From the NCBI GenBank assembly GCA_905147135.1, contig LR990043.1:11195057-11259056 (forward strand): a DNA stretch of 64,000 nt, in the 5' to 3' direction. Both the position numbers and the translations under genes were made by a program. This document shows, piece after piece, positions 1 to 64,000 of this stretch. Positions within the stretch are counted from its first letter, which is position 1, and each line of letters begins with the position of its first letter. The DNA comes from Blastobasis lacticolella. Its lineage: Eukaryota > Arthropoda > Insecta > Lepidoptera > Blastobasidae. The notes below the pieces were generated by a model that saw only the letters and a program-made list of their open reading frames with translations, was not told where the DNA came from and made no database searches.

Positions 1-113
1 AGAGATTCATGGTAGGTATTATTGAAGAGCTACATTTCATTTCCATCATCATAACGGCTGGCGGACCCCTGGCCCCCGCGTAATACGCGGGAAGCGACCG
101 GGATTTAATGCTG

Positions 114-136
114 AGATGATGATGATGATGATGATG
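114..136. repeat. GAT trinucleotide microsatellite
   Basis: About seven perfect GAT units in a row. It is a simple tandem repeat with no coding context. Confidence 0.9.
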
Positions 137-1428
137 TTGATCACATCATCTCGCTGAAAGCATAATGCATTTTCACCTGACTTACCTACACGCGCACAAT
201 TCAATATTATGGTAACAGTCAGTTGATTTGATCATGAAGAAGGTAGGTGATCATAGAAACTATTACGTAAGATGGTCGTTACGGTCTTTTTGTTCTATTA
301 AAACCAATCACAGGATCCAGAAGAACTTGCTTCGCCATCATCGCGGCGGCGGCGAACTCATAGCGGTGCTGAAGTTCGACTAGCCTCAAAGTCCGAAATA
401 GTCACCCATCAGTTCTTGGACTCTACGTGTGTTGCTTGTATTTTATTAAGTAATTATGTACAAGCAATTTTATTTATACACGCGATTAACGATGCGCAAG
501 CATAGCGGCTATTCAAACCACAATTTTATCACAAATGCACCAAGAACTCTTTCATATCCAACCATGGATTTATTAACTGTTAATCCGTCTCGCTTCACCC
601 ATCAAAGTCACCCAGCTCAGAATATGCTAGGTCCTTATTTTCTTAGATTCTCTCTTAAATTATATATCGTAAGCTAAGAAGACACTATTTCTTAAATGGA
701 ATAACTTAGAAAAACAAATATTCGTAATTAACAAACAAAGTGATGGGTAAATGTCAAAATCTTTGGATGGCAGTCTGCCCGTGGGCGCGTTTTGTCCAAA
801 AGCAACAAATTTGTGAAGCAATCGTGAACCAAACGCGTCCTTGGTTTATTTTGTGAAAATTAATAAAACTTTTATACTATGTGCGGAGTGTGGAAGACGT
901 TGTTTTGCATGATTTCATAATTTCAGGAAAAATAATAGGAGAAATTGCGAATTTACAAGAATTTCAAGATTTATTTATTTTATTTTATTAATTGAAAATT
1001 TGTAATTAGTAGTACAGACTACTTATTATATATATACTAGTTATTTATATCATTGTTATAAGCCTTTTCAAGATTGTTTACATATTGTGTTAGATTTCAT
1101 AAGTCAGTGAAACGCCATAGTTTTGATACTTGTTTCATTCGATACTTGTTCGAACTCGGTATCGTAATCTCGCTTACGAGTCGGACCCAATAGGTCACCG
1201 ATGCTCTAAGTTCATGAGTACTTTTAACCAAATCTATTGTGTAGTGGGTACCTATGGGCTTATAGTAAATACCATAATTATAGTGCACCTTCTTGGTAAT
1301 AGAGGTAGTTTGGTTTTTATCATATCTTCATAGATAACTGAGCTACCTTAAATTGGTGTATCAGACGTTCTGACAGTGTCCACGTCTCGCCTCCGTATGG
1401 TCAACTTGGCGTCGCGGTAGCGCTTAGA

Positions 1429-1575
1429 CCATGATCCAGGATTTGGCAGATCAAGTAATTTTAGTGGAGTGATTGCCATCTGACCTCCGTGACCCTGTTA
1501 ACAGGGAAACCTGACGAGATTGGATAACGGTTACACATTCAGTTGCCTTAATGTGCAGGTTTCATCACGATTTTT
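1429..1575 (+). repeat. Interspersed moth repeat (family B), partial
   Basis: Contains the block GACCATGATCCAGGAT, then a stretch around CTGCCATC and GTGACCCTGTTAACAG, and ends in GTGCAGGTTTCATCACGA. The same block order recurs at 28198-28345, 35250-35330, 35668-35770 and, reversed, at 63240-63345. From memory this resembles a repeat found across moth genomes, used as the 3' module of SINE/RTE-like elements. The family name is not certain. Confidence 0.6.
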
Positions 1576-1605
1576 TCGTATGTTAATGTCTGTATAATAA
1601 ATTAC

Positions 1606-1690
1606 TCTAAAAGGCACTTCCCGAAATGTTAGAAAGCTGAAATTCGGTATGCATCTAGGAATTGAAGACTAAATAACAGGGAAATTAGAA
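1606..1690 (+). repeat. Short dispersed repeat, related to 3262-3330
   Basis: The segment GGCACTTCCCGAA followed by a GAAA-T-GGTA block and AGAAATTGCA is repeated with substitutions at 3262-3330. No coding content is present. It is a fragment of an unidentified interspersed element. Confidence 0.45.
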
Positions 1691-2224
1691 ATTGCATCTT
1701 TTTGCCTCCAACCCCCATAAACGAGGGTGCAGATCTTCCATTAAATTAATCCATTCCATACATGCTAGACTACAAAACCCTACCTTACATTTCATGTAAA
1801 AATGATTTGTTCGATTTGTTCGTCCTACGGTTTCACTGAGAAAAAGTTATCAGATCTCATGAAGAGCCAAGCTCCTGCAAACCATACATTTTGGTTTTCA
1901 GTGTGAAAAATTATATATGTTGATGAATGATGATTTTCCCAATGTTGGACCACATACTCTTTCGGTGTTGCCAATGTGAATAAAGAAATGAATTTTTCGT
2001 GCCGAAAATCAAAATTAAAGGCGAGAAATTCAAAATAGTGCTCCAGGTCACTTAAATGTAATGATGTGGTATATATATTTTTTTGGGATCTGCTCGTTCA
2101 TTTGATAACCTATTCGGTTGGTGTTAGAAAAAAAAATTAAAAATTCTCTCACATTCAACAATAAAATAAATAAATAAATCATTAATAAATATGCTTGGAC
2201 AAATTCACACAGCACTATCTAGCC

Positions 2225-2385
2225 CCAATAGTGTAATGGGTGCTAGACAACGGATAATTTTTTTTTAATGCGTTAGTACTTGTTATACATACCACACCCA
2301 GACCCATTATAGAAATTAAAATCGAACCCGGGACCTCTGCGTGGCAATCGGCATGTTAACCAACTGAACCACTAGCTAGCATAAT
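2225..2385 (-). mobile_element. tRNA-derived SINE
   Basis: Read on the - strand, the head carries a pol III A box (TAGTGGTTCAGTTGGTTA, 2358-2375) and, about 30 bases further, a B box (GGGTTCGAT, 2321-2329), followed by an unrelated body. The spacing and boxes are those of a tRNA promoter, but the flanks do not fold into a full cloverleaf. This is a SINE, not a tRNA gene. The far end is uncertain. Confidence 0.6.
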
Positions 2386-5068
2386 TCATAGCCCAAGGAG
2401 GCATATCCCGAATTTCCGCTGAGAGAGCATCGAGCACAATGCAAAACAAGTAAGGGCTCAGCACTGAACCCTTGTGAACTCCTATGACGACGGCTCCAGT
2501 ATTGGCATACATATCCTGTATAATACTAATGGACGCTTTCTCTTTATACTATTAGTATAGTATAATTACCTAGTTGACCTAGTTGTTGCCCGCGAATTCG
2601 TCTGCGTAGATAACTTAAAATATGGTTTCGAAAACGATATATAAAGGAATAATACCTTAGCGATACTGAATCTAAATGTAAAACAAATGAAATGGTTATG
2701 CGCACTATGACTATGTCACATATTCGTACTTTGAGTGGGGTGTGAGTACATGTTCCGCAAGCGTAATCCGAACTTTGGGGATTTATACTTAGAGTTAGTA
2801 CAAAAAACGTAATCCAGCAGTAAGCTATTAAGGGCTGTGATGTGTTACAAAGATACAGCACAGCCACCAACAGCCCATAACGTATACAAAATTACGTATC
2901 TATCGTATCTTACGTATCGTATTTTTAATTTACGACGACAAAACGGCTAGGAAAGGCATGTTTATGAAGTTAGATTAGCAATGATGTCGCGGAAATGCCC
3001 CCAAGCCAAGACGAGCAAAAATTAGGGGTACCACCTGCCTTCATTCGAAGAGATTCGTCAAATGTTTCGACCCGTATATCTTCGGTCTGGATAATGCTAG
3101 AATATAATGCTCATATTTTTAGGATAAGATTTACGTACGTAGCAGACTTGTAAAACATACACAGTTTCATTTGTCCAGCATTTATTTTGTGGACTTTATT
3201 AGCACCTAAAATACATCTATTTAGACATCCACTGACTCACTGACTTCTCATCAAAAGCTCTAGGGCACTTCCCGAAGTCGTAGAAACCTGAAATTTGGTA
3301 CGCAGACTAGAAATTGCACACAAACAACAAAAAAATAAGAAATCTTTGACTTTTACCCTAGGGAATGCAATCCCGCAATACGGGATCCCACTCCACTTAT
3401 TGACCTACGGGATCCCACGCGTCCAAAAAGCTGATCTGGGTTCCGCAGATTAAAAAATTGACTCTTAATATTTCGCGTCGGCCTCAGGATATTTTTGCAG
3501 TTTATTTAGAAGCAGGCTGGGAGATGATACTATCAACGCCATTTGCTTCATAAGAGCGTATTTTTAAAAGTATTCATCATAGGTAAATAAAAAAGGTAAT
3601 TTTTCATAAAACTGTTATAAGTAAGGAAGTTATACTTTTATGCAAAAAGAAGCATTTAAAAATTAGTCATACTCTAATCATACATTAGGTATGAATTGTA
3701 CTTTCTTTACTTAGCTAAGTATTTCCGATTGATAGGTAATTAACCTGATGGAATGGTCTGAGTAAATTAATTCTTTAAACAATAACTTGTAGTTTTCATT
3801 CTTTCTTAAATCATTAATTTAAAGGTACGGCGTCCCTCGGGATCCCGCTTATCAATCCCGTGGGATTGAGTGAGCTGCGAGATTGCAATCCCTACTTCAG
3901 CCCCATAAAAGATCTAAGTAAGTCTAAATATGTATAAAAAAATTAAATGTAAAGGGCTCGTGAAGTACAGGGGCTCTATTTTTTAATCGCTCACCCCGAT
4001 TCGAACGGTTTTCAAGTTAGATTTTCGGCATATAATATTCAATGTTTTTAAATCACATTGTCAACACAGAAAGATTACAGTTTAAAATTGGGAAAATTAG
4101 CATCTTACATTAAAATAACGATTTATTCATGCCGAAAGTCAAAATGGCAAACCAATAGAATCAAGGCAAGCGATTCAAAAATAGGACCCCTGAAAGCTGA
4201 AAGTGCATAACGAACGCCACAATCAGGGCTCACCGTTGGACGTATCAAACCAGCGCGCAGCCCTAGCTAATGCAATGCAATAGTTCTATGGAACGGCCAA
4301 GCCATACTTATGACCAGAATATAGCGTTTGTAGAGCTAAACTTTATAGATTTAGAGGCGTGGTTCTGCAGGAGATCTGATGATGATATCACAGTGAACTG
4401 TTATGAGCTTACGAGGCTTGGCGACCAATTTTATATGACATGTTGAAGGTAGGATTCTGTACCTGTTCGTGAAATCTATAGTCGATCTATAACTTAAATT
4501 CGTAACCTAGAGAGCTCCTTTAAATATGATATTAACCCAAGATACAGTTTCTATATAAACAACGATTAACAAAACCAAATGCTCTCAATGTCTGGGTACT
4601 GGATGAATGACCTATTCGTGTTTTGAGGCTGGTCGAACTTCAGCAGCGCATCAGCATCACCGCTCGTTAGGTGTGCCTCCTAATACCGTTGGCGAAGCGA
4701 TGTTGACCAAGGTCTTCCGCTGAGGCCCGGAGACTTGCTGAACAGTTTAGGGCCACGTTATGATGTGTATGGTATGTAACAAAACGAACATACTCTACGA
4801 AACTTACCAATTATTTGAAGGAGAAATACCTAGTTTGGCTACAAAATATATATGTTTCTAACATAATTCTATATGTGTAGAATGAATAATTAGTCGGTTT
4901 AATCGATTATTACAAACAAGTGCTAAGAATGTTGGCAATTAGGATTATCTACTCTTGTTCTATCTATATTATATCCTTTTCATGCTACAACGCCAGCAGC
5001 CAGGGCTGCTGCAGCTGCAGCCGGGGGTTGGGCGCCGGCGGCGGTGGTGACGGACGGCCGGCGGCGGT

Positions 5069-5213
5069 GATAAGGCTGGTGAATCACAGCTGATGAGCGC
5101 GAAGGGTGCCGGCAGAGGCGTGAGCGCAGTGGGCGAGCGGGGCGGGCGGGGCGCAGATTGAGGCCACTATTTAACCGCAGTGCGGCCGCGCAACGACCTG
5201 TTGTGATCCCGTC
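5069..5213 (+). promoter_or_regulatory. CDA1: CDA1 proximal promoter and 5' leader
   Basis: A GC-rich block with a GATAAGG site (about 5070) and a run of GGGCGGGCGGGGCG (about 5139-5153) leads to an AT island, TATTTAA (5169-5175), about 40 bases before the start codon. TATTTAA is a plausible weak TATA box. If it is used, the leader would be very short. An upstream noncoding exon cannot be excluded. Confidence 0.45.
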
Positions 5214-5268
5214 ATGGCGCGCTACGCCCGTGTCGCTACTTTGGCCGCGTGTCTCTTGTTCGCCTGCG
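5214..5268 (+). CDS. CDA1: CDA1 exon 1 (signal peptide)
   Basis: Starts MARYARV and runs through a hydrophobic alanine/leucine core ending FAC, then a GTGAGT donor. Length is 55 bases, so one base carries over (phase 1). The ATG is the only start giving a secretory leader. Confidence 0.93.
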
Positions 5269-8200
5269 GTGAGTCCTAACCTAACCTAACCTTTGTCTTG
5301 CCTATCCAGACACCGTCCTTCTCGCGACGTCACCGCCGCGACGTCACTACCACAGATCGACTAATTCAGTGATTGCGTTCATACAAGTGCCTTACAAAGT
5401 GAACAGTGAAGTTGCTCCAGGCCCGCCGTCGCGAGATCTCCATGTCTGTCTGTACACAGTTTAAGAATGAATGCGAGCTAACGTGATCTCCTTGTATCGA
5501 CTACTAGCGGATATAGTTGCTACTTTCAAGGATAATCCCATTCTTGATCACACGTTACGCGCCCTATCTATTACTATTTTACTGTAGGTCCTACTGTGCC
5601 AGTGTAGTGATAAATTTACTTTTCATCAATTACTCAATAACGTTTCCATTTCGATGTTTTATTGAGGAAGCGTTCCGTTATTACGAATGCATAATCTGCC
5701 AGTATACGTGTAACAGTTGTTGAGCATCCAGTACATTCGGTAACAATCGCTGCATCACGCACGTCACTGCATTTGAGACAGGATTTTAGAATGTCTAATG
5801 AGTGAAATCTGTATACGGACAGAAACGTGAATAAACAAATAGTGGGTGCATTATCTATTTGTTCAGTATTTAGCAATTGAATCATAGTAAAACAACTGTT
5901 TAGCACCTGCTGCGGTCGCGCACTGTGACCGCGGGGAACTTTCACATTCGCGGGTGTTGCGCGGCGCCGCCGGCGCGGCCGCTGCGCGTGACGTCAGCGG
6001 CGCGGCAGCGCGGCGCTTGCGCCGGGACAGCCCAACGAATTACACTTTGACTACATGCATCCGTCAATATAACCTTTCACACGTACCTATCAAGTAGCAA
6101 CGCCTAGTTATTCTACGGTGACACAACGTACATGTATTTCGTCACCAGACTCGTTTAACTATCCAAGTTATTATGCAAATTACTAGAACATTCCTTATCG
6201 GTTTATTGAAGCAGGGCACTTGATCCAACGTAAATCAGTATTATGTAAGGCTTTAAGTGGGTACCAGCGATAGTTTACCATGTATTACCTCTCCTTTAAT
6301 TAAAATGGTTTTGGATTCAGCTTAACAACATCGCCATAAAATACTTCGTTCTCATTGCGCGATCAATATAGGTTCAAAGGGTTGTAGTATGCTAATAATT
6401 AATAGATACATTTTACAAGATCACCGTGACCAAATTATAAACAACTTTTAAATATCACAGCCGCATTTCGCGTTTCCTATGACGGTTGCATGACTAACGA
6501 CTAAATAGTATTTAATAACAGTAGTTTTGCAACTGTGTTATACTATATTTATACTCATTTTAAAATCAATCATAATAACTAACTCACGCACAAAGGACCA
6601 AATTAGAGTCTGGGTGCGGAAAAAGGGAGCCCTTAAACGATGTTATGGGCGACAGTTACCACCTACCATCACGTGGGCTTTCTGCTCGTTTGTCAATAAA
6701 ATAAATAGTGAATAGCATAAAAAAAAACAATAAGTACGTACGTACTAAATTATTAATTGATTGTCCAAAGTGCAGACAAAAAATGAGCATTCATTGAGCA
6801 GTTATTGTGAAGAAATCAAAGAGTCCCATTACCTTTAAATAGTGGTTATAGGAAAATTTATAATCAATAAATCCGTTGACCTTGACCTTAACATTGAATC
6901 CGCATCTATTGTAGGTGATGGTGCTAAATTATGCTACTAATTTTCGGATAATTGAAGAAAAATTATTTTATATTTATAGTTTCTCTTTTATATTTTGTTT
7001 TATTTTCAATTTATTTTCATTTGAACTACATTTAATATTTTTAACTTTCATTTAATAGTATCATTATCTTCATAATCAAAAAATAATTTATAGTTAATAG
7101 TTCATACACAAATAACAATCTAAATGCCTCTGTAGCTTTTGTTATGTTAACCAAATGGGAGCAATTTCATAAAGCAGTCGGTCTTTTGCAAGCGTCTCAG
7201 TGTTTTGTAAACATGGCCGGTGAACGTTTCTCGCGATCGCTTCCGCCTGTTGCTTTCCTGATATCAAGTACTGTATGAAGGGAGCATGCCCATAGAAGGA
7301 AAGTCGAGAGGCAATGCTAACATTCCATATTCATGAGGTTATAGTATAGTTGGGTATGCGAGTCGCGAGCGCGGTCGACGCCCGCTAACCTCTACAGTAA
7401 CTGTCTATTGCCGTCATTCGTATGTACCACAGGCGGCAGTTGCCCACATAGGCACGGGAAATTCCTTTTAAATAGAACATGATTACAATTAAATCAAATC
7501 GATGATCAATCGGTTACCGCATTCCGCAGGTGGACAATCCGCTGTTTGTTACTGATAGTGAGTGTTTAAAAATACAAAAACAGTATGAACTTGCTACACG
7601 ATGTCATGGAATATACTTTTATGAACGTTTATTTTGATCACTAAGAACAATGAATAATTCCACGTTACAATACGTAATTTTTGTTCTGCTTATTATCGTA
7701 CTAGCTGACCAGCCGCGACTTCGTTCGCGTGTTATCTTACTATAAATTTTCCTCTTCAATCGCTCTATCTTTTGTTGAAAACCGCATTAAAATCTATTAC
7801 GTAGTTTAAAAGATCTAAGAGTAAATGCATACATTCATATAGAACATTTATACAGAGGGACAGAGACACCGGGAAGTGACATTGTTTTCTATGAGTAAGG
7901 CTTCGACGTAACGACATAAGTGCTCTATATAAAAGATATCAACGCGCTCACCTCTACAGCGCGGCAGCTTGAGAAACTAAATTACAAAAAAAAAGAAAAT
8001 TAAATAAATTACAGAAAAAGCTATTTATTGAGACGTTATTCTTTGCATTAAAATAAAAGAAGCATTATAACAATCTTAGCACATGGCATTTCACTGAGAT
8101 CTGGTTAAGTCACATAGTGCCCCGTACCTGGGGTATTATTTTAGAAATTAGATATTTGATTTGTGATATAGGCTTTCAGCTGAGGAAGGTACTAGCATTT

Positions 8201-11200
8201 GAATTAAAAGGGGCCAAACAGAACTTTTGATACCTACATTTAAGTAATTTTAATTAAAAATAATATGTTATGGTTCAAACGAATAAACAGTTTGAAAGCA
8301 GCGATAACTTTACATCTTACAATCGGTTTTCCAGCGGTTTTCACAAGGCATGTTAATTTTTTCCCGAGCGTAGGTATCTATAAAAATAATTTTGGAATTC
8401 GATTCTGTAAATTACGTTGTTAATTTATTTATAATGTAAGTATTTCAGAATTAATATTTCAATGGCCTCGTGATTAATTCTAATGGCATGGTGTTGTTGC
8501 AATCCAAAATTAATTAGCAACCCGTTTACTAACTCATGAAAACTTTATTAGTAATTCTTAATTTTGTCATTAGCCTATTTCCAATCTTAATTAATATCTA
8601 TTTATAGATTTCTAGTAATCTTAATTATAGATAATCAATGTTATACTACGTAAATATAGTATAGGCAAGTATATAACCGGTAAGAAATTACTTGAATTGA
8701 AAAGATATCAAATTGTTTACGCAGTATGCAGTACAAGGAATCATTGCGTAAGCTTTAACGTTTATTCTTGTTTTCACGTTTACTGCCTCTTAAATGAGAA
8801 TGTACATCACGCACACTTTTAGTTTTATAGCGGGGAAAGTTAACTTTTTCCACTCATATTTTATACGAGAACCCATGGGGTTTACTCGGAGAGAGATCAA
8901 ATCAGCATATTCAATACATTATCGTATAGACAGACACGTGGTAGATCCGGGTCAAAAAGAACTGGTTCTAATGTGATACGACCATGACAAATATTTTCTA
9001 TGTCACGTCAGTATTTATCAACGAAAAAACTGATTTATGTTTCCAAAAATAGGTACGAAAAATATCTGTTGAAAATTTACTAAATAAGTAGAGATTGAGA
9101 CTTAATATCAGATTTGCGCACGTGCAAGATGCGGAATGATTTCTCTACTGCACGCTTTTTAAAAGGGTACATCTCACGACGTAAAAAATTTAAATAAAAT
9201 TTATTTTGATATAAATGTAACGCAGAAATTTGATAATAGTTATTTAAAAAATATTCAAATTCATATCACATATGTGGTCACGTTTAGGTATCTTTCCACA
9301 ATACCGCTTGATCTCATTTTTGTAACTATTGCGTTATTATAATACTTAATAATTAATCGATGCAAGCCTTGCGTGCTGGCTGAGATTGAAATTGAGGCTT
9401 GGGGGTCGCTTGGCGGTTGCAAGCGAGACAGTTAGATAATTCGATATTGGTTTCCTTGTGTTACGCACATGCGGCACCCGCACACTTACAATCGTCTTTT
9501 TTGTAACCTGTCAATAAATGTTACCTAATCCCGATAATAGGCAAAAAGGACAAAGCATGTCAGCTCATGATGCTGTGGGAATATGTTATTATTACAACAA
9601 CTTACTATAGCTCGTTGCTGTGCGAAAAATGCGACGTTAAGTTTGTACGTTTAGTGAGAATTTTTTTATTGGTAATCGATTTTCTCACTTTTCCTTTCGA
9701 TGATAATCGTGACGGTTCGAAGGACTTTTCTCGAGCGTAATACTTGATTGTAGAATGAGCTCCGAGACGCAGTGTTACCTTTAGGCATGACATGGGATGT
9801 TTGAGAGGTCTCTTTAGAGGTGGACAACGCATTGCTAATCTGTTGAGGCTGATACTTTTGCAGTACCTATTTATAACATAAAAATTTATTAAATTTAAAA
9901 TGTTAAAGTATAAATAAAATTTATCCTAAAATCTCTAGTTAAGTAAATGATTATAAATTGCTTGAGTAAAATTAAGCAAATCAAAAACTATCTGAAATTT
10001 ATTGTGATCTCAAGGGTATCCACTTAACCAAGCTTAACCTTTTTGTATTAGGTATATTTGTTTCAACAGCATTTACCCCCTCACAAAGGCATCAAATGCC
10101 ATGCATAATGCACGATTCGACAGACAGAAGAACATAGAAAGAGACGTCCTTGTCGCTTGCCCAAGCCCGTGCGCTGACATTTCGAACCCAGTCAAATGTC
10201 ACGTGCGCTCACCTCACCTTTGACATTTGCGCTTCCAGTGACATTTCAGTCCTAATACAAAAACAGTTGAACTGTAAACCGCATACCGGTAATTAACTTA
10301 TTAAAATGCACAACGGAATCGTCGGCATTCAATTTATTTTCGTTCATGTTTGTATAGTCTTGCATATCAATGTAGTATAGTTGCTATTGTACTTCCGGGT
10401 TTGCACTTATATTGAGATCTTGCCTGGTCACTAGTATGTGGTCAAGCAGGGTGCGGTAAAATTACTTTTTATTGCAAACATAAGGATACGACATGACTAT
10501 CAAGCGTAATACGCTCCAAAACACCTTATTGATAATTGAATTGAATTGTGTTTACTACTTGCTTGAAACTATTTTCCTATTTGACTTTTAATTTGTGCCA
10601 AATAAGTGGACAACAGCCACATCTATAACCGAGTAATTAACAGGCCAAATTTATATGTCTCCGCTCTTTATTATAATCCCGCCCCGTTATATTCCTTAAC
10701 AAAATTCTTTTCATAGTGGATACCCACCTGCATGTCAATATTCGATCTATTAATCCGTTTACCTTTTATTAAAGTACTATGTACATTTGTAACGGACTCT
10801 TGGCGATGCTGATGCTGACGACCTATATGTTTTGTTCCAGCGGTGGCCGATGGGCACCGGTGGCGGCGGCAGGCGGACGATTCGGCGAAGAAAGACGATA
10901 GTTTGGAGCAAGAGCTTTGCAAGGACAAGGACGCCGGAGAGTGGTTCCGGCTGGCGACCGGCGACGGAGACAACTGCCGTGACGTCATTCAGTGCACCGC
11001 ATCGGTATTATTATAGGCCTCATTATCTTTACGCGCACCTTGGACATGATCGCTACTGCAATCAACTTCGCTAATAAACAATAATTCGCACTTAAACAAT
11101 TGTAAGGATTTGTTAGTAGCTTTATCTAACTAGCGCGGTAACGTACACTTGATTCGTAAACACTTTTTATCTAAAATATAAGAAGGTAGATACTGCTAGG

Positions 11201-14200
11201 TATATTTTTAATTTTATTCAAAGCAATCTAAGTGATACAATTTCATTAGCAAGTATAAATATGTTTCAACATAGTATCCTAACCTAACCAGGTTAGATAA
11301 TTATTTAAATATCACTACGATCGCGTTTAATAGACTAGTCAAGATTTTGCACAACTGTTATGTAGAATTGCCATTTTCGAGTAGAATTATTTGATAAATC
11401 GTAACTTATCGATCTTAAAAAGGATCTGTTACCAAGGTATGCTTATGTACATACATTGTCCCACTAGCTAAGTTCCTGTAAACCTCTTTCGATTTTTTCG
11501 TATTCCTCAACCTTTTCGTTCGTCAGTTAAGGGTAATTTCGACCTTACCTTTCTTTAAAATATGATCAATTAGACCGTGATACTAGATTCTAGTCCCTTT
11601 TCAATACCTGTATTTACTCCAGCTGTAATGGCAAGTTCGTTTATCTCTTTTTCATTCTTCCTGTCTACTTCCCCAAACCAACTAACATACTACATCTTCC
11701 TATACTCCGTTCACTTCTTTTAAAAATGGTTATAAATTATCGTATAAAATAACGTATATTACATAGATAGGTATTTGCATATACTCAGTAGGCATTAACC
11801 TCTGACCCTTATAAAAACTTTGATTTAAATATGTCCATCATTTAAATAGCAATAAAACATTAATTTTATACTGTCGTGATATATCGAGACGCTAAGGTAC
11901 CGAAGGCCAGCGCAAGGTGATCGTACAGCTCGCCGGCCGGCACAGCTTGACTCCGACTTAATAGAATAAAAATATTAACATAGAACATACATTTCGTAAC
12001 AGTTGTTGTTCGGTATGCAACTATATTATGTATGGCAAGGATATGTTTTCCTTTTTAATTAACGGTATTTTTATAACATTAAGGTAATGAATGTTTAATT
12101 CTTTTTAAATAATTGATTCCATTGTGCGGCCAACCTTTCATGGCTCATGATTATTCGTATTTTTAACCTCCGACCAATAAAGAGGGGTGTTATAAGTTTG
12201 ACGTTTATCCGTGGCTTGGACCGATTTGAAAGCTATCTGAAAGCCAGTTTAATCAAGCTTTCATTAAATTCGGTTCAGTAGTTTAGAAAATTATGAAGTG
12301 TTTACTTGTAGTAGGTCGGGGGTTATCTAGCTTTTTCTGTCGGTAGGGTTATTTTTACTCATTTCGCAATGTTCGTAATCGTATAAGTTGTGAAATTAAT
12401 GGCGTACACAATGGGTGCGTAAAACACAGGGACTTGTAAGCGATAAGTGTGTCACAGTATCTTTGCAAGAGGCATGTCTTAGTCATGCGTACACTACCTA
12501 CACTACACAACACTTACGAAGTAACCTCCATAATCGTTACGTGTCTCGACGCAGGGTATCCAAGCTATCCGTTGTCCGGCTGGTCTGTACTTCGACATCG
12601 AGAAACAGACTTGCGACTGGAAGGATGCCGTGAAGAACTGCAAGTTGAAGAACAAGGAGCGTAAGGTGAAGCCGCTGCTGTACACTGAAGAGCCGCTGTG
12701 CACGGACGGCTCGCTCGCGTGCGGAGACGGCAACTGCATCGAGCGCGGACTCTTCTGCAACGGCGAGAAGGACTGCGCCGATGGCTCCGATGAGAACTCT
12801 TGCGGTAAGTTAACCATAAGTTCTGCCTTAAGAGTTTTAAAGGGTTCAATGTAAAAGTTCAGGTCTTTTTTTTATTCTACGCCGTGACAAACGAGCAGAC
12901 AGCCCACCTGATGGTAAGCGGTAACTGTCGCCCATAACATCTATGATTAATGCATTGTTACATGACGGCAGAAATAGATAATTCGGTGGTACTCCCAGGC
13001 GGACTCCTCAAACTTGACAGAGTCCTACTACTTGATCAACATCATCAGATAAAGCTGCAACAGTAGTAAACAACTACTGAATCCCCGATGCGTTGCAATA
13101 ATACAGGTCTAAACATTTGTCGTAGATATTTATCTCGACAGTCGTAAAGCGTAAATTATATGACTCAGTTAGGAAAATTACGGCTTACAGCTCAAGCATA
13201 CACCACACACGGTGGAATAACTTACATTAAAGACACGCAATTGAACTTGAACGCGCTTACTATACTACTACCTAACAACGGGTCCACGGGCCGTGACGAA
13301 TGAGCTGCCTGAAATACCAATCACTTGACCTAAAAAAACATCTCAATGTTATGTCGTAACGTAGCTTACTAAGCAAATAGACAACGATTTATAACCGAGA
13401 ACTATTTCGATACCGATTTTATTAATATATCGAAGTAAAACAGCCGAAATGTTTCCTCACATCCAACACTAAAATGCCTATGTAACTGCATACATGAGTA
13501 GTGTCTACTGTAATGTAACACCCGTTTCTTTTGAACAGGACATAGGTAAACTTTCTCAAATTTGATATGCTTAATGTGTATGAAAAGTGTAGTAGTTTAA
13601 AGTTTGGAAAGCTCCGTAGTTGTCCATTCTGTTAGTATGTGTCGGACACTCTTTATCGACTACTCGTTATGACTTTAAATCAGCCTGAAAACCACTTTGC
13701 ATTCATGTTATTCAAGAACTCTCTGCTCGGGGAATACCAAGTTCCATTCACTCATTGCGCTGAGACCATGGAATGGAATTTTAAGTTATTTATGTACATA
13801 TTTTTATTAGAATTTAATCCTGACCTCTTGTCACCTTCAAAAGCTTTATAAGCTTAACTTGCTTTAATTAATGGGGGGAAAATAGTGTGTTCTATTCATA
13901 ATTTTGCTCTATCTATTTGAAACTAGTATTTAAGTAATCAATAATTTTCCCTATACCAAATAAAATATCTTAAAAGGCTTCCTTAAAGTTTACTATGGTT
14001 GTGTAACCCTGTTGTCATAATCTGTATTTTAAATATGTTACTTTACCGACTCAAAAAGTGAAATCCAAACGGGTGTCAGCTCCGCACAGGCGGCAATTTG
14101 ATTGAGCGAAAGTACCCATACTGGTTCCGACTCTCGCCCCGAGCCATGCCTATACGCCGCTCGCACCCGCCTTGGGCGCTCTCAATAAATTATCATACAA

Positions 14201-15854
14201 CCAACTGCTTCTACATAAGCAATAGGCCCCGATACATAGAAAATACCAATCAATTTCACAAAGTTCGCCAACAGTATCATGTAAAAATGTAGCTTTATTG
14301 TAAATCGACACGCAATAAGATTTAATTGAGTAAGACAAACCGAACGCAGCACAGCTAACGTGATGCAAGGCAATACGTGATTCTGATGCTTTTGTTGTGC
14401 AGACATCGACAACGACCCGAACCGAGCGCCGCCGTGCGACCAGTCGCAGTGCGTGCTGCCCGACTGCTTCTGCTCGGAGGACGGCACCGTGATCCCTGGC
14501 GACCTGCCGGCCAAGGACGTGCCCCAGATGATCACCATCACCTTCGACGACGCTATCAACAACAACAACATCGAACTTTACAAGGAAATCTTCAACGGGA
14601 AGCGCAAAAATCCCAATGGATGCGACATCAAGGCCACATTCTTCGTCTCCCACAAGTACTCCAACTACTCGGCCGTGCAAGAAACCCACCGTAAAGGACA
14701 TGAAATCTCAGTACACTCGATCACGTAAGTAGTTATTGCTTCATCAATTTACGTAATAAAAGTATTATTATAAGAAGTGACCGCCCCATATTCGTACAGG
14801 TCAAATAGTATAAGTACGAGCATATGGACCACGATACACTACGCCGTCGCAAAATATATGTTAATAATTGAAACCGTATCAAAATCCATTAAACGGTTTT
14901 TATTTAACAACGATGTAGCTATACCACCGCCAGAGGAACGTGTGAATTTTCGTTATCCTTTTCAGGATATTCCTTTTGCGTTAATTTAAGTGTGGTTGAA
15001 ATTAATAAATGAAATATTTTTACAGGCACAACGACGATGAACGTTTCTGGAGCAACGCCTCCGTTGACGACTGGGGTAAGGAGATGGCGGGCATGAGGAT
15101 CATCATCGAGAAGTTCGCGAACATCTCTGACAACAGCGTGGTGGGCGTGCGCGCGCCGTACCTGCGCGTCGGCGGCAACAACCAGTTCACCATGATGGAG
15201 GAACAGGCCTTCCTGTACGACAGCACTATTACTGCGCCGCTCTCCAACCCGCCGCTGTGGCCTTACACCATGTACTTCCGCATGCCGCACCGTTGTCACG
15301 GCAACCTGCAGAGTTGCCCCACCCGGAGCCACGCCGTCTGGGAAATGGTCATGAATGAGCTCGACCGCCGCGAGGACCCGACAGACGACGAATACCTGCC
15401 CGGGTGTGCTATGGTGGACTCCTGCTCCAACATCCTCACCGGAGACCAGTTCTACAATTTCTTGAACCACAATTTCGATCGTCACTACGAGCAAAACCGT
15501 GCTCCTTTGGGTCTCTACTTCCACGCAGCGTGGTTGAAAAACAATCCTGAATTCTTAGAAGCTTTCCTCTACTGGATCGATGAAATTCTGCAAAGCCATA
15601 GCGATGTCTACTTCACAACCATGACCCAAGTGATCCAATGGATCCAGAACCCGCGGACTGTGTCCGAAGCGAAGAACTTCGAGCCTTGGAGGGAAAAGTG
15701 CGCCGTAGACGGCGTGCAGGCCTGCTGGGTACCGCACTCCTGCAAGCTGATTTCCAAGGAGGTTCCCGGGGAGACCATCAACCTGCAGACGTGCGTGCGC
15801 TGCCCGGTCAACTACCCGTGGCTGAACGACCCCACAGGCGACGGCCGCCTCTAA
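5214..15854 (+). CDS. CDA1: Chitin deacetylase 1 (serpentine-like), five coding exons
   Basis: Secreted enzyme that removes acetyl groups from chitin in cuticle and tracheal matrix (EC 3.5.1.41 family, group I). Exons: 5214-5268, 10841-11004, 12555-12804, 14403-14724 and 15026-15854. All have GT/AG borders and compatible phases, giving 540 codons including the stop (539 residues, the usual length for lepidopteran CDA1). Order of parts: a signal peptide (1-18 with the next few residues), a CBM14 chitin-binding domain with six cysteines (about 42-105), an LDLa domain ending in DGSDENSC (about 121-156), and an NodB-type deacetylase domain (about 200-400). Motifs seen are TFDD (base D205, metal ligand D206), H261-S-I-T-H265, RAPY at 306-309, and LGLYFHAAW near the end of the domain. 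It is the upstream member of a tandem pair with CDA2. Identity is very secure. Confidence 0.96.
5945..6035. promoter_or_regulatory. GC-rich intronic block with a full CRE/ATF palindrome
   Basis: A very GC-rich island in an AT-rich intron contains the perfect palindrome TGACGTCA at 5989-5996, the consensus for CREB/ATF-type factors, between GC-rich repeats of GCGGCGC type. Location in intron 1 of CDA1 suggests an enhancer or alternative promoter. That function is inference. Confidence 0.3.
7697..7910 (+). repeat. Interspersed moth repeat fragment in CDA1 intron 1
   Basis: The block GCGACTTCGTTCGCGTG, followed by a GTAGTTTAAAAGATCTAAG segment and GGGACAGAGACACCGGGAAG, is a combination I recognise from abundant dispersed moth repeats. 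The GCGACTTCGTTCGCGT piece also forms the termini of the element at 28508-29539. Confidence 0.5.
10841..11004 (+). CDS. CDA1: CDA1 exon 2 (start of chitin-binding domain)
   Basis: Acceptor TTTGTTCCAG, donor GTATTA. It encodes a charged linker with the dibasic stretch RWRRQ, then the first cysteines of the CBM14 domain, ending CRDVIQCTAS. The 164 bases complete the split codon and end in phase 0. Confidence 0.92.
12165..12350 (+). repeat. Interspersed moth repeat fragment in CDA1 intron 2
   Basis: Contains AGAGGGGTGTTATAAGTTTGACG, then a GGTTCAGTAGTTTAG segment and a closing GGGGGTT. This is a block order I recognise from a dispersed moth repeat, probably a LINE 3' tail. No coding content. 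Confidence 0.45.
12555..12804 (+). CDS. CDA1: CDA1 exon 3 (chitin-binding domain end, LDLa domain)
   Basis: Acceptor CGACGCAG, donor GTAAGT. It encodes GIQAIRCPAG onward through the last CBM14 cysteines, a lysine-rich linker and the whole LDLa domain with the calcium-binding acidic end DCADGSDENSC. Length 250 bases, one base carried over. The equivalent region in CDA2 is split in two exons. Confidence 0.94.
12864..12960 (+). repeat. Interspersed moth repeat fragment in CDA1 intron 3
   Basis: A T-rich run followed by ACAAACGAGCAGACAGCCCACCTGATGGTAAGCGGT, reported here only by its position and the CCTGATGGTAAGCGG core. This core is very common in moth introns. A diverged relative lies at 28735-28780. 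Confidence 0.55.
14403..14724 (+). CDS. CDA1: CDA1 exon 4 (deacetylase motifs 1 and most of 2)
   Basis: Acceptor TTGTTGTGCAG, donor GTAAGT. It encodes the cysteine-rich entry to the catalytic domain (CVLPDCFCSEDG), motif 1 ITITFDD and the first part of motif 2, ending within the threonine codon of HSITH. Length 322 bases. The intron that follows, inside motif 2, has no counterpart in CDA2. Confidence 0.95.
15026..15854 (+). CDS. CDA1: CDA1 exon 5 (catalytic core and C-terminus)
   Basis: Acceptor TTTTTACAG; stop TAA at 15852-15854. It encodes the second histidine of motif 2, RAPYLRVGG, the YDSTITAPL segment, the disulphide-bonded FRMPHRCHGN region and LGLYFHAAW. The end is the typical cysteine-containing tail NYPWLNDPTGDG. 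Length 829 bases. Confidence 0.95.
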
Positions 15855-15889
15855 GCGCCAGATCTCGCGCCCCGCGCTATCTAGTTCAT

Positions 15890-15895
15890 AATAAA
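15890..15895 (+). promoter_or_regulatory. CDA1: CDA1 polyadenylation signal
   Basis: AATAAA 36 bases after the stop codon, the first consensus signal downstream. Confidence 0.6.
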
Positions 15896-15899
15896 TTGA

Positions 15900-18800
15900 G
15901 ATTGAGGGATTGCACGGACTACATATTCGGAGTCACGACGCGGCGCTTCATTAATCAACTCGAGCGTTGAGTATGTTTTCCGGTAGATTCAAAGTGTACC
16001 GGGTTATAATCCCGTCCGTAGACTAAGTACCTACCTAAAGATATGTAATATAGACTCACATAAATATTTAAATAGGTCTGTTTTATAAATACTTTGTGTG
16101 ATTTTTCTAATATAAGCCTGTTTGATAAATTTAAAAATACAAAATATTAAAGATAAACTATTTTTTATTTTATAAATTGGATCGACTTTTCTAATCAATG
16201 GTAATCACCCTTGAGTTAAATGGAAAAGGCATAAGTACAACTACAATAGACAATGTGTTGGCTCATAATATCAGCTCAAAAGTGTACGCTGATAATCTAA
16301 ATTCAAAAAATTTAAGGCACTTACTGACACAACATTAATGAGCCAACGCATTTTATAAAACTCAGTCCCAATCGCAAGTCAAATAATAACATGGGACATT
16401 GCAGTTCAGCGCGTAAATAAATAATAATAGTAACCATGTTAGCCCAGAGAGCACCTAACCAATGCCTACTTGCTACGCTGGGCGAAGTCATTAGCCTCGC
16501 TCGCAATGTGTGCATGCAAATATCTTGTCCCAACAAATCCATCCACTCACGAGATTTATTAGTGTTTGCAAAAGGAAAAAGGCAAACCTCTTAATAAGGG
16601 TTATTGACCACGGCTTTAAAAACCAGTAATGACAAGAAAAATTCTCGAATCGGTCAATAAAGCGTAGGTAGAATAAATTCCCACAGATTTTATTAACAAA
16701 GCTTCACTTGCAAAACGTCTAACTTTGCTCTCTCACACTATCTTCGTGAAACGAATCTATAGGAATACGTGGGTATTCCTATAGGTATGTTCAGTATCAG
16801 TATCCAATCAGTATGATATTTAAAATTAAGTTTTGTAGGATTATGTACCTATTTTTACGTATGAAAAATCTATTTACGCATATCACTGAGGATGGCGTAG
16901 CTACAAGCTATTTAATTTTCACTGAAATAAAACAAATCAAATGCATCACCAGAAAGAGCTCCTTTGCACAAAGGTACCCTTAAAGATTGTCACAATGATC
17001 GATCTTGCATTGTCCGCCTCCGAAATCTTCCTGAGACCTTCATCTGATTATCCTATAGATATAGTTTATCTGTCTGTAAGGCCCTTAACGACCTCTTTAA
17101 ATTATAATTTGGAATGATGACCAAGGTTGAAGGTGTCGCAAGCCAGGGGCGGATGGCGGTAAGTAGTCGGCAGCCGGCAAGACAATGCCGAGTGGGGCGG
17201 GCGGCGCGCCACCAACACCAGCAGGCCGTGGGCGGCGAATTGCACATCACCACCTCCAAGCCTGCGCATATCTCTTCACAAAAACTTTCCATTCACGGTT
17301 GCAACACGCCGCCAATGCAACAATGAATTAGGACAATGAAAAACAATTGTATTGTTAGCGGCATCTAAATAAATAGAGAGTTGTTGGGCTACGTTCTGCG
17401 TCGATATCGGCGCGAAGAAGTGCGATGCAACCTGTGATAGTGAAAGCAGTGAAAGTCCTCTCAGTGAAGTCACCGCGGCGGCATTCTTTGTTACACTATT
17501 AAAATGTCATTTCCATTCCTAATGCACAATTTACTATGTTAACAACAATTTAGCAAATGCTTAGAGACACTCTCTGTTACTTTCGACGTCTATTTGTGTA
17601 CCAGTGTCAAATATTAACTACTCGTTTGACTTCACATGGTCAGATCAACCAACTTCCTAGTTCCTAAATGTGTACTTATGTCTAAATAACAATTTAACTT
17701 TAAAAGAAATCGCAAATACATAATCAAATGGATTATAGAAATTAATAGGCATAGCAAAATCATCTAATAAATTGATTTTAGATTAACAACGTAGTTTGAT
17801 AGAGAAGTGTCTCTACGTAGGCGTACGACTAATTAAATAGTAGAAATAAATTGCAAATTTTCAGAAAGGCTCAATGTCGGATTGCGAGGTCACATGTAAC
17901 AGAATTAACTACCTATTTACTCCTAAGCGTTTTCCTGTATCACCAAGTGGAACTTGATCAAGGAAAATAAGTTCGAGGTTTTTTGCCCTTTCGTAAGAGC
18001 TTCGGTGAAATAAACAACATGACGACGTCTTTCGGAACTCGTTTTGGGTATTCAAAAATGTTGATAATGTCTGACGTAAAACTAAAAATAAAACTGTCCG
18101 AGTCTGCCAAACAGTACCTACTTAATTTTTTTTATAAAAATAATGTCTGTCTTCTAATGTCTGATTATTGGGTCCTTATCATCATCATAATCTCATAACA
18201 GTCCACTGCTGGACTCCTTCACATCATACATAGGCATTCAAGAATCTAAAAATATTATAATCAAAGGAAATGATCGGGACGAGGCTGTCACCGGTAGGTA
18301 TATTACTATGACTTTATGCTTCCTAGCCTGCTTATTCGTTATATTTTGTGATATAAAATATCAATTTCCGACACTTGGTTCAAAAATAACCAAAGCAAAT
18401 GATAATGTGTATGTGGATAAGGGTCCGTTAGTGCTCTATACTTTGTCTCTACTCTATGGATGTACAAAAATAAATATTGTTCACATCTAAAAACTTGCCA
18501 GAAAACCAATGTGATTACGGTTCTTTATTTTTTAGAACTCAGTGCATTGACAGGCGGCCAAACTAAAAATATTCAAGGTCCCCGAGCGCCTTTGTTTTGC
18601 ACACGATGTGTAGCGCTCAAAGTGTTTTCAACACATCATTTGTATTAAATCATTTATAGAGATTGCTTGTGACCTTCTTCAATAATAGGACGTAGGTTTT
18701 TACTATAATTGATCCGTGTAGACGTGCACTATGGCTAGGTAGGCTCGCGCATAGGTCTATGTGTATTGTCGCAAGTGAAAGGAAATATCTTGAAGGATCC

Positions 18801-21800
18801 TTGACTTGCCGGTGCGCACCTACCCGTGCCCCGCCGCGGCGGCGCGGCGGCGGCGCGAGCGCTGCGTCACTCGCGTGCCAGTACGGCTAGTCCGTAGCGT
18901 ACCCACGTTGAGAAAGCGATATTCTTAGCGTGTCAACAATGTGGTCGCAAATCGATAACGACATCGTTAAACGCTTTGTTATTAAAGCTTTAATGATAAA
19001 ATGAGTAACCTGTTTTTACGAAATCTAAGTGATTAATGTAAAAGTAATGAATCAACTACTTTTACTTACTAATGTCGAGTAGTAACAGTAAGAAAATCGT
19101 AATAGTGGTATTGCAACAAACTTGTTTTCTTCTATCCGAATATTTCTGGCATGTATCATGGTAATATTGTATCTGAAGAAAAACCATGAAAGACGTTTTA
19201 AGAGGTTGTAGTCGAGCTTTCAATTCGTTGATCAGACAGGTTAGTTTTTAATACAAATAAGTAATAGATGCCAAGTATGCATTAACTATTCTGTTTACCA
19301 ATATTTTTTTAGTCACGATGAGTTGCTATGTTGCTAACAAGAACGTCGAGATGTAGGTCTAGCCGTCTAGCATCCAGGTCAAATGCACGTAACGGCTGCA
19401 TATATAAGTAATCAGCAGTTTAAATGTTAAATCATCTGAGACATTGCGCAAGCATCAACAAGCGCATCTCGCGAAAGTGCAAATGTCTGCAAGTTGTACT
19501 TAAATATCAATTTACAACGGGATGCGAAAACTTTTAACAGAATTTGAGACTATATTAAAAAAATACACGTATATTTTATGAAAAAGCTATAAGATTAACT
19601 TGACTCATCTCGCCCATTTGGTCACCACCTCTTTAAGATGTCTTACTTGGACAAAAAATACTTTTATTTGAGCCAGCCATTACCTGATGATTCTAACCTT
19701 AACCCTAATTTCTACAAAAAAAATACATACGTATCTACCTACCTTAAAAGTTAATACTTGAATCACATCTTGAAGGTTCATCAGGATAAACTTGGTTGTA
19801 TAAAGTACATTGTCTTTCTATTTTTAACGATTTAAAAAGGAGCAGGTTCTCAATTCGTCGGAATCTTTTTTTAGACTTGAAAAATTCTATTTTTGTTCGA
19901 AAGGGTATACTTCCCAGGTGGTCCCGTGGTCATCAGATCAGGATCTGATGATGAGATCCTGGAGAAACGGAGGGATTTATTGCGTTTTATCATATCTTAC
20001 TCAGGTGTTCGCTTCAGTGTGTCATCATCTGATAATGCTCTGCTTATGATGAAGTCACAGAATTTTTTAACGATTAGGAGTTAGAGAGTAGTACTGCAAT
20101 TTGTCAACCGGAAGTGTTTGGAAAGGTAAATCATAACTACCACTGAAAACTTTGAATTTTTTTAATGCATATATAAAACAATTATATCTGACTTACTTGT
20201 ATTTGTGATATAAAGCTTATTTTTTACTTTTTGTGGTTTTTTATCTAGTGAATATTTCATGACTTGACTCAGTTAAGCCATTTTTGATCTACAGAAAATA
20301 TGAAGAACCCGCAAGAAATTTAATATATTGATATCAGCAGGGGATAAATCCGCGACAGCTACCGCTAGTGACTAGTAGATATTGGAGAGTCAATTAAGAC
20401 TCCTGGTTTACAAATTTAACTTACACACTATCTACGGTTATAGAGGTACTTACATAAGTACATTGGCTCAAGGGTCAAGACAAGTTGTAAGCTTTACTTC
20501 ACGTTTCTTGATCAATGTCATTGTAATTTATATTCCTTCCTTGTTCCTGTATGAAAATGTAGGAACTGTGGGTGAATTGTCGAGAATATACGGAATCTGC
20601 AGTAGCTGAACAATAAGTTGTTTGCCAGATTCGGCACAGCAACGGCTTCTGGCGATAATCTCGGACCGTTACATAACGCCGACCCGGATGTAGCCGCAAG
20701 GCCACATGTCCTCGAGCTTACATTTAGATGCAGTCGCCTAATAGAATTAACCTATTCTGTTTATACATTTATTCCACGAAATCGCGACGCAAGAAATATG
20801 AACGCTGACTTTTTAAATGTTAATTCTCGTAAAATGAGTGCTTTATGCAGGTTTGAGCGAACATTACATACAGCGCGCTCTAAACAGCGCGGTAGGCCAG
20901 CTACCAGTTAGGTACCTACTTCGTAGGATTCTATCAAGGTGTGTTCCTTCTATTTGCAATCCCGTCGAACAAGACTCACTTTCGACTTTATACAAACCTG
21001 TTTTATTTAATAAAATTTATGTCAATGTCACGTTAAGGTCGAGAGAAGATCTACTGTCAAATATTCATTTACATTATCAGCCACTTCTAACAGAATAGTG
21101 GTTATATCTATCACAGTTAGATACCAAATGGTGCCATGAAAAGATTGCCTTTTAAATATTTTTTCATTTACCAACTCATATCTTTACAAAGCCTGTCATC
21201 TTTAAATACATAAAAGCTCATCCTTCGACAAATCCGTTATAGTCAAATTACGCAAACAGACACCTTTGTTATTTTGTCTCTAGCTAGAGAAGTTAATAAG
21301 CCAAGGTGTATGCGTATTTTATATTCCAAAAACATACACATAGATGTGACTCGATCAATATTAGTATCTAACTTGACTGTTTCAAAATATTTGAAAGCAT
21401 TAACGAAAATGTCAATATATTCAGAGGTCACGATATTGGACCTATCAACATTTGCCATGAATCGTAGGTATGTCACCAACGAATGGTGAATTGTTCCGCG
21501 AATACCTGCCAGCCTCGGGGAACCAGCGGATCATTGTGAAACGTGTATTTTAAGAACATGCTTCCGATTAACTACGAACTTGATCATATAGTCATGGTTC
21601 CGTAACAAATTTCATGATTAGGTGTATCTTGTTGTAATATACGGTGGTGCACACTTCCTTAACTATTATAATGATAATCCTAGTATGCTAGACTTTGTTA
21701 GATATACATACTAGCATGCAACTGGTGTATTTTATTATGTGTTGAGAAACATCATGTGCTAAGACTGAGACTTATAGGCTAGGGCGAGATGCTAAATTTT

Positions 21801-22504
21801 GACAACAGGCCAAGCAGAAAATTGAGAGTTAAAGTATATTTTAGTATCCCGTAGGAGTTGGTATTGCAGGTCAATCTTAAGACAAACGTAAACGTATAGG
21901 CCATCTTCTTTGCCATATACATATTTTAATCAGGATTTACAATAAACATGATTAAATAACTGTCTGTATATATGCTTTCATGTCATATCGTCACATAATA
22001 TGTTGTAAACAGGCCAAGGTACGGAAGCTACTTATAATATTATATTCAATTTTAAACGAACATTCATTCTTTTCGTGAACATATTTTGACCAACTACTTA
22101 ATTTTGTTTCGTTTATTTATTGTCCTTTTAATCAAGTACTTATTTTTAAAACAGAGATGTAAAGAAATGCGCACGCATTAATGCTTTTCTACTGAAAAAA
22201 ATTCAGTACAAAAGACATCAACGCGCTCGCTTTTCTCTGTACTAAAAGAAATTAATATTTAAACTAATATTTCAGTTTAAAATAAAATATTTAAGTTTAG
22301 TAGCAGGCTTATTAGTCTTTATTGCTTCAAAAGAAAGTTAGAGATTATTAATAGTTATTAGTAAATTGTGATAATTTGTTCATTGTTCCCGCAACGTCAC
22401 AAGGCTTATTAAAAGGTGCGTCGGTGATGTAAGGCTTATATGTGCGGGAGGTGCGGTGCGTATAGGACGGCTGTATCTGCGCTGGCGCTGGCTCGACACC
22501 AGGT
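15900..22504. other. CDA1-CDA2 intergenic region, no gene seen
   Basis: A 6.6-kb AT-rich spacer. I find no open frame with a recognisable domain. It contains a GC-rich block near 18.8 kb, a repeat-like stretch near 19.9-20.1 kb (GGTCATCAGATCAGGATCTGA type) and a fragment at 22194-22245 sharing ACATCAACGCGCTCGC with 7937-7955. Regulatory elements for CDA2 are likely here but cannot be named. Confidence 0.6.
18790..18900. promoter_or_regulatory. Isolated GC-rich block between CDA1 and CDA2
   Basis: A short run dominated by CGGCGGCG and GCGCGAGCG in otherwise AT-rich spacer, similar in make-up to the blocks at the CDA1 promoter and in CDA1 intron 1. It might be an unannotated promoter or enhancer. 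No open frame starts here. Confidence 0.25.
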
Positions 22505-22515
22505 TATATAAATAA
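22505..22515 (+). promoter_or_regulatory. CDA2: CDA2 TATA box
   Basis: TATATAAATAA, 85 bases before the CDA2 start codon. A start site about 30 bases downstream would give a leader of about 55-65 bases. This is a strong core promoter element in the right place. Confidence 0.7.
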
Positions 22516-22599
22516 GTGAAGAGGGGCAGCGGAGAGCTCTTGCACTTTCCTACTCGGCGCGCGCGCAAGCCGACTGCCGACCAGTGTTCAACGGGCACC

Positions 22600-22651
22600 A
22601 TGGCACGCCGCGCGTACTTGTGCCTCGGGCTGCTGGCGCTCGCCTGCGCAA
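22600..22651 (+). CDS. CDA2: CDA2 exon 1 (signal peptide)
   Basis: MARRAYLCLGLLALACA then a GTAAGT donor; 52 bases, phase 1. It parallels exon 1 of CDA1 in both phase and content. Confidence 0.93.
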
Positions 22652-25600
22652 GTAAGTACCTATTACATTTTGCCATAAATTTAACTAGTACTCGTTTAGC
22701 GTTCAGTGTACAGCGTTATGTTAATTTTTTTTTATTAAGCCTCAAATTAAAAGCATAGTCAAATTTAATTAGTCGCTTTAACGGTTTAATTGTTTCCGTT
22801 AGATTTTAAATTGAGTGTAAGGGGATGTATTCAAATTAAATTAATTATTGTTAAGTTAATAATTTCAGTGGTATCACGTATCAATGAATCTTTCATTATT
22901 ACGTTATTAAGATGCAATACTTTACAATTAAAATTTTAACTATAAAGTATTAAAATAAGTCGTTAAGTTGTATTTGTTTTTATTTTTCATGAAGTTATAA
23001 AATAATAATAAAAGCTTAGTACCTATAGTCAGTTACAAACAACGATATGATAATAAAGCACAGCGGTACTACGTGGCTCTATAGCTCATTTTGACCTCGA
23101 TTTCATTTCAACTTTCAATGCCGTCTACGTCGGTGGGTGACGGACTGGTGGCTGCACGGACTCCTTAACTCGCTGCAACAAAAATAGACAGCGAAAGCAA
23201 AAACATTTTACTTATTTAGTAAGAAAAGGTTATCGCTTGCGTTAGTAGCACCATTCTAATTCAGTGAACCCAGTTCGATTTTGTAATAAATGTAATTATG
23301 AGCCACGTAGAGTACGAGTAATGCGCGGAACGGCATTCGGCTCCACGGTGAAACGGTACTACATTCCTTCACCGGCGTGTTGTAACCGCGGCCCGGGCCG
23401 CGTTACCTAATAAACGTTCAGGTCGTAGGTAAAATACCCTGTGCTAGGTAAAACATCGTTGATATATGGACAGGATACACATCAATCATCACACCAATCA
23501 TGGAAATCTACCATGCTATGTTCATAATTGTTAGCTATTATGTAACGAATTAACAATGATTCAACTGAATAGACAAGAGAAGTTTTATACTGTTGTTACA
23601 TTATTGCGTATCTTTTCTTTATTTGATTTGTTTAGGATTTTTACTAGATGTAGTCATTTGAAATGGAGTTCTTCATAAACGGAATGGGAACACTGTCAAC
23701 TTATTCATATATATTTTTAATATTGTTATTGTGTGTTGTTGTTTTTAATATTGTATGTGCAGTTATAAAATTGTCATTGGCTTGTTTCAGTAAGCGGTAG
23801 CCGAGTGAAGAGACAAGAGGATGAGGGCGCCGACGAAGTGAACCCGGAGCAGCTCTGCGAGAACCGCCCCGCCGATGAGTACTTCCGCCTCTCCTCAGAC
23901 GGAGACTGCCGCGACGTCGTCAGGTTAGCCATGACACCCCGCAGTACCCAGATACAACTTGGTGACAGTCACAGATAGATCCTGCGACCTACGATGAAAT
24001 CGCCCACATTAGTGCCAAGCAGTTTCCTGACAGGATGTCAGACAATATGAATCATCATCATTAACACTTTTCCAGAAAAACTATTCCAGAGCTGTTTTGT
24101 AATATTACATTGTTATCTACTCTATCTAACACATAATCGTGCCGAGTCTATGAGTCCGTCGTTTTATCCCGCCGTTTATTCTGGCGAATAATAGTTTAGT
24201 ACATCAAAATAACATGCAGTCCAGTACTAAAGAGTCACTGTAATTACAGACAGCTAAAACACCTGTTTCATTTGGAATGTGCTATCGCTTGTTAGCTTAT
24301 TCTTTTATTGTGTCTTTGGAACAGTCTTCCAAATCATGAAGGATTATTCTAACCGTAATCATACTACTTACTTAAGTCCGCAATACTTAATTGTTTTTAA
24401 GAAAATGAACATTTTAAGATATTTCTTAATTATATTTAATTGATTTGTAATTTGAGGAGACTTCAGGTTATCACCAGTAAATAAGTTAAAAGTGTAATTC
24501 TGCCGAGCTGTTGGAGCAGGCGAACGGCGAACGGCGGCCGACAGCCGCGGCTAAGCTACTTGATATGTACAGGTGCGACAAGGGCGGCGAAAACGGCGTC
24601 ACCAGGCTCGCCTCAGTGCGCTGCCCCGGGGGCCTCGCCTTCGATATCGACCGTCAGACTTGTGATTGGAAAACACATGTTAAGAATTGCGATAAAATAG
24701 AAAGTAAGTTCTGCCACCCGGAGGAAGTGGTCGTGCGGGGGGCTGAGTTTCCGGCGATAACCAGTTCGGCCTCGCTAACGGCAAAGCCGTACTCAAAAGC
24801 CTTCCGGATTTCCACTTCCTGTCCATAAACCTTTATTTAACATAAATATTTCTTATCGATCACAGGTGCACTAGGTCAGGTCTAAAACAGATCACTTGCC
24901 CGTCTGGACTGGCTTTCGATCTTGATAAACAAACCTGCGACTGGAAGGGTAAAGTGGCCAACTGTGACAAGCTTGAGAGTAAGTGCCGAACAGCAGTAAT
25001 TCGTGCGTAGCGAGCAATCCGGCTTGGGTGAGGGGGCCGCGTCGCACTGTAGATTGTTGTAGGTACTGCATGAAGCCCCGGTGCCCCGAGCGAGGCCCGG
25101 CCTGCCGCCGGGCTCGGCGCGTTTGCATTAACACCCACACACAGCACTCGGTTCCGTGTGCTCGAACATATTTCCTAAATTAACTTGCAAACTACCTTTA
25201 ATTAAACAATTTTGTGAATAAAACGCAATTTGAACTACAATAAAAACAGCACACGATCGCAAACATTATGTAATTATGTTTTATTATTGTGAGGCCACTG
25301 GCTACTGTGGTTATGTTCTAATTTCTTCATCAAATTTTACAAAAAGTTGACATAACATAATAAATTGGATGTCGCAACTTTTTATAATTTATTTTATGAA
25401 CCAAGTAAAACATTACAAAGAAAAGCAAAACTGTAATAAAACAATGCAAATAATACGAATATACTAAAAGAGTATGATAGTATTATATTTGTAGTAGTAA
25501 ACGCGACATGAAAAGAATGAAAAGAGAGCAAAACTGAAATAAAACAAACTACTGGTATCATGACACTGCACAAGCCCACTTCTTTCTTATTTTTCTACTT

Positions 25601-27729
25601 GAGCTAATATTCACTTCGCTTAAAGCTTTAATTATCATGTTAATAAAAATAATTTTTACCTAATAATTTCTTACTTTTGATTAATATTCAGTACCTAACA
25701 AATATTTTAACTCACCGTATAAACATGTATTATACACAACGCTTATTAACAATTTTATCCTTATGGTGACGGTTATGCCTTGTGGAATTCATTTAAGTCG
25801 AATTGTCGTTATACAAACTATCTACCTTTTGCAGAACGAAGTAAGCAATATTATTAGTGCCCGTCATAGTTTGTATAAGAGGCAATTTTTATTTGAAAAA
25901 TACTCCGTATTCCATACAAACAGTATATTATGCAATTTTGTGTTTTTTAATTCACGATCTTCTCAAATTATTCTTAATTCCTTCCTTTATTTTTTCTCAT
26001 AAAACTTTTCTTTTCTCATAGTTACTAATTATTCTTGACGACCCAACCTTCAAATCCATATACATTTCGTTATGTCTACCCTCATACCCTCACGCTTCGC
26101 TAAATTTCTTTCTTCGGTTACTTCCATACCTTAAAAGACACTACAGAAAAATTACACAGACGAAGCAAATAAAGCACAAAACCGACCCGTACTACTCTTT
26201 TAGAGAAAAGCCAAATCTAATAAGCACCTGCCCCCCAAATATTGTTAACTCTGCAGCTAATTAAATTCATCAATAACACCGATATTCTTTTTCAGAACCA
26301 CGCAAGGTGTTACCTATTCTGAAAACTGATGAACCTATTTGCCCCGAGGGGAAATTGGCATGTGGAAATGGAGACTGTATAGAGAAAGAGCTGTTCTGTA
26401 ACGGAAAACCTGACTGCAAAGATGAATCCGACGAAAATGCTTGTAGTAAGTAATCACCAGCTTATCGTCCATCACGAAACTAAAATACAATATTTCAAGG
26501 TTTATAATTTAACGTTTTACTACATGTAACATTTTTAAACAATGACTAATTAGAAATGTGTCGTTACAGCTGTGGAATTGGACCCGAACAGAGCTCCCGA
26601 CTGCGACCCCAACCAGTGCACACTCCCCGACTGCTTCTGCTCCGCCGACGGCACAAGGATTCCCGGTGGGATAGAGCCAAACCAAGTCCCGCAAATGATT
26701 ACCATCACTTTCAATGGTGCTGTAAACGTTGATAACATTGACTTGTACGAGCAAATTTTCAATGGAAACCGTCATAATCCTAATGGTTGTCAAGTTCGTG
26801 GTACATTCTTCGTCTCGCACAAATACAGTAACTACGCTGCAATTCAGGAACTTCATCGCAAAGGACATGAAATATCTGTATTTTCCCTCACACACAAAGA
26901 TGACCCTCAATACTGGTCAAGTGGAAGTTACGACGATTGGTTAGCAGAAATGGCGGGGGGTCGACTTATTATTGAACGTTTCGCCAACATCACCGACGCA
27001 TCCATCATCGGCGTGCGAGCACCTTACTTGCGTGTCGGTGGAAATAAACAATTTGAAATGATGGCAGATCAGTACTTTGTCTACGACGCATCTATTACAG
27101 CTCCTTTGAGTCGTGTTCCCATCTGGCCTTACACGCTGTACTTCCGCATGCCCCACAAATGCAACGGCAATGCGCACAACTGTCCGTCGAGGAGCCACCC
27201 CGTTTGGGAAATGGTCATGAACGAGTTGGACAGAAGAGACGACCCCACATTCGATGAGTCGCTGCCCGGTTGCCACGTGGTGGACTCGTGCTCCAACATC
27301 CAAACCGGCGAGCAGTTCGCGCGTCTCTTACGCCATAACTTCAACCGCCACTACTCCACCAACCGCGCTCCCCTTGGTCTTCACTTCCACGCCTCATGGC
27401 TTAAATCAAAGAAAGAGTTCAGAGACGAACTCATTAAATTTATCGAAGAAATGTTAGAGAAAAACGATGTTTATTTCACATCTTTAATACAAGTAATCCA
27501 GTGGATGCAAAATCCGACAGAACTGTCTTCGCTGAGAGATTTCCAAGAATGGAAACAAGAAAAATGCGACGTCAAGGGACAACCGTTCTGCTCTTTGCCC
27601 AACGCGTGCCCGCTGACGACCCGCGAGTTGCCCGGCGAGACGCTGCGCCTATTCACTTGCATGGAATGCCCCAATAACTACCCCTGGATCTTGGATCCTA
27701 CAGGAGAGGGTTTCAGTGTTAGAAAGTGA
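22600..27729 (+). CDS. CDA2: Chitin deacetylase 2 (vermiform-like) with alternative exon 3
   Basis: Secreted group I chitin deacetylase that works with CDA1 in cuticle and trachea. Exons: 22600-22651, 23791-23923, then either 24573-24703 (3a) or 24866-24978 (3b), then 26296-26445 and 26570-27729. The 3a form has 542 codons including the stop (541 residues) and the 3b form 536 (535 residues). Order: signal peptide, dibasic VKRQ, CBM14 domain whose second half comes from exon 3a or 3b, LDLa domain ending DESDENAC, NodB deacetylase domain. RAPYLRVGG and LGLHFHASW are present. However, motif 1 reads TFNG (N204, G205 in the 3a form) and motif 2 begins with F260 instead of histidine. Alternative splicing of this exon is known for insect CDA2. 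Identity is very secure. Confidence 0.96.
23791..23923 (+). CDS. CDA2: CDA2 exon 2 (start of chitin-binding domain)
   Basis: Acceptor CTTGTTTCAG, donor GTTAGC. It encodes SGSRVKRQEDEG, an acidic linker, and the first CBM14 cysteines up to CRDVV plus two bases of an arginine codon. The third base (G) is supplied by either exon 3a or exon 3b. Confidence 0.93.
24573..24703 (+). CDS. CDA2: CDA2 alternative exon 3a
   Basis: Acceptor TGATATGTACAG, donor GTAAGT, 131 bases. It encodes the second half of the chitin-binding domain with CPGGLAFDIDRQTCDW and a closing NCDKIE. It begins and ends in the same phases as exon 3b, so either can be used but not both: inclusion of both would shift the frame. 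Confidence 0.9.
24866..24978 (+). CDS. CDA2: CDA2 alternative exon 3b
   Basis: Acceptor CGATCACAG, donor GTAAGT, 113 bases. It encodes a version six residues shorter than 3a, CPSGLAFDLDKQTCDW and NCDKLE, with the same cysteine spacing in its second half. Only 162 bases separate it from exon 3a. Confidence 0.9.
26296..26445 (+). CDS. CDA2: CDA2 exon 4 (LDLa domain)
   Basis: Acceptor CTTTTTCAG, donor GTAAGT, 150 bases. It encodes PRKVLPILKTDEP, then the LDLa domain CPEGKLACGNGDC to DCKDESDENAC. It begins and ends in phase 1. Confidence 0.94.
26570..27729 (+). CDS. CDA2: CDA2 exon 5 (deacetylase domain and C-terminus)
   Basis: Acceptor GTCGTTACAG; stop TGA at 27727-27729. A single 1160-base exon encodes the whole deacetylase domain, where CDA1 uses two. 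It carries ITITFNGAV in place of the TFDD motif and SVFSLTH in place of HSITH, while RAPYLRVGG, the FRMPHKCNGN region and LGLHFHASW are conserved. It ends NYPWILDPTGEGFSVRK. Confidence 0.95.
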
Positions 27730-27770
27730 TCTCGATAAATTAAATTAAAAGACTGTACTTATAACATGTA

Positions 27771-27776
27771 AATAAA
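27771..27776 (+). promoter_or_regulatory. CDA2: CDA2 polyadenylation signal
   Basis: AATAAA 42 bases after the stop codon. Confidence 0.6.
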
Positions 27777-28197
27777 TACTCAATATTAATGATAATATAC
27801 AACTTTCAAGCCAAGTGCTAGACATGCAGGGGACAAACTATGTTTACTATTCTTACTTATTGTGAACTTTCTTAAGCAGGATGGTGCAAAGTATACCTAG
27901 TACCAACTTGAAACTATTTGCCTGATAAGTTTCTAGATTACGAAACAAGTCAATATACGAGTTGATATTTATCCCTTTTTCTGCGGAGATGTAGTTAGAC
28001 TCATTTCATTAAGTAATTTTAGGTTTAAATAAAACGGAAAATAAAGTTTATATTTACAAATATCTGAGTATTCCTTATTATTTCAGACTCATAATAATAG
28101 TCACTATTCTGTCCAGATTACACGGTCGTTGGGAAATAATATTCATCTTGGCGTTAATGTCCCGGTTATGCTCTCGCTCACGAGAGCCCGGGATCCG

Positions 28198-28345
28198 CCT
28201 TGACCATGATCCAGGATTTGGCTGACCAGGCAATTACAGGCGACTGCCATCTGAACTCCGTGACACTGTTAACCATTATGTGAGCGTTATGACCAGATTG
28301 GATCATGATTACACATCGCCTGAATGTGCAGGTTTCATCACAATG
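28198..28345 (+). repeat. Interspersed moth repeat (family B)
   Basis: Same block order as 1429-1575: TTGACCATGATCCAGGATTT, a CTGCCATCTGAACTCCGTGA block and ATGTGCAGGTTTCATCACAA. Here it continues toward the tRNA-like segment ending near 28480. Confidence 0.6.
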
Positions 28346-28427
28346 TTTTTCCCTCACCGTAAAAGCATCGATTAGCGTTCAACTAATGTACACAACTCAG
28401 GAAGGAGTCGTTAGTACATGACGGCAC

Positions 28428-28485
28428 TGGGATTCGAACTCGGTACCTCTCACTTAAAAGTCGCACCCTTGAACCACATCTTTAT
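28428..28485 (-). mobile_element. tRNA-like segment of a SINE
   Basis: On the - strand, a B box (AGTTCGAATCCC) at 28428-28439 and an A-box-like TGGTTCAAGGGTGCGA near 28462-28477 sit about 30 bases apart. The segment abuts the family B repeat, suggesting a composite SINE. It is not a functional tRNA gene. Confidence 0.5.
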
Positions 28486-28507
28486 CTTTATCATTATTAT
28501 ATAGACA

Positions 28508-29539
28508 ACTAGTGGATCCGGCGCGACTTCGTTCGCGTACATCTTTTTATTCTTTTTTACTCTGGGATTGCTTTGCGCTCGTTACCCTTCGTTGGGGGAC
28601 AAAGGGTCTGTGTGGGACTCTCGGCATTCGCCGGTCTACACACAAAATCCCGCGGTGCTCCTACTTCGTCTGAATGGAAATGCCATGAAAGCAGCCGAAG
28701 CCTTGTCATCTAAGTCTGTTTTTTTATTGTCATACGCAAACAGGCAAGCGGGCCACCTGATGGAAAGTGGTCACCACTGCCTACAGACATTAGCAACAAT
28801 AAGAGAATCGCCAATACGTTGCCCTCCTCTATAACACGTTCCTGTGTCAGCAAACAGGCAAATGCCCCTCCACTGCCAAAGCCACGGTTCCCCAAATCCC
28901 CACCCCATGGAGCACTGGAAACCATACTCACCGGCACAAACACAATACTATTTAAAAGAGTAGAAGAGATACCTAGTCAAAGAAAATATCTATTCACTCT
29001 TTACTTAAAAACCCCAAGGTTATAATTATCGGGTTCAGTGACTCAGGCAAAAAGATACGTCCTTTGCAGTGCAATAAGTGCATAAGGAATACTCAAGAAA
29101 AGAACGCATAAGAAAAGAGGATTCAAAATGCTGAGTACGAGATGGTGGGACGTCTACCATATATGGATGACGATCTTTCGTCGCCCTCGTTGTACGGTAA
29201 TAAAAAGGGCACGATGGAACAAGGTTGTGGAGCTCCTGGAACTCACCGCAGTAAATTCGATAGAAGACCGACAAGCCGGTTATAAGACGGCGTCCCAGAC
29301 CCACAAGGCGGGATTCGACAAGCGAATCATCACCAATCAGTCTTTTGGCATGTACGTAGGGTAGGTATATGGTAGGTGTAGGGTAGGTGTATGGTAGTTG
29401 TAGGGTAGGTTTACGGTAGGTGCAGAGTAGGCGAAGTGTAGTTGTAGGATCGGGTAGGGTAGGAGTAGATATAGGGTAATGTAGGGTAGGGGTAGGGGTA
29501 GAACACCACGCGAACGAAGTCGCGCCGGGTCCACTAGTT
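28508..29539. mobile_element. DNA element with about 30-bp terminal inverted repeats
   Basis: The left end AACTAGTGGATCCGGCGCGA and the inverse of the right end AACTAGTGGACCCGGCGCGA agree, and both continue into CTTCGTTCGCGT. The 1.03-kb interior has no intact gene. It holds a CCACCTGATGGAAAG repeat fragment near 28.75 kb and a GTAGG-rich array. No clear target duplication is seen. The long - strand retrotransposon starts immediately after the right end. Confidence 0.55.
29352..29507. repeat. Degenerate GTAGG/GGTAG short tandem array
   Basis: Repeated GGTAGGTGTAGGGTAGG-type units with many variants over about 155 bases. A C-rich relative of similar make-up occurs at 56875-57065. It is not the insect telomere repeat TTAGG. 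Confidence 0.7.
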
Positions 29540-29613
29540 TCGGTTTAGGTTAGGGGCTCCCATTTTTCGTACTTGGACTTAAATTCGGTCCTTTATACGT
29601 GACTGAGAGCCGG

Positions 29614-32600
29614 CTATTGTAGCCAGCCCAGCTCCTTCCAGAAGTCTATTAGTCTCTTTGGACGTTCACAGACTTCTCGAAAGGACCTTGTTCCTATTGA
29701 GGCTTTAGCTCTGTAGTCCTTTAGCTCCTCACACTCCAGGACCACGTGAGCTGTCGTTTCCTCAGCTACTAAACATTCCCTGCACAGGGGGCTGTCTGTA
29801 GCTCCGATGGTATGCAGTAGTTTGTTCAGGGGGAGGTGCCCTGTAATTGTACCAACTACTGTCTTGATTTCTCTCCGTTTTAGGTCCAGTAGTCGTTTAG
29901 TTAGCTTAGGTGATCTTTCGCTCACCACTAATTTAGACTGCCTGCATCCGGGTGTGTTTTCCCAGCGCTTGTTGTGTTGGTCATTTGTATGTTTGCTCAC
30001 CCACGAGCGTAGTGTGTTGAAAGAAAGGGGTAGAAATGGGGCAGGAACGGCAGTCCTCATCCCTGATCCCCTCCTTGCTAGCTCATCGGCGGCATTGTTG
30101 CCCATTGAGTTGCTATGACCCTTAATCCATTGTAGTGTGACCCTGTTTACCGAGGAGATGTCCATGTGCATGGTGACACTCCAGGATCAAGGAACTGTTA
30201 ATGCTGTTGCCCATTAGAGCTTTCAGTACGGACATGCTATCTGTTAGTATTCTGACGCCTTGGTCGCGTACGCCAAGGCGCTGCACTAGCCGAGCGGCCT
30301 GTGTGATCGCAATACATTCGCACTGAAAGATGGTACTATGCTCTCCTAATGTTAGTGATGATCTCAAATTCAGCTCTAGCGAGAAGATTCCCGCTCCTGT
30401 GCCCTGGTCGGTATTTGATCCATCCGTGTATATTCGGACTTCTCGTATCCCAGACCAGTCTGTCTCCGTCTCAGCAGTCTGGATTTGGTATCTTTTGCCA
30501 AATTTGAACTGCTTCGGAGTTCTGTCACACTTGGCCTCAAACAATGGGTTGTTTGCCACAATTGTTTTCCACAAAGTATGGTGAGAACCAATTTTGTTGC
30601 ACCAGAGGTTTTATACCTTAAGTCTGAGTGTCCCCATCATTGCCTCCTGCTGAATATGCAGATCAAGCGGTGGCAGTCCCAGTAGTACTTCAAGGGCTGC
30701 TGATGGTGTTGAGCGCATGCAGCCAGTAATGGCGGAAGAGGCCATCCTTTGGAAGTGCTGTAACTTGTTAATTGAAGTGGTCAGCTTGGTTTTAGTCCAC
30801 CAGGCGATTGCCCCATATGTTACAAATGGTCTCACTACCGCAGTGTACAGCCACCTGGCGATTTTAGGGGAGATACCCCAGGTCTTGCACAAGAGTCTGT
30901 TACACTGCCATAGGGAGATGCTAGCTTGTGATCCGAGTGTTTGTTCCATAACAATTTGCTGTCAAATGTAACCCCGAGGTATTTGACTTCGTTAGTTAGG
31001 GATAGGGTCGTGTCGAACAGTTTGGGTAGTCCCCCAGATTCCTCTTGTGCGTGAACATAACCATTTCTGTTTTGGTTGGGTTCACGGAGAGTTCCTGTTC
31101 ATGACACCAGTCTTCAACGATTCTTAAAGCAGACCTCATGAGATCACATAGGATGTTTTCAAAGGGTCCGCTGATTAGTATTGCTATGTCATCAGCATAG
31201 CCTACTGTATAAAAATTGTGGTCGTTTAAGCGGCTAATAAGCCCGTTGACCACTATGTTCCATAAGAGCGGGGATAGGACCCCCCCTTGGGGACATCCTC
31301 TCGCAACCACCGCTCTTGTTGTGTTATTCATAGTGAGTCGCACGGCCCTGTATCTCAGCATGGAATCGATCCATCCGGCAATGGTATCCTTTACTCCATG
31401 CTTCTTCAGGGCATTGTGTGTCTAATACTGCCAAAGTGTGTTTTATCGAACGAACTCTGATATCTCTGTCACATATTCTCTCCAGTACCTTCAGCATGAA
31501 CGAAGTCAAACTTATCGGTCTGAAGGATTTGGGTTGTGTATACCTTTGCCGGGATTGGGTATGAACACAACCCTTACCTCTCTCCACTTTAGCGGAATAT
31601 ATCTTTTGGCGAGACAAGCCTTGTATATACTGACAAGGTGGTCGATCACTCCCTCCCCGCTCCATTTCAACAGGCCCGGGAAGATTCCGTCTAGACCCGG
31701 TGATTTGAATGGCAGGAAACTGTCGATTGCCCATTTTACCTTGTCCTTGGTTATTATCTTGTCAACTTGTGACCAATCTGTTTCACTCGGTTTGTGCTCC
31801 ACTGCCTCGGTCCATGACTGTTCCCCTCTGATTTCACAGCCTGGGAAGTGTATATTCAACAGTACTTCGCATGTCTCCGAGTCTGTTTTCGTGTATGTTT
31901 TGTCGGGTTTAATCAGTGACCCCAGGTTGTGGGACTTTTCGTTGCTAAGTACGTTTTTTATCCTAGCAGCCTGGGTGTTACTTTCCACTCCTCAGCAGAA
32001 ACGTCTCCAGCACTCCTTTTTGCGTTGCCGGACGCGCTTCTTATAATGATTTTGGGTCTCTTTATAAGCATTCCAATCGCTATCACATCATCTTCTCCTA
32101 AGTTTTCGCCGTATTCTCTCTAGCTCGGGTCCCCACCACTGGTGCTGCGATGTTGGTCCCGTGCGAGGGGCGCTCAGGGGGCATGTTTGTTCGAAGGCGT
32201 ATGTTAATGTCGTCGTTATTTTGTCAATATGTTTGTCTATATCTGTATTGTTTTGGTAGGTAGGTGGTACCGTGATTCCCTTCAGATTATCCTCCGTCAG
32301 TGTCATGTACTTGGGGCTGTTTAGCCGGCGGGGGTTCCTATTCATACCTGAGTCCTTGTTCGCTGTGTGTAGTTTAAATCTGATCCACCGGTGGTCAGAG
32401 CAAGAGATCTCATCCGACACATGCCAGTCTGTTATCAGATTAGATACCTGCCCCGAGGCTAGCGTCAGATCTATAATTGTTTTGGATCCTTCGTGTTGCA
32501 AAAGTAGGTTCAGCGCCCCTGTTAATTAACATGAGTCGTGTTGTCATGAGAAACATGATAAGATCCTCACCGCGGTTGTTCGCAGTATCGCATCCCCATA

Positions 32601-33235
32601 GTGGGTGGTGCGCGTTAGAATCAAGTGAAATGATTACCTGCATATCTTCCCTCTCGCAGAACTGAATGAGGCCAGCCAGTTCGGGTGTCGGCGCCTCGGC
32701 GTCACCCGGGAGGTAGGCCGACGCGAGCACGGTCGGTGGCAGATCTCTAGAACAGAACTGGTTTAGAAGTACGGCGCGTATTTGTTTTTGGAAGAAATAT
32801 GCACGTACGTGGATTACTAACCGTTGTATCGAGGAGTAGTTCACCCCCCAAGTTGTTCAGACCGCAGATTCTGCCTTTTCTGATCCACGGCTCCTGGATC
32901 AGGGCTGTGGTCATAGGGTGCACCTCCAACGTCCTGCGTAGGGTAGCCGTAGCCGTCTGACTGTGTTGGAGGTTTGTTTGTAGCAGGTTAAGAGGAGTCA
33001 GATGAGGTGGGATGGCCATCGCTACCCAACAACATCTCCTCCTCAGATGTAGATCCCCTCCTCCTAGCCGGTGTCGCTGCCTTCTGCCTCTTTTCAAAGG
33101 CTTAGGCATCGTCGTGGCCGGGATTTGGGGAGGCGCCGCTGCGTTGCGTCCTGAGGCTTTTGGGACTTCCTTCGCCTTGCAGCTATGGACGACCCCAGAG
33201 CCCTCCCCAGCCGTGTGGCTAGGGCTCGGTCGCAC
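29614..33235 (-). pseudogene. Retrotransposon ORF2: endonuclease, reverse transcriptase, RNase H, broken
   Basis: Segments in order on the - strand: endonuclease (33235-32440 and 32501-32088) with IQEPW, LDSNAHHPLWG and SDHRWIRF; reverse transcriptase (31988-30996) with FRPISLTSFMLK, GCPQGGVLSPLLWN and VGYADDIAIL; thumb/linker (30949-30611); RNase H (30574-29614) with IYTDGS, CECIAI, LTDSMS and WIKGHSNSMGNNAADELA. Catalytic residues survive in each domain, but the frame changes at least five times. The copy cannot make one protein. Confidence 0.85.
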
Positions 33236-33479
33236 CTGCGGCGCCTGAGGAGGCTCGGGTACGGTCTCCGCACCCGTCCTTTCCTCATCTTCGTAGATGA
33301 AGTTCGTGATGCGTGATGCGTTCGTACCTTGCGTACATGGAGCCTACTCTGTAGGCCAGTCTATTACTGTTGGCCCTCAGTTTGTCCACGTCGGCCTGCG
33401 GTATACCGATTACCAGGAGGAGCATACCTGTCTCCTCCCGCCTTTCGGCATGGTATATGGCCCACTGGTCGACGCAGTA

Positions 33480-34487
33480 CTAGGGGTTTTGGCCTTGGAG
33501 GCGACGGCGGACGATGTCCATATCCTCGCCTCCGTACTTCGGCACAAAGACGACCGTCTTCACCCTCTTTGGTAACTCAGACTGGCGTTTTACAACCAGC
33601 CTGGTTCCAGGGCATGGTGGTTCAAATGACCTCACATTTCTGTAGAGCCATTGCACCGAACGGTCGTCCCAGCACCAGAGCTTGACCACCCCTTCGCTGA
33701 GGATTGGTTAACTTCTAAAGCCCGGCGCTGATCTGACGGAGCCTCCGGGAACTCTAAGATCCCGGTCTATGGCCTCGTCTATCGCCGCATCAATGGCCCC
33801 TGCCTGTTCCGTTGTTAACTCACGGAAGGGTTCCGCGAGTAAAGCCACGCATAGCTCATTAGACTTGAGCGCATCGGCATAGTTCACGGACTCTTCCGTG
33901 CGTTTTGTTTTCGGGCGCTTTGAAGCCTCCTTCGCGGTCAGGGAATCGTCGGGACGATCCCTTATGGCTGATTTGCCTGTAGCAGCGGCTCCGACCGGAG
34001 TCGAAGTCACAGCAGCCGCAGCAGCCGCACCGGCTCCGACCGGAGTCGGAGCCTCAGCAGCCGCAGCAGCCGCCGACCGCTGAGCCACCTGCCACTCTGC
34101 CCGTTTGCCCCTGGGTTTTCGGCGTGTAGTCGAGGGGGCCCCGTCGGCCGATGGCCCTGGCCCTGCACAAGCCTCCGCTGCTGCCACGGGGGCGCATGCG
34201 GGCGGTGTCGCGCTCGGGCCAGGTTTCTGGGGAGTTACCTCCCCTTCGGTCACTTTAAGCGACCTATTGCCATCGGCCATCGCCTCCCTCCTCGCCTTCT
34301 CACGTCGCGCTCTGGAAGGAGAATTTTTTTTTTGGCCGTTGCTGGTCCTGCGACCACCGTTGGCTGTTGTTCTACTGTTTTTGTTTTGGACCTGCTGTCC
34401 TTGATCGGCACCCTCTATAGAGGTGGTATCTCTCTGGTGGTGCCTCTGGCATGACTGGCTAAAGGTCAGACAGGTCCAAATCCTCAC
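33480..34487 (-). pseudogene. Retrotransposon ORF1 (DUF4780-like), frameshifted
   Basis: The first segment (34487-33708) encodes a basic N-terminus, an alanine-rich stretch containing repeated APTPVGAGAAAA-like units and the start of a folded domain (YADALKSNELCVALLAEPF). The domain continues in another frame (33689-33480) with VKLWCWDDRSVQWL and VFVPKYGGED. I assign it to the nucleic-acid-binding DUF4780-type ORF1 of insect LINEs from memory. At least one frameshift lies near 33700, and more follow. Confidence 0.65.
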
Positions 34488-34613
34488 CCGCGGTTTTAAC
34501 CGCTGGTGAGGTGGGCTGGGCTGGGTCTGGGATTACGATGTTTCAAAATCAAAATGCGAAACGGATCGATATTATGCATTCTCTTCGTTCATTCTGACCG
34601 ATACAGAGTAAAG

Positions 34614-35473
34614 CGCACTCCACATGTGGACAGTTCCGCGGGAACACGAGAATGTAGAGGGAGTATTCGCCTACATTCGTGTAGTCCCGTGTATGTTTGT
34701 CGATCGATTTTATATTTATATTCCTAGCGCTTTTTCTCGTAAAAGGTTCGCGGTATACTTTTTTTTTTTTGTTTGATGAGGAGTTTTTCAGTAGGTATTG
34801 ATAGTTTGTTTCAAAAAGCATCAATAGATGGCGCTCCTACAATTTTGGTAATCTTTTTTAAATATGTATGATGGTGGCAGTGATTTTATGCATCCAACTA
34901 ATGCTAAACTTAAAAATAACTTGTTTATTAATATAAACATAACTGTTAAAGGTTGAACGAAATGTAAAACGAAATATTTATAGAAGTTGGCACTATGTTC
35001 CATTATTATTACCTCAAAAATGGTTAAAAACTATTGACAAATACAATATTATCCAATACAACGTACCCAGTGTTTATAACCTGTTTGCTAAGAACCTATT
35101 TCCAGCGATTATCAAATACCAAAATTGTCGGGGCGCCATCTAGTGAGTGGTTAGGGATGCTTTAGATACCTATTGGAAAACTGCTCATTGGTAGGCAGGG
35201 GAAATCCGTCATGGACACCTGGGAAGGGGACCCAGGTAGCGCGGTATACTTGACCATGACCCAGGATATTAGTAGATCAAGCAATTACAGTAGAGCAGCT
35301 GCCATCGCCTCTGTGACCCTGTATGCAGCAGATTAGCGATATTACTTCGATGAATCGATGTAATGTCGACGCGTTTTGACACCCACCACATCCCTAATAG
35401 GCGAGAATGTAGAGGATCGACCAAGTCCCGGCAAAAGTTTCGCCGGAAGTTTCGGCAAACATGTGGAGCGCAC
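34614..35473. mobile_element. TTAA-type short DNA transposon, copy 1
   Basis: The left end AGCGCACTCCACATGTGG (flank TAAA, one change from TTAA) and the right end ACATGTGGAGCGCAC followed by TTAA (35474-35477) are inverted repeats. The interior has no gene. It contains a family B repeat fragment at 35250-35330. Family: piggyBac-like MITE by its TTAA flanks, inferred. Confidence 0.5.
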
Positions 35474-35477
35474 TTAA

Positions 35478-35891
35478 AGCGCGCTCCACATGTAGACAGT
35501 TCCGCGGGAACACGAGAATGTAGAGGGAGTATTCGTGTAGTCCCGTGCATGTTTGGCATGTCTCGCCTATTTCATAGACTAAGTAGAGATAGTTTGTTGT
35601 CGTCTCGATTAGATCGATTTTATATATATATTTTTAGCGCTTTTTCCCGTTACAGATTCGGGGTACACTTGACCATGATACAGGATATAAGTAGATCAAG
35701 TAATTACAGTAGAGAAGCTGCCATCACCTCTGTGACCCTGTTTACAGTAGATTACCGATATTACACCGATGAATCGATAACATGTCGCGCGTTTTGACAC
35801 CACCACATCCCCAATAGGCGAGAATGTAGAGGGTCGACCAAAGTCCTGGCAAAAGTTTCGCCGGAATTTTCGGCGAACATGTGGAGCGCAC
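35478..35891. mobile_element. TTAA-flanked short DNA transposon, copy 2 (414 bp)
   Basis: Perfect TTAA on both sides (35474-35477 and 35892-35895). The ends are AGCGCGCTCCACATGT and, inverted at the right, GTGCGCTCCACATGT. It shares one TTAA with copy 1, so the two elements are joined end to end. It includes a family B fragment (35668-35770). TTAA target duplication is the hallmark of piggyBac-type transposition. No transposase is encoded. Confidence 0.65.
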
Positions 35892-36454
35892 TTAAGGCGG
35901 CACCGACTCTGTGACGTCCTTCTACAAGATTGGATCAAGATGGTGGCATTCAATTACGGTTGAGCAGTACGACCCCAAATTTAGATGAAATATAGTCTAA
36001 TATTTTGTACCCGATTGGTTCTATTTAGTACATCTACAGAAATAATTAGTACCGAGAGCGTTTCAAAGCATCGGATGCATTGTTATGTCATTGTTACAGC
36101 TTGGACTATCACTGCTAACCCTAGGTCAATATTTAGTGCCTAATTAGTACCTACCAAAACATACAACACCTAATAGAAATATCATTGCAGTACATAACAA
36201 AAATAGAAAACAATTTGTTTGAAGGTGCACCGAAAAGTGCAAACTTATATACTTATTATTCTGATGTTCACAAAAAACAACAAAAGATACTGCAGCTGTA
36301 CCGCCGATCTCCGATACCGATTGCCATTATGATCCCACCCTGTAAAATGACGTAACATCATGCAATTCGGATAGGCTCTACTCCAATAGGGCCTACCCTG
36401 TGAAATGGACTGAAATGTACGATTTTGAATGACATGAAGTTGGGTTTACTCTAA

Positions 36455-37265
36455 AGCGCGCTCCACATGTTCGCCGAAACTTCCGGCGAAACTTTTGCCG
36501 AACCTGTTACGGGAAAAAGCGCTAGGAATATAAATATCAAATCGATCGAATCGAGACGACAACAAACTATCTCTACTTAGTCTATGAAATAGGCGAGACA
36601 TGCCAAATTTGCACGGGACTATACCTTGTCTAAAATAGGATGATAATTTTGACAGATCTTAGTAGGGATGTGGTTGTGTAAAATCGTCAATGAATCTATT
36701 CGATTATCGATTATCATTCTCATAGAACTTGAAATCGATAGTTGCATGGTTATGCTATACGAATTAAACAAAATAAACTATTTCTTTTGTTCTGAATTAA
36801 TAATTTATTAATACGACATTAAAAACCCTTCTACAACGACGATTATGACACGTGCGTATTTCTATTCGGTCAGTCATCCTATTACGTAGAATACGCGCGA
36901 CTTGAAATTGTTGTTGTAAAAGGTCTCTTAAGGTGAAATCCAAACAAAGAATAAGAGTTTAGTTACAAAAAATAATAAGGTTACCGAAATGTAAATTTTA
37001 AATATTCGATTTTATTATATCAATATAGATTTTCGAATGTCTGTTGATATTCGTTATTCGTAGCACTTCACTAAAGGGGCGGGGCCTGTCTATGAAGTAC
37101 GACATTTTCCGTAGTACATTTTACCGAAAAAAAACATAAAACTTCATAGGCGTGCGTCAAAGACCAACAATTAGTGAGCTGTCAAAATTATCATCCTATT
37201 TTAGACAAAGCATACACGAATACTACCTCTACATTCTCGTGTTCCCGCGGAACTGTCCACATGTG
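36455..37265. mobile_element. TTAA-type short DNA transposon, copy 3, interrupted
   Basis: Begins AGCGCGCTCCACATGTTCGCC in the opposite orientation to copy 2's body and ends with CCGCGGAACTGTCCACATGTGGAC at the edge of the 470-bp repeat. It is split by the 591-bp element at 36622-37212. Flanking TTAA is not preserved (TCTAAA at the left). Confidence 0.5.
36622..37212. mobile_element. 591-bp MITE with TA target duplication (Tc1/mariner-like)
   Basis: Inverted termini TACCTTGTCTAAAATAGG on the left and TGCTTTGTCTAAAATAGG (inverted) on the right, continuing into ATGATAATTTTGACAG. TA dinucleotides flank both ends (36620-36621, 37213-37214). Comparison with the uninterrupted sequence at 35513-35555 (inverse) shows that a single TA was present before insertion. 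No transposase frame. Part of the interior recurs inverted at 63395-63730. Confidence 0.65.
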
Positions 37266-37270
37266 GACAT

Positions 37271-37742
37271 GTCCCATTTTTATAAATCCTGCCGTACAGG
37301 TACAGAGCCCTCTATCATAAATTGTGCTCCTTTTAAATGTGCTCCCAAACCATTCAATATACCCAGTCATGGTACCTATATTGATTTGATTATTTCAGTA
37401 AATATCCAAGAGAATTTTATACATTGAATTTAATTTCATAATAGCAGAATTATGTAATAAGTTGAAGATTAAGATGTAATAACCTACCTATTGATTGTTG
37501 GGATAGGCCCTGTCAGAGCCGAATAGTATAATTATGTTTCTAAGAGGCTATGCCAATGGATTTGGGTTGGATTCCCATCGTTCCCATGTTGGAACGGTTT
37601 GAGGAGACTGATTCGAAAATTTTATTGTACGGGTTGTTATTTGTGTTTTTATTCAATTCTTTATTTGGAATATGTGTGGTGTATGTATGCAGATACTATA
37701 ATGTAATAATGATTTACATAGTTAGTCATGATTACATTTAAA
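37271..37742 (+). repeat. 470-bp dispersed repeat, left copy
   Basis: From GTCCCATTTTTATAAATCC to GATTACATTTAA, nearly identical to 55764-56233 in the same orientation. The repeat starts exactly where the TTAA element ends. It does not begin TG and end CA, so it is not a simple LTR. An open frame at the end encodes a hydrophobic peptide (LLFVFLFNSLFGICVVYVC), but the other copy has a base deletion there. Confidence 0.75.
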
Positions 37743-38442
37743 CAGGGATAATTTCGATGTTGAAAGTTAAAATTTCAAACCAATTATATTTGTAAATTTA
37801 AAGAAATTTTTTTTAACTGCAAAATTGTGTGTTTGAAAATTGTACAAAATTGTGTGTTTCATTCAGCACGTTCAAAACCCTACAAAGTGATTCTTTTTGG
37901 AACCTTTTTTCCTCAAGATATTTGCCGCTTAGTAATATTTTTATCTTCCTATTATTTAACATTCGGGGTTTTCAATGCTGGGATCAGGCTCAGGTCAAAT
38001 CTTATCTCTTTTGCCTCCAGTCGGTTGCTCACTAATAAGATCTTGTAAATGGAACTATTTATAAGTTAGTGAAGTCTTTTTCCTGCTGTAGTTTTTTAAA
38101 ATTGATATCATTCTTGAACTTAGGGCTCACGGAAATTATGACTATTGATTTGTGACCTTTAACTATAGTATTTTAACTCAAAATTTTAATTTTTTTAATA
38201 GTTATCTTCTGGTTGTGTATTAGATAAATTTTTGATATTTAGTGATGAAATATTGAGCGTATTTGCATTTTTTACGTACAAAGAATCCTTGAAAAATTTA
38301 ATTACTCATATGTGTGTTAGCTCTAAGTGATTTGGAGGAACTATCACGTTTGACAGTTAAATAAAAAATAATAAAATAACCTAAACAGAAAAAAATATTT
38401 ATTGTAAACTTAAAATAAAGAAAACATGAATTTTATTATTAA
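37743..38442. other. AT-rich stretch left of the PTP cluster
   Basis: No intact gene. On the - strand between about 38140 and 37810 there are short adjoining reading frames with a coding-like look (for example SNRLEAKEIRFDLSLIPAL, then GKYLEEKRFQKESL in another frame) that might be a decayed gene. I cannot assign a family. Confidence 0.35.
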
Positions 38443-40030
38443 CTAAATTTGTTTAATTTGAAGATTCATTAAGTATGTGTCTTTGCCCGTAAAATGTAAA
38501 CGTAGTTCTAAGAACATTTCATTGTAAGATCGAATAGTACTTAAAAAGTTAAGAAAAACATAATTTAGAAAAATATATTGGATTTAAGATAAAAAACTGA
38601 GATTTCTCTGCATCCTTATACTTATTACGACTGATGGTATTGATATGGTTGCTGTTTTTACTAGTTGATACAAGCAGCAATCTGCAGCACAAAAAGTTGC
38701 AGTTCTTCCCACACCTGCCATTCCATGGACAACAATTGGGCCTATCGATGATTGCCCGGTAGTCAATACTTCGAAGAAAAATTCTTGGTGCTGTTTATTG
38801 ACCACTAACAAGAAGTCAAGAAACGATTTTACATTAGGAGCTCCGTTTTCGGACCAATCTAAAAACTTGAAACGATAAGCGGATACTACACACACGATAT
38901 ATATCGTGATACGTATCGTGATCCATATCGAGTAATATTTTGGATCGCAAGTCGACCCTACACACACGATAAGAATCGTCGATATTTTCATTAGTCTGTG
39001 CATTCTTTCATTCATTTTGATGGCTGAATAGACTAAGTTGCCAATGCCTAGCCTAAAAAAAAGCATTTTTGACGCGTCGCTGGTGTATATTTACGATTTT
39101 TACGTATTTTTACCAAAATGACTGATAAAGCTTGCGTTGCTATAGTATAAGCATTAGGATTAAAAAGACGCGTGAAGAGAAAAAAATGAGTAAAATTATG
39201 AGGATGAGGATCTTGTTGACTTTTTATACTTTTATAGTAACTGTCCAGGTCCATAGTGGCCACAGCAGCTTGAAAATAAACACAAACAATGAAAATAAAT
39301 TTGAAATTACGTTATTTATCTGTCAGTTTCACAGAAATGTCGTGATAAATATCGACTAGATACTAGACGCTCGATATATATCGCACGATAGTTGATACGG
39401 ATCGTAGATTTCTGGATTTTCGGAAATCCTGTGATCCGTATCACGATTCGTGATATTCTAGGCTACACACTCGATAAATATCGTGATCCTGCGTGAATCA
39501 CGATATAAATCGTGTGTGTAGTATTCGCTATAAATCGTTCTTTTCTCTCCAGTCCGAATGTGAGTGAGACTTGAAATTGTCTTGGTGAAGTAATAATTCA
39601 AATAGATATTCTCTTCCTTGAATATGAAATCTCTCAAGACATAGGTCGGCTGTGATGGTTCTCCGGGGCTGGTCAGTTGAACGATAATGCGAGAGTTTTG
39701 CTGCCAAACCATGGACCAGAAACTGTTCAAGGTGGATTTCATCGGCAGCTCAGTTGCTATAAATTTGTTATCTAGATTGAATCCATTTAAAAAGTTAGCG
39801 TTGATGTAATCTGATCCACCGTTATGGTTTGCTAAGACCACACGAGTAATGTCCCAACACGGAAAGAATGAAAACCGATTTTTATCATTGTTTTCAGGCT
39901 TATAAAAGTTTTCACAGGTGCCACTTATCGGTATTGCAATAATTTTAGAATGCTCTTGAGAGATGTTTTCTGGATGGTGAGCTCGTTGTACGAATTCAGC
40001 AGCTCCAATTGTTGATAGATTCAAATCCAT
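38443..40030 (-). pseudogene. Bracovirus-type protein tyrosine phosphatase A, broken by a transposon
   Basis: Intronless PTP of the kind carried on bracovirus circles, where such proteins are thought to alter host haemocyte signalling. Start ATG at 40028-40030 (MDLNLSTIGAAEF). It has the pTyr-loop KNRF, a DYINANFLNGF block and a WSMVWQQNSRIIVQLT block. Then a 652-bp element is inserted at 38878-39529, followed by FKFLDWSENGAPN and the P-loop region. The P-loop reads HGMAGVGRTA: the catalytic cysteine is glycine (codon 38722-38724). A TAA at 38584-38586 cuts the end, and the same frame stays open to 38443. The frame on the two sides of the insertion agrees if the element and one 3-bp duplicate are discounted. 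A dead or pseudo-phosphatase even before disruption. Confidence 0.85.
38878..39529. mobile_element. 652-bp MITE inside PTP A, ATA target duplication
   Basis: Termini AGCGGATACTACACACACGA at the left and, inverted, AGCGAATACTACACACACGA at the right, each continuing into ATATATCGTGAT-type palindromes. Flanked by ATA at 38875-38877 and 39530-39532. Interior full of ATATCG/CGATAT inverted repeats, without a transposase. A partial inverted copy, matching 39277-39529, fills 63755-64000 and also sits next to TAT. Superfamily not assigned. Confidence 0.8.
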
Positions 40031-40127
40031 AGCAAAAAATGAACTCTTCACTTGGTGAGACGTAGAAGTAGTGTGACTACAACGATTGGTTTTGTAAGAC
40101 TAAAAATAAATCATCGTCCACTATTGG

Positions 40128-40133
40128 TTTATA
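40128..40133 (-). promoter_or_regulatory. TATA-like element of PTP A
   Basis: TATAAA on the - strand about 100 bases before the PTP A start codon. Confidence 0.35.
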
Positions 40134-40426
40134 GGATCCCTTATCAGAAAGCGTTTGACTTGTGAGCTTGTAGTGAAGATATAGTTGGATTTCTAAGAAT
40201 TAAACATACAACAGCGTTATCATTCAACAGTTAGTTGTATTTTACGTTTTACTTTATCATGATTAATATTATTATTAACTTTTACTCATTTATGGTTTTC
40301 TAATCACGTTAAACCATAAAAAAGTGCGTCATTTGTTGAAAATATATTTTTAATTGGGTCAATGCGTCACGTAGTCCATCATTCGTCATTTGTGATTATA
40401 TTCATGTATAATGAGGAAAAAAATCA

Positions 40427-40435
40427 TATATAAAT
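40427..40435 (+). promoter_or_regulatory. TATA-like element of PTP B
   Basis: TATATAAAT about 85 bases before the PTP B start codon, with an initiator-like CACAGTG near 40466. Confidence 0.4.
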
Positions 40436-40517
40436 TACCGTTAATGACAATCAACTATTTAGTTCGCACAGTGATTTAGTCAAATTCACACATATCAATC
40501 CAGCGCTCACCACAAAA

Positions 40518-41414
40518 ATGAGTTGTGACAAGTCAAAAGCTTTGACCCGTAAAGATTTCTTCAGAATAGTCGGTGGTGATAACTCTATTGAATATCTTTA
40601 TTAAGAATACCAAAAAATAATAAATATTAAAACAGAAGGAACGTTTCAAGCCTGTATAACTGCTGCTGATTTCGAAGATGAAAAATATTGAGAAAGGCTG
40701 TGTTTCGACCACAACCGCGTGGTCCTTTCACAAAAAAAGGAGTCACCAACTTCATAAACACCTCTTACATCAACGGGTTTCAACAACCAAAGGCGTACGT
40801 TGCTACTGTAACGCCATATTCAGAAACAACGATCTGTAAGTTTTGGAGAATGGTTTGGGAACATCAATCTGAAATTATTGTAATGCTTAATGCACCTGTT
40901 CATAATGAGGATGGCATCTATTACTGGAATCCAAAAGAAGGAGGTATGTTTCATTGCGAACAGTTCAGGATTGAGACTCTCAAAGATCAGATGATTTTCC
41001 CGGAAATCCACTTTACAAAATTGTGTGTTACACACAAAAATGGAGATGAATTGTTTGTCAGCCATTTTTTATTTAACAATTGGCAGGAAGTATATCTCAC
41101 TCCCAGAATATGAGTTTCTTCGGTTAGTGAAGATGGTACGATTATACAATAAATTTGCAGTGAAGCAAGATTCTCGTATCAAAAGTCCCATGGTGATTCA
41201 TTGTAGTGATGGGACGGGACGAACAATGGCCTTCTGCGCCATAGACACAGAAATTTCAAGATTTCTAGAAACAAGAAGAGTTGATTTGTATTCTACTCTA
41301 TCGGAGCTGAAGAAAAACAGATTTGACAGTTTTAAAAGCTTGGATGATGTGAATTCCTTAAGTTTTATTCACTTTGTTTTGTGGTGTTATTTTAGAACTT
41401 ATCCCTTAGAATAA
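40518..41414 (+). pseudogene. Bracovirus-type protein tyrosine phosphatase B, multiply broken
   Basis: Intronless PTP relic. It starts ATG at 40518, with stops TAA at 40602-40604 and TGA at 40689-40691 in the first frame. The CFDHNRVVL block follows in the first frame. A frame change occurs at the A-rich run near 40731-40738, after which INTSYINGF and WRMVWEHQSEIIVML are read. A second change occurs near 41085-41095, ahead of the P-loop. The P-loop is HCSDGTGRTM: cysteine and arginine are kept, but the usual alanine and the final glycine are not. The gene ends TAA at 41412-41414, with AATAAA at 41555-41560. It faces away from PTP A, sharing a 490-base spacer. Confidence 0.85.
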
Positions 41415-42012
41415 AACAAGTGTTCTCTATTTTGTGACAAATCTCAAGTAATTTTTTACATGTATATTATTATTAATATTTTTTTAGAATAAATTCAGTC
41501 ATAAGATAAGTTAGTATAAGATTTATGTAATTTCTAGTGTGATTGTATTTTATAAATAAACTAAAGATACCAAAGTTATGTAAGGAATTTGTAAAAAAAA
41601 TTTTTAACACCTAATGAAATTACGGATTTAATATGTAACCCTGTTTTTATTTTTTCAACGACCTAAAACGAGAGACATGCGCATCGTTTTATTTTGAGAA
41701 AATTGCAGTGACAATTCCTATCAAAAGTACCCATTCTGAATGATAGTTACGGATTGGTTTCCCTCAGTGTTCGTTGATAAGAACTTTAAGTACTGGTTAA
41801 CCAAAGGACATCCGTTTATGCCCACGCAAAATTTATACAGATAAATTTATAAGGGTAACAGATTATAATCATTTAAAACTTATACATTCTAATTACAATA
41901 CATATTACTAAGTACAATATTGGATCAGTTTTTATTACAGAGGCACATTTAAGAATTTAATTACTTTCTAAACTTTATGAAATAATTAATACAAACATGT
42001 AAAAGATATCAG
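41415..42012. other. Spacer between PTP B and PTP C
   Basis: AT-rich, without an open frame of note. The two flanking genes converge here. AATAAA at 41555-41560 would serve PTP B, and TTTATT at 41931-41936 (AATAAA on the - strand) would serve PTP C. Confidence 0.5.
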
Positions 42013-42968
42013 TTAAGGCTCACAAAATAATAGTCTCATTTCAGGAAGATTATCAAATATCTGTAAAAACTCATATAATACAGTGTAAATAAATACATAT
42101 TGTTCTACAGCTATAACACCTAAATGCCGCTGTTCACGTATTTTCATTACTATTTGAGGTACTGAAACTTTTCTAGTTCTTGCTAGCTGATAGATACAAG
42201 AGTCTATTGCGCAAAAAGTTCCTGTTCTTCCGACTCCAGCACTACAGTGAACAATAATAGGTCAAGGTGTTAGTCTATTCACTTCGTTGATTAAAGTGCT
42301 CCGATATTGGTTATTCACATCGCAAATAAGGTTTGTAAACGATTTGCTGTTGGGAGGTGCTCCATAGTTTGGCCAACCTAAGTACTGATAATGTAGTATC
42401 ACTCTGCTTTCTTCGGTGGTGGAATTAGAAACTTCAAATACAGACTTAATGTATCCTGAATCGTCTTTGGTCTCCATCATTGTTCTGATTGAAAATTCAT
42501 TGGTTTCGAAAATATTTTGCTTGTCACCAAAAGCAGTCCAGTATTGAGCACATTTTTAGTTCCCATTTACTTGGAGTTCCGTTAGCATGACAATAATCTG
42601 GGAATTCTGCTCCCAGACCATCTGCCAAAATTGATTGATTGTTTTTTTCAGAGGTCCCTGAGTCGCCACAATTTTTTTCGGTCTTCCATAATGATCAACG
42701 TAATTAGCATGTATGTAGTCGGAATTACCTTCTTTCGGCGTAATCTTCACCCGAGATCTGTCCCAGCAGGCGACGTCGAAGTAACGGTTTTTTTTTCATT
42801 TTCTGGCTTTGAAAAGCGCTCAAACGATCCAATTTGTGGCTGTGACATGATGTAATTATGCTCTGACTTGACAGCTTCTAAGTAATTGGGTTGATTTCTT
42901 CTGCTTCTAAATTCGTGCTCACTCACTGCAGCTACTTTTCGATCACTCACTTCGAGTTTTGAATGCAT
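42013..42968 (-). pseudogene. Bracovirus-type protein tyrosine phosphatase C, three lesions
   Basis: Intronless PTP relic starting ATG at 42966-42968 (MHSKLEVSDRK). The frame is lost at the nine-base A run (T run on the + strand, about 42788-42796). It is then read in a second frame through a DYIHANYVDHYG block and a WQMVWEQNSQIIVML block. In that second frame, TAA at 42556-42558 and TGA at 42262-42264 interrupt. The last stretch keeps the textbook P-loop HCSAGVGRTG, just downstream of the second stop. HYQYLGWPNYGAPPN stands where the WPD loop belongs, with N in place of D. The natural stop is at 42013-42015. The lesions are few, so inactivation looks relatively recent or slow. Confidence 0.85.
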
Positions 42969-43044
42969 TTTTAATTTTTCAACAATGCGACTGTATGTAA
43001 TAAAGTCCCGAGGATGACTATAGACAAGTATCTATCAGCTGGCG

Positions 43045-43053
43045 CTTATATTC
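43045..43053 (-). promoter_or_regulatory. TATA-like element of PTP C
   Basis: GAATATAAG on the - strand, about 80 bases before the PTP C start codon. Confidence 0.3.
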
Positions 43054-43835
43054 AATTAAAGTCAAGGGATGACACTCCCGTATTACGAATCACTGCTGAT
43101 AAGCCCATTCAATGAAATAATTAAATGATAACCTATCTTATATGTCCAGAAACTTATGTCCGGATCATCAATAACAAAACCATAAAACTTTTTTGTTTAA
43201 AAAATCATTATTCGCAGTAAGCACAGATTTCTTAGAAATACATTCAAGTAAAGATTGTGTAATCTTACATTCTGATAGCAATTTTAATATTGCTCTTAAT
43301 TACAATACTGGCTCATAGTTCATAAGAAAAGCAGCTCATTTATATCTCACAATTACTTTAAACTCAAACATACATTGTAAACTTTATAATCAGTAAAATA
43401 AGCTATAAAATATTGAAAAGACAAAACTTACATGAGAACCTGTTAGGAATAACAAAGTGTTTTGAAGTAACTGATTTTATGTCGCCAATAAATATCAGTA
43501 TATGTAGCAAATTTTATTGTATTTTTATGTAATTACGTCAGCAATACTTTAAATATTGTACAGTTAAATTTGACTCATGACATTGTTACACATTGCCGTA
43601 CATTTTCCTGATATACTTTTAATAATGTGACTTAAAAAAATAGACTAACATTGACGCAAACGACTGAGAGATTATTTAAATAAAATACTTATAGAATAAA
43701 TTAGTTGTAACAGAACCTATTGCTAATTTGAAATAAAATTACCTTTATTTTAAATTCACCCATTTAATAAAACACTTAAAAACTATGGCTTATAAAATCA
43801 AAGCTTGCACAATTCACAAGCAAAAATAAAAGTAG
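43054..43835. other. Spacer between PTP C and the ankyrin gene
   Basis: AT-rich sequence with no open frame or repeat that I recognise. Confidence 0.5.
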
Positions 43836-44367
43836 TTAATCTGTTGAATTTGATAGAAAACCTAGAATTTTACTTAAGTTAAACGGGCTTACTGAACATC
43901 CAGAACTATTATTTTCTTCAATCTTTATTATAAGCATATTCATTATTTCTTCATCATTGTTTTGCTCAGCAATTTGATAAGCCGTCAATCCATCTTCATT
44001 ATTAATGTCTTTATCGGCGTGCATCTCTACTAATCCTTCTACCAGCTCGTGGGCGCGTTTTCACTGCTTTATGTAAAACAGTGTCTCCTGCATTATCCTG
44101 GGCATTCAAGTCTGCTCCCATAGCTACCATCAACGATATCATATCGTCAGCATCACTTTCACTTCGGCACCTTACGACAGTATGGAGACACGTGTTTCCG
44201 TCGTCATCCTTGAGTTTTAGTATGTGCTGAAAGTCTTTATCTCCAGAATGGTTATATATTCTATCCCAAATATCGTGACAGTCAGATTTAGCAATCAAAT
44301 GGAATATCGTATAGTTTCTGCTTGTAGGATCTGGACCGAATGTGTCGTTTAATTTATCAGAATCCAT
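43836..44367 (-). pseudogene. Bracovirus-type ankyrin (vankyrin, I-kappa-B-like) gene, frameshifted
   Basis: Short intronless gene for ankyrin repeats, of the kind bracoviruses and ichnoviruses carry as I-kappa-B mimics that hold NF-kappa-B factors. Start ATG at 44365-44367 (MDSDKLNDTFG). Repeat-like blocks are NYTIFHLIAKSDCHDIWDRI, DDDGNTCLHTVVRC and NAQDNAGDTVLHKAV, then a frame change near 44051-44060. In the new frame, MHADKDINNEDGLTAYQIA continues the last repeat to the stop at 43836. The full span of about 177 codons is the usual size for bracovirus vankyrins. The regulatory N- and C-terminal parts of true I-kappa-B proteins are absent, as in the viral family. One lesion is visible. The shortened product of the first frame would lack the last repeat. 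Confidence 0.85.
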
Positions 44368-44437
44368 TTTTAGAGAGAGTAAGATGTCTCTTCTTGAAGT
44401 CCCGAATCGCAATAATACTGCTTCCTACTGGAAGACT

Positions 44438-44446
44438 CTTATATAG
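44438..44446 (-). promoter_or_regulatory. TATA box of the ankyrin gene
   Basis: CTATATAAG on the - strand, about 75 bases before the ankyrin start codon. Confidence 0.45.
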
Positions 44447-45195
44447 TCGGCTGATATAGAGGGATTCATAAACAAAAATAGTTTCTATCGCGGGTTTTCC
44501 CATAGGTTAAATGTTATCGCCGTCCGAATTACCGCGTGCTCCATATGGGACGTTACCAATCTACATTACTTCATATTGTTTATAACGAATTTATGTCATA
44601 CGTTGTAACAAAAAACATAATTCTCTGCTTGGCTGATAGTCTTTGTTCACCTGTCTTATCTTTTGCAGAGCTTTCGATACAATTACACCCTTTCTCTTTT
44701 TAAATTTTTCTTTCAAAAATCAGAAAAAAAATCAAAGGTACTGTTCGTACAATCAAAAATAAAGTTATGATACAATTCATAGAGAAATCCTATTTATATT
44801 GGTCCTTTGACTGCCTAAAGTTAACTACATTATGGTGATTCACTTCCTGTAGAGGTAGTATTACTTGAAAATTAGTAATGTTAAATAATATAAGAAATAG
44901 TTAATTTCATATACTGAAACATGATGCTCCATATCATCGCTTTAGTTTCCTAAACTCCAAATAAAGGGTTTTAATTGTAATTTGTAAGGTTTTTAAAGGA
45001 AAAGAAGTTCATGATAACATTTGAACTCACTGACAGGCTTGTTAATTAACCACATGGGAATTTTTATAGATAAAATTAATTTTTAATGATGTTTAAATAA
45101 ATATCAAACTCAATAGACTGAAACCTTGTGCGTCATATTGGTTAAATTGTTCATTCAGGGAGGAAAAAGTTAATATTAATGCTGAAATTCATTAG
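44447..45195. other. Divergent spacer between the ankyrin gene and PTP D
   Basis: AT-rich, no open frame of note. It holds the upstream regions of both genes, which point away from each other. Confidence 0.5.
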
Positions 45196-45215
45196 TATAA
45201 ATGTGTCACGATCAG

Positions 45216-45247
45216 TATAATATTTTCATTCGATACTGATCTTCAGT
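45216..45247 (+). promoter_or_regulatory. Core promoter of PTP D (TATA plus initiator)
   Basis: TATAATA at 45216-45222 and the arthropod initiator TCAGT at 45243-45247, with the initiator A 29 bases downstream of the TATA start. This is ideal spacing. A second TATAAAT lies at 45196-45202. The predicted leader is about 44 bases. Confidence 0.5.
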
Positions 45248-45288
45248 CGAAACAAGGACTCTCATCCTGTGAAAATATTTTTTTTTAA

Positions 45289-46218
45289 ATGGGTGGGATT
45301 TCTACGAAAAAAGAATCTGGCGTTAGTTACAATGAAGAAAGAATAATCAAGATCCTCGAACAAGAACAACGGAGAATATTAGACGAAAAAGTTGAGTACA
45401 GTCGCAGCATATCGATGAAGGAAGAAAATATTTTGAAAAATAGATACTGGTTTTTATCTTGTTTTGATCATAACAGAGTGATCTTACCAGCAGAAAACGG
45501 AGAAAGCGACTATATCAACGCCAATCACGTCAACGGGTACAAAACTCGAGGCAAGTATTTGTGCTGTCAGGGCCCACTTCAGTCAACAGCCGAAGATTTT
45601 TGGAAAATTGTGTTTGGATATCAATCCAGAGTCATCGTTATGTTGACAAAAACACACGAAGAAAAACAGGAAGTCTGTTACCAGTACTGGGGCCCGAAGA
45701 AAGGAAGGACAGTGTGGTTCGGTGACTTCATTATTGAAACAAAGAAAGTAAAGACCTTTTGTGACCATATAGTGACCAAGCTACGGATGACAGACGACAG
45801 TGGAGACTCAGTAGACCTCACACACTTCACTTACACCGATTGGCCTCATAAAAGCGTGCCTCAAAGCCGATCAAACTTTCTTAACTTTGTTCTCAAAGTC
45901 AGAAAGGCTCAAGCACATGTGGAGTTTGATAACAAGAGTTCCAACTTTCCTCCTATGGTGGTCCACTGCTCTGCTGGATTAAATCGCACAGGAGCTTTCT
46001 GCGCTCTAGACATCAGCATATCGAGATACAATGAGAGTTCGACGATCGATCTAGCAACAGTAGTAAGAGATCTCCGCAAGCAAAGAAACAACTGCTTATC
46101 TTTGTCCACTTATTATGTATTTTGTTATCTTACAGTTTTAGAATATGTTAAATTAGCTTCTAAAAAAGCGAAGTATTCATATTGTAATTTATTTTTAAGA
46201 CTAGTTTTTCAGTATTGA
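45289..46218 (+). CDS. Bracovirus-type protein tyrosine phosphatase D, intact
   Basis: Uninterrupted 309-codon, intronless PTP gene. It would act in the cytoplasm or at membranes on phosphotyrosine proteins. The N-terminus MGGISTKK fits an N-myristoylation site (Gly2, Thr6). Motifs in order: pTyr loop KNRYWFLSCFDHNRV (about 50-64), DYINANHVNGY (about 74), QGPLQSTAEDFWKIV (about 95), a WPD loop that reads TDWPHKS (His for the catalytic Asp), and a P-loop HCSAGLNRTGA with cysteine and arginine present and Asn for the usual Gly. The Q-loop glutamine is not obvious (LSLSTYYVF). Family length is about 300 residues. The single catalytic domain and lack of introns match bracovirus PTPs rather than the host's own multi-exon PTPs. 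Activity may be reduced, or substrate trapping, because of the missing Asp. The start is supported by the promoter spacing. Confidence 0.88.
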   Translation: MGGISTKKESGVSYNEERIIKILEQEQRRILDEKVEYSRSISMKEENILKNRYWFLSCFDHNRVILPAENGESDYINANHVNGYKTRGKYLCCQGPLQSTAEDFWKIVFGYQSRVIVMLTKTHEEKQEVCYQYWGPKKGRTVWFGDFIIETKKVKTFCDHIVTKLRMTDDSGDSVDLTHFTYTDWPHKSVPQSRSNFLNFVLKVRKAQAHVEFDNKSSNFPPMVVHCSAGLNRTGAFCALDISISRYNESSTIDLATVVRDLRKQRNNCLSLSTYYVFCYLTVLEYVKLASKKAKYSYCNLFLRLVFQY

Positions 46219-46253
46219 GATTGTTATTAATATTATAAGTGTTTTACCTTAAA

Positions 46254-46259
46254 TTAAAG
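46254..46259 (+). promoter_or_regulatory. Possible polyadenylation signal of PTP D
   Basis: ATTAAA, a common variant signal, 36 bases after the stop codon. Confidence 0.4.
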
Positions 46260-47025
46260 TTATGTAATTAAAATATTAATAATTTTTTATTACTCCCTCC
46301 TTCTACACACTTTTTAATACCATCCTTGCAACTCAAAATATTAAAATGAATTGATAGCAATTGACGTAGGATGACGATAATAAACCTAAAAGCTGATAAG
46401 TATTTAGCTAATGGAGAGTTTATAGTTCATTATAGTTTATCTTGGGCTACTGGGACCAAATTACTCACTCACAATTGGTCGTTGTGGCTCGGGACGTGGT
46501 TTGAAAACGGTATTGTATGAATAATTAATTTTATTTTTCCTGTAGTGACCATAGCTCTAGGTAAAATAGGTCCATATTATATCATACTGTAATAGCTATT
46601 CTTTAAACGTTGGCAACATTATTGTGATATTCTGGGAAAAACCCAGTTCACAGGTCAATGTTGACCGATAGTAAAATAGGCACACTGTCGATCCAAATTT
46701 GTAGGTACCAACGATATTTGAAGTGAACAAGTGCCGTTATCTTTATTACTTATTGTAAATGAAATTAACCATCATGACCTCATTACTGGGTATTCCAGAA
46801 TTGTTTATTTAATCAAGAACACATTCGTCAATCAACAATTGGTTTTGGGCTTATCGAAATTTTTATTTGAAATTCCCAGTATTCGTTATTGTATAGTTAT
46901 AATTATTTTATCTTATAGTTAGATATAAAGTTACAATATCGATACACGAAGAAATTATTTATATCTGAAATGTTACGGTCGATAAGGATAATTTTGTGCC
47001 CATATATTGCATTTCCCAAAAAATT
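46260..47025. other. AT-rich stretch right of the PTP cluster
   Basis: No gene, repeat or transposon recognised. The right boundary of the inserted viral-type DNA probably falls here or at the start of the composite repeat at 47026. Confidence 0.45.
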
Positions 47026-48498
47026 ACGAATTAGGCACTCAACAGTTTCATAGGAGAGGTTCTGGAGCCAGTTTGTGACACTTGCTTTGGCCAGTTTGAG
47101 ACACATGATAATATATTATTGATGATGACGAAAATACTGATCATGATTTATTAGAAACCGGTCGCAATGTGTAGAGTATATTTTGATGATAGTAGAACTT
47201 GTGAAAAATAATTATGTTTTAATTGATCATGCTAAGGCTGTACTAGATACTTACTTTGTGTGACTTAATTTCATAATAGGTTATAAATATTACCCAATCT
47301 TATAAATGAAATGCTATAAAAGAATGTCTTAATTTTACATGCTTAGGGGAACTAGATTGATGGACGTGCTAACTCGACAGGACGAAATTGATGATACAAA
47401 GTGAGAACAAGGTGACTGTCGAGGAAGGTTATATCAATCAATATGTGTGTTATGGTTTATTTTCTTAAAGTTAACTGATGGCTCACGTACCAGACGGGTA
47501 AGTTTTATTAGCTAAGTGCCTAGTGGTCGTATGGGGGCTTCAGTGGTGTTTCGGCGAGTTGTTTTTGAGAAAATCTTAATTGATAGTATGACATAGTTTT
47601 GTTGAAGATACTGATTTTATATCATATTATCTTTGGTCAAAGCGTGTGGTAAATCACATGCCCTTGATGAGTAGAATGAGTAGGATGAGAGGAGCACGTA
47701 CTTGTTGAAAGTCAGTTTAGACTTAGTTACAGTTGCGGCATAGGCTTTCCTCTTGGTCAGACATTTGATGCAGAGTGTCGTAACTCCTACCTTTATCAAC
47801 TAACTGCTTCCATTGGCTGCGTTCCGTCGCTTGGTACAGTGTAGCGCTGACTGGAGTTTCCAGCTCTTCGGATACCTGCACGACATTGTTGTCGACTCTT
47901 TTAGTGTGTGTCATTGGATAGTTAATGTTATGCTATTATAATGATACAAAGAAATCAATTGTCGCGTGATAAAAATAGGCTGTGAAGTCTTGATCTGTAT
48001 TTTGTTCGTAACTCATAGACCCAGAAGATATAGATACCAACCAATCAAGTCAACACTGAGTATACATATGTAGTTACAGACATTCACTACTCGGTTTAGC
48101 AAGAAATGTCAATAATAATAATTATTACTTATCTTACTCTAGGAGCTTGACATGTCTTTTTGAGTAGGTACTTCTCAGATTTTGGTTTAGGTCACAACAA
48201 ACATGTTCGAATTTACGTGCAAAGCTTTCAATCAATTAACAAGTATCCATTTGGATAAGCGCTTTCTAGTTAGAATCCTCTCTCGAGAGAAAGGGAACCA
48301 GGCTTTGGAGAGGGAGTCCACATTGACAGTATTTTGTATGGTAGGTTAGGATGTGATAGATCATCCTCGTTTTTCAAGATAGTCAGGAAAAAGTGATCGT
48401 AAGTTACTTACTTACGAGTAAGTTTTTGTTGTTAATGTTGATTAGATAGGTACGATACCTACATACCGCACCCTTGAGAGTTGTACCTGCATAGGTAC
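47026..48498 (+). repeat. Composite repeat copy 1, first segment
   Basis: Matches 58953-60442 with few changes, from ACGAATTAGGCACTCAACAG to CTGCATAGGTAC. No gene recognised; small open frames in it are not conserved as proteins. It is interrupted at its right end by a LINE fragment. Confidence 0.85.
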
Positions 48499-51400
48499 AC
48501 CTCAACGAGTAAGCTGAAGTTACGCCTTACTTCCAGAGAGTTGAAGCCAAGAGTACCCAGCAAGAACTTAGTGGGGTACAAAAAGGGATAGTATCCATAA
48601 TTTTTTTTATAGAGAAAACGTAAAAATGTTTTTTGTATTTTCTCCAGAAGTAAGGCGTAAGAACTCTCATATGGGTTCCAAATAATCGATGCTGATTCGA
48701 GTTTGCTCCGCACCAGCGCCGAGTATATGAGTTTTATCACGCTGGGATCTCTAAATTCGCGGGAATTCCTTATTACGAACCCTAGTCTTTTAGAACACTC
48801 AGATGCAAGTTTCTTCATGTGATCATGGAAGTTGAGAGTTGGATCAAAAACGACTCCCAAGTCCTTAACTGCATTAACACGAGTGATTGCATTTGCGCCC
48901 AGGGTGTACTGAGCCAGCAAGGGACTCTTTGATCGACTGAAGGTCATTACATGGCACTTATCTGGATTAAAGAGAAGTCCATTATCCACACTCCACGCAT
49001 CAATGTCTAATTGCAGCGAGTTGCAGTCAGACATCTCAGTCACTCCGCGAATTAGTTTTAGGTCGTCGGCATATAGTAAGCTCCAAGAAGATTGGAGAGC
49101 CAAGTCCAGGTCGTTCACCATAATACCAAACAAGAGCGGACCTAATACTGAGCCCTGACTGACCCCAGACCGCGTGTGGTATGGATCTGAGACATAACAG
49201 CCATGTCGGACGTACTGTTGTCTATCGCGCAGGTAACTTGCAAAAAGTTTCAGTAGAGTAGGTGAAAAACCAATGGCACCCAGCTTACCCAACAGAATGT
49301 CATTGTCAACCCGGTCAAAAGCCTTTTGAAAGTCGAAATAGACCACATCCACCTGAACACCCCTATCGAGATGGTCAGAGACAAGGTCAACCAAGGTTAG
49401 TAGGTTGGTATTAACAGAGCGTTTGGATCTGAACCCGTGTTGGGTGTCACTCAAGAAAGGCTTGACCTGGGAAGAAATGTGTTCGTACAGAATAGACTCG
49501 TACAATTTAGCCAAAGATGATAAATTTGCTACTGGTCTGTAATTTTCTACATTTTTTAAGTCACCTGATTTTGGAATTGGCTTAACCCGTGTTAACTTCC
49601 AGAGCTCTGGATAAGTACCGGAGGAAATCGACAGATTCAAAATATGGCAAATGGGGTCCACAAGAAACTCCTTTTATAATAAAAGAAGGTACATTGTCAG
49701 GGCTCATAGAAGGTCTTAGCCTGTTAATGGCATTTTCAACATCCTGAACGGTGATATGCCCAATAGAAATATAATTGGCTGACGTGGTTCGGTCAGCCGT
49801 ACTCGCATCAGCACAATTCGCACAATTCGGAAGCAAATGCATCTGCGGCTTTGCACCCAGTGTTTTCCTCGCCGTTAAAAATAACCTTAGCCTCAAAACC
49901 TCCTTTCAATTTTAGGCTGCTTATGTGATTCCAAAAAAAAACGCGGATCACGCTTGATGTTAACCTGAATGCGACGTAGGTAGTCTTTATATGCACTCGC
50001 ACTTCTCCTTTTAACATCAGCACGGAGGCTAGCAAATTGTGCATACGAATAGTGACAACCATACGCTTTCCACGCACGATGGAATCTAGCCTTACGCTCA
50101 ATGTCCCTAATTAAATCTGCAGAAAACCATACCGGATAGATTCTGTTTGCTCTGCGATGTCTGATCTTCCTCGGTATGCACTTGTCGAAGATATCATATA
50201 TTATTGAATAAAAATATTCAAGGCAGTCGTTTACACTATGAGCTAAGTAGACATTATCCCAGGAGGTGTTAGTGATAAGGTGATATAAAAGTTCGTAATT
50301 TCCCTTAGAGAAATTCCAGTCATCCTGTGGATCAATGTTACTCGGCCCAAGTACTGTAGATTGTTCCCGTTCGGTATCCCTTAGGGGGACACTAATTTCC
50401 AGAGGAGGGTGATAGACATCACGTCGCTGAACAAGACCACCCCCCAATATCTCCATGACTTTCGTCTGACGCAACTTTTCAGACACCAGCACCACATCTA
50501 ACTTTTCACCGTACAAATTTTCAACAGCATTCATCTCTGTCAGGCCACAAACGGATAAAAAGTAATTATAATTATTCAAAATATCATTTGACTTATATTT
50601 AGGATTTAGATTAAGGTCTCCCATTATAATGACGGGTCCTTTCAACGACTCGACCACTGACTCGACTTTTTGGAACCAATTAAAGTACTCAACGTCAGTC
50701 GCCCGCGGATTGATGTAAACAACGCACAAATTAAAGGTCACATTACCAAACATGCACGAAGCCCAGAGATCTTCACCGGCGATAGTCTCTAGCTCCGGTC
50801 GACGTTGAAGCTAAACACCTGAGCGCGCTGCGAGCATCACCCCACCACCCTGTCCAGTTGACCGATCACGGCGTAGGACGCTCCATGCAGAGCCTGTTAC
50901 CTCAGCATCATCCACCGACGAGTTGAGGAAGGTTTCAGTGATCGCTATGATATCACAATTTCCTAGCAACATGTTGCACCTGAGATCAGCAAGTTTTGAG
51001 TTTAAGCCTCTAACATTCTGATATACTAAAGAGATGCCGTAGTCCTTTCTATTTCGAGCCACATTCCGTCCCCTTGTCGGCGTCAGGTTTTCGGTATCCG
51101 CGAAATAACCACGTCTTTATTCGTGCATTATCAGGCCAAACGTCAGCAGACAAGCATTTCTCGTAATACATGGCTGGAACCGATATCTTGTATGACTTAT
51201 AGTCACCTCTAGCTTTCAGTTCTTCCAACAAGCAACTAGAACCAGGACACAATTGCTTCAAGTACGTTCGAATTTCGTCAACACCCGACAGCATATTCCA
51301 GAGGTGTATACATTTGCGATACTCCACAGCTCTCAGCGTCGTTACGTTAGGTCCAGCAGTACAATGTATAACGTTTGAGCGCCTTGATTTTCTTCTGACG

Positions 51401-51516
51401 TCAGTCCAGCCTTCTTGGGAGCTGCCAGATTCCGCCGAGGAGCGCTCAACTTCTTGTTGGGGTACGCTGGACACCGCAGGCGCATCACCCACCACTGTAG
51501 GTTGCATATGTTCCAA
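48499..51516 (-). pseudogene. LINE ORF1 end plus ORF2 endonuclease/reverse transcriptase, broken
   Basis: ORF1 part 51516-51049 contains CIHLWNMLSGVDEIRTYLKQ and WPDNARIKTWLFRGYRKP, an FP-like C-terminal domain common in insect LINEs. ORF2 follows: endonuclease 51062-50811 (YQNVRGLNSKLADLRCN) and 50753-49893 (VYINPRA, IIMGDLNLNPKYKS), then reverse transcriptase 49896-48499 with NYRPVANLSSLAKLYE, VYFDFQKAFDRVD, SGVSQGSVLGPLLFG and LLYADDLKLI. Frame breaks fall near 50780, 49895 and 49650. The missing end of the reverse transcriptase makes it inactive. Confidence 0.8.
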
Positions 51517-51542
51517 GCTCAGTGATGAGTACTGATGAGTAC
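48499..51542 (-). mobile_element. Non-LTR retrotransposon fragment (CR1/Jockey group), both ends truncated
   Basis: On the - strand it encodes the end of an ORF1 with an FP-like C-terminal domain, an endonuclease and a reverse transcriptase. Its 3' end stops inside the coding region at 48499 and the open frame runs on into the flanking composite repeat. There is no poly(A) or simple 3' tail. In the second composite copy, 316 bases (60443-60758) stand in its place. GATGAGTACT is duplicated at its 5' edge. Confidence 0.8.
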
Positions 51543-52765
51543 TCTATGATGAGTATCGGAGATGGCGAGACGAGTTGGACGCCTTTTCTAAGGATTGGCC
51601 GAGGAAAGCATTCGACTTGAAGGCCTTTGCCCTGCAGTGGGACAGAGATGGCTAGAAATAATAATAAAATGTTTTGGTAATTTATTCCGAGCGTTCATAA
51701 CGCTATTGTACAGATAGTTGTACCTAGGATTGGAGGTCCTTAACGATCATAACAGTGATAAAGAGATCCTCTGTGTAGAAATGGATATTGTGTACGAAGT
51801 TTCATAATACGATGTAGTTAAGTTGGACAGAATAATGGTCCTGTAAGACAATACACAGGCGTTGTATTAGTTGGTATGTTGGTACCCTATCCTGGACACC
51901 TGGCGCTGTCAACCGAACCATACTCTGTGCTTGAGTTGGTATAGGAGTCAGTAATTAGAACCAGATAGTGTATGTGTGTTTATGTTTATTCTGGACACCT
52001 GATGCTGTCATCCGGACCATACTCTGTGCGGGAGTTGGGAGAGGAGTCAGTAGTCAGAAACAGATGGTATATCTGTTTGTGTATCCTGGTCTGTGCCGTT
52101 GATATCCAGATCCTGCCTTGTTGCGGGGTTTGGTTTTAAGGATTCAACGGATAGAACTAGCTGATGTTTATGTGTACCCTGGTTCTTAGCCGCTGATATC
52201 CGGATCCTGCCCTGTTGCGGGGTTTGGTTTGAAGGATTCAACGGATAGAACTAGCTGATGTTAATGTGTGCCCTGGTTCTTAGCCGCTGATATCCGGATC
52301 CTGCCCTGTTGCGGGGTTTGGTTTGAAGGATTCAACGAATAGAACTAGCTGATGTCTATGTGTACCCTGGTTCTTAGCCGCTGATATCCGGATCCTGCCC
52401 TGTTGCGGGGTTTGGTTTGAAGGATTTAATGGCTAGAACTAGTTGTTTATGTGAGCCATACCGGGTATGTGCGGGTTGGTTTAAAAGAACCAAAGATCAG
52501 GCGCAGACGATGACTTTGGTACGTTTAAGGTTGATCTAGAGTTGCTTGTTACATGGTCACGATGTTCACGACGGCGAAGTAGATAAACATGGATGTACAT
52601 TGTACCTACAAATAAATTTGGTTGATAAATTTGGGTGCACATCAACACTATGGGGTTGTTTCATTGGACGCACATGATCGGTCCGTGTGCGTTACTTAGA
52701 CGTTGTTGATGGGTAACTACAAATTAGGTTTAGTTTGCAATTCTATATGTCGGGCTCGAGTCAAT
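51543..52765 (+). repeat. Composite repeat copy 1, second segment
   Basis: Matches 60759-61977. It starts with a remnant of an RTE-type reverse transcriptase end (51543-51655: YDEYRRWRDELDAFSKDWP, ending QWDRDG and a stop) and contains the 94-bp tandem units. Confidence 0.8.
52079..52450 (+). repeat. Four tandem units of about 94 bp
   Basis: Units begin at 52079, 52172, 52266 and 52360, each starting GTGTACCCTGGTTCTTAG (first unit diverged) and containing GATATCCGGATCCTGCCCTG and GGATTCAAC. The last unit is slightly diverged. The same four-unit array is present at 61297-61668. Confidence 0.9.
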
Positions 52766-54874
52766 AAATAAATAAATAATAATAAATAATTTATTCAAGA
52801 AAACTTAACTATAATTTACATAGTTAAATTTAAAAGTAAGTACCTACTTATGTTAAAATTTAAATAGAACATTTTGAAATTATTTATTACCCTAGTTATT
52901 TAAGCTAAGTAAATTAAGTAGATACATGCTATATTTTTCATTAACTAGATGCCTAAACTAAGTAAGTAGTTTACCTGTGTCTTAGGCATCAATGTTAGTA
53001 GGTCAATATAATGTAGGTTAGTGCTTACGACTATATTTATTAATAAAACAATAAAATTATTGGTTACATTTTGTACAGAAAATTGATATAATTTAAAATC
53101 AATATATTTTTTGTTACATTCTAAATTAAGCGACCACTTCGAGTAGTTTTTCCGTTTCCTCGTACGATTTACCTTTCAAACAGTTTGTAAGAGTAACCTT
53201 ACAACCATAAGTATTCATGGGATGAATGCATAGGGCACGATTTATTTTATTATACAGATATGTACCAAGGAAACAGAAAAATCGATGTGAATGTTGTGTG
53301 CGAAATAGTTCATTGCTGCACACAATATCCATTCGTCTATGGCTGGTCTGGGTTTCGGGATTTAGAGGCACTAGGGAGTGTTTTTTCATTATAGTATGCA
53401 GAATGAATAATTGACGGACTGATAAAACATCACATTCTGTAAGTAATTGCGTCGTCGGGAAGCGAAAGGGACGGAAGGAACTCACTTTTAGAACAGCTCT
53501 CTGTGCTCTTTCTAAGTCAATCAAAGTCGTTTTATGAATGCCACCCCATGATGTATTGCAGTAGGTTAATAAGGACTGGCATAATGCAAGATATACGGCT
53601 TTTAGTAAATTTTTGCTTGCTGCGTGTCTAAGATTTTTAAACACGTATATTAGTTTCCTCATCCTTGTAGTCAGCACGTCAATATGCTGTTTAAAATATA
53701 AATGCTGGTCAATAATGATCCCTAAGTATTTTATTGACTTGGTAGAACCAAGTTTGGGACAACCACAGACATTATCTAAGTTTAGGAGGTCGTTTGGGGT
53801 GCAGGAATGAGCTATTATTGAATACAAATTAGGAGGAGGTTGAGTAATAGAACTGTAAGGGAAAGTCATGTACTGCGTTTTGTCCATGTTTAAAGTAAGC
53901 GCATTTTTATGAATCCATTGTGTTACTGAGAGGAAACCAACTTGCGCCAGTCTGAACACTTCACTCCAGCTATCCGCACTAAAGAGCAAGGCAGTGTCAT
54001 CTGCGTAAGTAATGATTCTACCATTAGCGAGAGGGATAGTACATAGTTCATTAATGTAGATCAGGAAGAGAATTGGGCCTAAAATAGATCCTTGAGGAAT
54101 GCCGTATTCAATAGGGAGTTCGTCGCTAATGATATTGTCAATACAAACGCGTTGTGTTCTGTCAGAGAGGTAGTTTTCTATGAAGCGATGAGGGAGGCCT
54201 CGTATACCTAGTGTATATAGTTTATCCAGAAGTATAGGGATAGTCACTGTATCGAAGGCTTTGGCAAGGTCAATAAATACGGCTAAGCACTTTCTGTGAG
54301 AGTCGAGTTGTCTAACAAGATAATCAGTCAGGTTATCTACTGCATCGCTAGTGGATCGCCCAGATCTAAAGCCATACTGCGTCGGTGCTAAAAGTTTATT
54401 ACTTTCCAGGTACCCTACAAGCCTCTTATAGACAATTCTTTCTAAAATTTTTGATAAAGATGGAAGTAAGGTAATCGGTCGGTAGTTGTTGACACAATAT
54501 TTATCGCCATTTTTGTAAATGGGTTTAATGACGGCCTTTTTTAATACTTTAGGAAATATGCCTGATGAAAGGCACAAATTAAAGATATGGGTCAGTGGCG
54601 CGATTAAGTACTTTTTATGAATTTTAATAAACGAACAAGGAATGTTATCAATGCCACTAGCGCAGTCATTTCTTAATGTTTTCAACTTCGTTTTCGTCCG
54701 TCTCAAGTAAGGCAAACGAGTTTAAGTTTGTAAATTGGGTTGAAGACTCAGGTGGCCTAATTGATTGTGAGTTAGTAACATTCACTTGTTCGGCTAGATG
54801 TTTTCCAATACTAGCAAAGAAGCAATTGGCTGAGTTCACATTTTGCACTGCAGACGCTGAGTCTGCAATTAGAG
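52766..54874 (-). mobile_element. 5'-truncated non-LTR retrotransposon (Jockey/CR1 superfamily)
   Basis: Inserted in composite repeat copy 1. The CAAT at 52762-52765 and 54875-54878 flanks it, and the unbroken target is seen at 61974-61977. The 3' end, on the - strand, is an AT-rich untranslated region closing with TTATTTATT-type simple repeats at 52766-52795. It keeps the reverse transcriptase half only. 5' truncation is usual for target-primed insertion. Confidence 0.85.
53126..54715 (-). CDS. LINE reverse transcriptase (open over 529 codons, 5' end missing)
   Basis: Long open frame for the reverse transcriptase of a non-LTR element: ASGIDNIPCSFIK, NNYRPITLLPSLSKILE, QYGFRSGRSTSDAV, VFIDLAKAFDTV, YGIPQGSILGPILFL, ITYADDTALLFSA, then the thumb KYLGIIIDQHLYFKQHI. 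It runs to a natural stop at 53126. Upstream, 54874-54690 continues the protein in another frame (ENEVENI), so one frameshift lies near 54670-54690. The endonuclease and ORF1 are absent. Young-looking, but not autonomous. Confidence 0.85.
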   Translation of the reverse strand: MPYLRRTKTKLKTLRNDCASGIDNIPCSFIKIHKKYLIAPLTHIFNLCLSSGIFPKVLKKAVIKPIYKNGDKYCVNNYRPITLLPSLSKILERIVYKRLVGYLESNKLLAPTQYGFRSGRSTSDAVDNLTDYLVRQLDSHRKCLAVFIDLAKAFDTVTIPILLDKLYTLGIRGLPHRFIENYLSDRTQRVCIDNIISDELPIEYGIPQGSILGPILFLIYINELCTIPLANGRIITYADDTALLFSADSWSEVFRLAQVGFLSVTQWIHKNALTLNMDKTQYMTFPYSSITQPPPNLYSIIAHSCTPNDLLNLDNVCGCPKLGSTKSIKYLGIIIDQHLYFKQHIDVLTTRMRKLIYVFKNLRHAASKNLLKAVYLALCQSLLTYCNTSWGGIHKTTLIDLERAQRAVLKVSSFRPFRFPTTQLLTECDVLSVRQLFILHTIMKKHSLVPLNPETQTSHRRMDIVCSNELFRTQHSHRFFCFLGTYLYNKINRALCIHPMNTYGCKVTLTNCLKGKSYEETEKLLEVVA

Positions 54875-55383
54875 CAATGGTGGAATGTTGTCCTCTTGAG
54901 TTCGTTTGAGAAATTGGTGGCAATCATAGTAACAAATCTTGATTGTCAGGATGATCGAGCGGATCACTAGCGGTGAAGCTGTTAGAACAACATAACGCCC
55001 GAGGACGGTCGTATTATCAGAATGGCCTTGACAGCGCATCGAGTTATTGGTCGTGATAAGATGTCTATCGGTTAGATACTCTTTAGCTGGTCCTTGTTTG
55101 TTTGTTTGTCGGTGGTTAGTTAACAATGGCAGCGCGCACGCATTATTGTGCGCTGTGATGTTCTTGTTTTGATTCACACCAGAAATCAAGCACCCACAAG
55201 GAATTGCTATATAAGTCACGAATACCAATACCATAGCCTTTAAACTAACGTCGTTGTAAGTTTGTGTCGTGGTGGACCGCGGGCCCTCATGCGCCGCGCT
55301 GGAAAAGTCGGTCCTGATGTTAAAATGGTGATGATAGATCCAATTATAATGATGTCGGCTATCTAGACTTTAGGGCGCCGATA
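54875..55383 (+). repeat. Composite repeat copy 1, third segment
   Basis: Matches 61974-62484. It includes CTATATAAGTCACG near 55208 and a GGTGGACCGCGGGCCCTCATG block. The segment after it (GCGCCGATATCAGAAGTGGG) looks like the region following an LTR, so this piece may be a retroelement end, but that is not proven. Confidence 0.75.
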
Positions 55384-55763
55384 TCAGAAGTGGGATCCAA
55401 CACGACGCCCACGTTAGGAGATGAAATCTGAATATGATAATCACACCAAGGTGAGGTCGTTCCTATCGAAGGTAAGTCTTATCAACAGACAACTGGTTGC
55501 CACTGGACGTCTTATTCCTCTCTTATTCGATGTATACGAGTGCCGCTACAATAAAACAGAGAGCAAATCATGTTGTTGTCAAATGGCTCATGCCTACAAG
55601 GAAGAGAAGAAGAGAAAGGAATGTGAGGTTCCCCTCATTGTGATCACATAGTGTAAGAGATTAACAAAACAAAGTATAAGGTTTGTAATTGTGGTAATTA
55701 CGGTATTCAGGTCCAGTGTCAAATGCTATTTTATTATATTGTCCCGTATCAACAACTTAATTG
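55384..55763. other. Stretch between the composite repeat and the 470-bp repeat
   Basis: Contains a 76-codon + strand open frame (55421-55651) with a cysteine and lysine-rich segment (SKSCCCQMAHAYKEEKKRKE). I do not recognise it. It may be part of a retroelement. Confidence 0.3.
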
Positions 55764-56233
55764 GTCCCATTTTTATAAATCCTGCCGTACAGGTACAGAG
55801 CCTACCATCATAAATTGTGCTCCTTTTGAATGTGCTCCCAAACCATTCAATATACCCAGTCATGGTACCTATATTGATTTGATTATTTCAGTAAATATCC
55901 AAGAGAATTTTATACATTGAATTTAATTTCATAATAGCAGAATGATGTAATAAGTTGAAGATTAAGATGTAATAACCTACCTATTAATTGTTGGGATAGG
56001 CCCTGTCAGAGCCGAATAGTATAATTATGTTCCTAAGAGGCTATGCCAATGGATTTGGGTTGGATTCCCATCGTTCCCATGTTGGAACGGTTTGAAGAGA
56101 CTGATTTGAAATTTTATTGTATGGGTTGTTATTTGTGTTTTTATTCAATTCTTTATTTGGAATATGTGTGGTGTATGTATGCCGATACTATAATGTAATA
56201 CTGATTTACATAGTTAGTCATGATTACATTTAA
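55764..56233 (+). repeat. 470-bp dispersed repeat, right copy
   Basis: Nearly identical to 37271-37742, same orientation. The flanks differ on both sides. Confidence 0.75.
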
Positions 56234-58952
56234 CTTCATGTTTCAAGTTTTCTTGTCATTAAGTAGGGTGTGATGTCGAACAGTACACAGTTAGCCACCA
56301 TTAGTATCACCATAAAACAACGTTGCCAGATCGTGCAGTAAGCGTAATCGTACTTGGTTTTTACCGCTCTTCTTGCTTTCCAGTTGGTAGCGAGCTCCAG
56401 TGCAGAACGCCCGCGACTCAGGGCATTTTGTGATTTTATGCGTAAAAACCCGGAAAATCCTAAGTAGTAATTTTTAGGTTTTCAACCTTATACTGCATCT
56501 TTTAAAAGTAATGTTTTTTTCTATTTCTGTACTGAATATCTTTGCATTGTTTGGTCGTACATTCATGAATCCTACTTTGATGATAAATTTTTTGATGAAT
56601 TTAATATCAGTAGAGGTGTGTGTGTGGTACATAGTGACCCACTACACCGGCACGAACAGTGAGCCACCGCTCCACTGCGTACAACATCAAAATTCTGATT
56701 TTCTTAATTATTTTACCTTTAATATTCATATACATCAGCAACTGGTTATTTATTTAGAATGATTCCATTCAAAAAATGCGAGTAGGCAATATCAGGCTAC
56801 TGCCGTCAGTCTTCTTGAATGGGTACATGTATTGGCTGGACGGCACGTCTTGGTTTGCGTGGTTTTAATTTAATGAACTCTACCTCTATCCCACTCCGAC
56901 ATGTACCCTACCCCTATCCACGCCCTAACCGTGCTCTATCCGTACCCAACCCCCCACAAGTCACTAATATCCACTGCAAAGCTCCACCAGTGGATCGAAT
57001 CCCTACTCTATCACTTACTTTTTTCTAGATAAATTTTTGTAGGGGATATCCCTACCCTACCACACCACCACTGTCGGTAGACGCCTAAAATTTAATAGGA
57101 CCACGATAAGTCCGTATTGACTGACAGTAGTGAACATTATAAAGTGTGTAAATGGCAATAGTCTGGGGATAATCTTTCCTTGTTACTCCTTCTCAGTCCT
57201 TCTTGTAAACATTCAGTTATTTGGTCACTATTAGCTTGAACTTTTGTCTAAATTATTAATCATGCTAAAAATTATTTTCCGCTCTTCCTTTCTAATTGTT
57301 TGCAAAGTATTCAAAAATATTTTTCATAACTCACGAAATTAAACATACCTCCAGAAATTAAATTGTTTGTTATGACTTTTAAGAATGACGTTCTATGACG
57401 GATAAATAACTTGGCATAAATTGCCATACAAAGATTTTAATTTTTTAAATAAGCAATTCTTATTATAGATCTTAAGAACTCTAGTGTAGCTAGGTAGTTG
57501 ACTATTTATTATAATACAACCTTAAAATATATCATCAATGACTGTAATTAGAAAATAGGTTAAGTTATGTTGTTATTGATTTATAGTCTTCACAGTTATT
57601 TTGGTAAATAAAACTAACTGTTTACACATTTATAAAGAATGTATTATTATCTGATTTATCTACTATGCTAATAACTACAACGAGGAAACGTTAATTATAG
57701 CGATTTCATTCGTCGGGCTCACTGTGTACTCCCCGGTTTGCTGTAGACCACCCCCCTGGTTCAATGTGTGCCACGAGGTGGACACAATGAGCCATTTCCC
57801 ATCTTCCAAAAAATCTGCATTATCATTTTATCTATAAAACTTTCTCCATTAACTTATATACAAAATGAGACTCAGATATATTACGCAATGACTAGACCAC
57901 AAAACATTTCATGATATTGACAAACTTATGAGTTATGATTGTTTTACTTTTTTGTGGGTCACTGTTCGACACCTCACCCTAACCTATAGAATAAATAAGC
58001 AATTCTAATTCTTTGCTTGCCATGGAGCTTATTTCTATTCCAAACGAAACTCTCTAGGAGTGTCAATACCATGGCACCCATAGCTATTTGTGCAGAGCTT
58101 AATACAAACAATTGATATTGTAGCAGCAAGTAAATTATTTACAAAAAAAATTATGATGAAGAAGTTTCAAATTGAATTTAATTGCAGGTGCATACCTACC
58201 TATGTTGAATTTAAGTACTGATTTGAACCATTTGGGATGTACTTGCCTACTTAGACTCTTTAATATTATGTTGCTGGTATTATCATAAATCCATAATGAT
58301 GTTGTGACCGCTGTGTCAGTTACATTGTGACCCTGCTGCTGCGCGGATTCTCCCTGCCCAAGTGGTCCATAGTAGTCTTTGTTGGAAGCAGAAAGTTGTT
58401 TTGTATCACCACACCATGCCTTATTGGAGGCATACAAACATTGAATTGGATGTAGGAGCATAATGGTACAGTGTGAAATAATTATTTAATGCTTTTGTGC
58501 ATCTCTATCAACATTTTGTCAAGAGCCTTAAGATATTTAGGATTTTGAGATGGAGCAGGTGGACGATGATGATTTGGATGTTTAGTGATTTTACACTAAA
58601 GGTGAAGTTAAGGCTCACTATTTCAAGTTTTAAATAGATCTACTTAGGTTTAGATAATTATTGTGTAGTGTATTCTTAATGGAATTTCATGCTAATAATA
58701 AAATATTTATTGAGCAAGTACTTAGTCATACACAATTGATCAAGCTGTAGGTAAAGTAGGTGGCAGCCTGTGCTATACCACCAGCTAGCGGAAATAATGT
58801 TCATTTTGCCAAACAGTACTTTTGAAGAGAACATTGGACTTACAAGCTAATAGCATTCTATAGCATTATTTTATACTAATGTATGTGTATTGTGTATTGC
58901 ATTGTGTTATGTATTTGGTAAAACGTAGGATAGCAGGTAACTAATTTGGAGG
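56234..58952. other. Sequence without a recognisable gene
   Basis: AT-rich. A C-rich CCCTACCC-type stretch lies at 56875-57065. A 108-codon open frame on the - strand (58461-58135) begins MLLHPIQCLYASNKAWCGD and has a possible GTACAT donor after codon 73. It matches no family that I know, and coding status is doubtful. Nothing else can be supported. Confidence 0.4.
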
Positions 58953-60617
58953 ACGAATTGGGCACTCAACAGTTTCATAGGAGAGGTTCTGGAGCCAGTT
59001 TGTGACACTTGCTTTGGCCAGTTTGTTACAAATGATAATATATTATTGATGATGACGAAGATACTGATCATGATTTATTAGAAACCGGTCGCAATGTGTA
59101 GAGTATATTTTGATGATAGTGGAACTTGTGAAAAATAATTATGTTTTAATTGATCATGCTAAGGCTGTAGTAGATACTTACTTTGTGTGACTTAATTTCA
59201 TAATAGGTAATAAATATTATCCAATCTTATAAATGAAATGCTATAAAAGAAAGTCAAAATTTTACATGCTTAGGGGAACTAGATTGAAGGACGTGCTAAC
59301 TCGACAGGACAAAATTGATGATACAAAGTGAGAACAAGGTGACTGTCGAGGAAGGTTATATCAATCAATATGTGTGTTATGGTTTATTTTCATAAAGTTA
59401 ACTGTGGCTCACGTACCAGACGGGTAAGTTTTATTAGCTAAGTGCCTAGTGGTCGTATGGGGGCTTCGGTGGTGTTTCGGCGAGTTGTTTTAAGCCTCAT
59501 GAGAAAATCATAATTGATATTATGACATAGTTTGGTTGAAGATACTAATTTTATATCATATTATCTTTGGTCAAAGCGTGTGGTAAATCACATGCCCTTG
59601 ATGAGTAGAATGAGTAGGATGAGAGGAGCACGTACTTGTTGAAAGTCAGTTTAGACTTAGTTACAGTTGCGGCATAGGCTTTCCTCTTGGTCGGTCATTT
59701 GATGCAGAGTGTCGTAACTCAACTAACTGCTTCCATTGGCTGCGTTCCGTCGCTTGGTACAGTGTAGCGCTGACTGGAGTTTCCTACTCTTCGGATACCT
59801 GCACGATATAGTTGTCGACTCTTTTAGTGTGTCTCATTGGATAGTTAATGTTATGCTATTATAATGATATAAAGAAATCAATTGTCGCGTTATAAAAATA
59901 GGCTGGGAAGTCTTGATCTGTATTTTGTTCGTAACTCATAGACCCAGAAGATATAGATACCAACCAATCAAGTCAACACTGAGCAAGCGCGGTTGAGCCT
60001 CAGCAATGCAACATATGTAGTTACAGACATTCACTATTCGGTTTAGCAAGATAAGTCAATAATAATAATTATAACTTATCTTACTCTATGAGCTTGACAT
60101 GTCTTTTTGAGTACTTCTCAGATTTTGGTTTAGGTCACAACAAACATGTTCGAATTTACGTGCAAAGCTTTTCATCAATTAACAACGTATCCATTTGGAT
60201 AAGCGCTTTCTAGTTAGAATCCTCTCTCGAGAGAAAGGGAACTAGGCTTTGGATAGGGAGTCCACATTGACAGTATTTTGTATGGTAGGTTAGGATGTGA
60301 TAGATCATCCTCGTTTTTCAAGATAGTCAGGAAAAAGTGATCGTAAGTTACTTACTTACGAGTAAGTATTTGTTGTTAATGTTGATTAGATAGGTACGTT
60401 ACCTACTTACCGCAGCCTTGAGAGTTGTACCTGCATAGGTACTTTGTTGTGCTATAAATATCTTGGATGACATGATTATAGCAGAAGCGTGATCTAATTA
60501 TCACTCATGTATTTGATACTTGACGGCAATTTTGTCATTGAAAGAGTTCACCAATTACTTTAATTAATTTAGTCTACTGATGTTATGGTTTTTGACGGAT
60601 CATAAGAAGTTCGCACT

Positions 60618-60871
60618 CGAGGCCAGCAAGCCATGAAGCGCAGTATCTTGAGAGTCAAATTGTCGGACCGTATAAGAAACAGTGTATTGCGCTCCAAATA
60701 TCAATTCGCCGATAGAGGTTAAAAAGCTGCCAACCTGAAGTGGGACTGGGCAAAAATATCTATGATGAGTACCGGAGATGGCGGGACGAGTTGGACGCCT
60801 TTTCTAAGGATTAGCCGAGGAAAGCATTCGACTTGAAGGCCTTTGCCCTGCAGTGGGACAGAGATGGCTAG
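60618..60871 (+). pseudogene. RTE-type reverse transcriptase C-terminal remnant
   Basis: The frame from 60618 encodes QQAMKRSILRVKLSDRIRN, a stop, then ANLKWDWA. After a frame change comes YDEYRRWRDELDAFSKD, a stop, and finally ALQWDRDG with its stop at 60869-60871. This block order is the end of RTE-clade reverse transcriptases. Only the second half survives in copy 1 (51543-51655). Confidence 0.6.
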
Positions 60872-61296
60872 AAATAATAATAAAATGTTTTGGTAATTTA
60901 TTCCGAGCGTTCATAACGCTATTGTACAGATAGTTGTACCTAGGATTGGAGGTCCTTAACGATCATAACAGTGATAAAGAGATCCTCTGTGTAGAAATGG
61001 ATATTGTGTACGAAGTTTCATAATACGATGTAGTTAAGTTGGACAGAATAATGGTCCTGTAAGACAATACACAGGCGTTGTATTAGTTGGTATGTTGGTA
61101 CCCTATCCTGGACACCTGGCGCTGTCATCCGAACCATACTCTGTGCTTGAGTTGGTATAGGAGTCGGTAATTAGAACCAGATAGTGTATGTGTGTTTATG
61201 TTTATTCTGGACACCTGATGCTGTCATCCGGACCATACTCTGTGCGGGAGTTGGGAGAGGAGTCAGTAGTCAGAAACAGATGGTAGATATATGTTT

Positions 61297-61668
61297 GTGT
61301 ATCCTGGTCTGTGCCGTTGATATCCAGATCCTGCCCTGTTGCGGGGTTTAATTTGAAGGATTCGACGGATAGAACTAGCTGGTGTTTATGTGTACCTTGG
61401 TTATTAGCCGCTGATATCCGGATCCTGCCCTGTTGCGGGGTTTGGTTTGAAGGATTCAACGGATAGAACTAGCTGATGTTAATGTGTGCCCTGGTTCTTA
61501 GCAGCTGATATCCGGATCCTGCCCTGTTGCGGGGTTTGGTTTGAAGGATTCAACGAATAGAACTAGCTGATGTCTATGTGTACCCTGGTTCTTAGCCGCT
61601 GATATCCGGATCCTGCCCTGTTGCGGGGTTTGGTTTGAAGGATTTAATGGCTAGAACTAGTTGTTTAT
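61297..61668 (+). repeat. Four tandem units of about 94 bp, second array
   Basis: Units begin at 61297, 61390, 61484 and 61578, in step with the array at 52079-52450, including the diverged first and last units. The array therefore predates the duplication of the composite repeat. Confidence 0.9.
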
Positions 61669-62484
61669 GTGAGCCATACCGGGTATGTGCGGGTTGGTTT
61701 AAAAGAACCAAAGATCAGGCGCAGACGATGACTTTGGTACGTTTAAGGTTGATCTAGAGTTGCTTGTTACATGGTCACGATGTTCACGACGGCGAAGTAG
61801 ATAAACATGGATGTACATTGTACCTACAGATAAATTTGGATGATGGGTGCACATCAACACTATGGGGCTGTTTCATTGGACGCACATGATCGGTCCGTGT
61901 CCGTTACTTAGACGTTGTTGATGGGCAACTACAAATTAGGTTTAGTTTGCAGTTCTATATGTCGGGCTCGAGTCAATGGTGGAATGTTGTCCTCTTGAGT
62001 TTGTTTGAGAAATTGGTGGCAATCATAGTAACAAATCTTGATTGTCAGGATGATCGAGCGGGACACTAGCGGTGAAGCTGTTAGAACAACTTAACGCCCG
62101 AGGACGGTCGTATTATCAGAATGGCCGTGACGGCGCATAGAGTTATTGGTCGTGATAAGATGTCTATCGGTTAGATACTCTTTAGCTGGTCCTTGTTTGT
62201 TTGTTTGTCGGTGGTTAGTTAACAATGGCAGCGCGCGCACGCATTATTGTGCGCTGTGATGTTCTTGTTTTGATTAGCACCAGAAATCAAGCACCCACGA
62301 GGAATTGCTATATAAGTCACGAATACCAATACCATAGCCTTTAAACTAACGTCGTTGTAAGTTTGTGTCGTGGTGGACCGCGGGCCCTCATGCGCCGCGC
62401 TGGAAAAGTCGGCCCTGATGTTAAAATGGTGATGATAGATCCAATTATAATGATGTCGGTTATCTAGACTCTAGGGCACCGATA

Positions 62485-62700
62485 AATCGATATAACATCG
62501 ACGCATTTGACACCTACCTAAGAGGCGAGAATGTAGAACCCACATCCCTAAGAGGCGAGAATTTAAAGCGTCTACCAAAGTCCCGGCAAAAGTTTCGCCG
62601 GACATTTCAGAGAACATGTGGAGTACGCTATGCACGGGACTACACGAATATAGGCGAATACTCCCTCTACATTCCCGCGGAATGACGAACATGTAAAGTA
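62485..62700. repeat. Fragments of the TTAA-type element family
   Basis: AGAGGCGAGAATGTAGAA, CGGCAAAAGTTTCGCCGG and GCACGGGACTACACGAATA pieces, shared with 35400-35560 and 36450-36620, in rearranged order. Confidence 0.55.
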
Positions 62701-63105
62701 CGCTGAGTGAATTTTATGTTCCGTTTTACTAATATAATTTTCAAGCTATTTGATATCGTTTTATAAATAAATTTAACATTGCATTGGATTTTAATTATTG
62801 TGTAAGCAGTAAATAATTTATCTATATATCTATTTATCTATTGCAGAATTCTTAGGATCGACTCAAAATAACAAAATACGAAAATATTCTATTATAAAGT
62901 AAATTGTTCTAGCATTTTATTCAATTTAAAATTACGATGTTTCAAAATCAAAATGTGAATCGTTTTGTTACTGTATACTTCCCAATGGCATTCATTCCGT
63001 TCATTTTGACCGATACTGAGTTTGGCGATACGAATTCTGTAATGTCATTCCAGAGGTTAGGATCAAAATGGCCGCGTTCAATTGGAGATAGGCGGTACCA
63101 CGGCT

Positions 63106-63754
63106 GGACTTAAGCGCGCTCCACATGTTCGCCGAAACTTCCGGCGAAACTTTTGCCGGGACTTAGGTCGAACCTCTACATTCTCGCCTATTAGGGATGT
63201 GGTGGTGTCAAAACGCGCGACATTTTATCGATTCATTGGTGTAATATCGGTAATCTACTGTAAACAGGGTCACAGAGGTGATGGCAGCTTCTCTACTGTA
63301 ATTACTTGATCTACTAATATCCTGGATCATGGTCAAGTGTACCCCGAACCTGTTACGGATAATGTCGTTCTTAGACAGGCCCCGCCCCTTTAGTGAAATG
63401 CCACGAATAACGAATAACAACAGACAATCAAAAGTAGGTATTCAAATAAAATAATCGAATATTTAAAATTAACATTTAGATAATTAAATTATTTTTAGCA
63501 TCGATAACTCTTATTCCTTGTTTGGATTTCAGAGTAAGAGACCTTTCACAACAACGATTTCGACTCGCGCGTTACCTACGGAATAGGCTGACTGACCGAA
63601 TTAAAATACGCACGTGTCGAAATCGACGTTGTGGTAGGATTTTAATGTCGTATTAATAAATTATAATAATAATAATTCAAAAGAAAATAAATAGTTTATT
63701 TTGTATAACACGTACTGAATGACTATGCAACTATCGATTCCAAGTTCTATAGCG
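63106..63754. mobile_element. TTAA-type element fragments and inverted MITE interior
   Basis: TTAAGCGCGCTCCACATGTT at 63110-63129 starts a copy of the TTAA family. 63190-63345 is the inverse of 35655-35830 including its family B block. 63395-63730 is the inverse of the interior of the 591-bp element (36720-37090). Confidence 0.55.
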
Positions 63755-64000
63755 GATACTACACACACGATATATATCGTGATTCACGCAGGATCACGAT
63801 ATTTATCGAGTGTGTAGCCTAGAGTATCACGAATCGTGATACGGATCACAGGATTTCCGAAAATCCAGAAATCTACGATCCGTATCAACTATCGTGCGAT
63901 ATATATCGAGCGTCTAGTATCTAGTCGATATTTATCACGACATTTCTGTGAAACTGACAGATAAATAACGTAATTTCAAATTTATTTTCATTGTTTGTGT
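63755..64000. mobile_element. Second copy of the 652-bp MITE, inverted, cut by the window end
   Basis: Begins AGCGGATACTACACACACGA next to TAT and follows the inverse of 39277-39529 closely. It lies within sequence whose uninterrupted form is seen near 36722 (CATAGAACTTGAAATCGATA), confirming that it is an insertion. Confidence 0.75.

Follow-up and report, generated by a model that had tools for sequence, protein, structure and literature searches.

The window analysed here, a stretch of 64,000 nucleotides from the moth Blastobasis lacticolella, holds four PTP-domain genes together with an ankyrin gene, arranged on both strands within about 8 kb. The preliminary description had reported this arrangement correctly, but most of the genes are not intact, three of the PTP genes and the ankyrin gene being broken. 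The inserted unit carrying these genes spans 37742-47025, with an exact start and a cut-off far side, and is wider than the 38443-46218 originally marked out. The copy in the window is decayed and belongs to a larger insertion family in which seven kinds (A to G), defined by cargo and end, have one end sequence in common. The features are as follows.

37271-37741: left-hand host flank, belonging to copy 1 of a tandem duplication in the host; 97.2% identical to 55764-56233
37742-37769, forward strand: near end of the inserted unit, an inverted-repeat end with first letters ACAGGGATAATTTCGATG; host identity ends at 37741
38584-40051, reverse strand: PTP-A, broken, split by a putatively inserted stretch; open reading frame pieces 38584-39066 and 39458-40051 match PF00102; nearest relatives are kind-C PTPs
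38878-39529: 652-bp stretch inside PTP-A with 33-bp inverted ends, 94% identical
40688-41414, forward strand: PTP-B, broken, two overlapping frames; PTP domain; nearest relatives are kind-C PTPs b and c
42070-42798, reverse strand: PTP-C (C4:11237126-11237854), broken, with three in-frame stops within the PTP-domain match; its fragments correspond to kind-A PTP2 and Cydia P0132
44011-44412, reverse strand: broken ankyrin gene of vankyrin type, given by its first open frame; PF13637, PF12796
45289-46218, forward strand: PTP-D, open, 309 aa; PF00102 (E 3.3e-68); C-x5-R motif seen by eye
46219-47025: leftover far-side unit DNA, 97.1% identical to a kind-B copy
47026-48498: right-hand host flank, also from copy 1; 93.8% identical to 58953-60442
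55764-60442: copy 2 of the host duplication, insert-free, containing 56234-58952, which is missing in copy 1

PTP-D was the only one of the four window PTPs that was open from end to end. Two Cydia pomonella proteins shared 81% and 74% identity with its product, and the named bracovirus and braconid-wasp proteins among the matches listed shared 49-61%; the PTP match is therefore not due to chance. The 652-bp stretch within PTP-A is probably an insertion into that gene. The window ankyrin frame (133 aa) was shortened relative to the open kind-B gene (192 aa), and the DNA match to that gene extends below 44011. Identity was 97% to the kind-B ankyrin and 80% to Cydia P0241; the ankyrin relatives found were a Cydia relative (78%) and one weak match only.

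Identity between the two host copies breaks exactly at the end of the insert. The presence of an insert-free second host copy within the window indicates an insertion and not contamination. The kind-B match to the window unit begins about 270 bp inside the kind-B far end, so the window copy is without its last 270 bp or so, a segment that includes both the far end itself and the AGCTTT block. A later deletion presumably removed this end together with 2.7 kb of host DNA.

A family of insertions with common ends

The far-end pattern had 103 matches in the genome and the near-end pattern, with two or fewer mismatches, had 93 (control 0 for each). A correctly oriented near-end mate lay within 70 kb of 80 of the 90 typed far ends, giving 80 bounded copies on 26 contigs; because ends were paired on distance and orientation alone, the longest pairings may include errors. 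Ten bounded copies were exactly 4863 bp long. The family is spread over most chromosomes of the moth. For kinds A and B both ends were read, for each of kinds C to G a single end; all 20 of the kind-A and kind-B copies with both ends read had an exact 3-bp target duplication. The germline residence proposed at the outset is supported by these duplications, by the units paired on 26 contigs and by the insert-free host paralogue. The proposal that one circle, or part of one, had entered and stayed was too modest, given seven kinds and 103 far-end matches.

The ends begin with ACAG followed by G, T or A, and most kinds have the octamer GAAAGTTA roughly 20 bases from the start. They are alike in plan to the published arrangement of a 5-mer (ACCAG or ACTAG) and an octamer (GAAATTTA), but the letters differ; the published host integration motif, which the preliminary description had suggested looking for at the junctions, is resembled there without an exact match.

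Across kinds A to D, the 40 far-end columns with the highest conservation form an AGCTTT block (30 of 40 identical) that lies 140-258 bp from the end. Kinds E to G, represented by one copy each, have the block 164-207 bp in, together with a similar end and PTP cargo. Outside kinds A and B there were 45 matches to the block (control 0). The longer block was single in the kind-A and kind-B copies tested, and the bare hexamer AGCTTT occurred five times, on both strands, in the tested kind-B copy. According to the available portion of PMC1919376, AGCTTT lies at bracovirus junctions and is single in circles; in that of PMC8460044, the distance from excision to integration motif is 128-472 nt in 16 of 19 tabled CvBV circles. 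With their common end and excision-type block, the seven kinds therefore resemble the integrated circles of a bracovirus with multiple circles.

No transposase was found among the open reading frames (cut-offs of 80 to 110 aa) of the copies read, and no autonomous partner for the family was found. The candidate examined as a partner, an inverted pair at C3:15544322-15552818, proved to be kind D in palindromic duplication, carrying PTP and ankyrin genes.

Bracovirus ancestry and proposed copying within the moth

A tree of 46 PTPs included nine cellular PTPs, two of them the moth's own. It left out PTPs b and c of kind C, which had long branches, along with the PTP of kind E and several unnamed-protein rows. 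The nine cellular PTPs fell on one side (95/93), the element PTPs were placed among bracovirus groups, and the kind-D PTP joined a CvBV domain (100/100). The moth's own PTP genes were rejected as a source, the two moth PTPs grouping with cellular PTPs and the element PTPs standing apart. The bracovirus origin claimed earlier was thus supported by the tree, and the window cluster is a bracovirus-derived, decayed piece of DNA in the moth genome. The viral contigs and phage records searched yielded no bracovirus relatives for direct circle comparison.

Sixteen kind-B copies form a nested ladder. Seven of these fall into three groups, each identical across 1.8 kb, and five copies have no private change in the 1.8 kb. 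Only two of ten inner branches were well supported, and inner steps among the younger copies rest on single changes; at one coding site C1a and C8 differed in base, and the site was not counted as a common change. Two copies, C17 and C21a, have a premature stop in common and lie on different contigs with different flanks. Of 40 places scored among 92 candidates, two matched the stop-bearing stretch fully. The evidence favours an origin of part of the copy number in the moth, with integrated copies, one pair of them already broken, re-inserting via the same ends. Wasps could be polymorphic for a nonsense allele within a population, and the common stop is therefore one case and not proof. The neutral-looking trunk of the ladder was dropped as proof of residence in the moth, wasp PTPs being near-neutral as well.

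Explanations and relation to known systems

We lean slightly towards the explanation that the window cluster is a decayed circle and that circles of several kinds, probably all derived from one multi-circle bracovirus, entered the moth germ line and were partly copied there. Each circle would have been opened at a site like a host integration motif, the two halves of the site giving rise to the inverted ends, and 3 bp of target would have been duplicated on integration. The re-inserted copies would behave like a non-autonomous transposon, as the ladder and the common stop suggest, with a host integrase or transposase probably acting in trans. The genes would be passengers, and those of recent copies may be open because these copies are young. 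The further claim, that the circles are now a high-copy non-autonomous transposon family and that a host enzyme uses the wasp integration motif, spreading at least 100 wasp-derived phosphatase genes, has in our judgment an even chance of being right.

Every copy could instead be an independent germline integration of a wasp-injected circle, the ladder recording evolution of the virus in wasps, which we regard as possible but rather doubtful. Seven kinds with a bracovirus-like end and an excision block accord with such serial delivery, as does the transfer of polydnavirus DNA to Lepidoptera through the host integration motif (HIM) that Heisserer, cited in PMC11676520, reportedly described in 2023, along with germline bracovirus DNA there. 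Bracovirus PTPs evolve fast in wasps too (mean dN/dS of 0.80 over 16 GiBV/GfBV PTPs in the accessible text of PMC2646287), and the neutral-looking trunk is therefore compatible with it. Against it stand the premature stop common to two copies and the many separate fixations that 80 bounded copies, ten of exactly 4863 bp, would need.

An ordinary host DNA transposon that captured bracovirus genes would account for the transposon-like features of the 20 copies, all of which have exact inverted ends and 3-bp duplications, and its ends would be its own terminal repeats, unrelated to virus integration. This is improbable in that seven kinds with different bracovirus-type PTP groups have in common not just an end but also the AGCTTT block, at approximately the known inter-motif distance of the virus, and seven cargo sets are not expected from one capture. 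That the family reflects wasp contamination, misassembly or amplified moth PTP genes is scarcely credible: PTPs are common as cellular genes and the palindromic C3 copy could be an assembly effect, yet the copies lie in multi-megabase contigs with host DNA on both sides, a host paralogue is without the insert, and the two moth PTPs are among the cellular PTPs, outside the bracovirus side of the tree.

If the copies were made inside the moth, a weapon of a parasitoid wasp would have become a mobile element of its victim, virus integration sites would work as transposon ends, and a natural route would exist for the spread of wasp genes in Lepidoptera. Under serial delivery by wasps too, about 100 insertions in a single genome would document parasitism very densely, in a record orderable by copy. 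The enzyme responsible for the 3-bp target duplication becomes directly testable. Germline bracovirus insertions in Lepidoptera are already known; mobile-element-like multiplication of bracovirus circles would be new, if confirmed, and no title or abstract opening listed in searches of one open-licence library reported circles multiplying as transposons.

Helitrons are not known to have inverted ends and target duplication, unlike the moth family, which has both. The Helitron Hel_c35 of Cotesia vestalis bracovirus, in the excerpts of PMC5714489 and PMC9389653, likewise links a mobile element to a segment; there the transposon became a segment, whereas in the moth segments seem to act as a transposon. 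In HIM-mediated integration (MdBV, CcBV, CvBV, CtBV), as covered by parts of PMC8460044, PMC4169385 and PMC3573978, circles with PTP and ankyrin genes are opened at an inverted-repeat motif, leaving one excision motif (AGCT) inside, as is proposed for the moth family. Such integration also involves the loss of 39-72 nt between junctions J1 and J2. The moth family differs in being germline and high-copy, in its exact ends with a 3-bp target duplication, in its border letters and in its signs of re-copying inside the host. The exact ends also differ from somatic bracovirus integration, for which the available text of PMC8549517 gives clustered breakpoints, with microhomology where these are off the canonical place. 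Bracovirus-derived genes in other Lepidoptera are germline residents, as here, with few insertions (e.g., Ben4 and two Ben9 in monarch) in the sections at hand of PMC4574769 and PMC5704228, vs. many in this moth; the latter source goes no further than allowing that uncharacterised transposons may account for some of the insertions.

The window cluster and its host setting

The assembly searched comprises 577 Mb in 45 contigs, and the window is G000:C4:11195057-11259056. The preliminary description listed four clustered PTP genes and one vankyrin gene; all five are present (four PTPs plus an ankyrin gene), but only PTP-D is open.

PTP-A, 38584-40051: interrupted by a 652-bp stretch with inverted ends
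PTP-B, 40688-41414: broken, spread over two frames
PTP-C, 42070-42798: domain match contains three stops
Ankyrin gene, 44011-44412: open frame shortened
PTP-D, 45289-46218: 309 aa, the sole open PTP of the cluster

The closest protein matches to PTP-D came from Cydia pomonella (two proteins, at 81% and 74% identity), and the top match to the window ankyrin was also from C. pomonella (78%). The Cydia relatives (protein matches P0001, P0002, P0132, and P0241) are named PTP non-receptor type 9-like, type 1-like, or ankyrin repeat protein RF_0381; P0132 (a PTP) and P0241 (the ankyrin) are each listed on a contig of 505,925 bases.

When compared with other genomic loci, the unit of inserted DNA carrying the cluster shows a sharp end at 37742. 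The left host flank (37271-37741) was 97.2% identical to 55764-56233 and the right flank (47026-48498) was 93.8% identical to 58953-60442, in a second host copy that lacks the unit. Host identity breaks exactly at the start of the unit's end. The window unit is without its final ~270 bp, and 2719 bp present in the second host copy (56234-58952) are absent from the first; the simplest reading is one later deletion across the right junction, although a separate insertion into the second host copy could also account for the 2719-bp difference.

The flanks belong to a tandem duplication of host DNA (37271-52765 vs. 55764-61977, parts 94-98% identical), whose unit-bearing copy also has a reverse-transcriptase-bearing stretch (48459-49661) with no counterpart at that place in the other copy. 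Two long open frames elsewhere in the window (15009-15854 and 26572-27729) are alike by eye and neither had a Pfam match; the second, a host gene, matched chitin deacetylase structures (600 bits), presumably silkworm entries.

A family of units and their ends

End patterns derived from kinds A and B matched the genome at 103 far ends (66 forward, 37 reverse) and 93 near ends (38 and 55), each with a control of 0; the far-end pattern also catches some kind-D ends at one to two mismatches, and kinds C to G were read at the far end. A correctly oriented near end lay within 70 kb of 80 of 90 far ends, across 26 contigs. Paired copies span 3.5 to 26 kb, with 19 at 4.83-4.87 kb (ten exactly 4863 bp) and 13 at 6.8-6.95 kb; ten far ends and 13 near ends, the window's included, were unpaired. 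Among 23 copies examined, all 20 readable at both ends had an exact 3-bp target duplication (probability by chance about 1 in 64 per copy); in the other three (kind B) no near end stood where predicted, and the near-end pattern matches elsewhere for them. A Pfam PTP search gave at least 151 matches, the moth's own PTPs included (150 scored among 963 candidates), and many were open frames with identical scores across many contigs.

Table. Kinds of units, told apart by cargo and end
Kind A: e.g., C21:12755942-12762815, 6.87 kb; PTP, ankyrin, second PTP, second ankyrin
Kind B: mostly 4.86 kb; close relative of PTP-D and an open ankyrin gene
Kind C: four PTPs; two copies share 99.2% identity along 9.2 kb or more
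Kind D: one PTP and one ankyrin gene
Kinds E, F, and G: PTP frames; each known from one place, 4 kb read

The kind-A copy on C21 was 99.6-99.9% identical to three other copies and less similar to a fourth, on C4 (97.9-98.9%). A gag-pol-like open frame spans L010:4787-6466 of the stretch read, and this copy ends at L010:4815, within one extremity of that frame; a retrotransposon thus seems to be the site of its insertion. Kind B and the window copy match at 94-98% identity in the stretches 37742-38641, 41465-41899, and 43754-47025, between which the window copy has extra PTPs. Kind G may be a branch of kind C, since their end regions are 96% identical. A tandem array whose ~1.4-kb units hold open frames of the kind-A PTP2 occupies G000:C8:16525530-16564070 (at least 18 PTP matches) and runs on past it, with a far end at C8:16582553. 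A kind-D unit and its flank (G000:C3:15544271-15552870) make up a palindrome (2 x 4.1 kb, 99.9%), either an inverted duplication or an assembly effect.

In the far ends of kinds A-D, conservation peaks in a block of 40 columns (30 identical in all four) that starts at AGCTTTTT and sits 140-258 bp from the end; kinds E-G have a similar end, 164-207 bp before the block. The longer block is single in the kind-A and kind-B copies tested, and the bare hexamer AGCTTT occurs once in the kind-A copy and five times, on both strands, in the kind-B copy. A block pattern excluding A and B gave 45 matches in several letter variants (control 0), including the kind-C and kind-D copies already read. An AGCTTT repeat, perfect in 14 of 16 cases, is reported to mark the junctions of GiBV segments and to be single in circles (PMC1919376), and 31 nt following AGCT are described as conserved in MdBV segments (PMC4169385). 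For CvBV, 16 of 19 circles are reported to have the excision motif 128-472 nt from the host integration motif, the other three having it 892-4600 nt away, and 39-72 nt are lost on integration (PMC8460044). Unit borders read ACAG plus G, T, or A, with GAAAGTTA ~20 bases further in for most kinds (diverged in A); they resemble published integration borders (5-mers ACCAG or ACTAG, plus 8-9 bp repeats; PMC8460044 among the sources) in plan but differ in letters. The proposal that a circle entered the moth germ line and stayed agrees with the excision-type block inside the ends and with the unit-free host copy, but the 80 paired copies reflect more than one insertion.

Origin of the genes and selection

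In a tree of 46 PTPs, the element PTPs grouped with bracovirus PTPs, as had been anticipated, and nine cellular PTPs, two from the moth among them, were separate (bootstrap 95, SH-aLRT 93). Element PTP1, with Cydia, adjoins Glyptapanteles and Cotesia proteins inside a group also containing Microplitis, and element PTP2, with Cydia, adjoins a second Cotesia/CvBV group. The kind-D PTP is sister to a CvBV domain (support 100/100; 61% identity). Some inner forks were weak, that placing kinds F and G having 84/38; an earlier 51-row tree, with one moth row wrongly translated, gave the same outcome. One Cotesia glomerata protein from each of the PTP1 and PTP2 groups is listed on a 10,597-base contig, so the two are probably on one wasp segment. 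Stick-insect proteins (Bacillus rossius and Dryococelus australis; P0003, P0134, P0219) were 44-62% identical to element PTPs and lie, in the tree, on the bracovirus rather than the cellular side, perhaps through contamination or transfer.

Between kinds A and B, dN/dS was 0.23 for PTP1 (dS 0.52) and 0.19 for the ankyrin (rough, since dS is above 2), vs. 0.84 between window PTP-D and a kind-B copy. Selection thus held the genes before or between integrations, and constraint has relaxed since. Most likely the genes are passengers within a selfish family; they may conceivably serve defence or physiology.

Possible copying within the moth or serial delivery by wasps

In the open-licence literature searched, we found no prior report of bracovirus circles multiplying within a lepidopteran genome. 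Heisserer 2023 is said to describe bracovirus DNA carried in the germ line of Lepidoptera. The presence of such DNA there is already known (PMC4574769, PMC5704228), and PMC11676520 cites Heisserer 2023.

About 42 of the matched far ends are of B type; 16 of the kind-B copies form a ladder together with the window. At its base, C1a, C8, and C27 have old states in common with the window; C19 follows, then C5 and C10, then C18 and C15a. The youngest eight copies are nearly alike, five with no private change in 1.8 kb. Steps beyond the first are single changes, and two of ten inner branches were well supported. The trunk carries six changes in 675 coding and ten in 1115 noncoding positions, which do not separate copying from delivery because wasp PTPs are also reported to evolve fast (mean dN/dS 0.80; PMC2646287).

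Copies C17 and C21a have a premature stop in common, and their flanks and target duplications differ; the stop-bearing stretch was matched in full at two of 40 scored places, among 92 candidates. A shared stop with different flanks is simply explained by copying of a broken copy, but the same stop allele could be carried in a wasp population. For the units as a whole, serial delivery of circles by wasps is the less likely account, and we lean towards units of bracovirus circle origin that were copied inside the moth.
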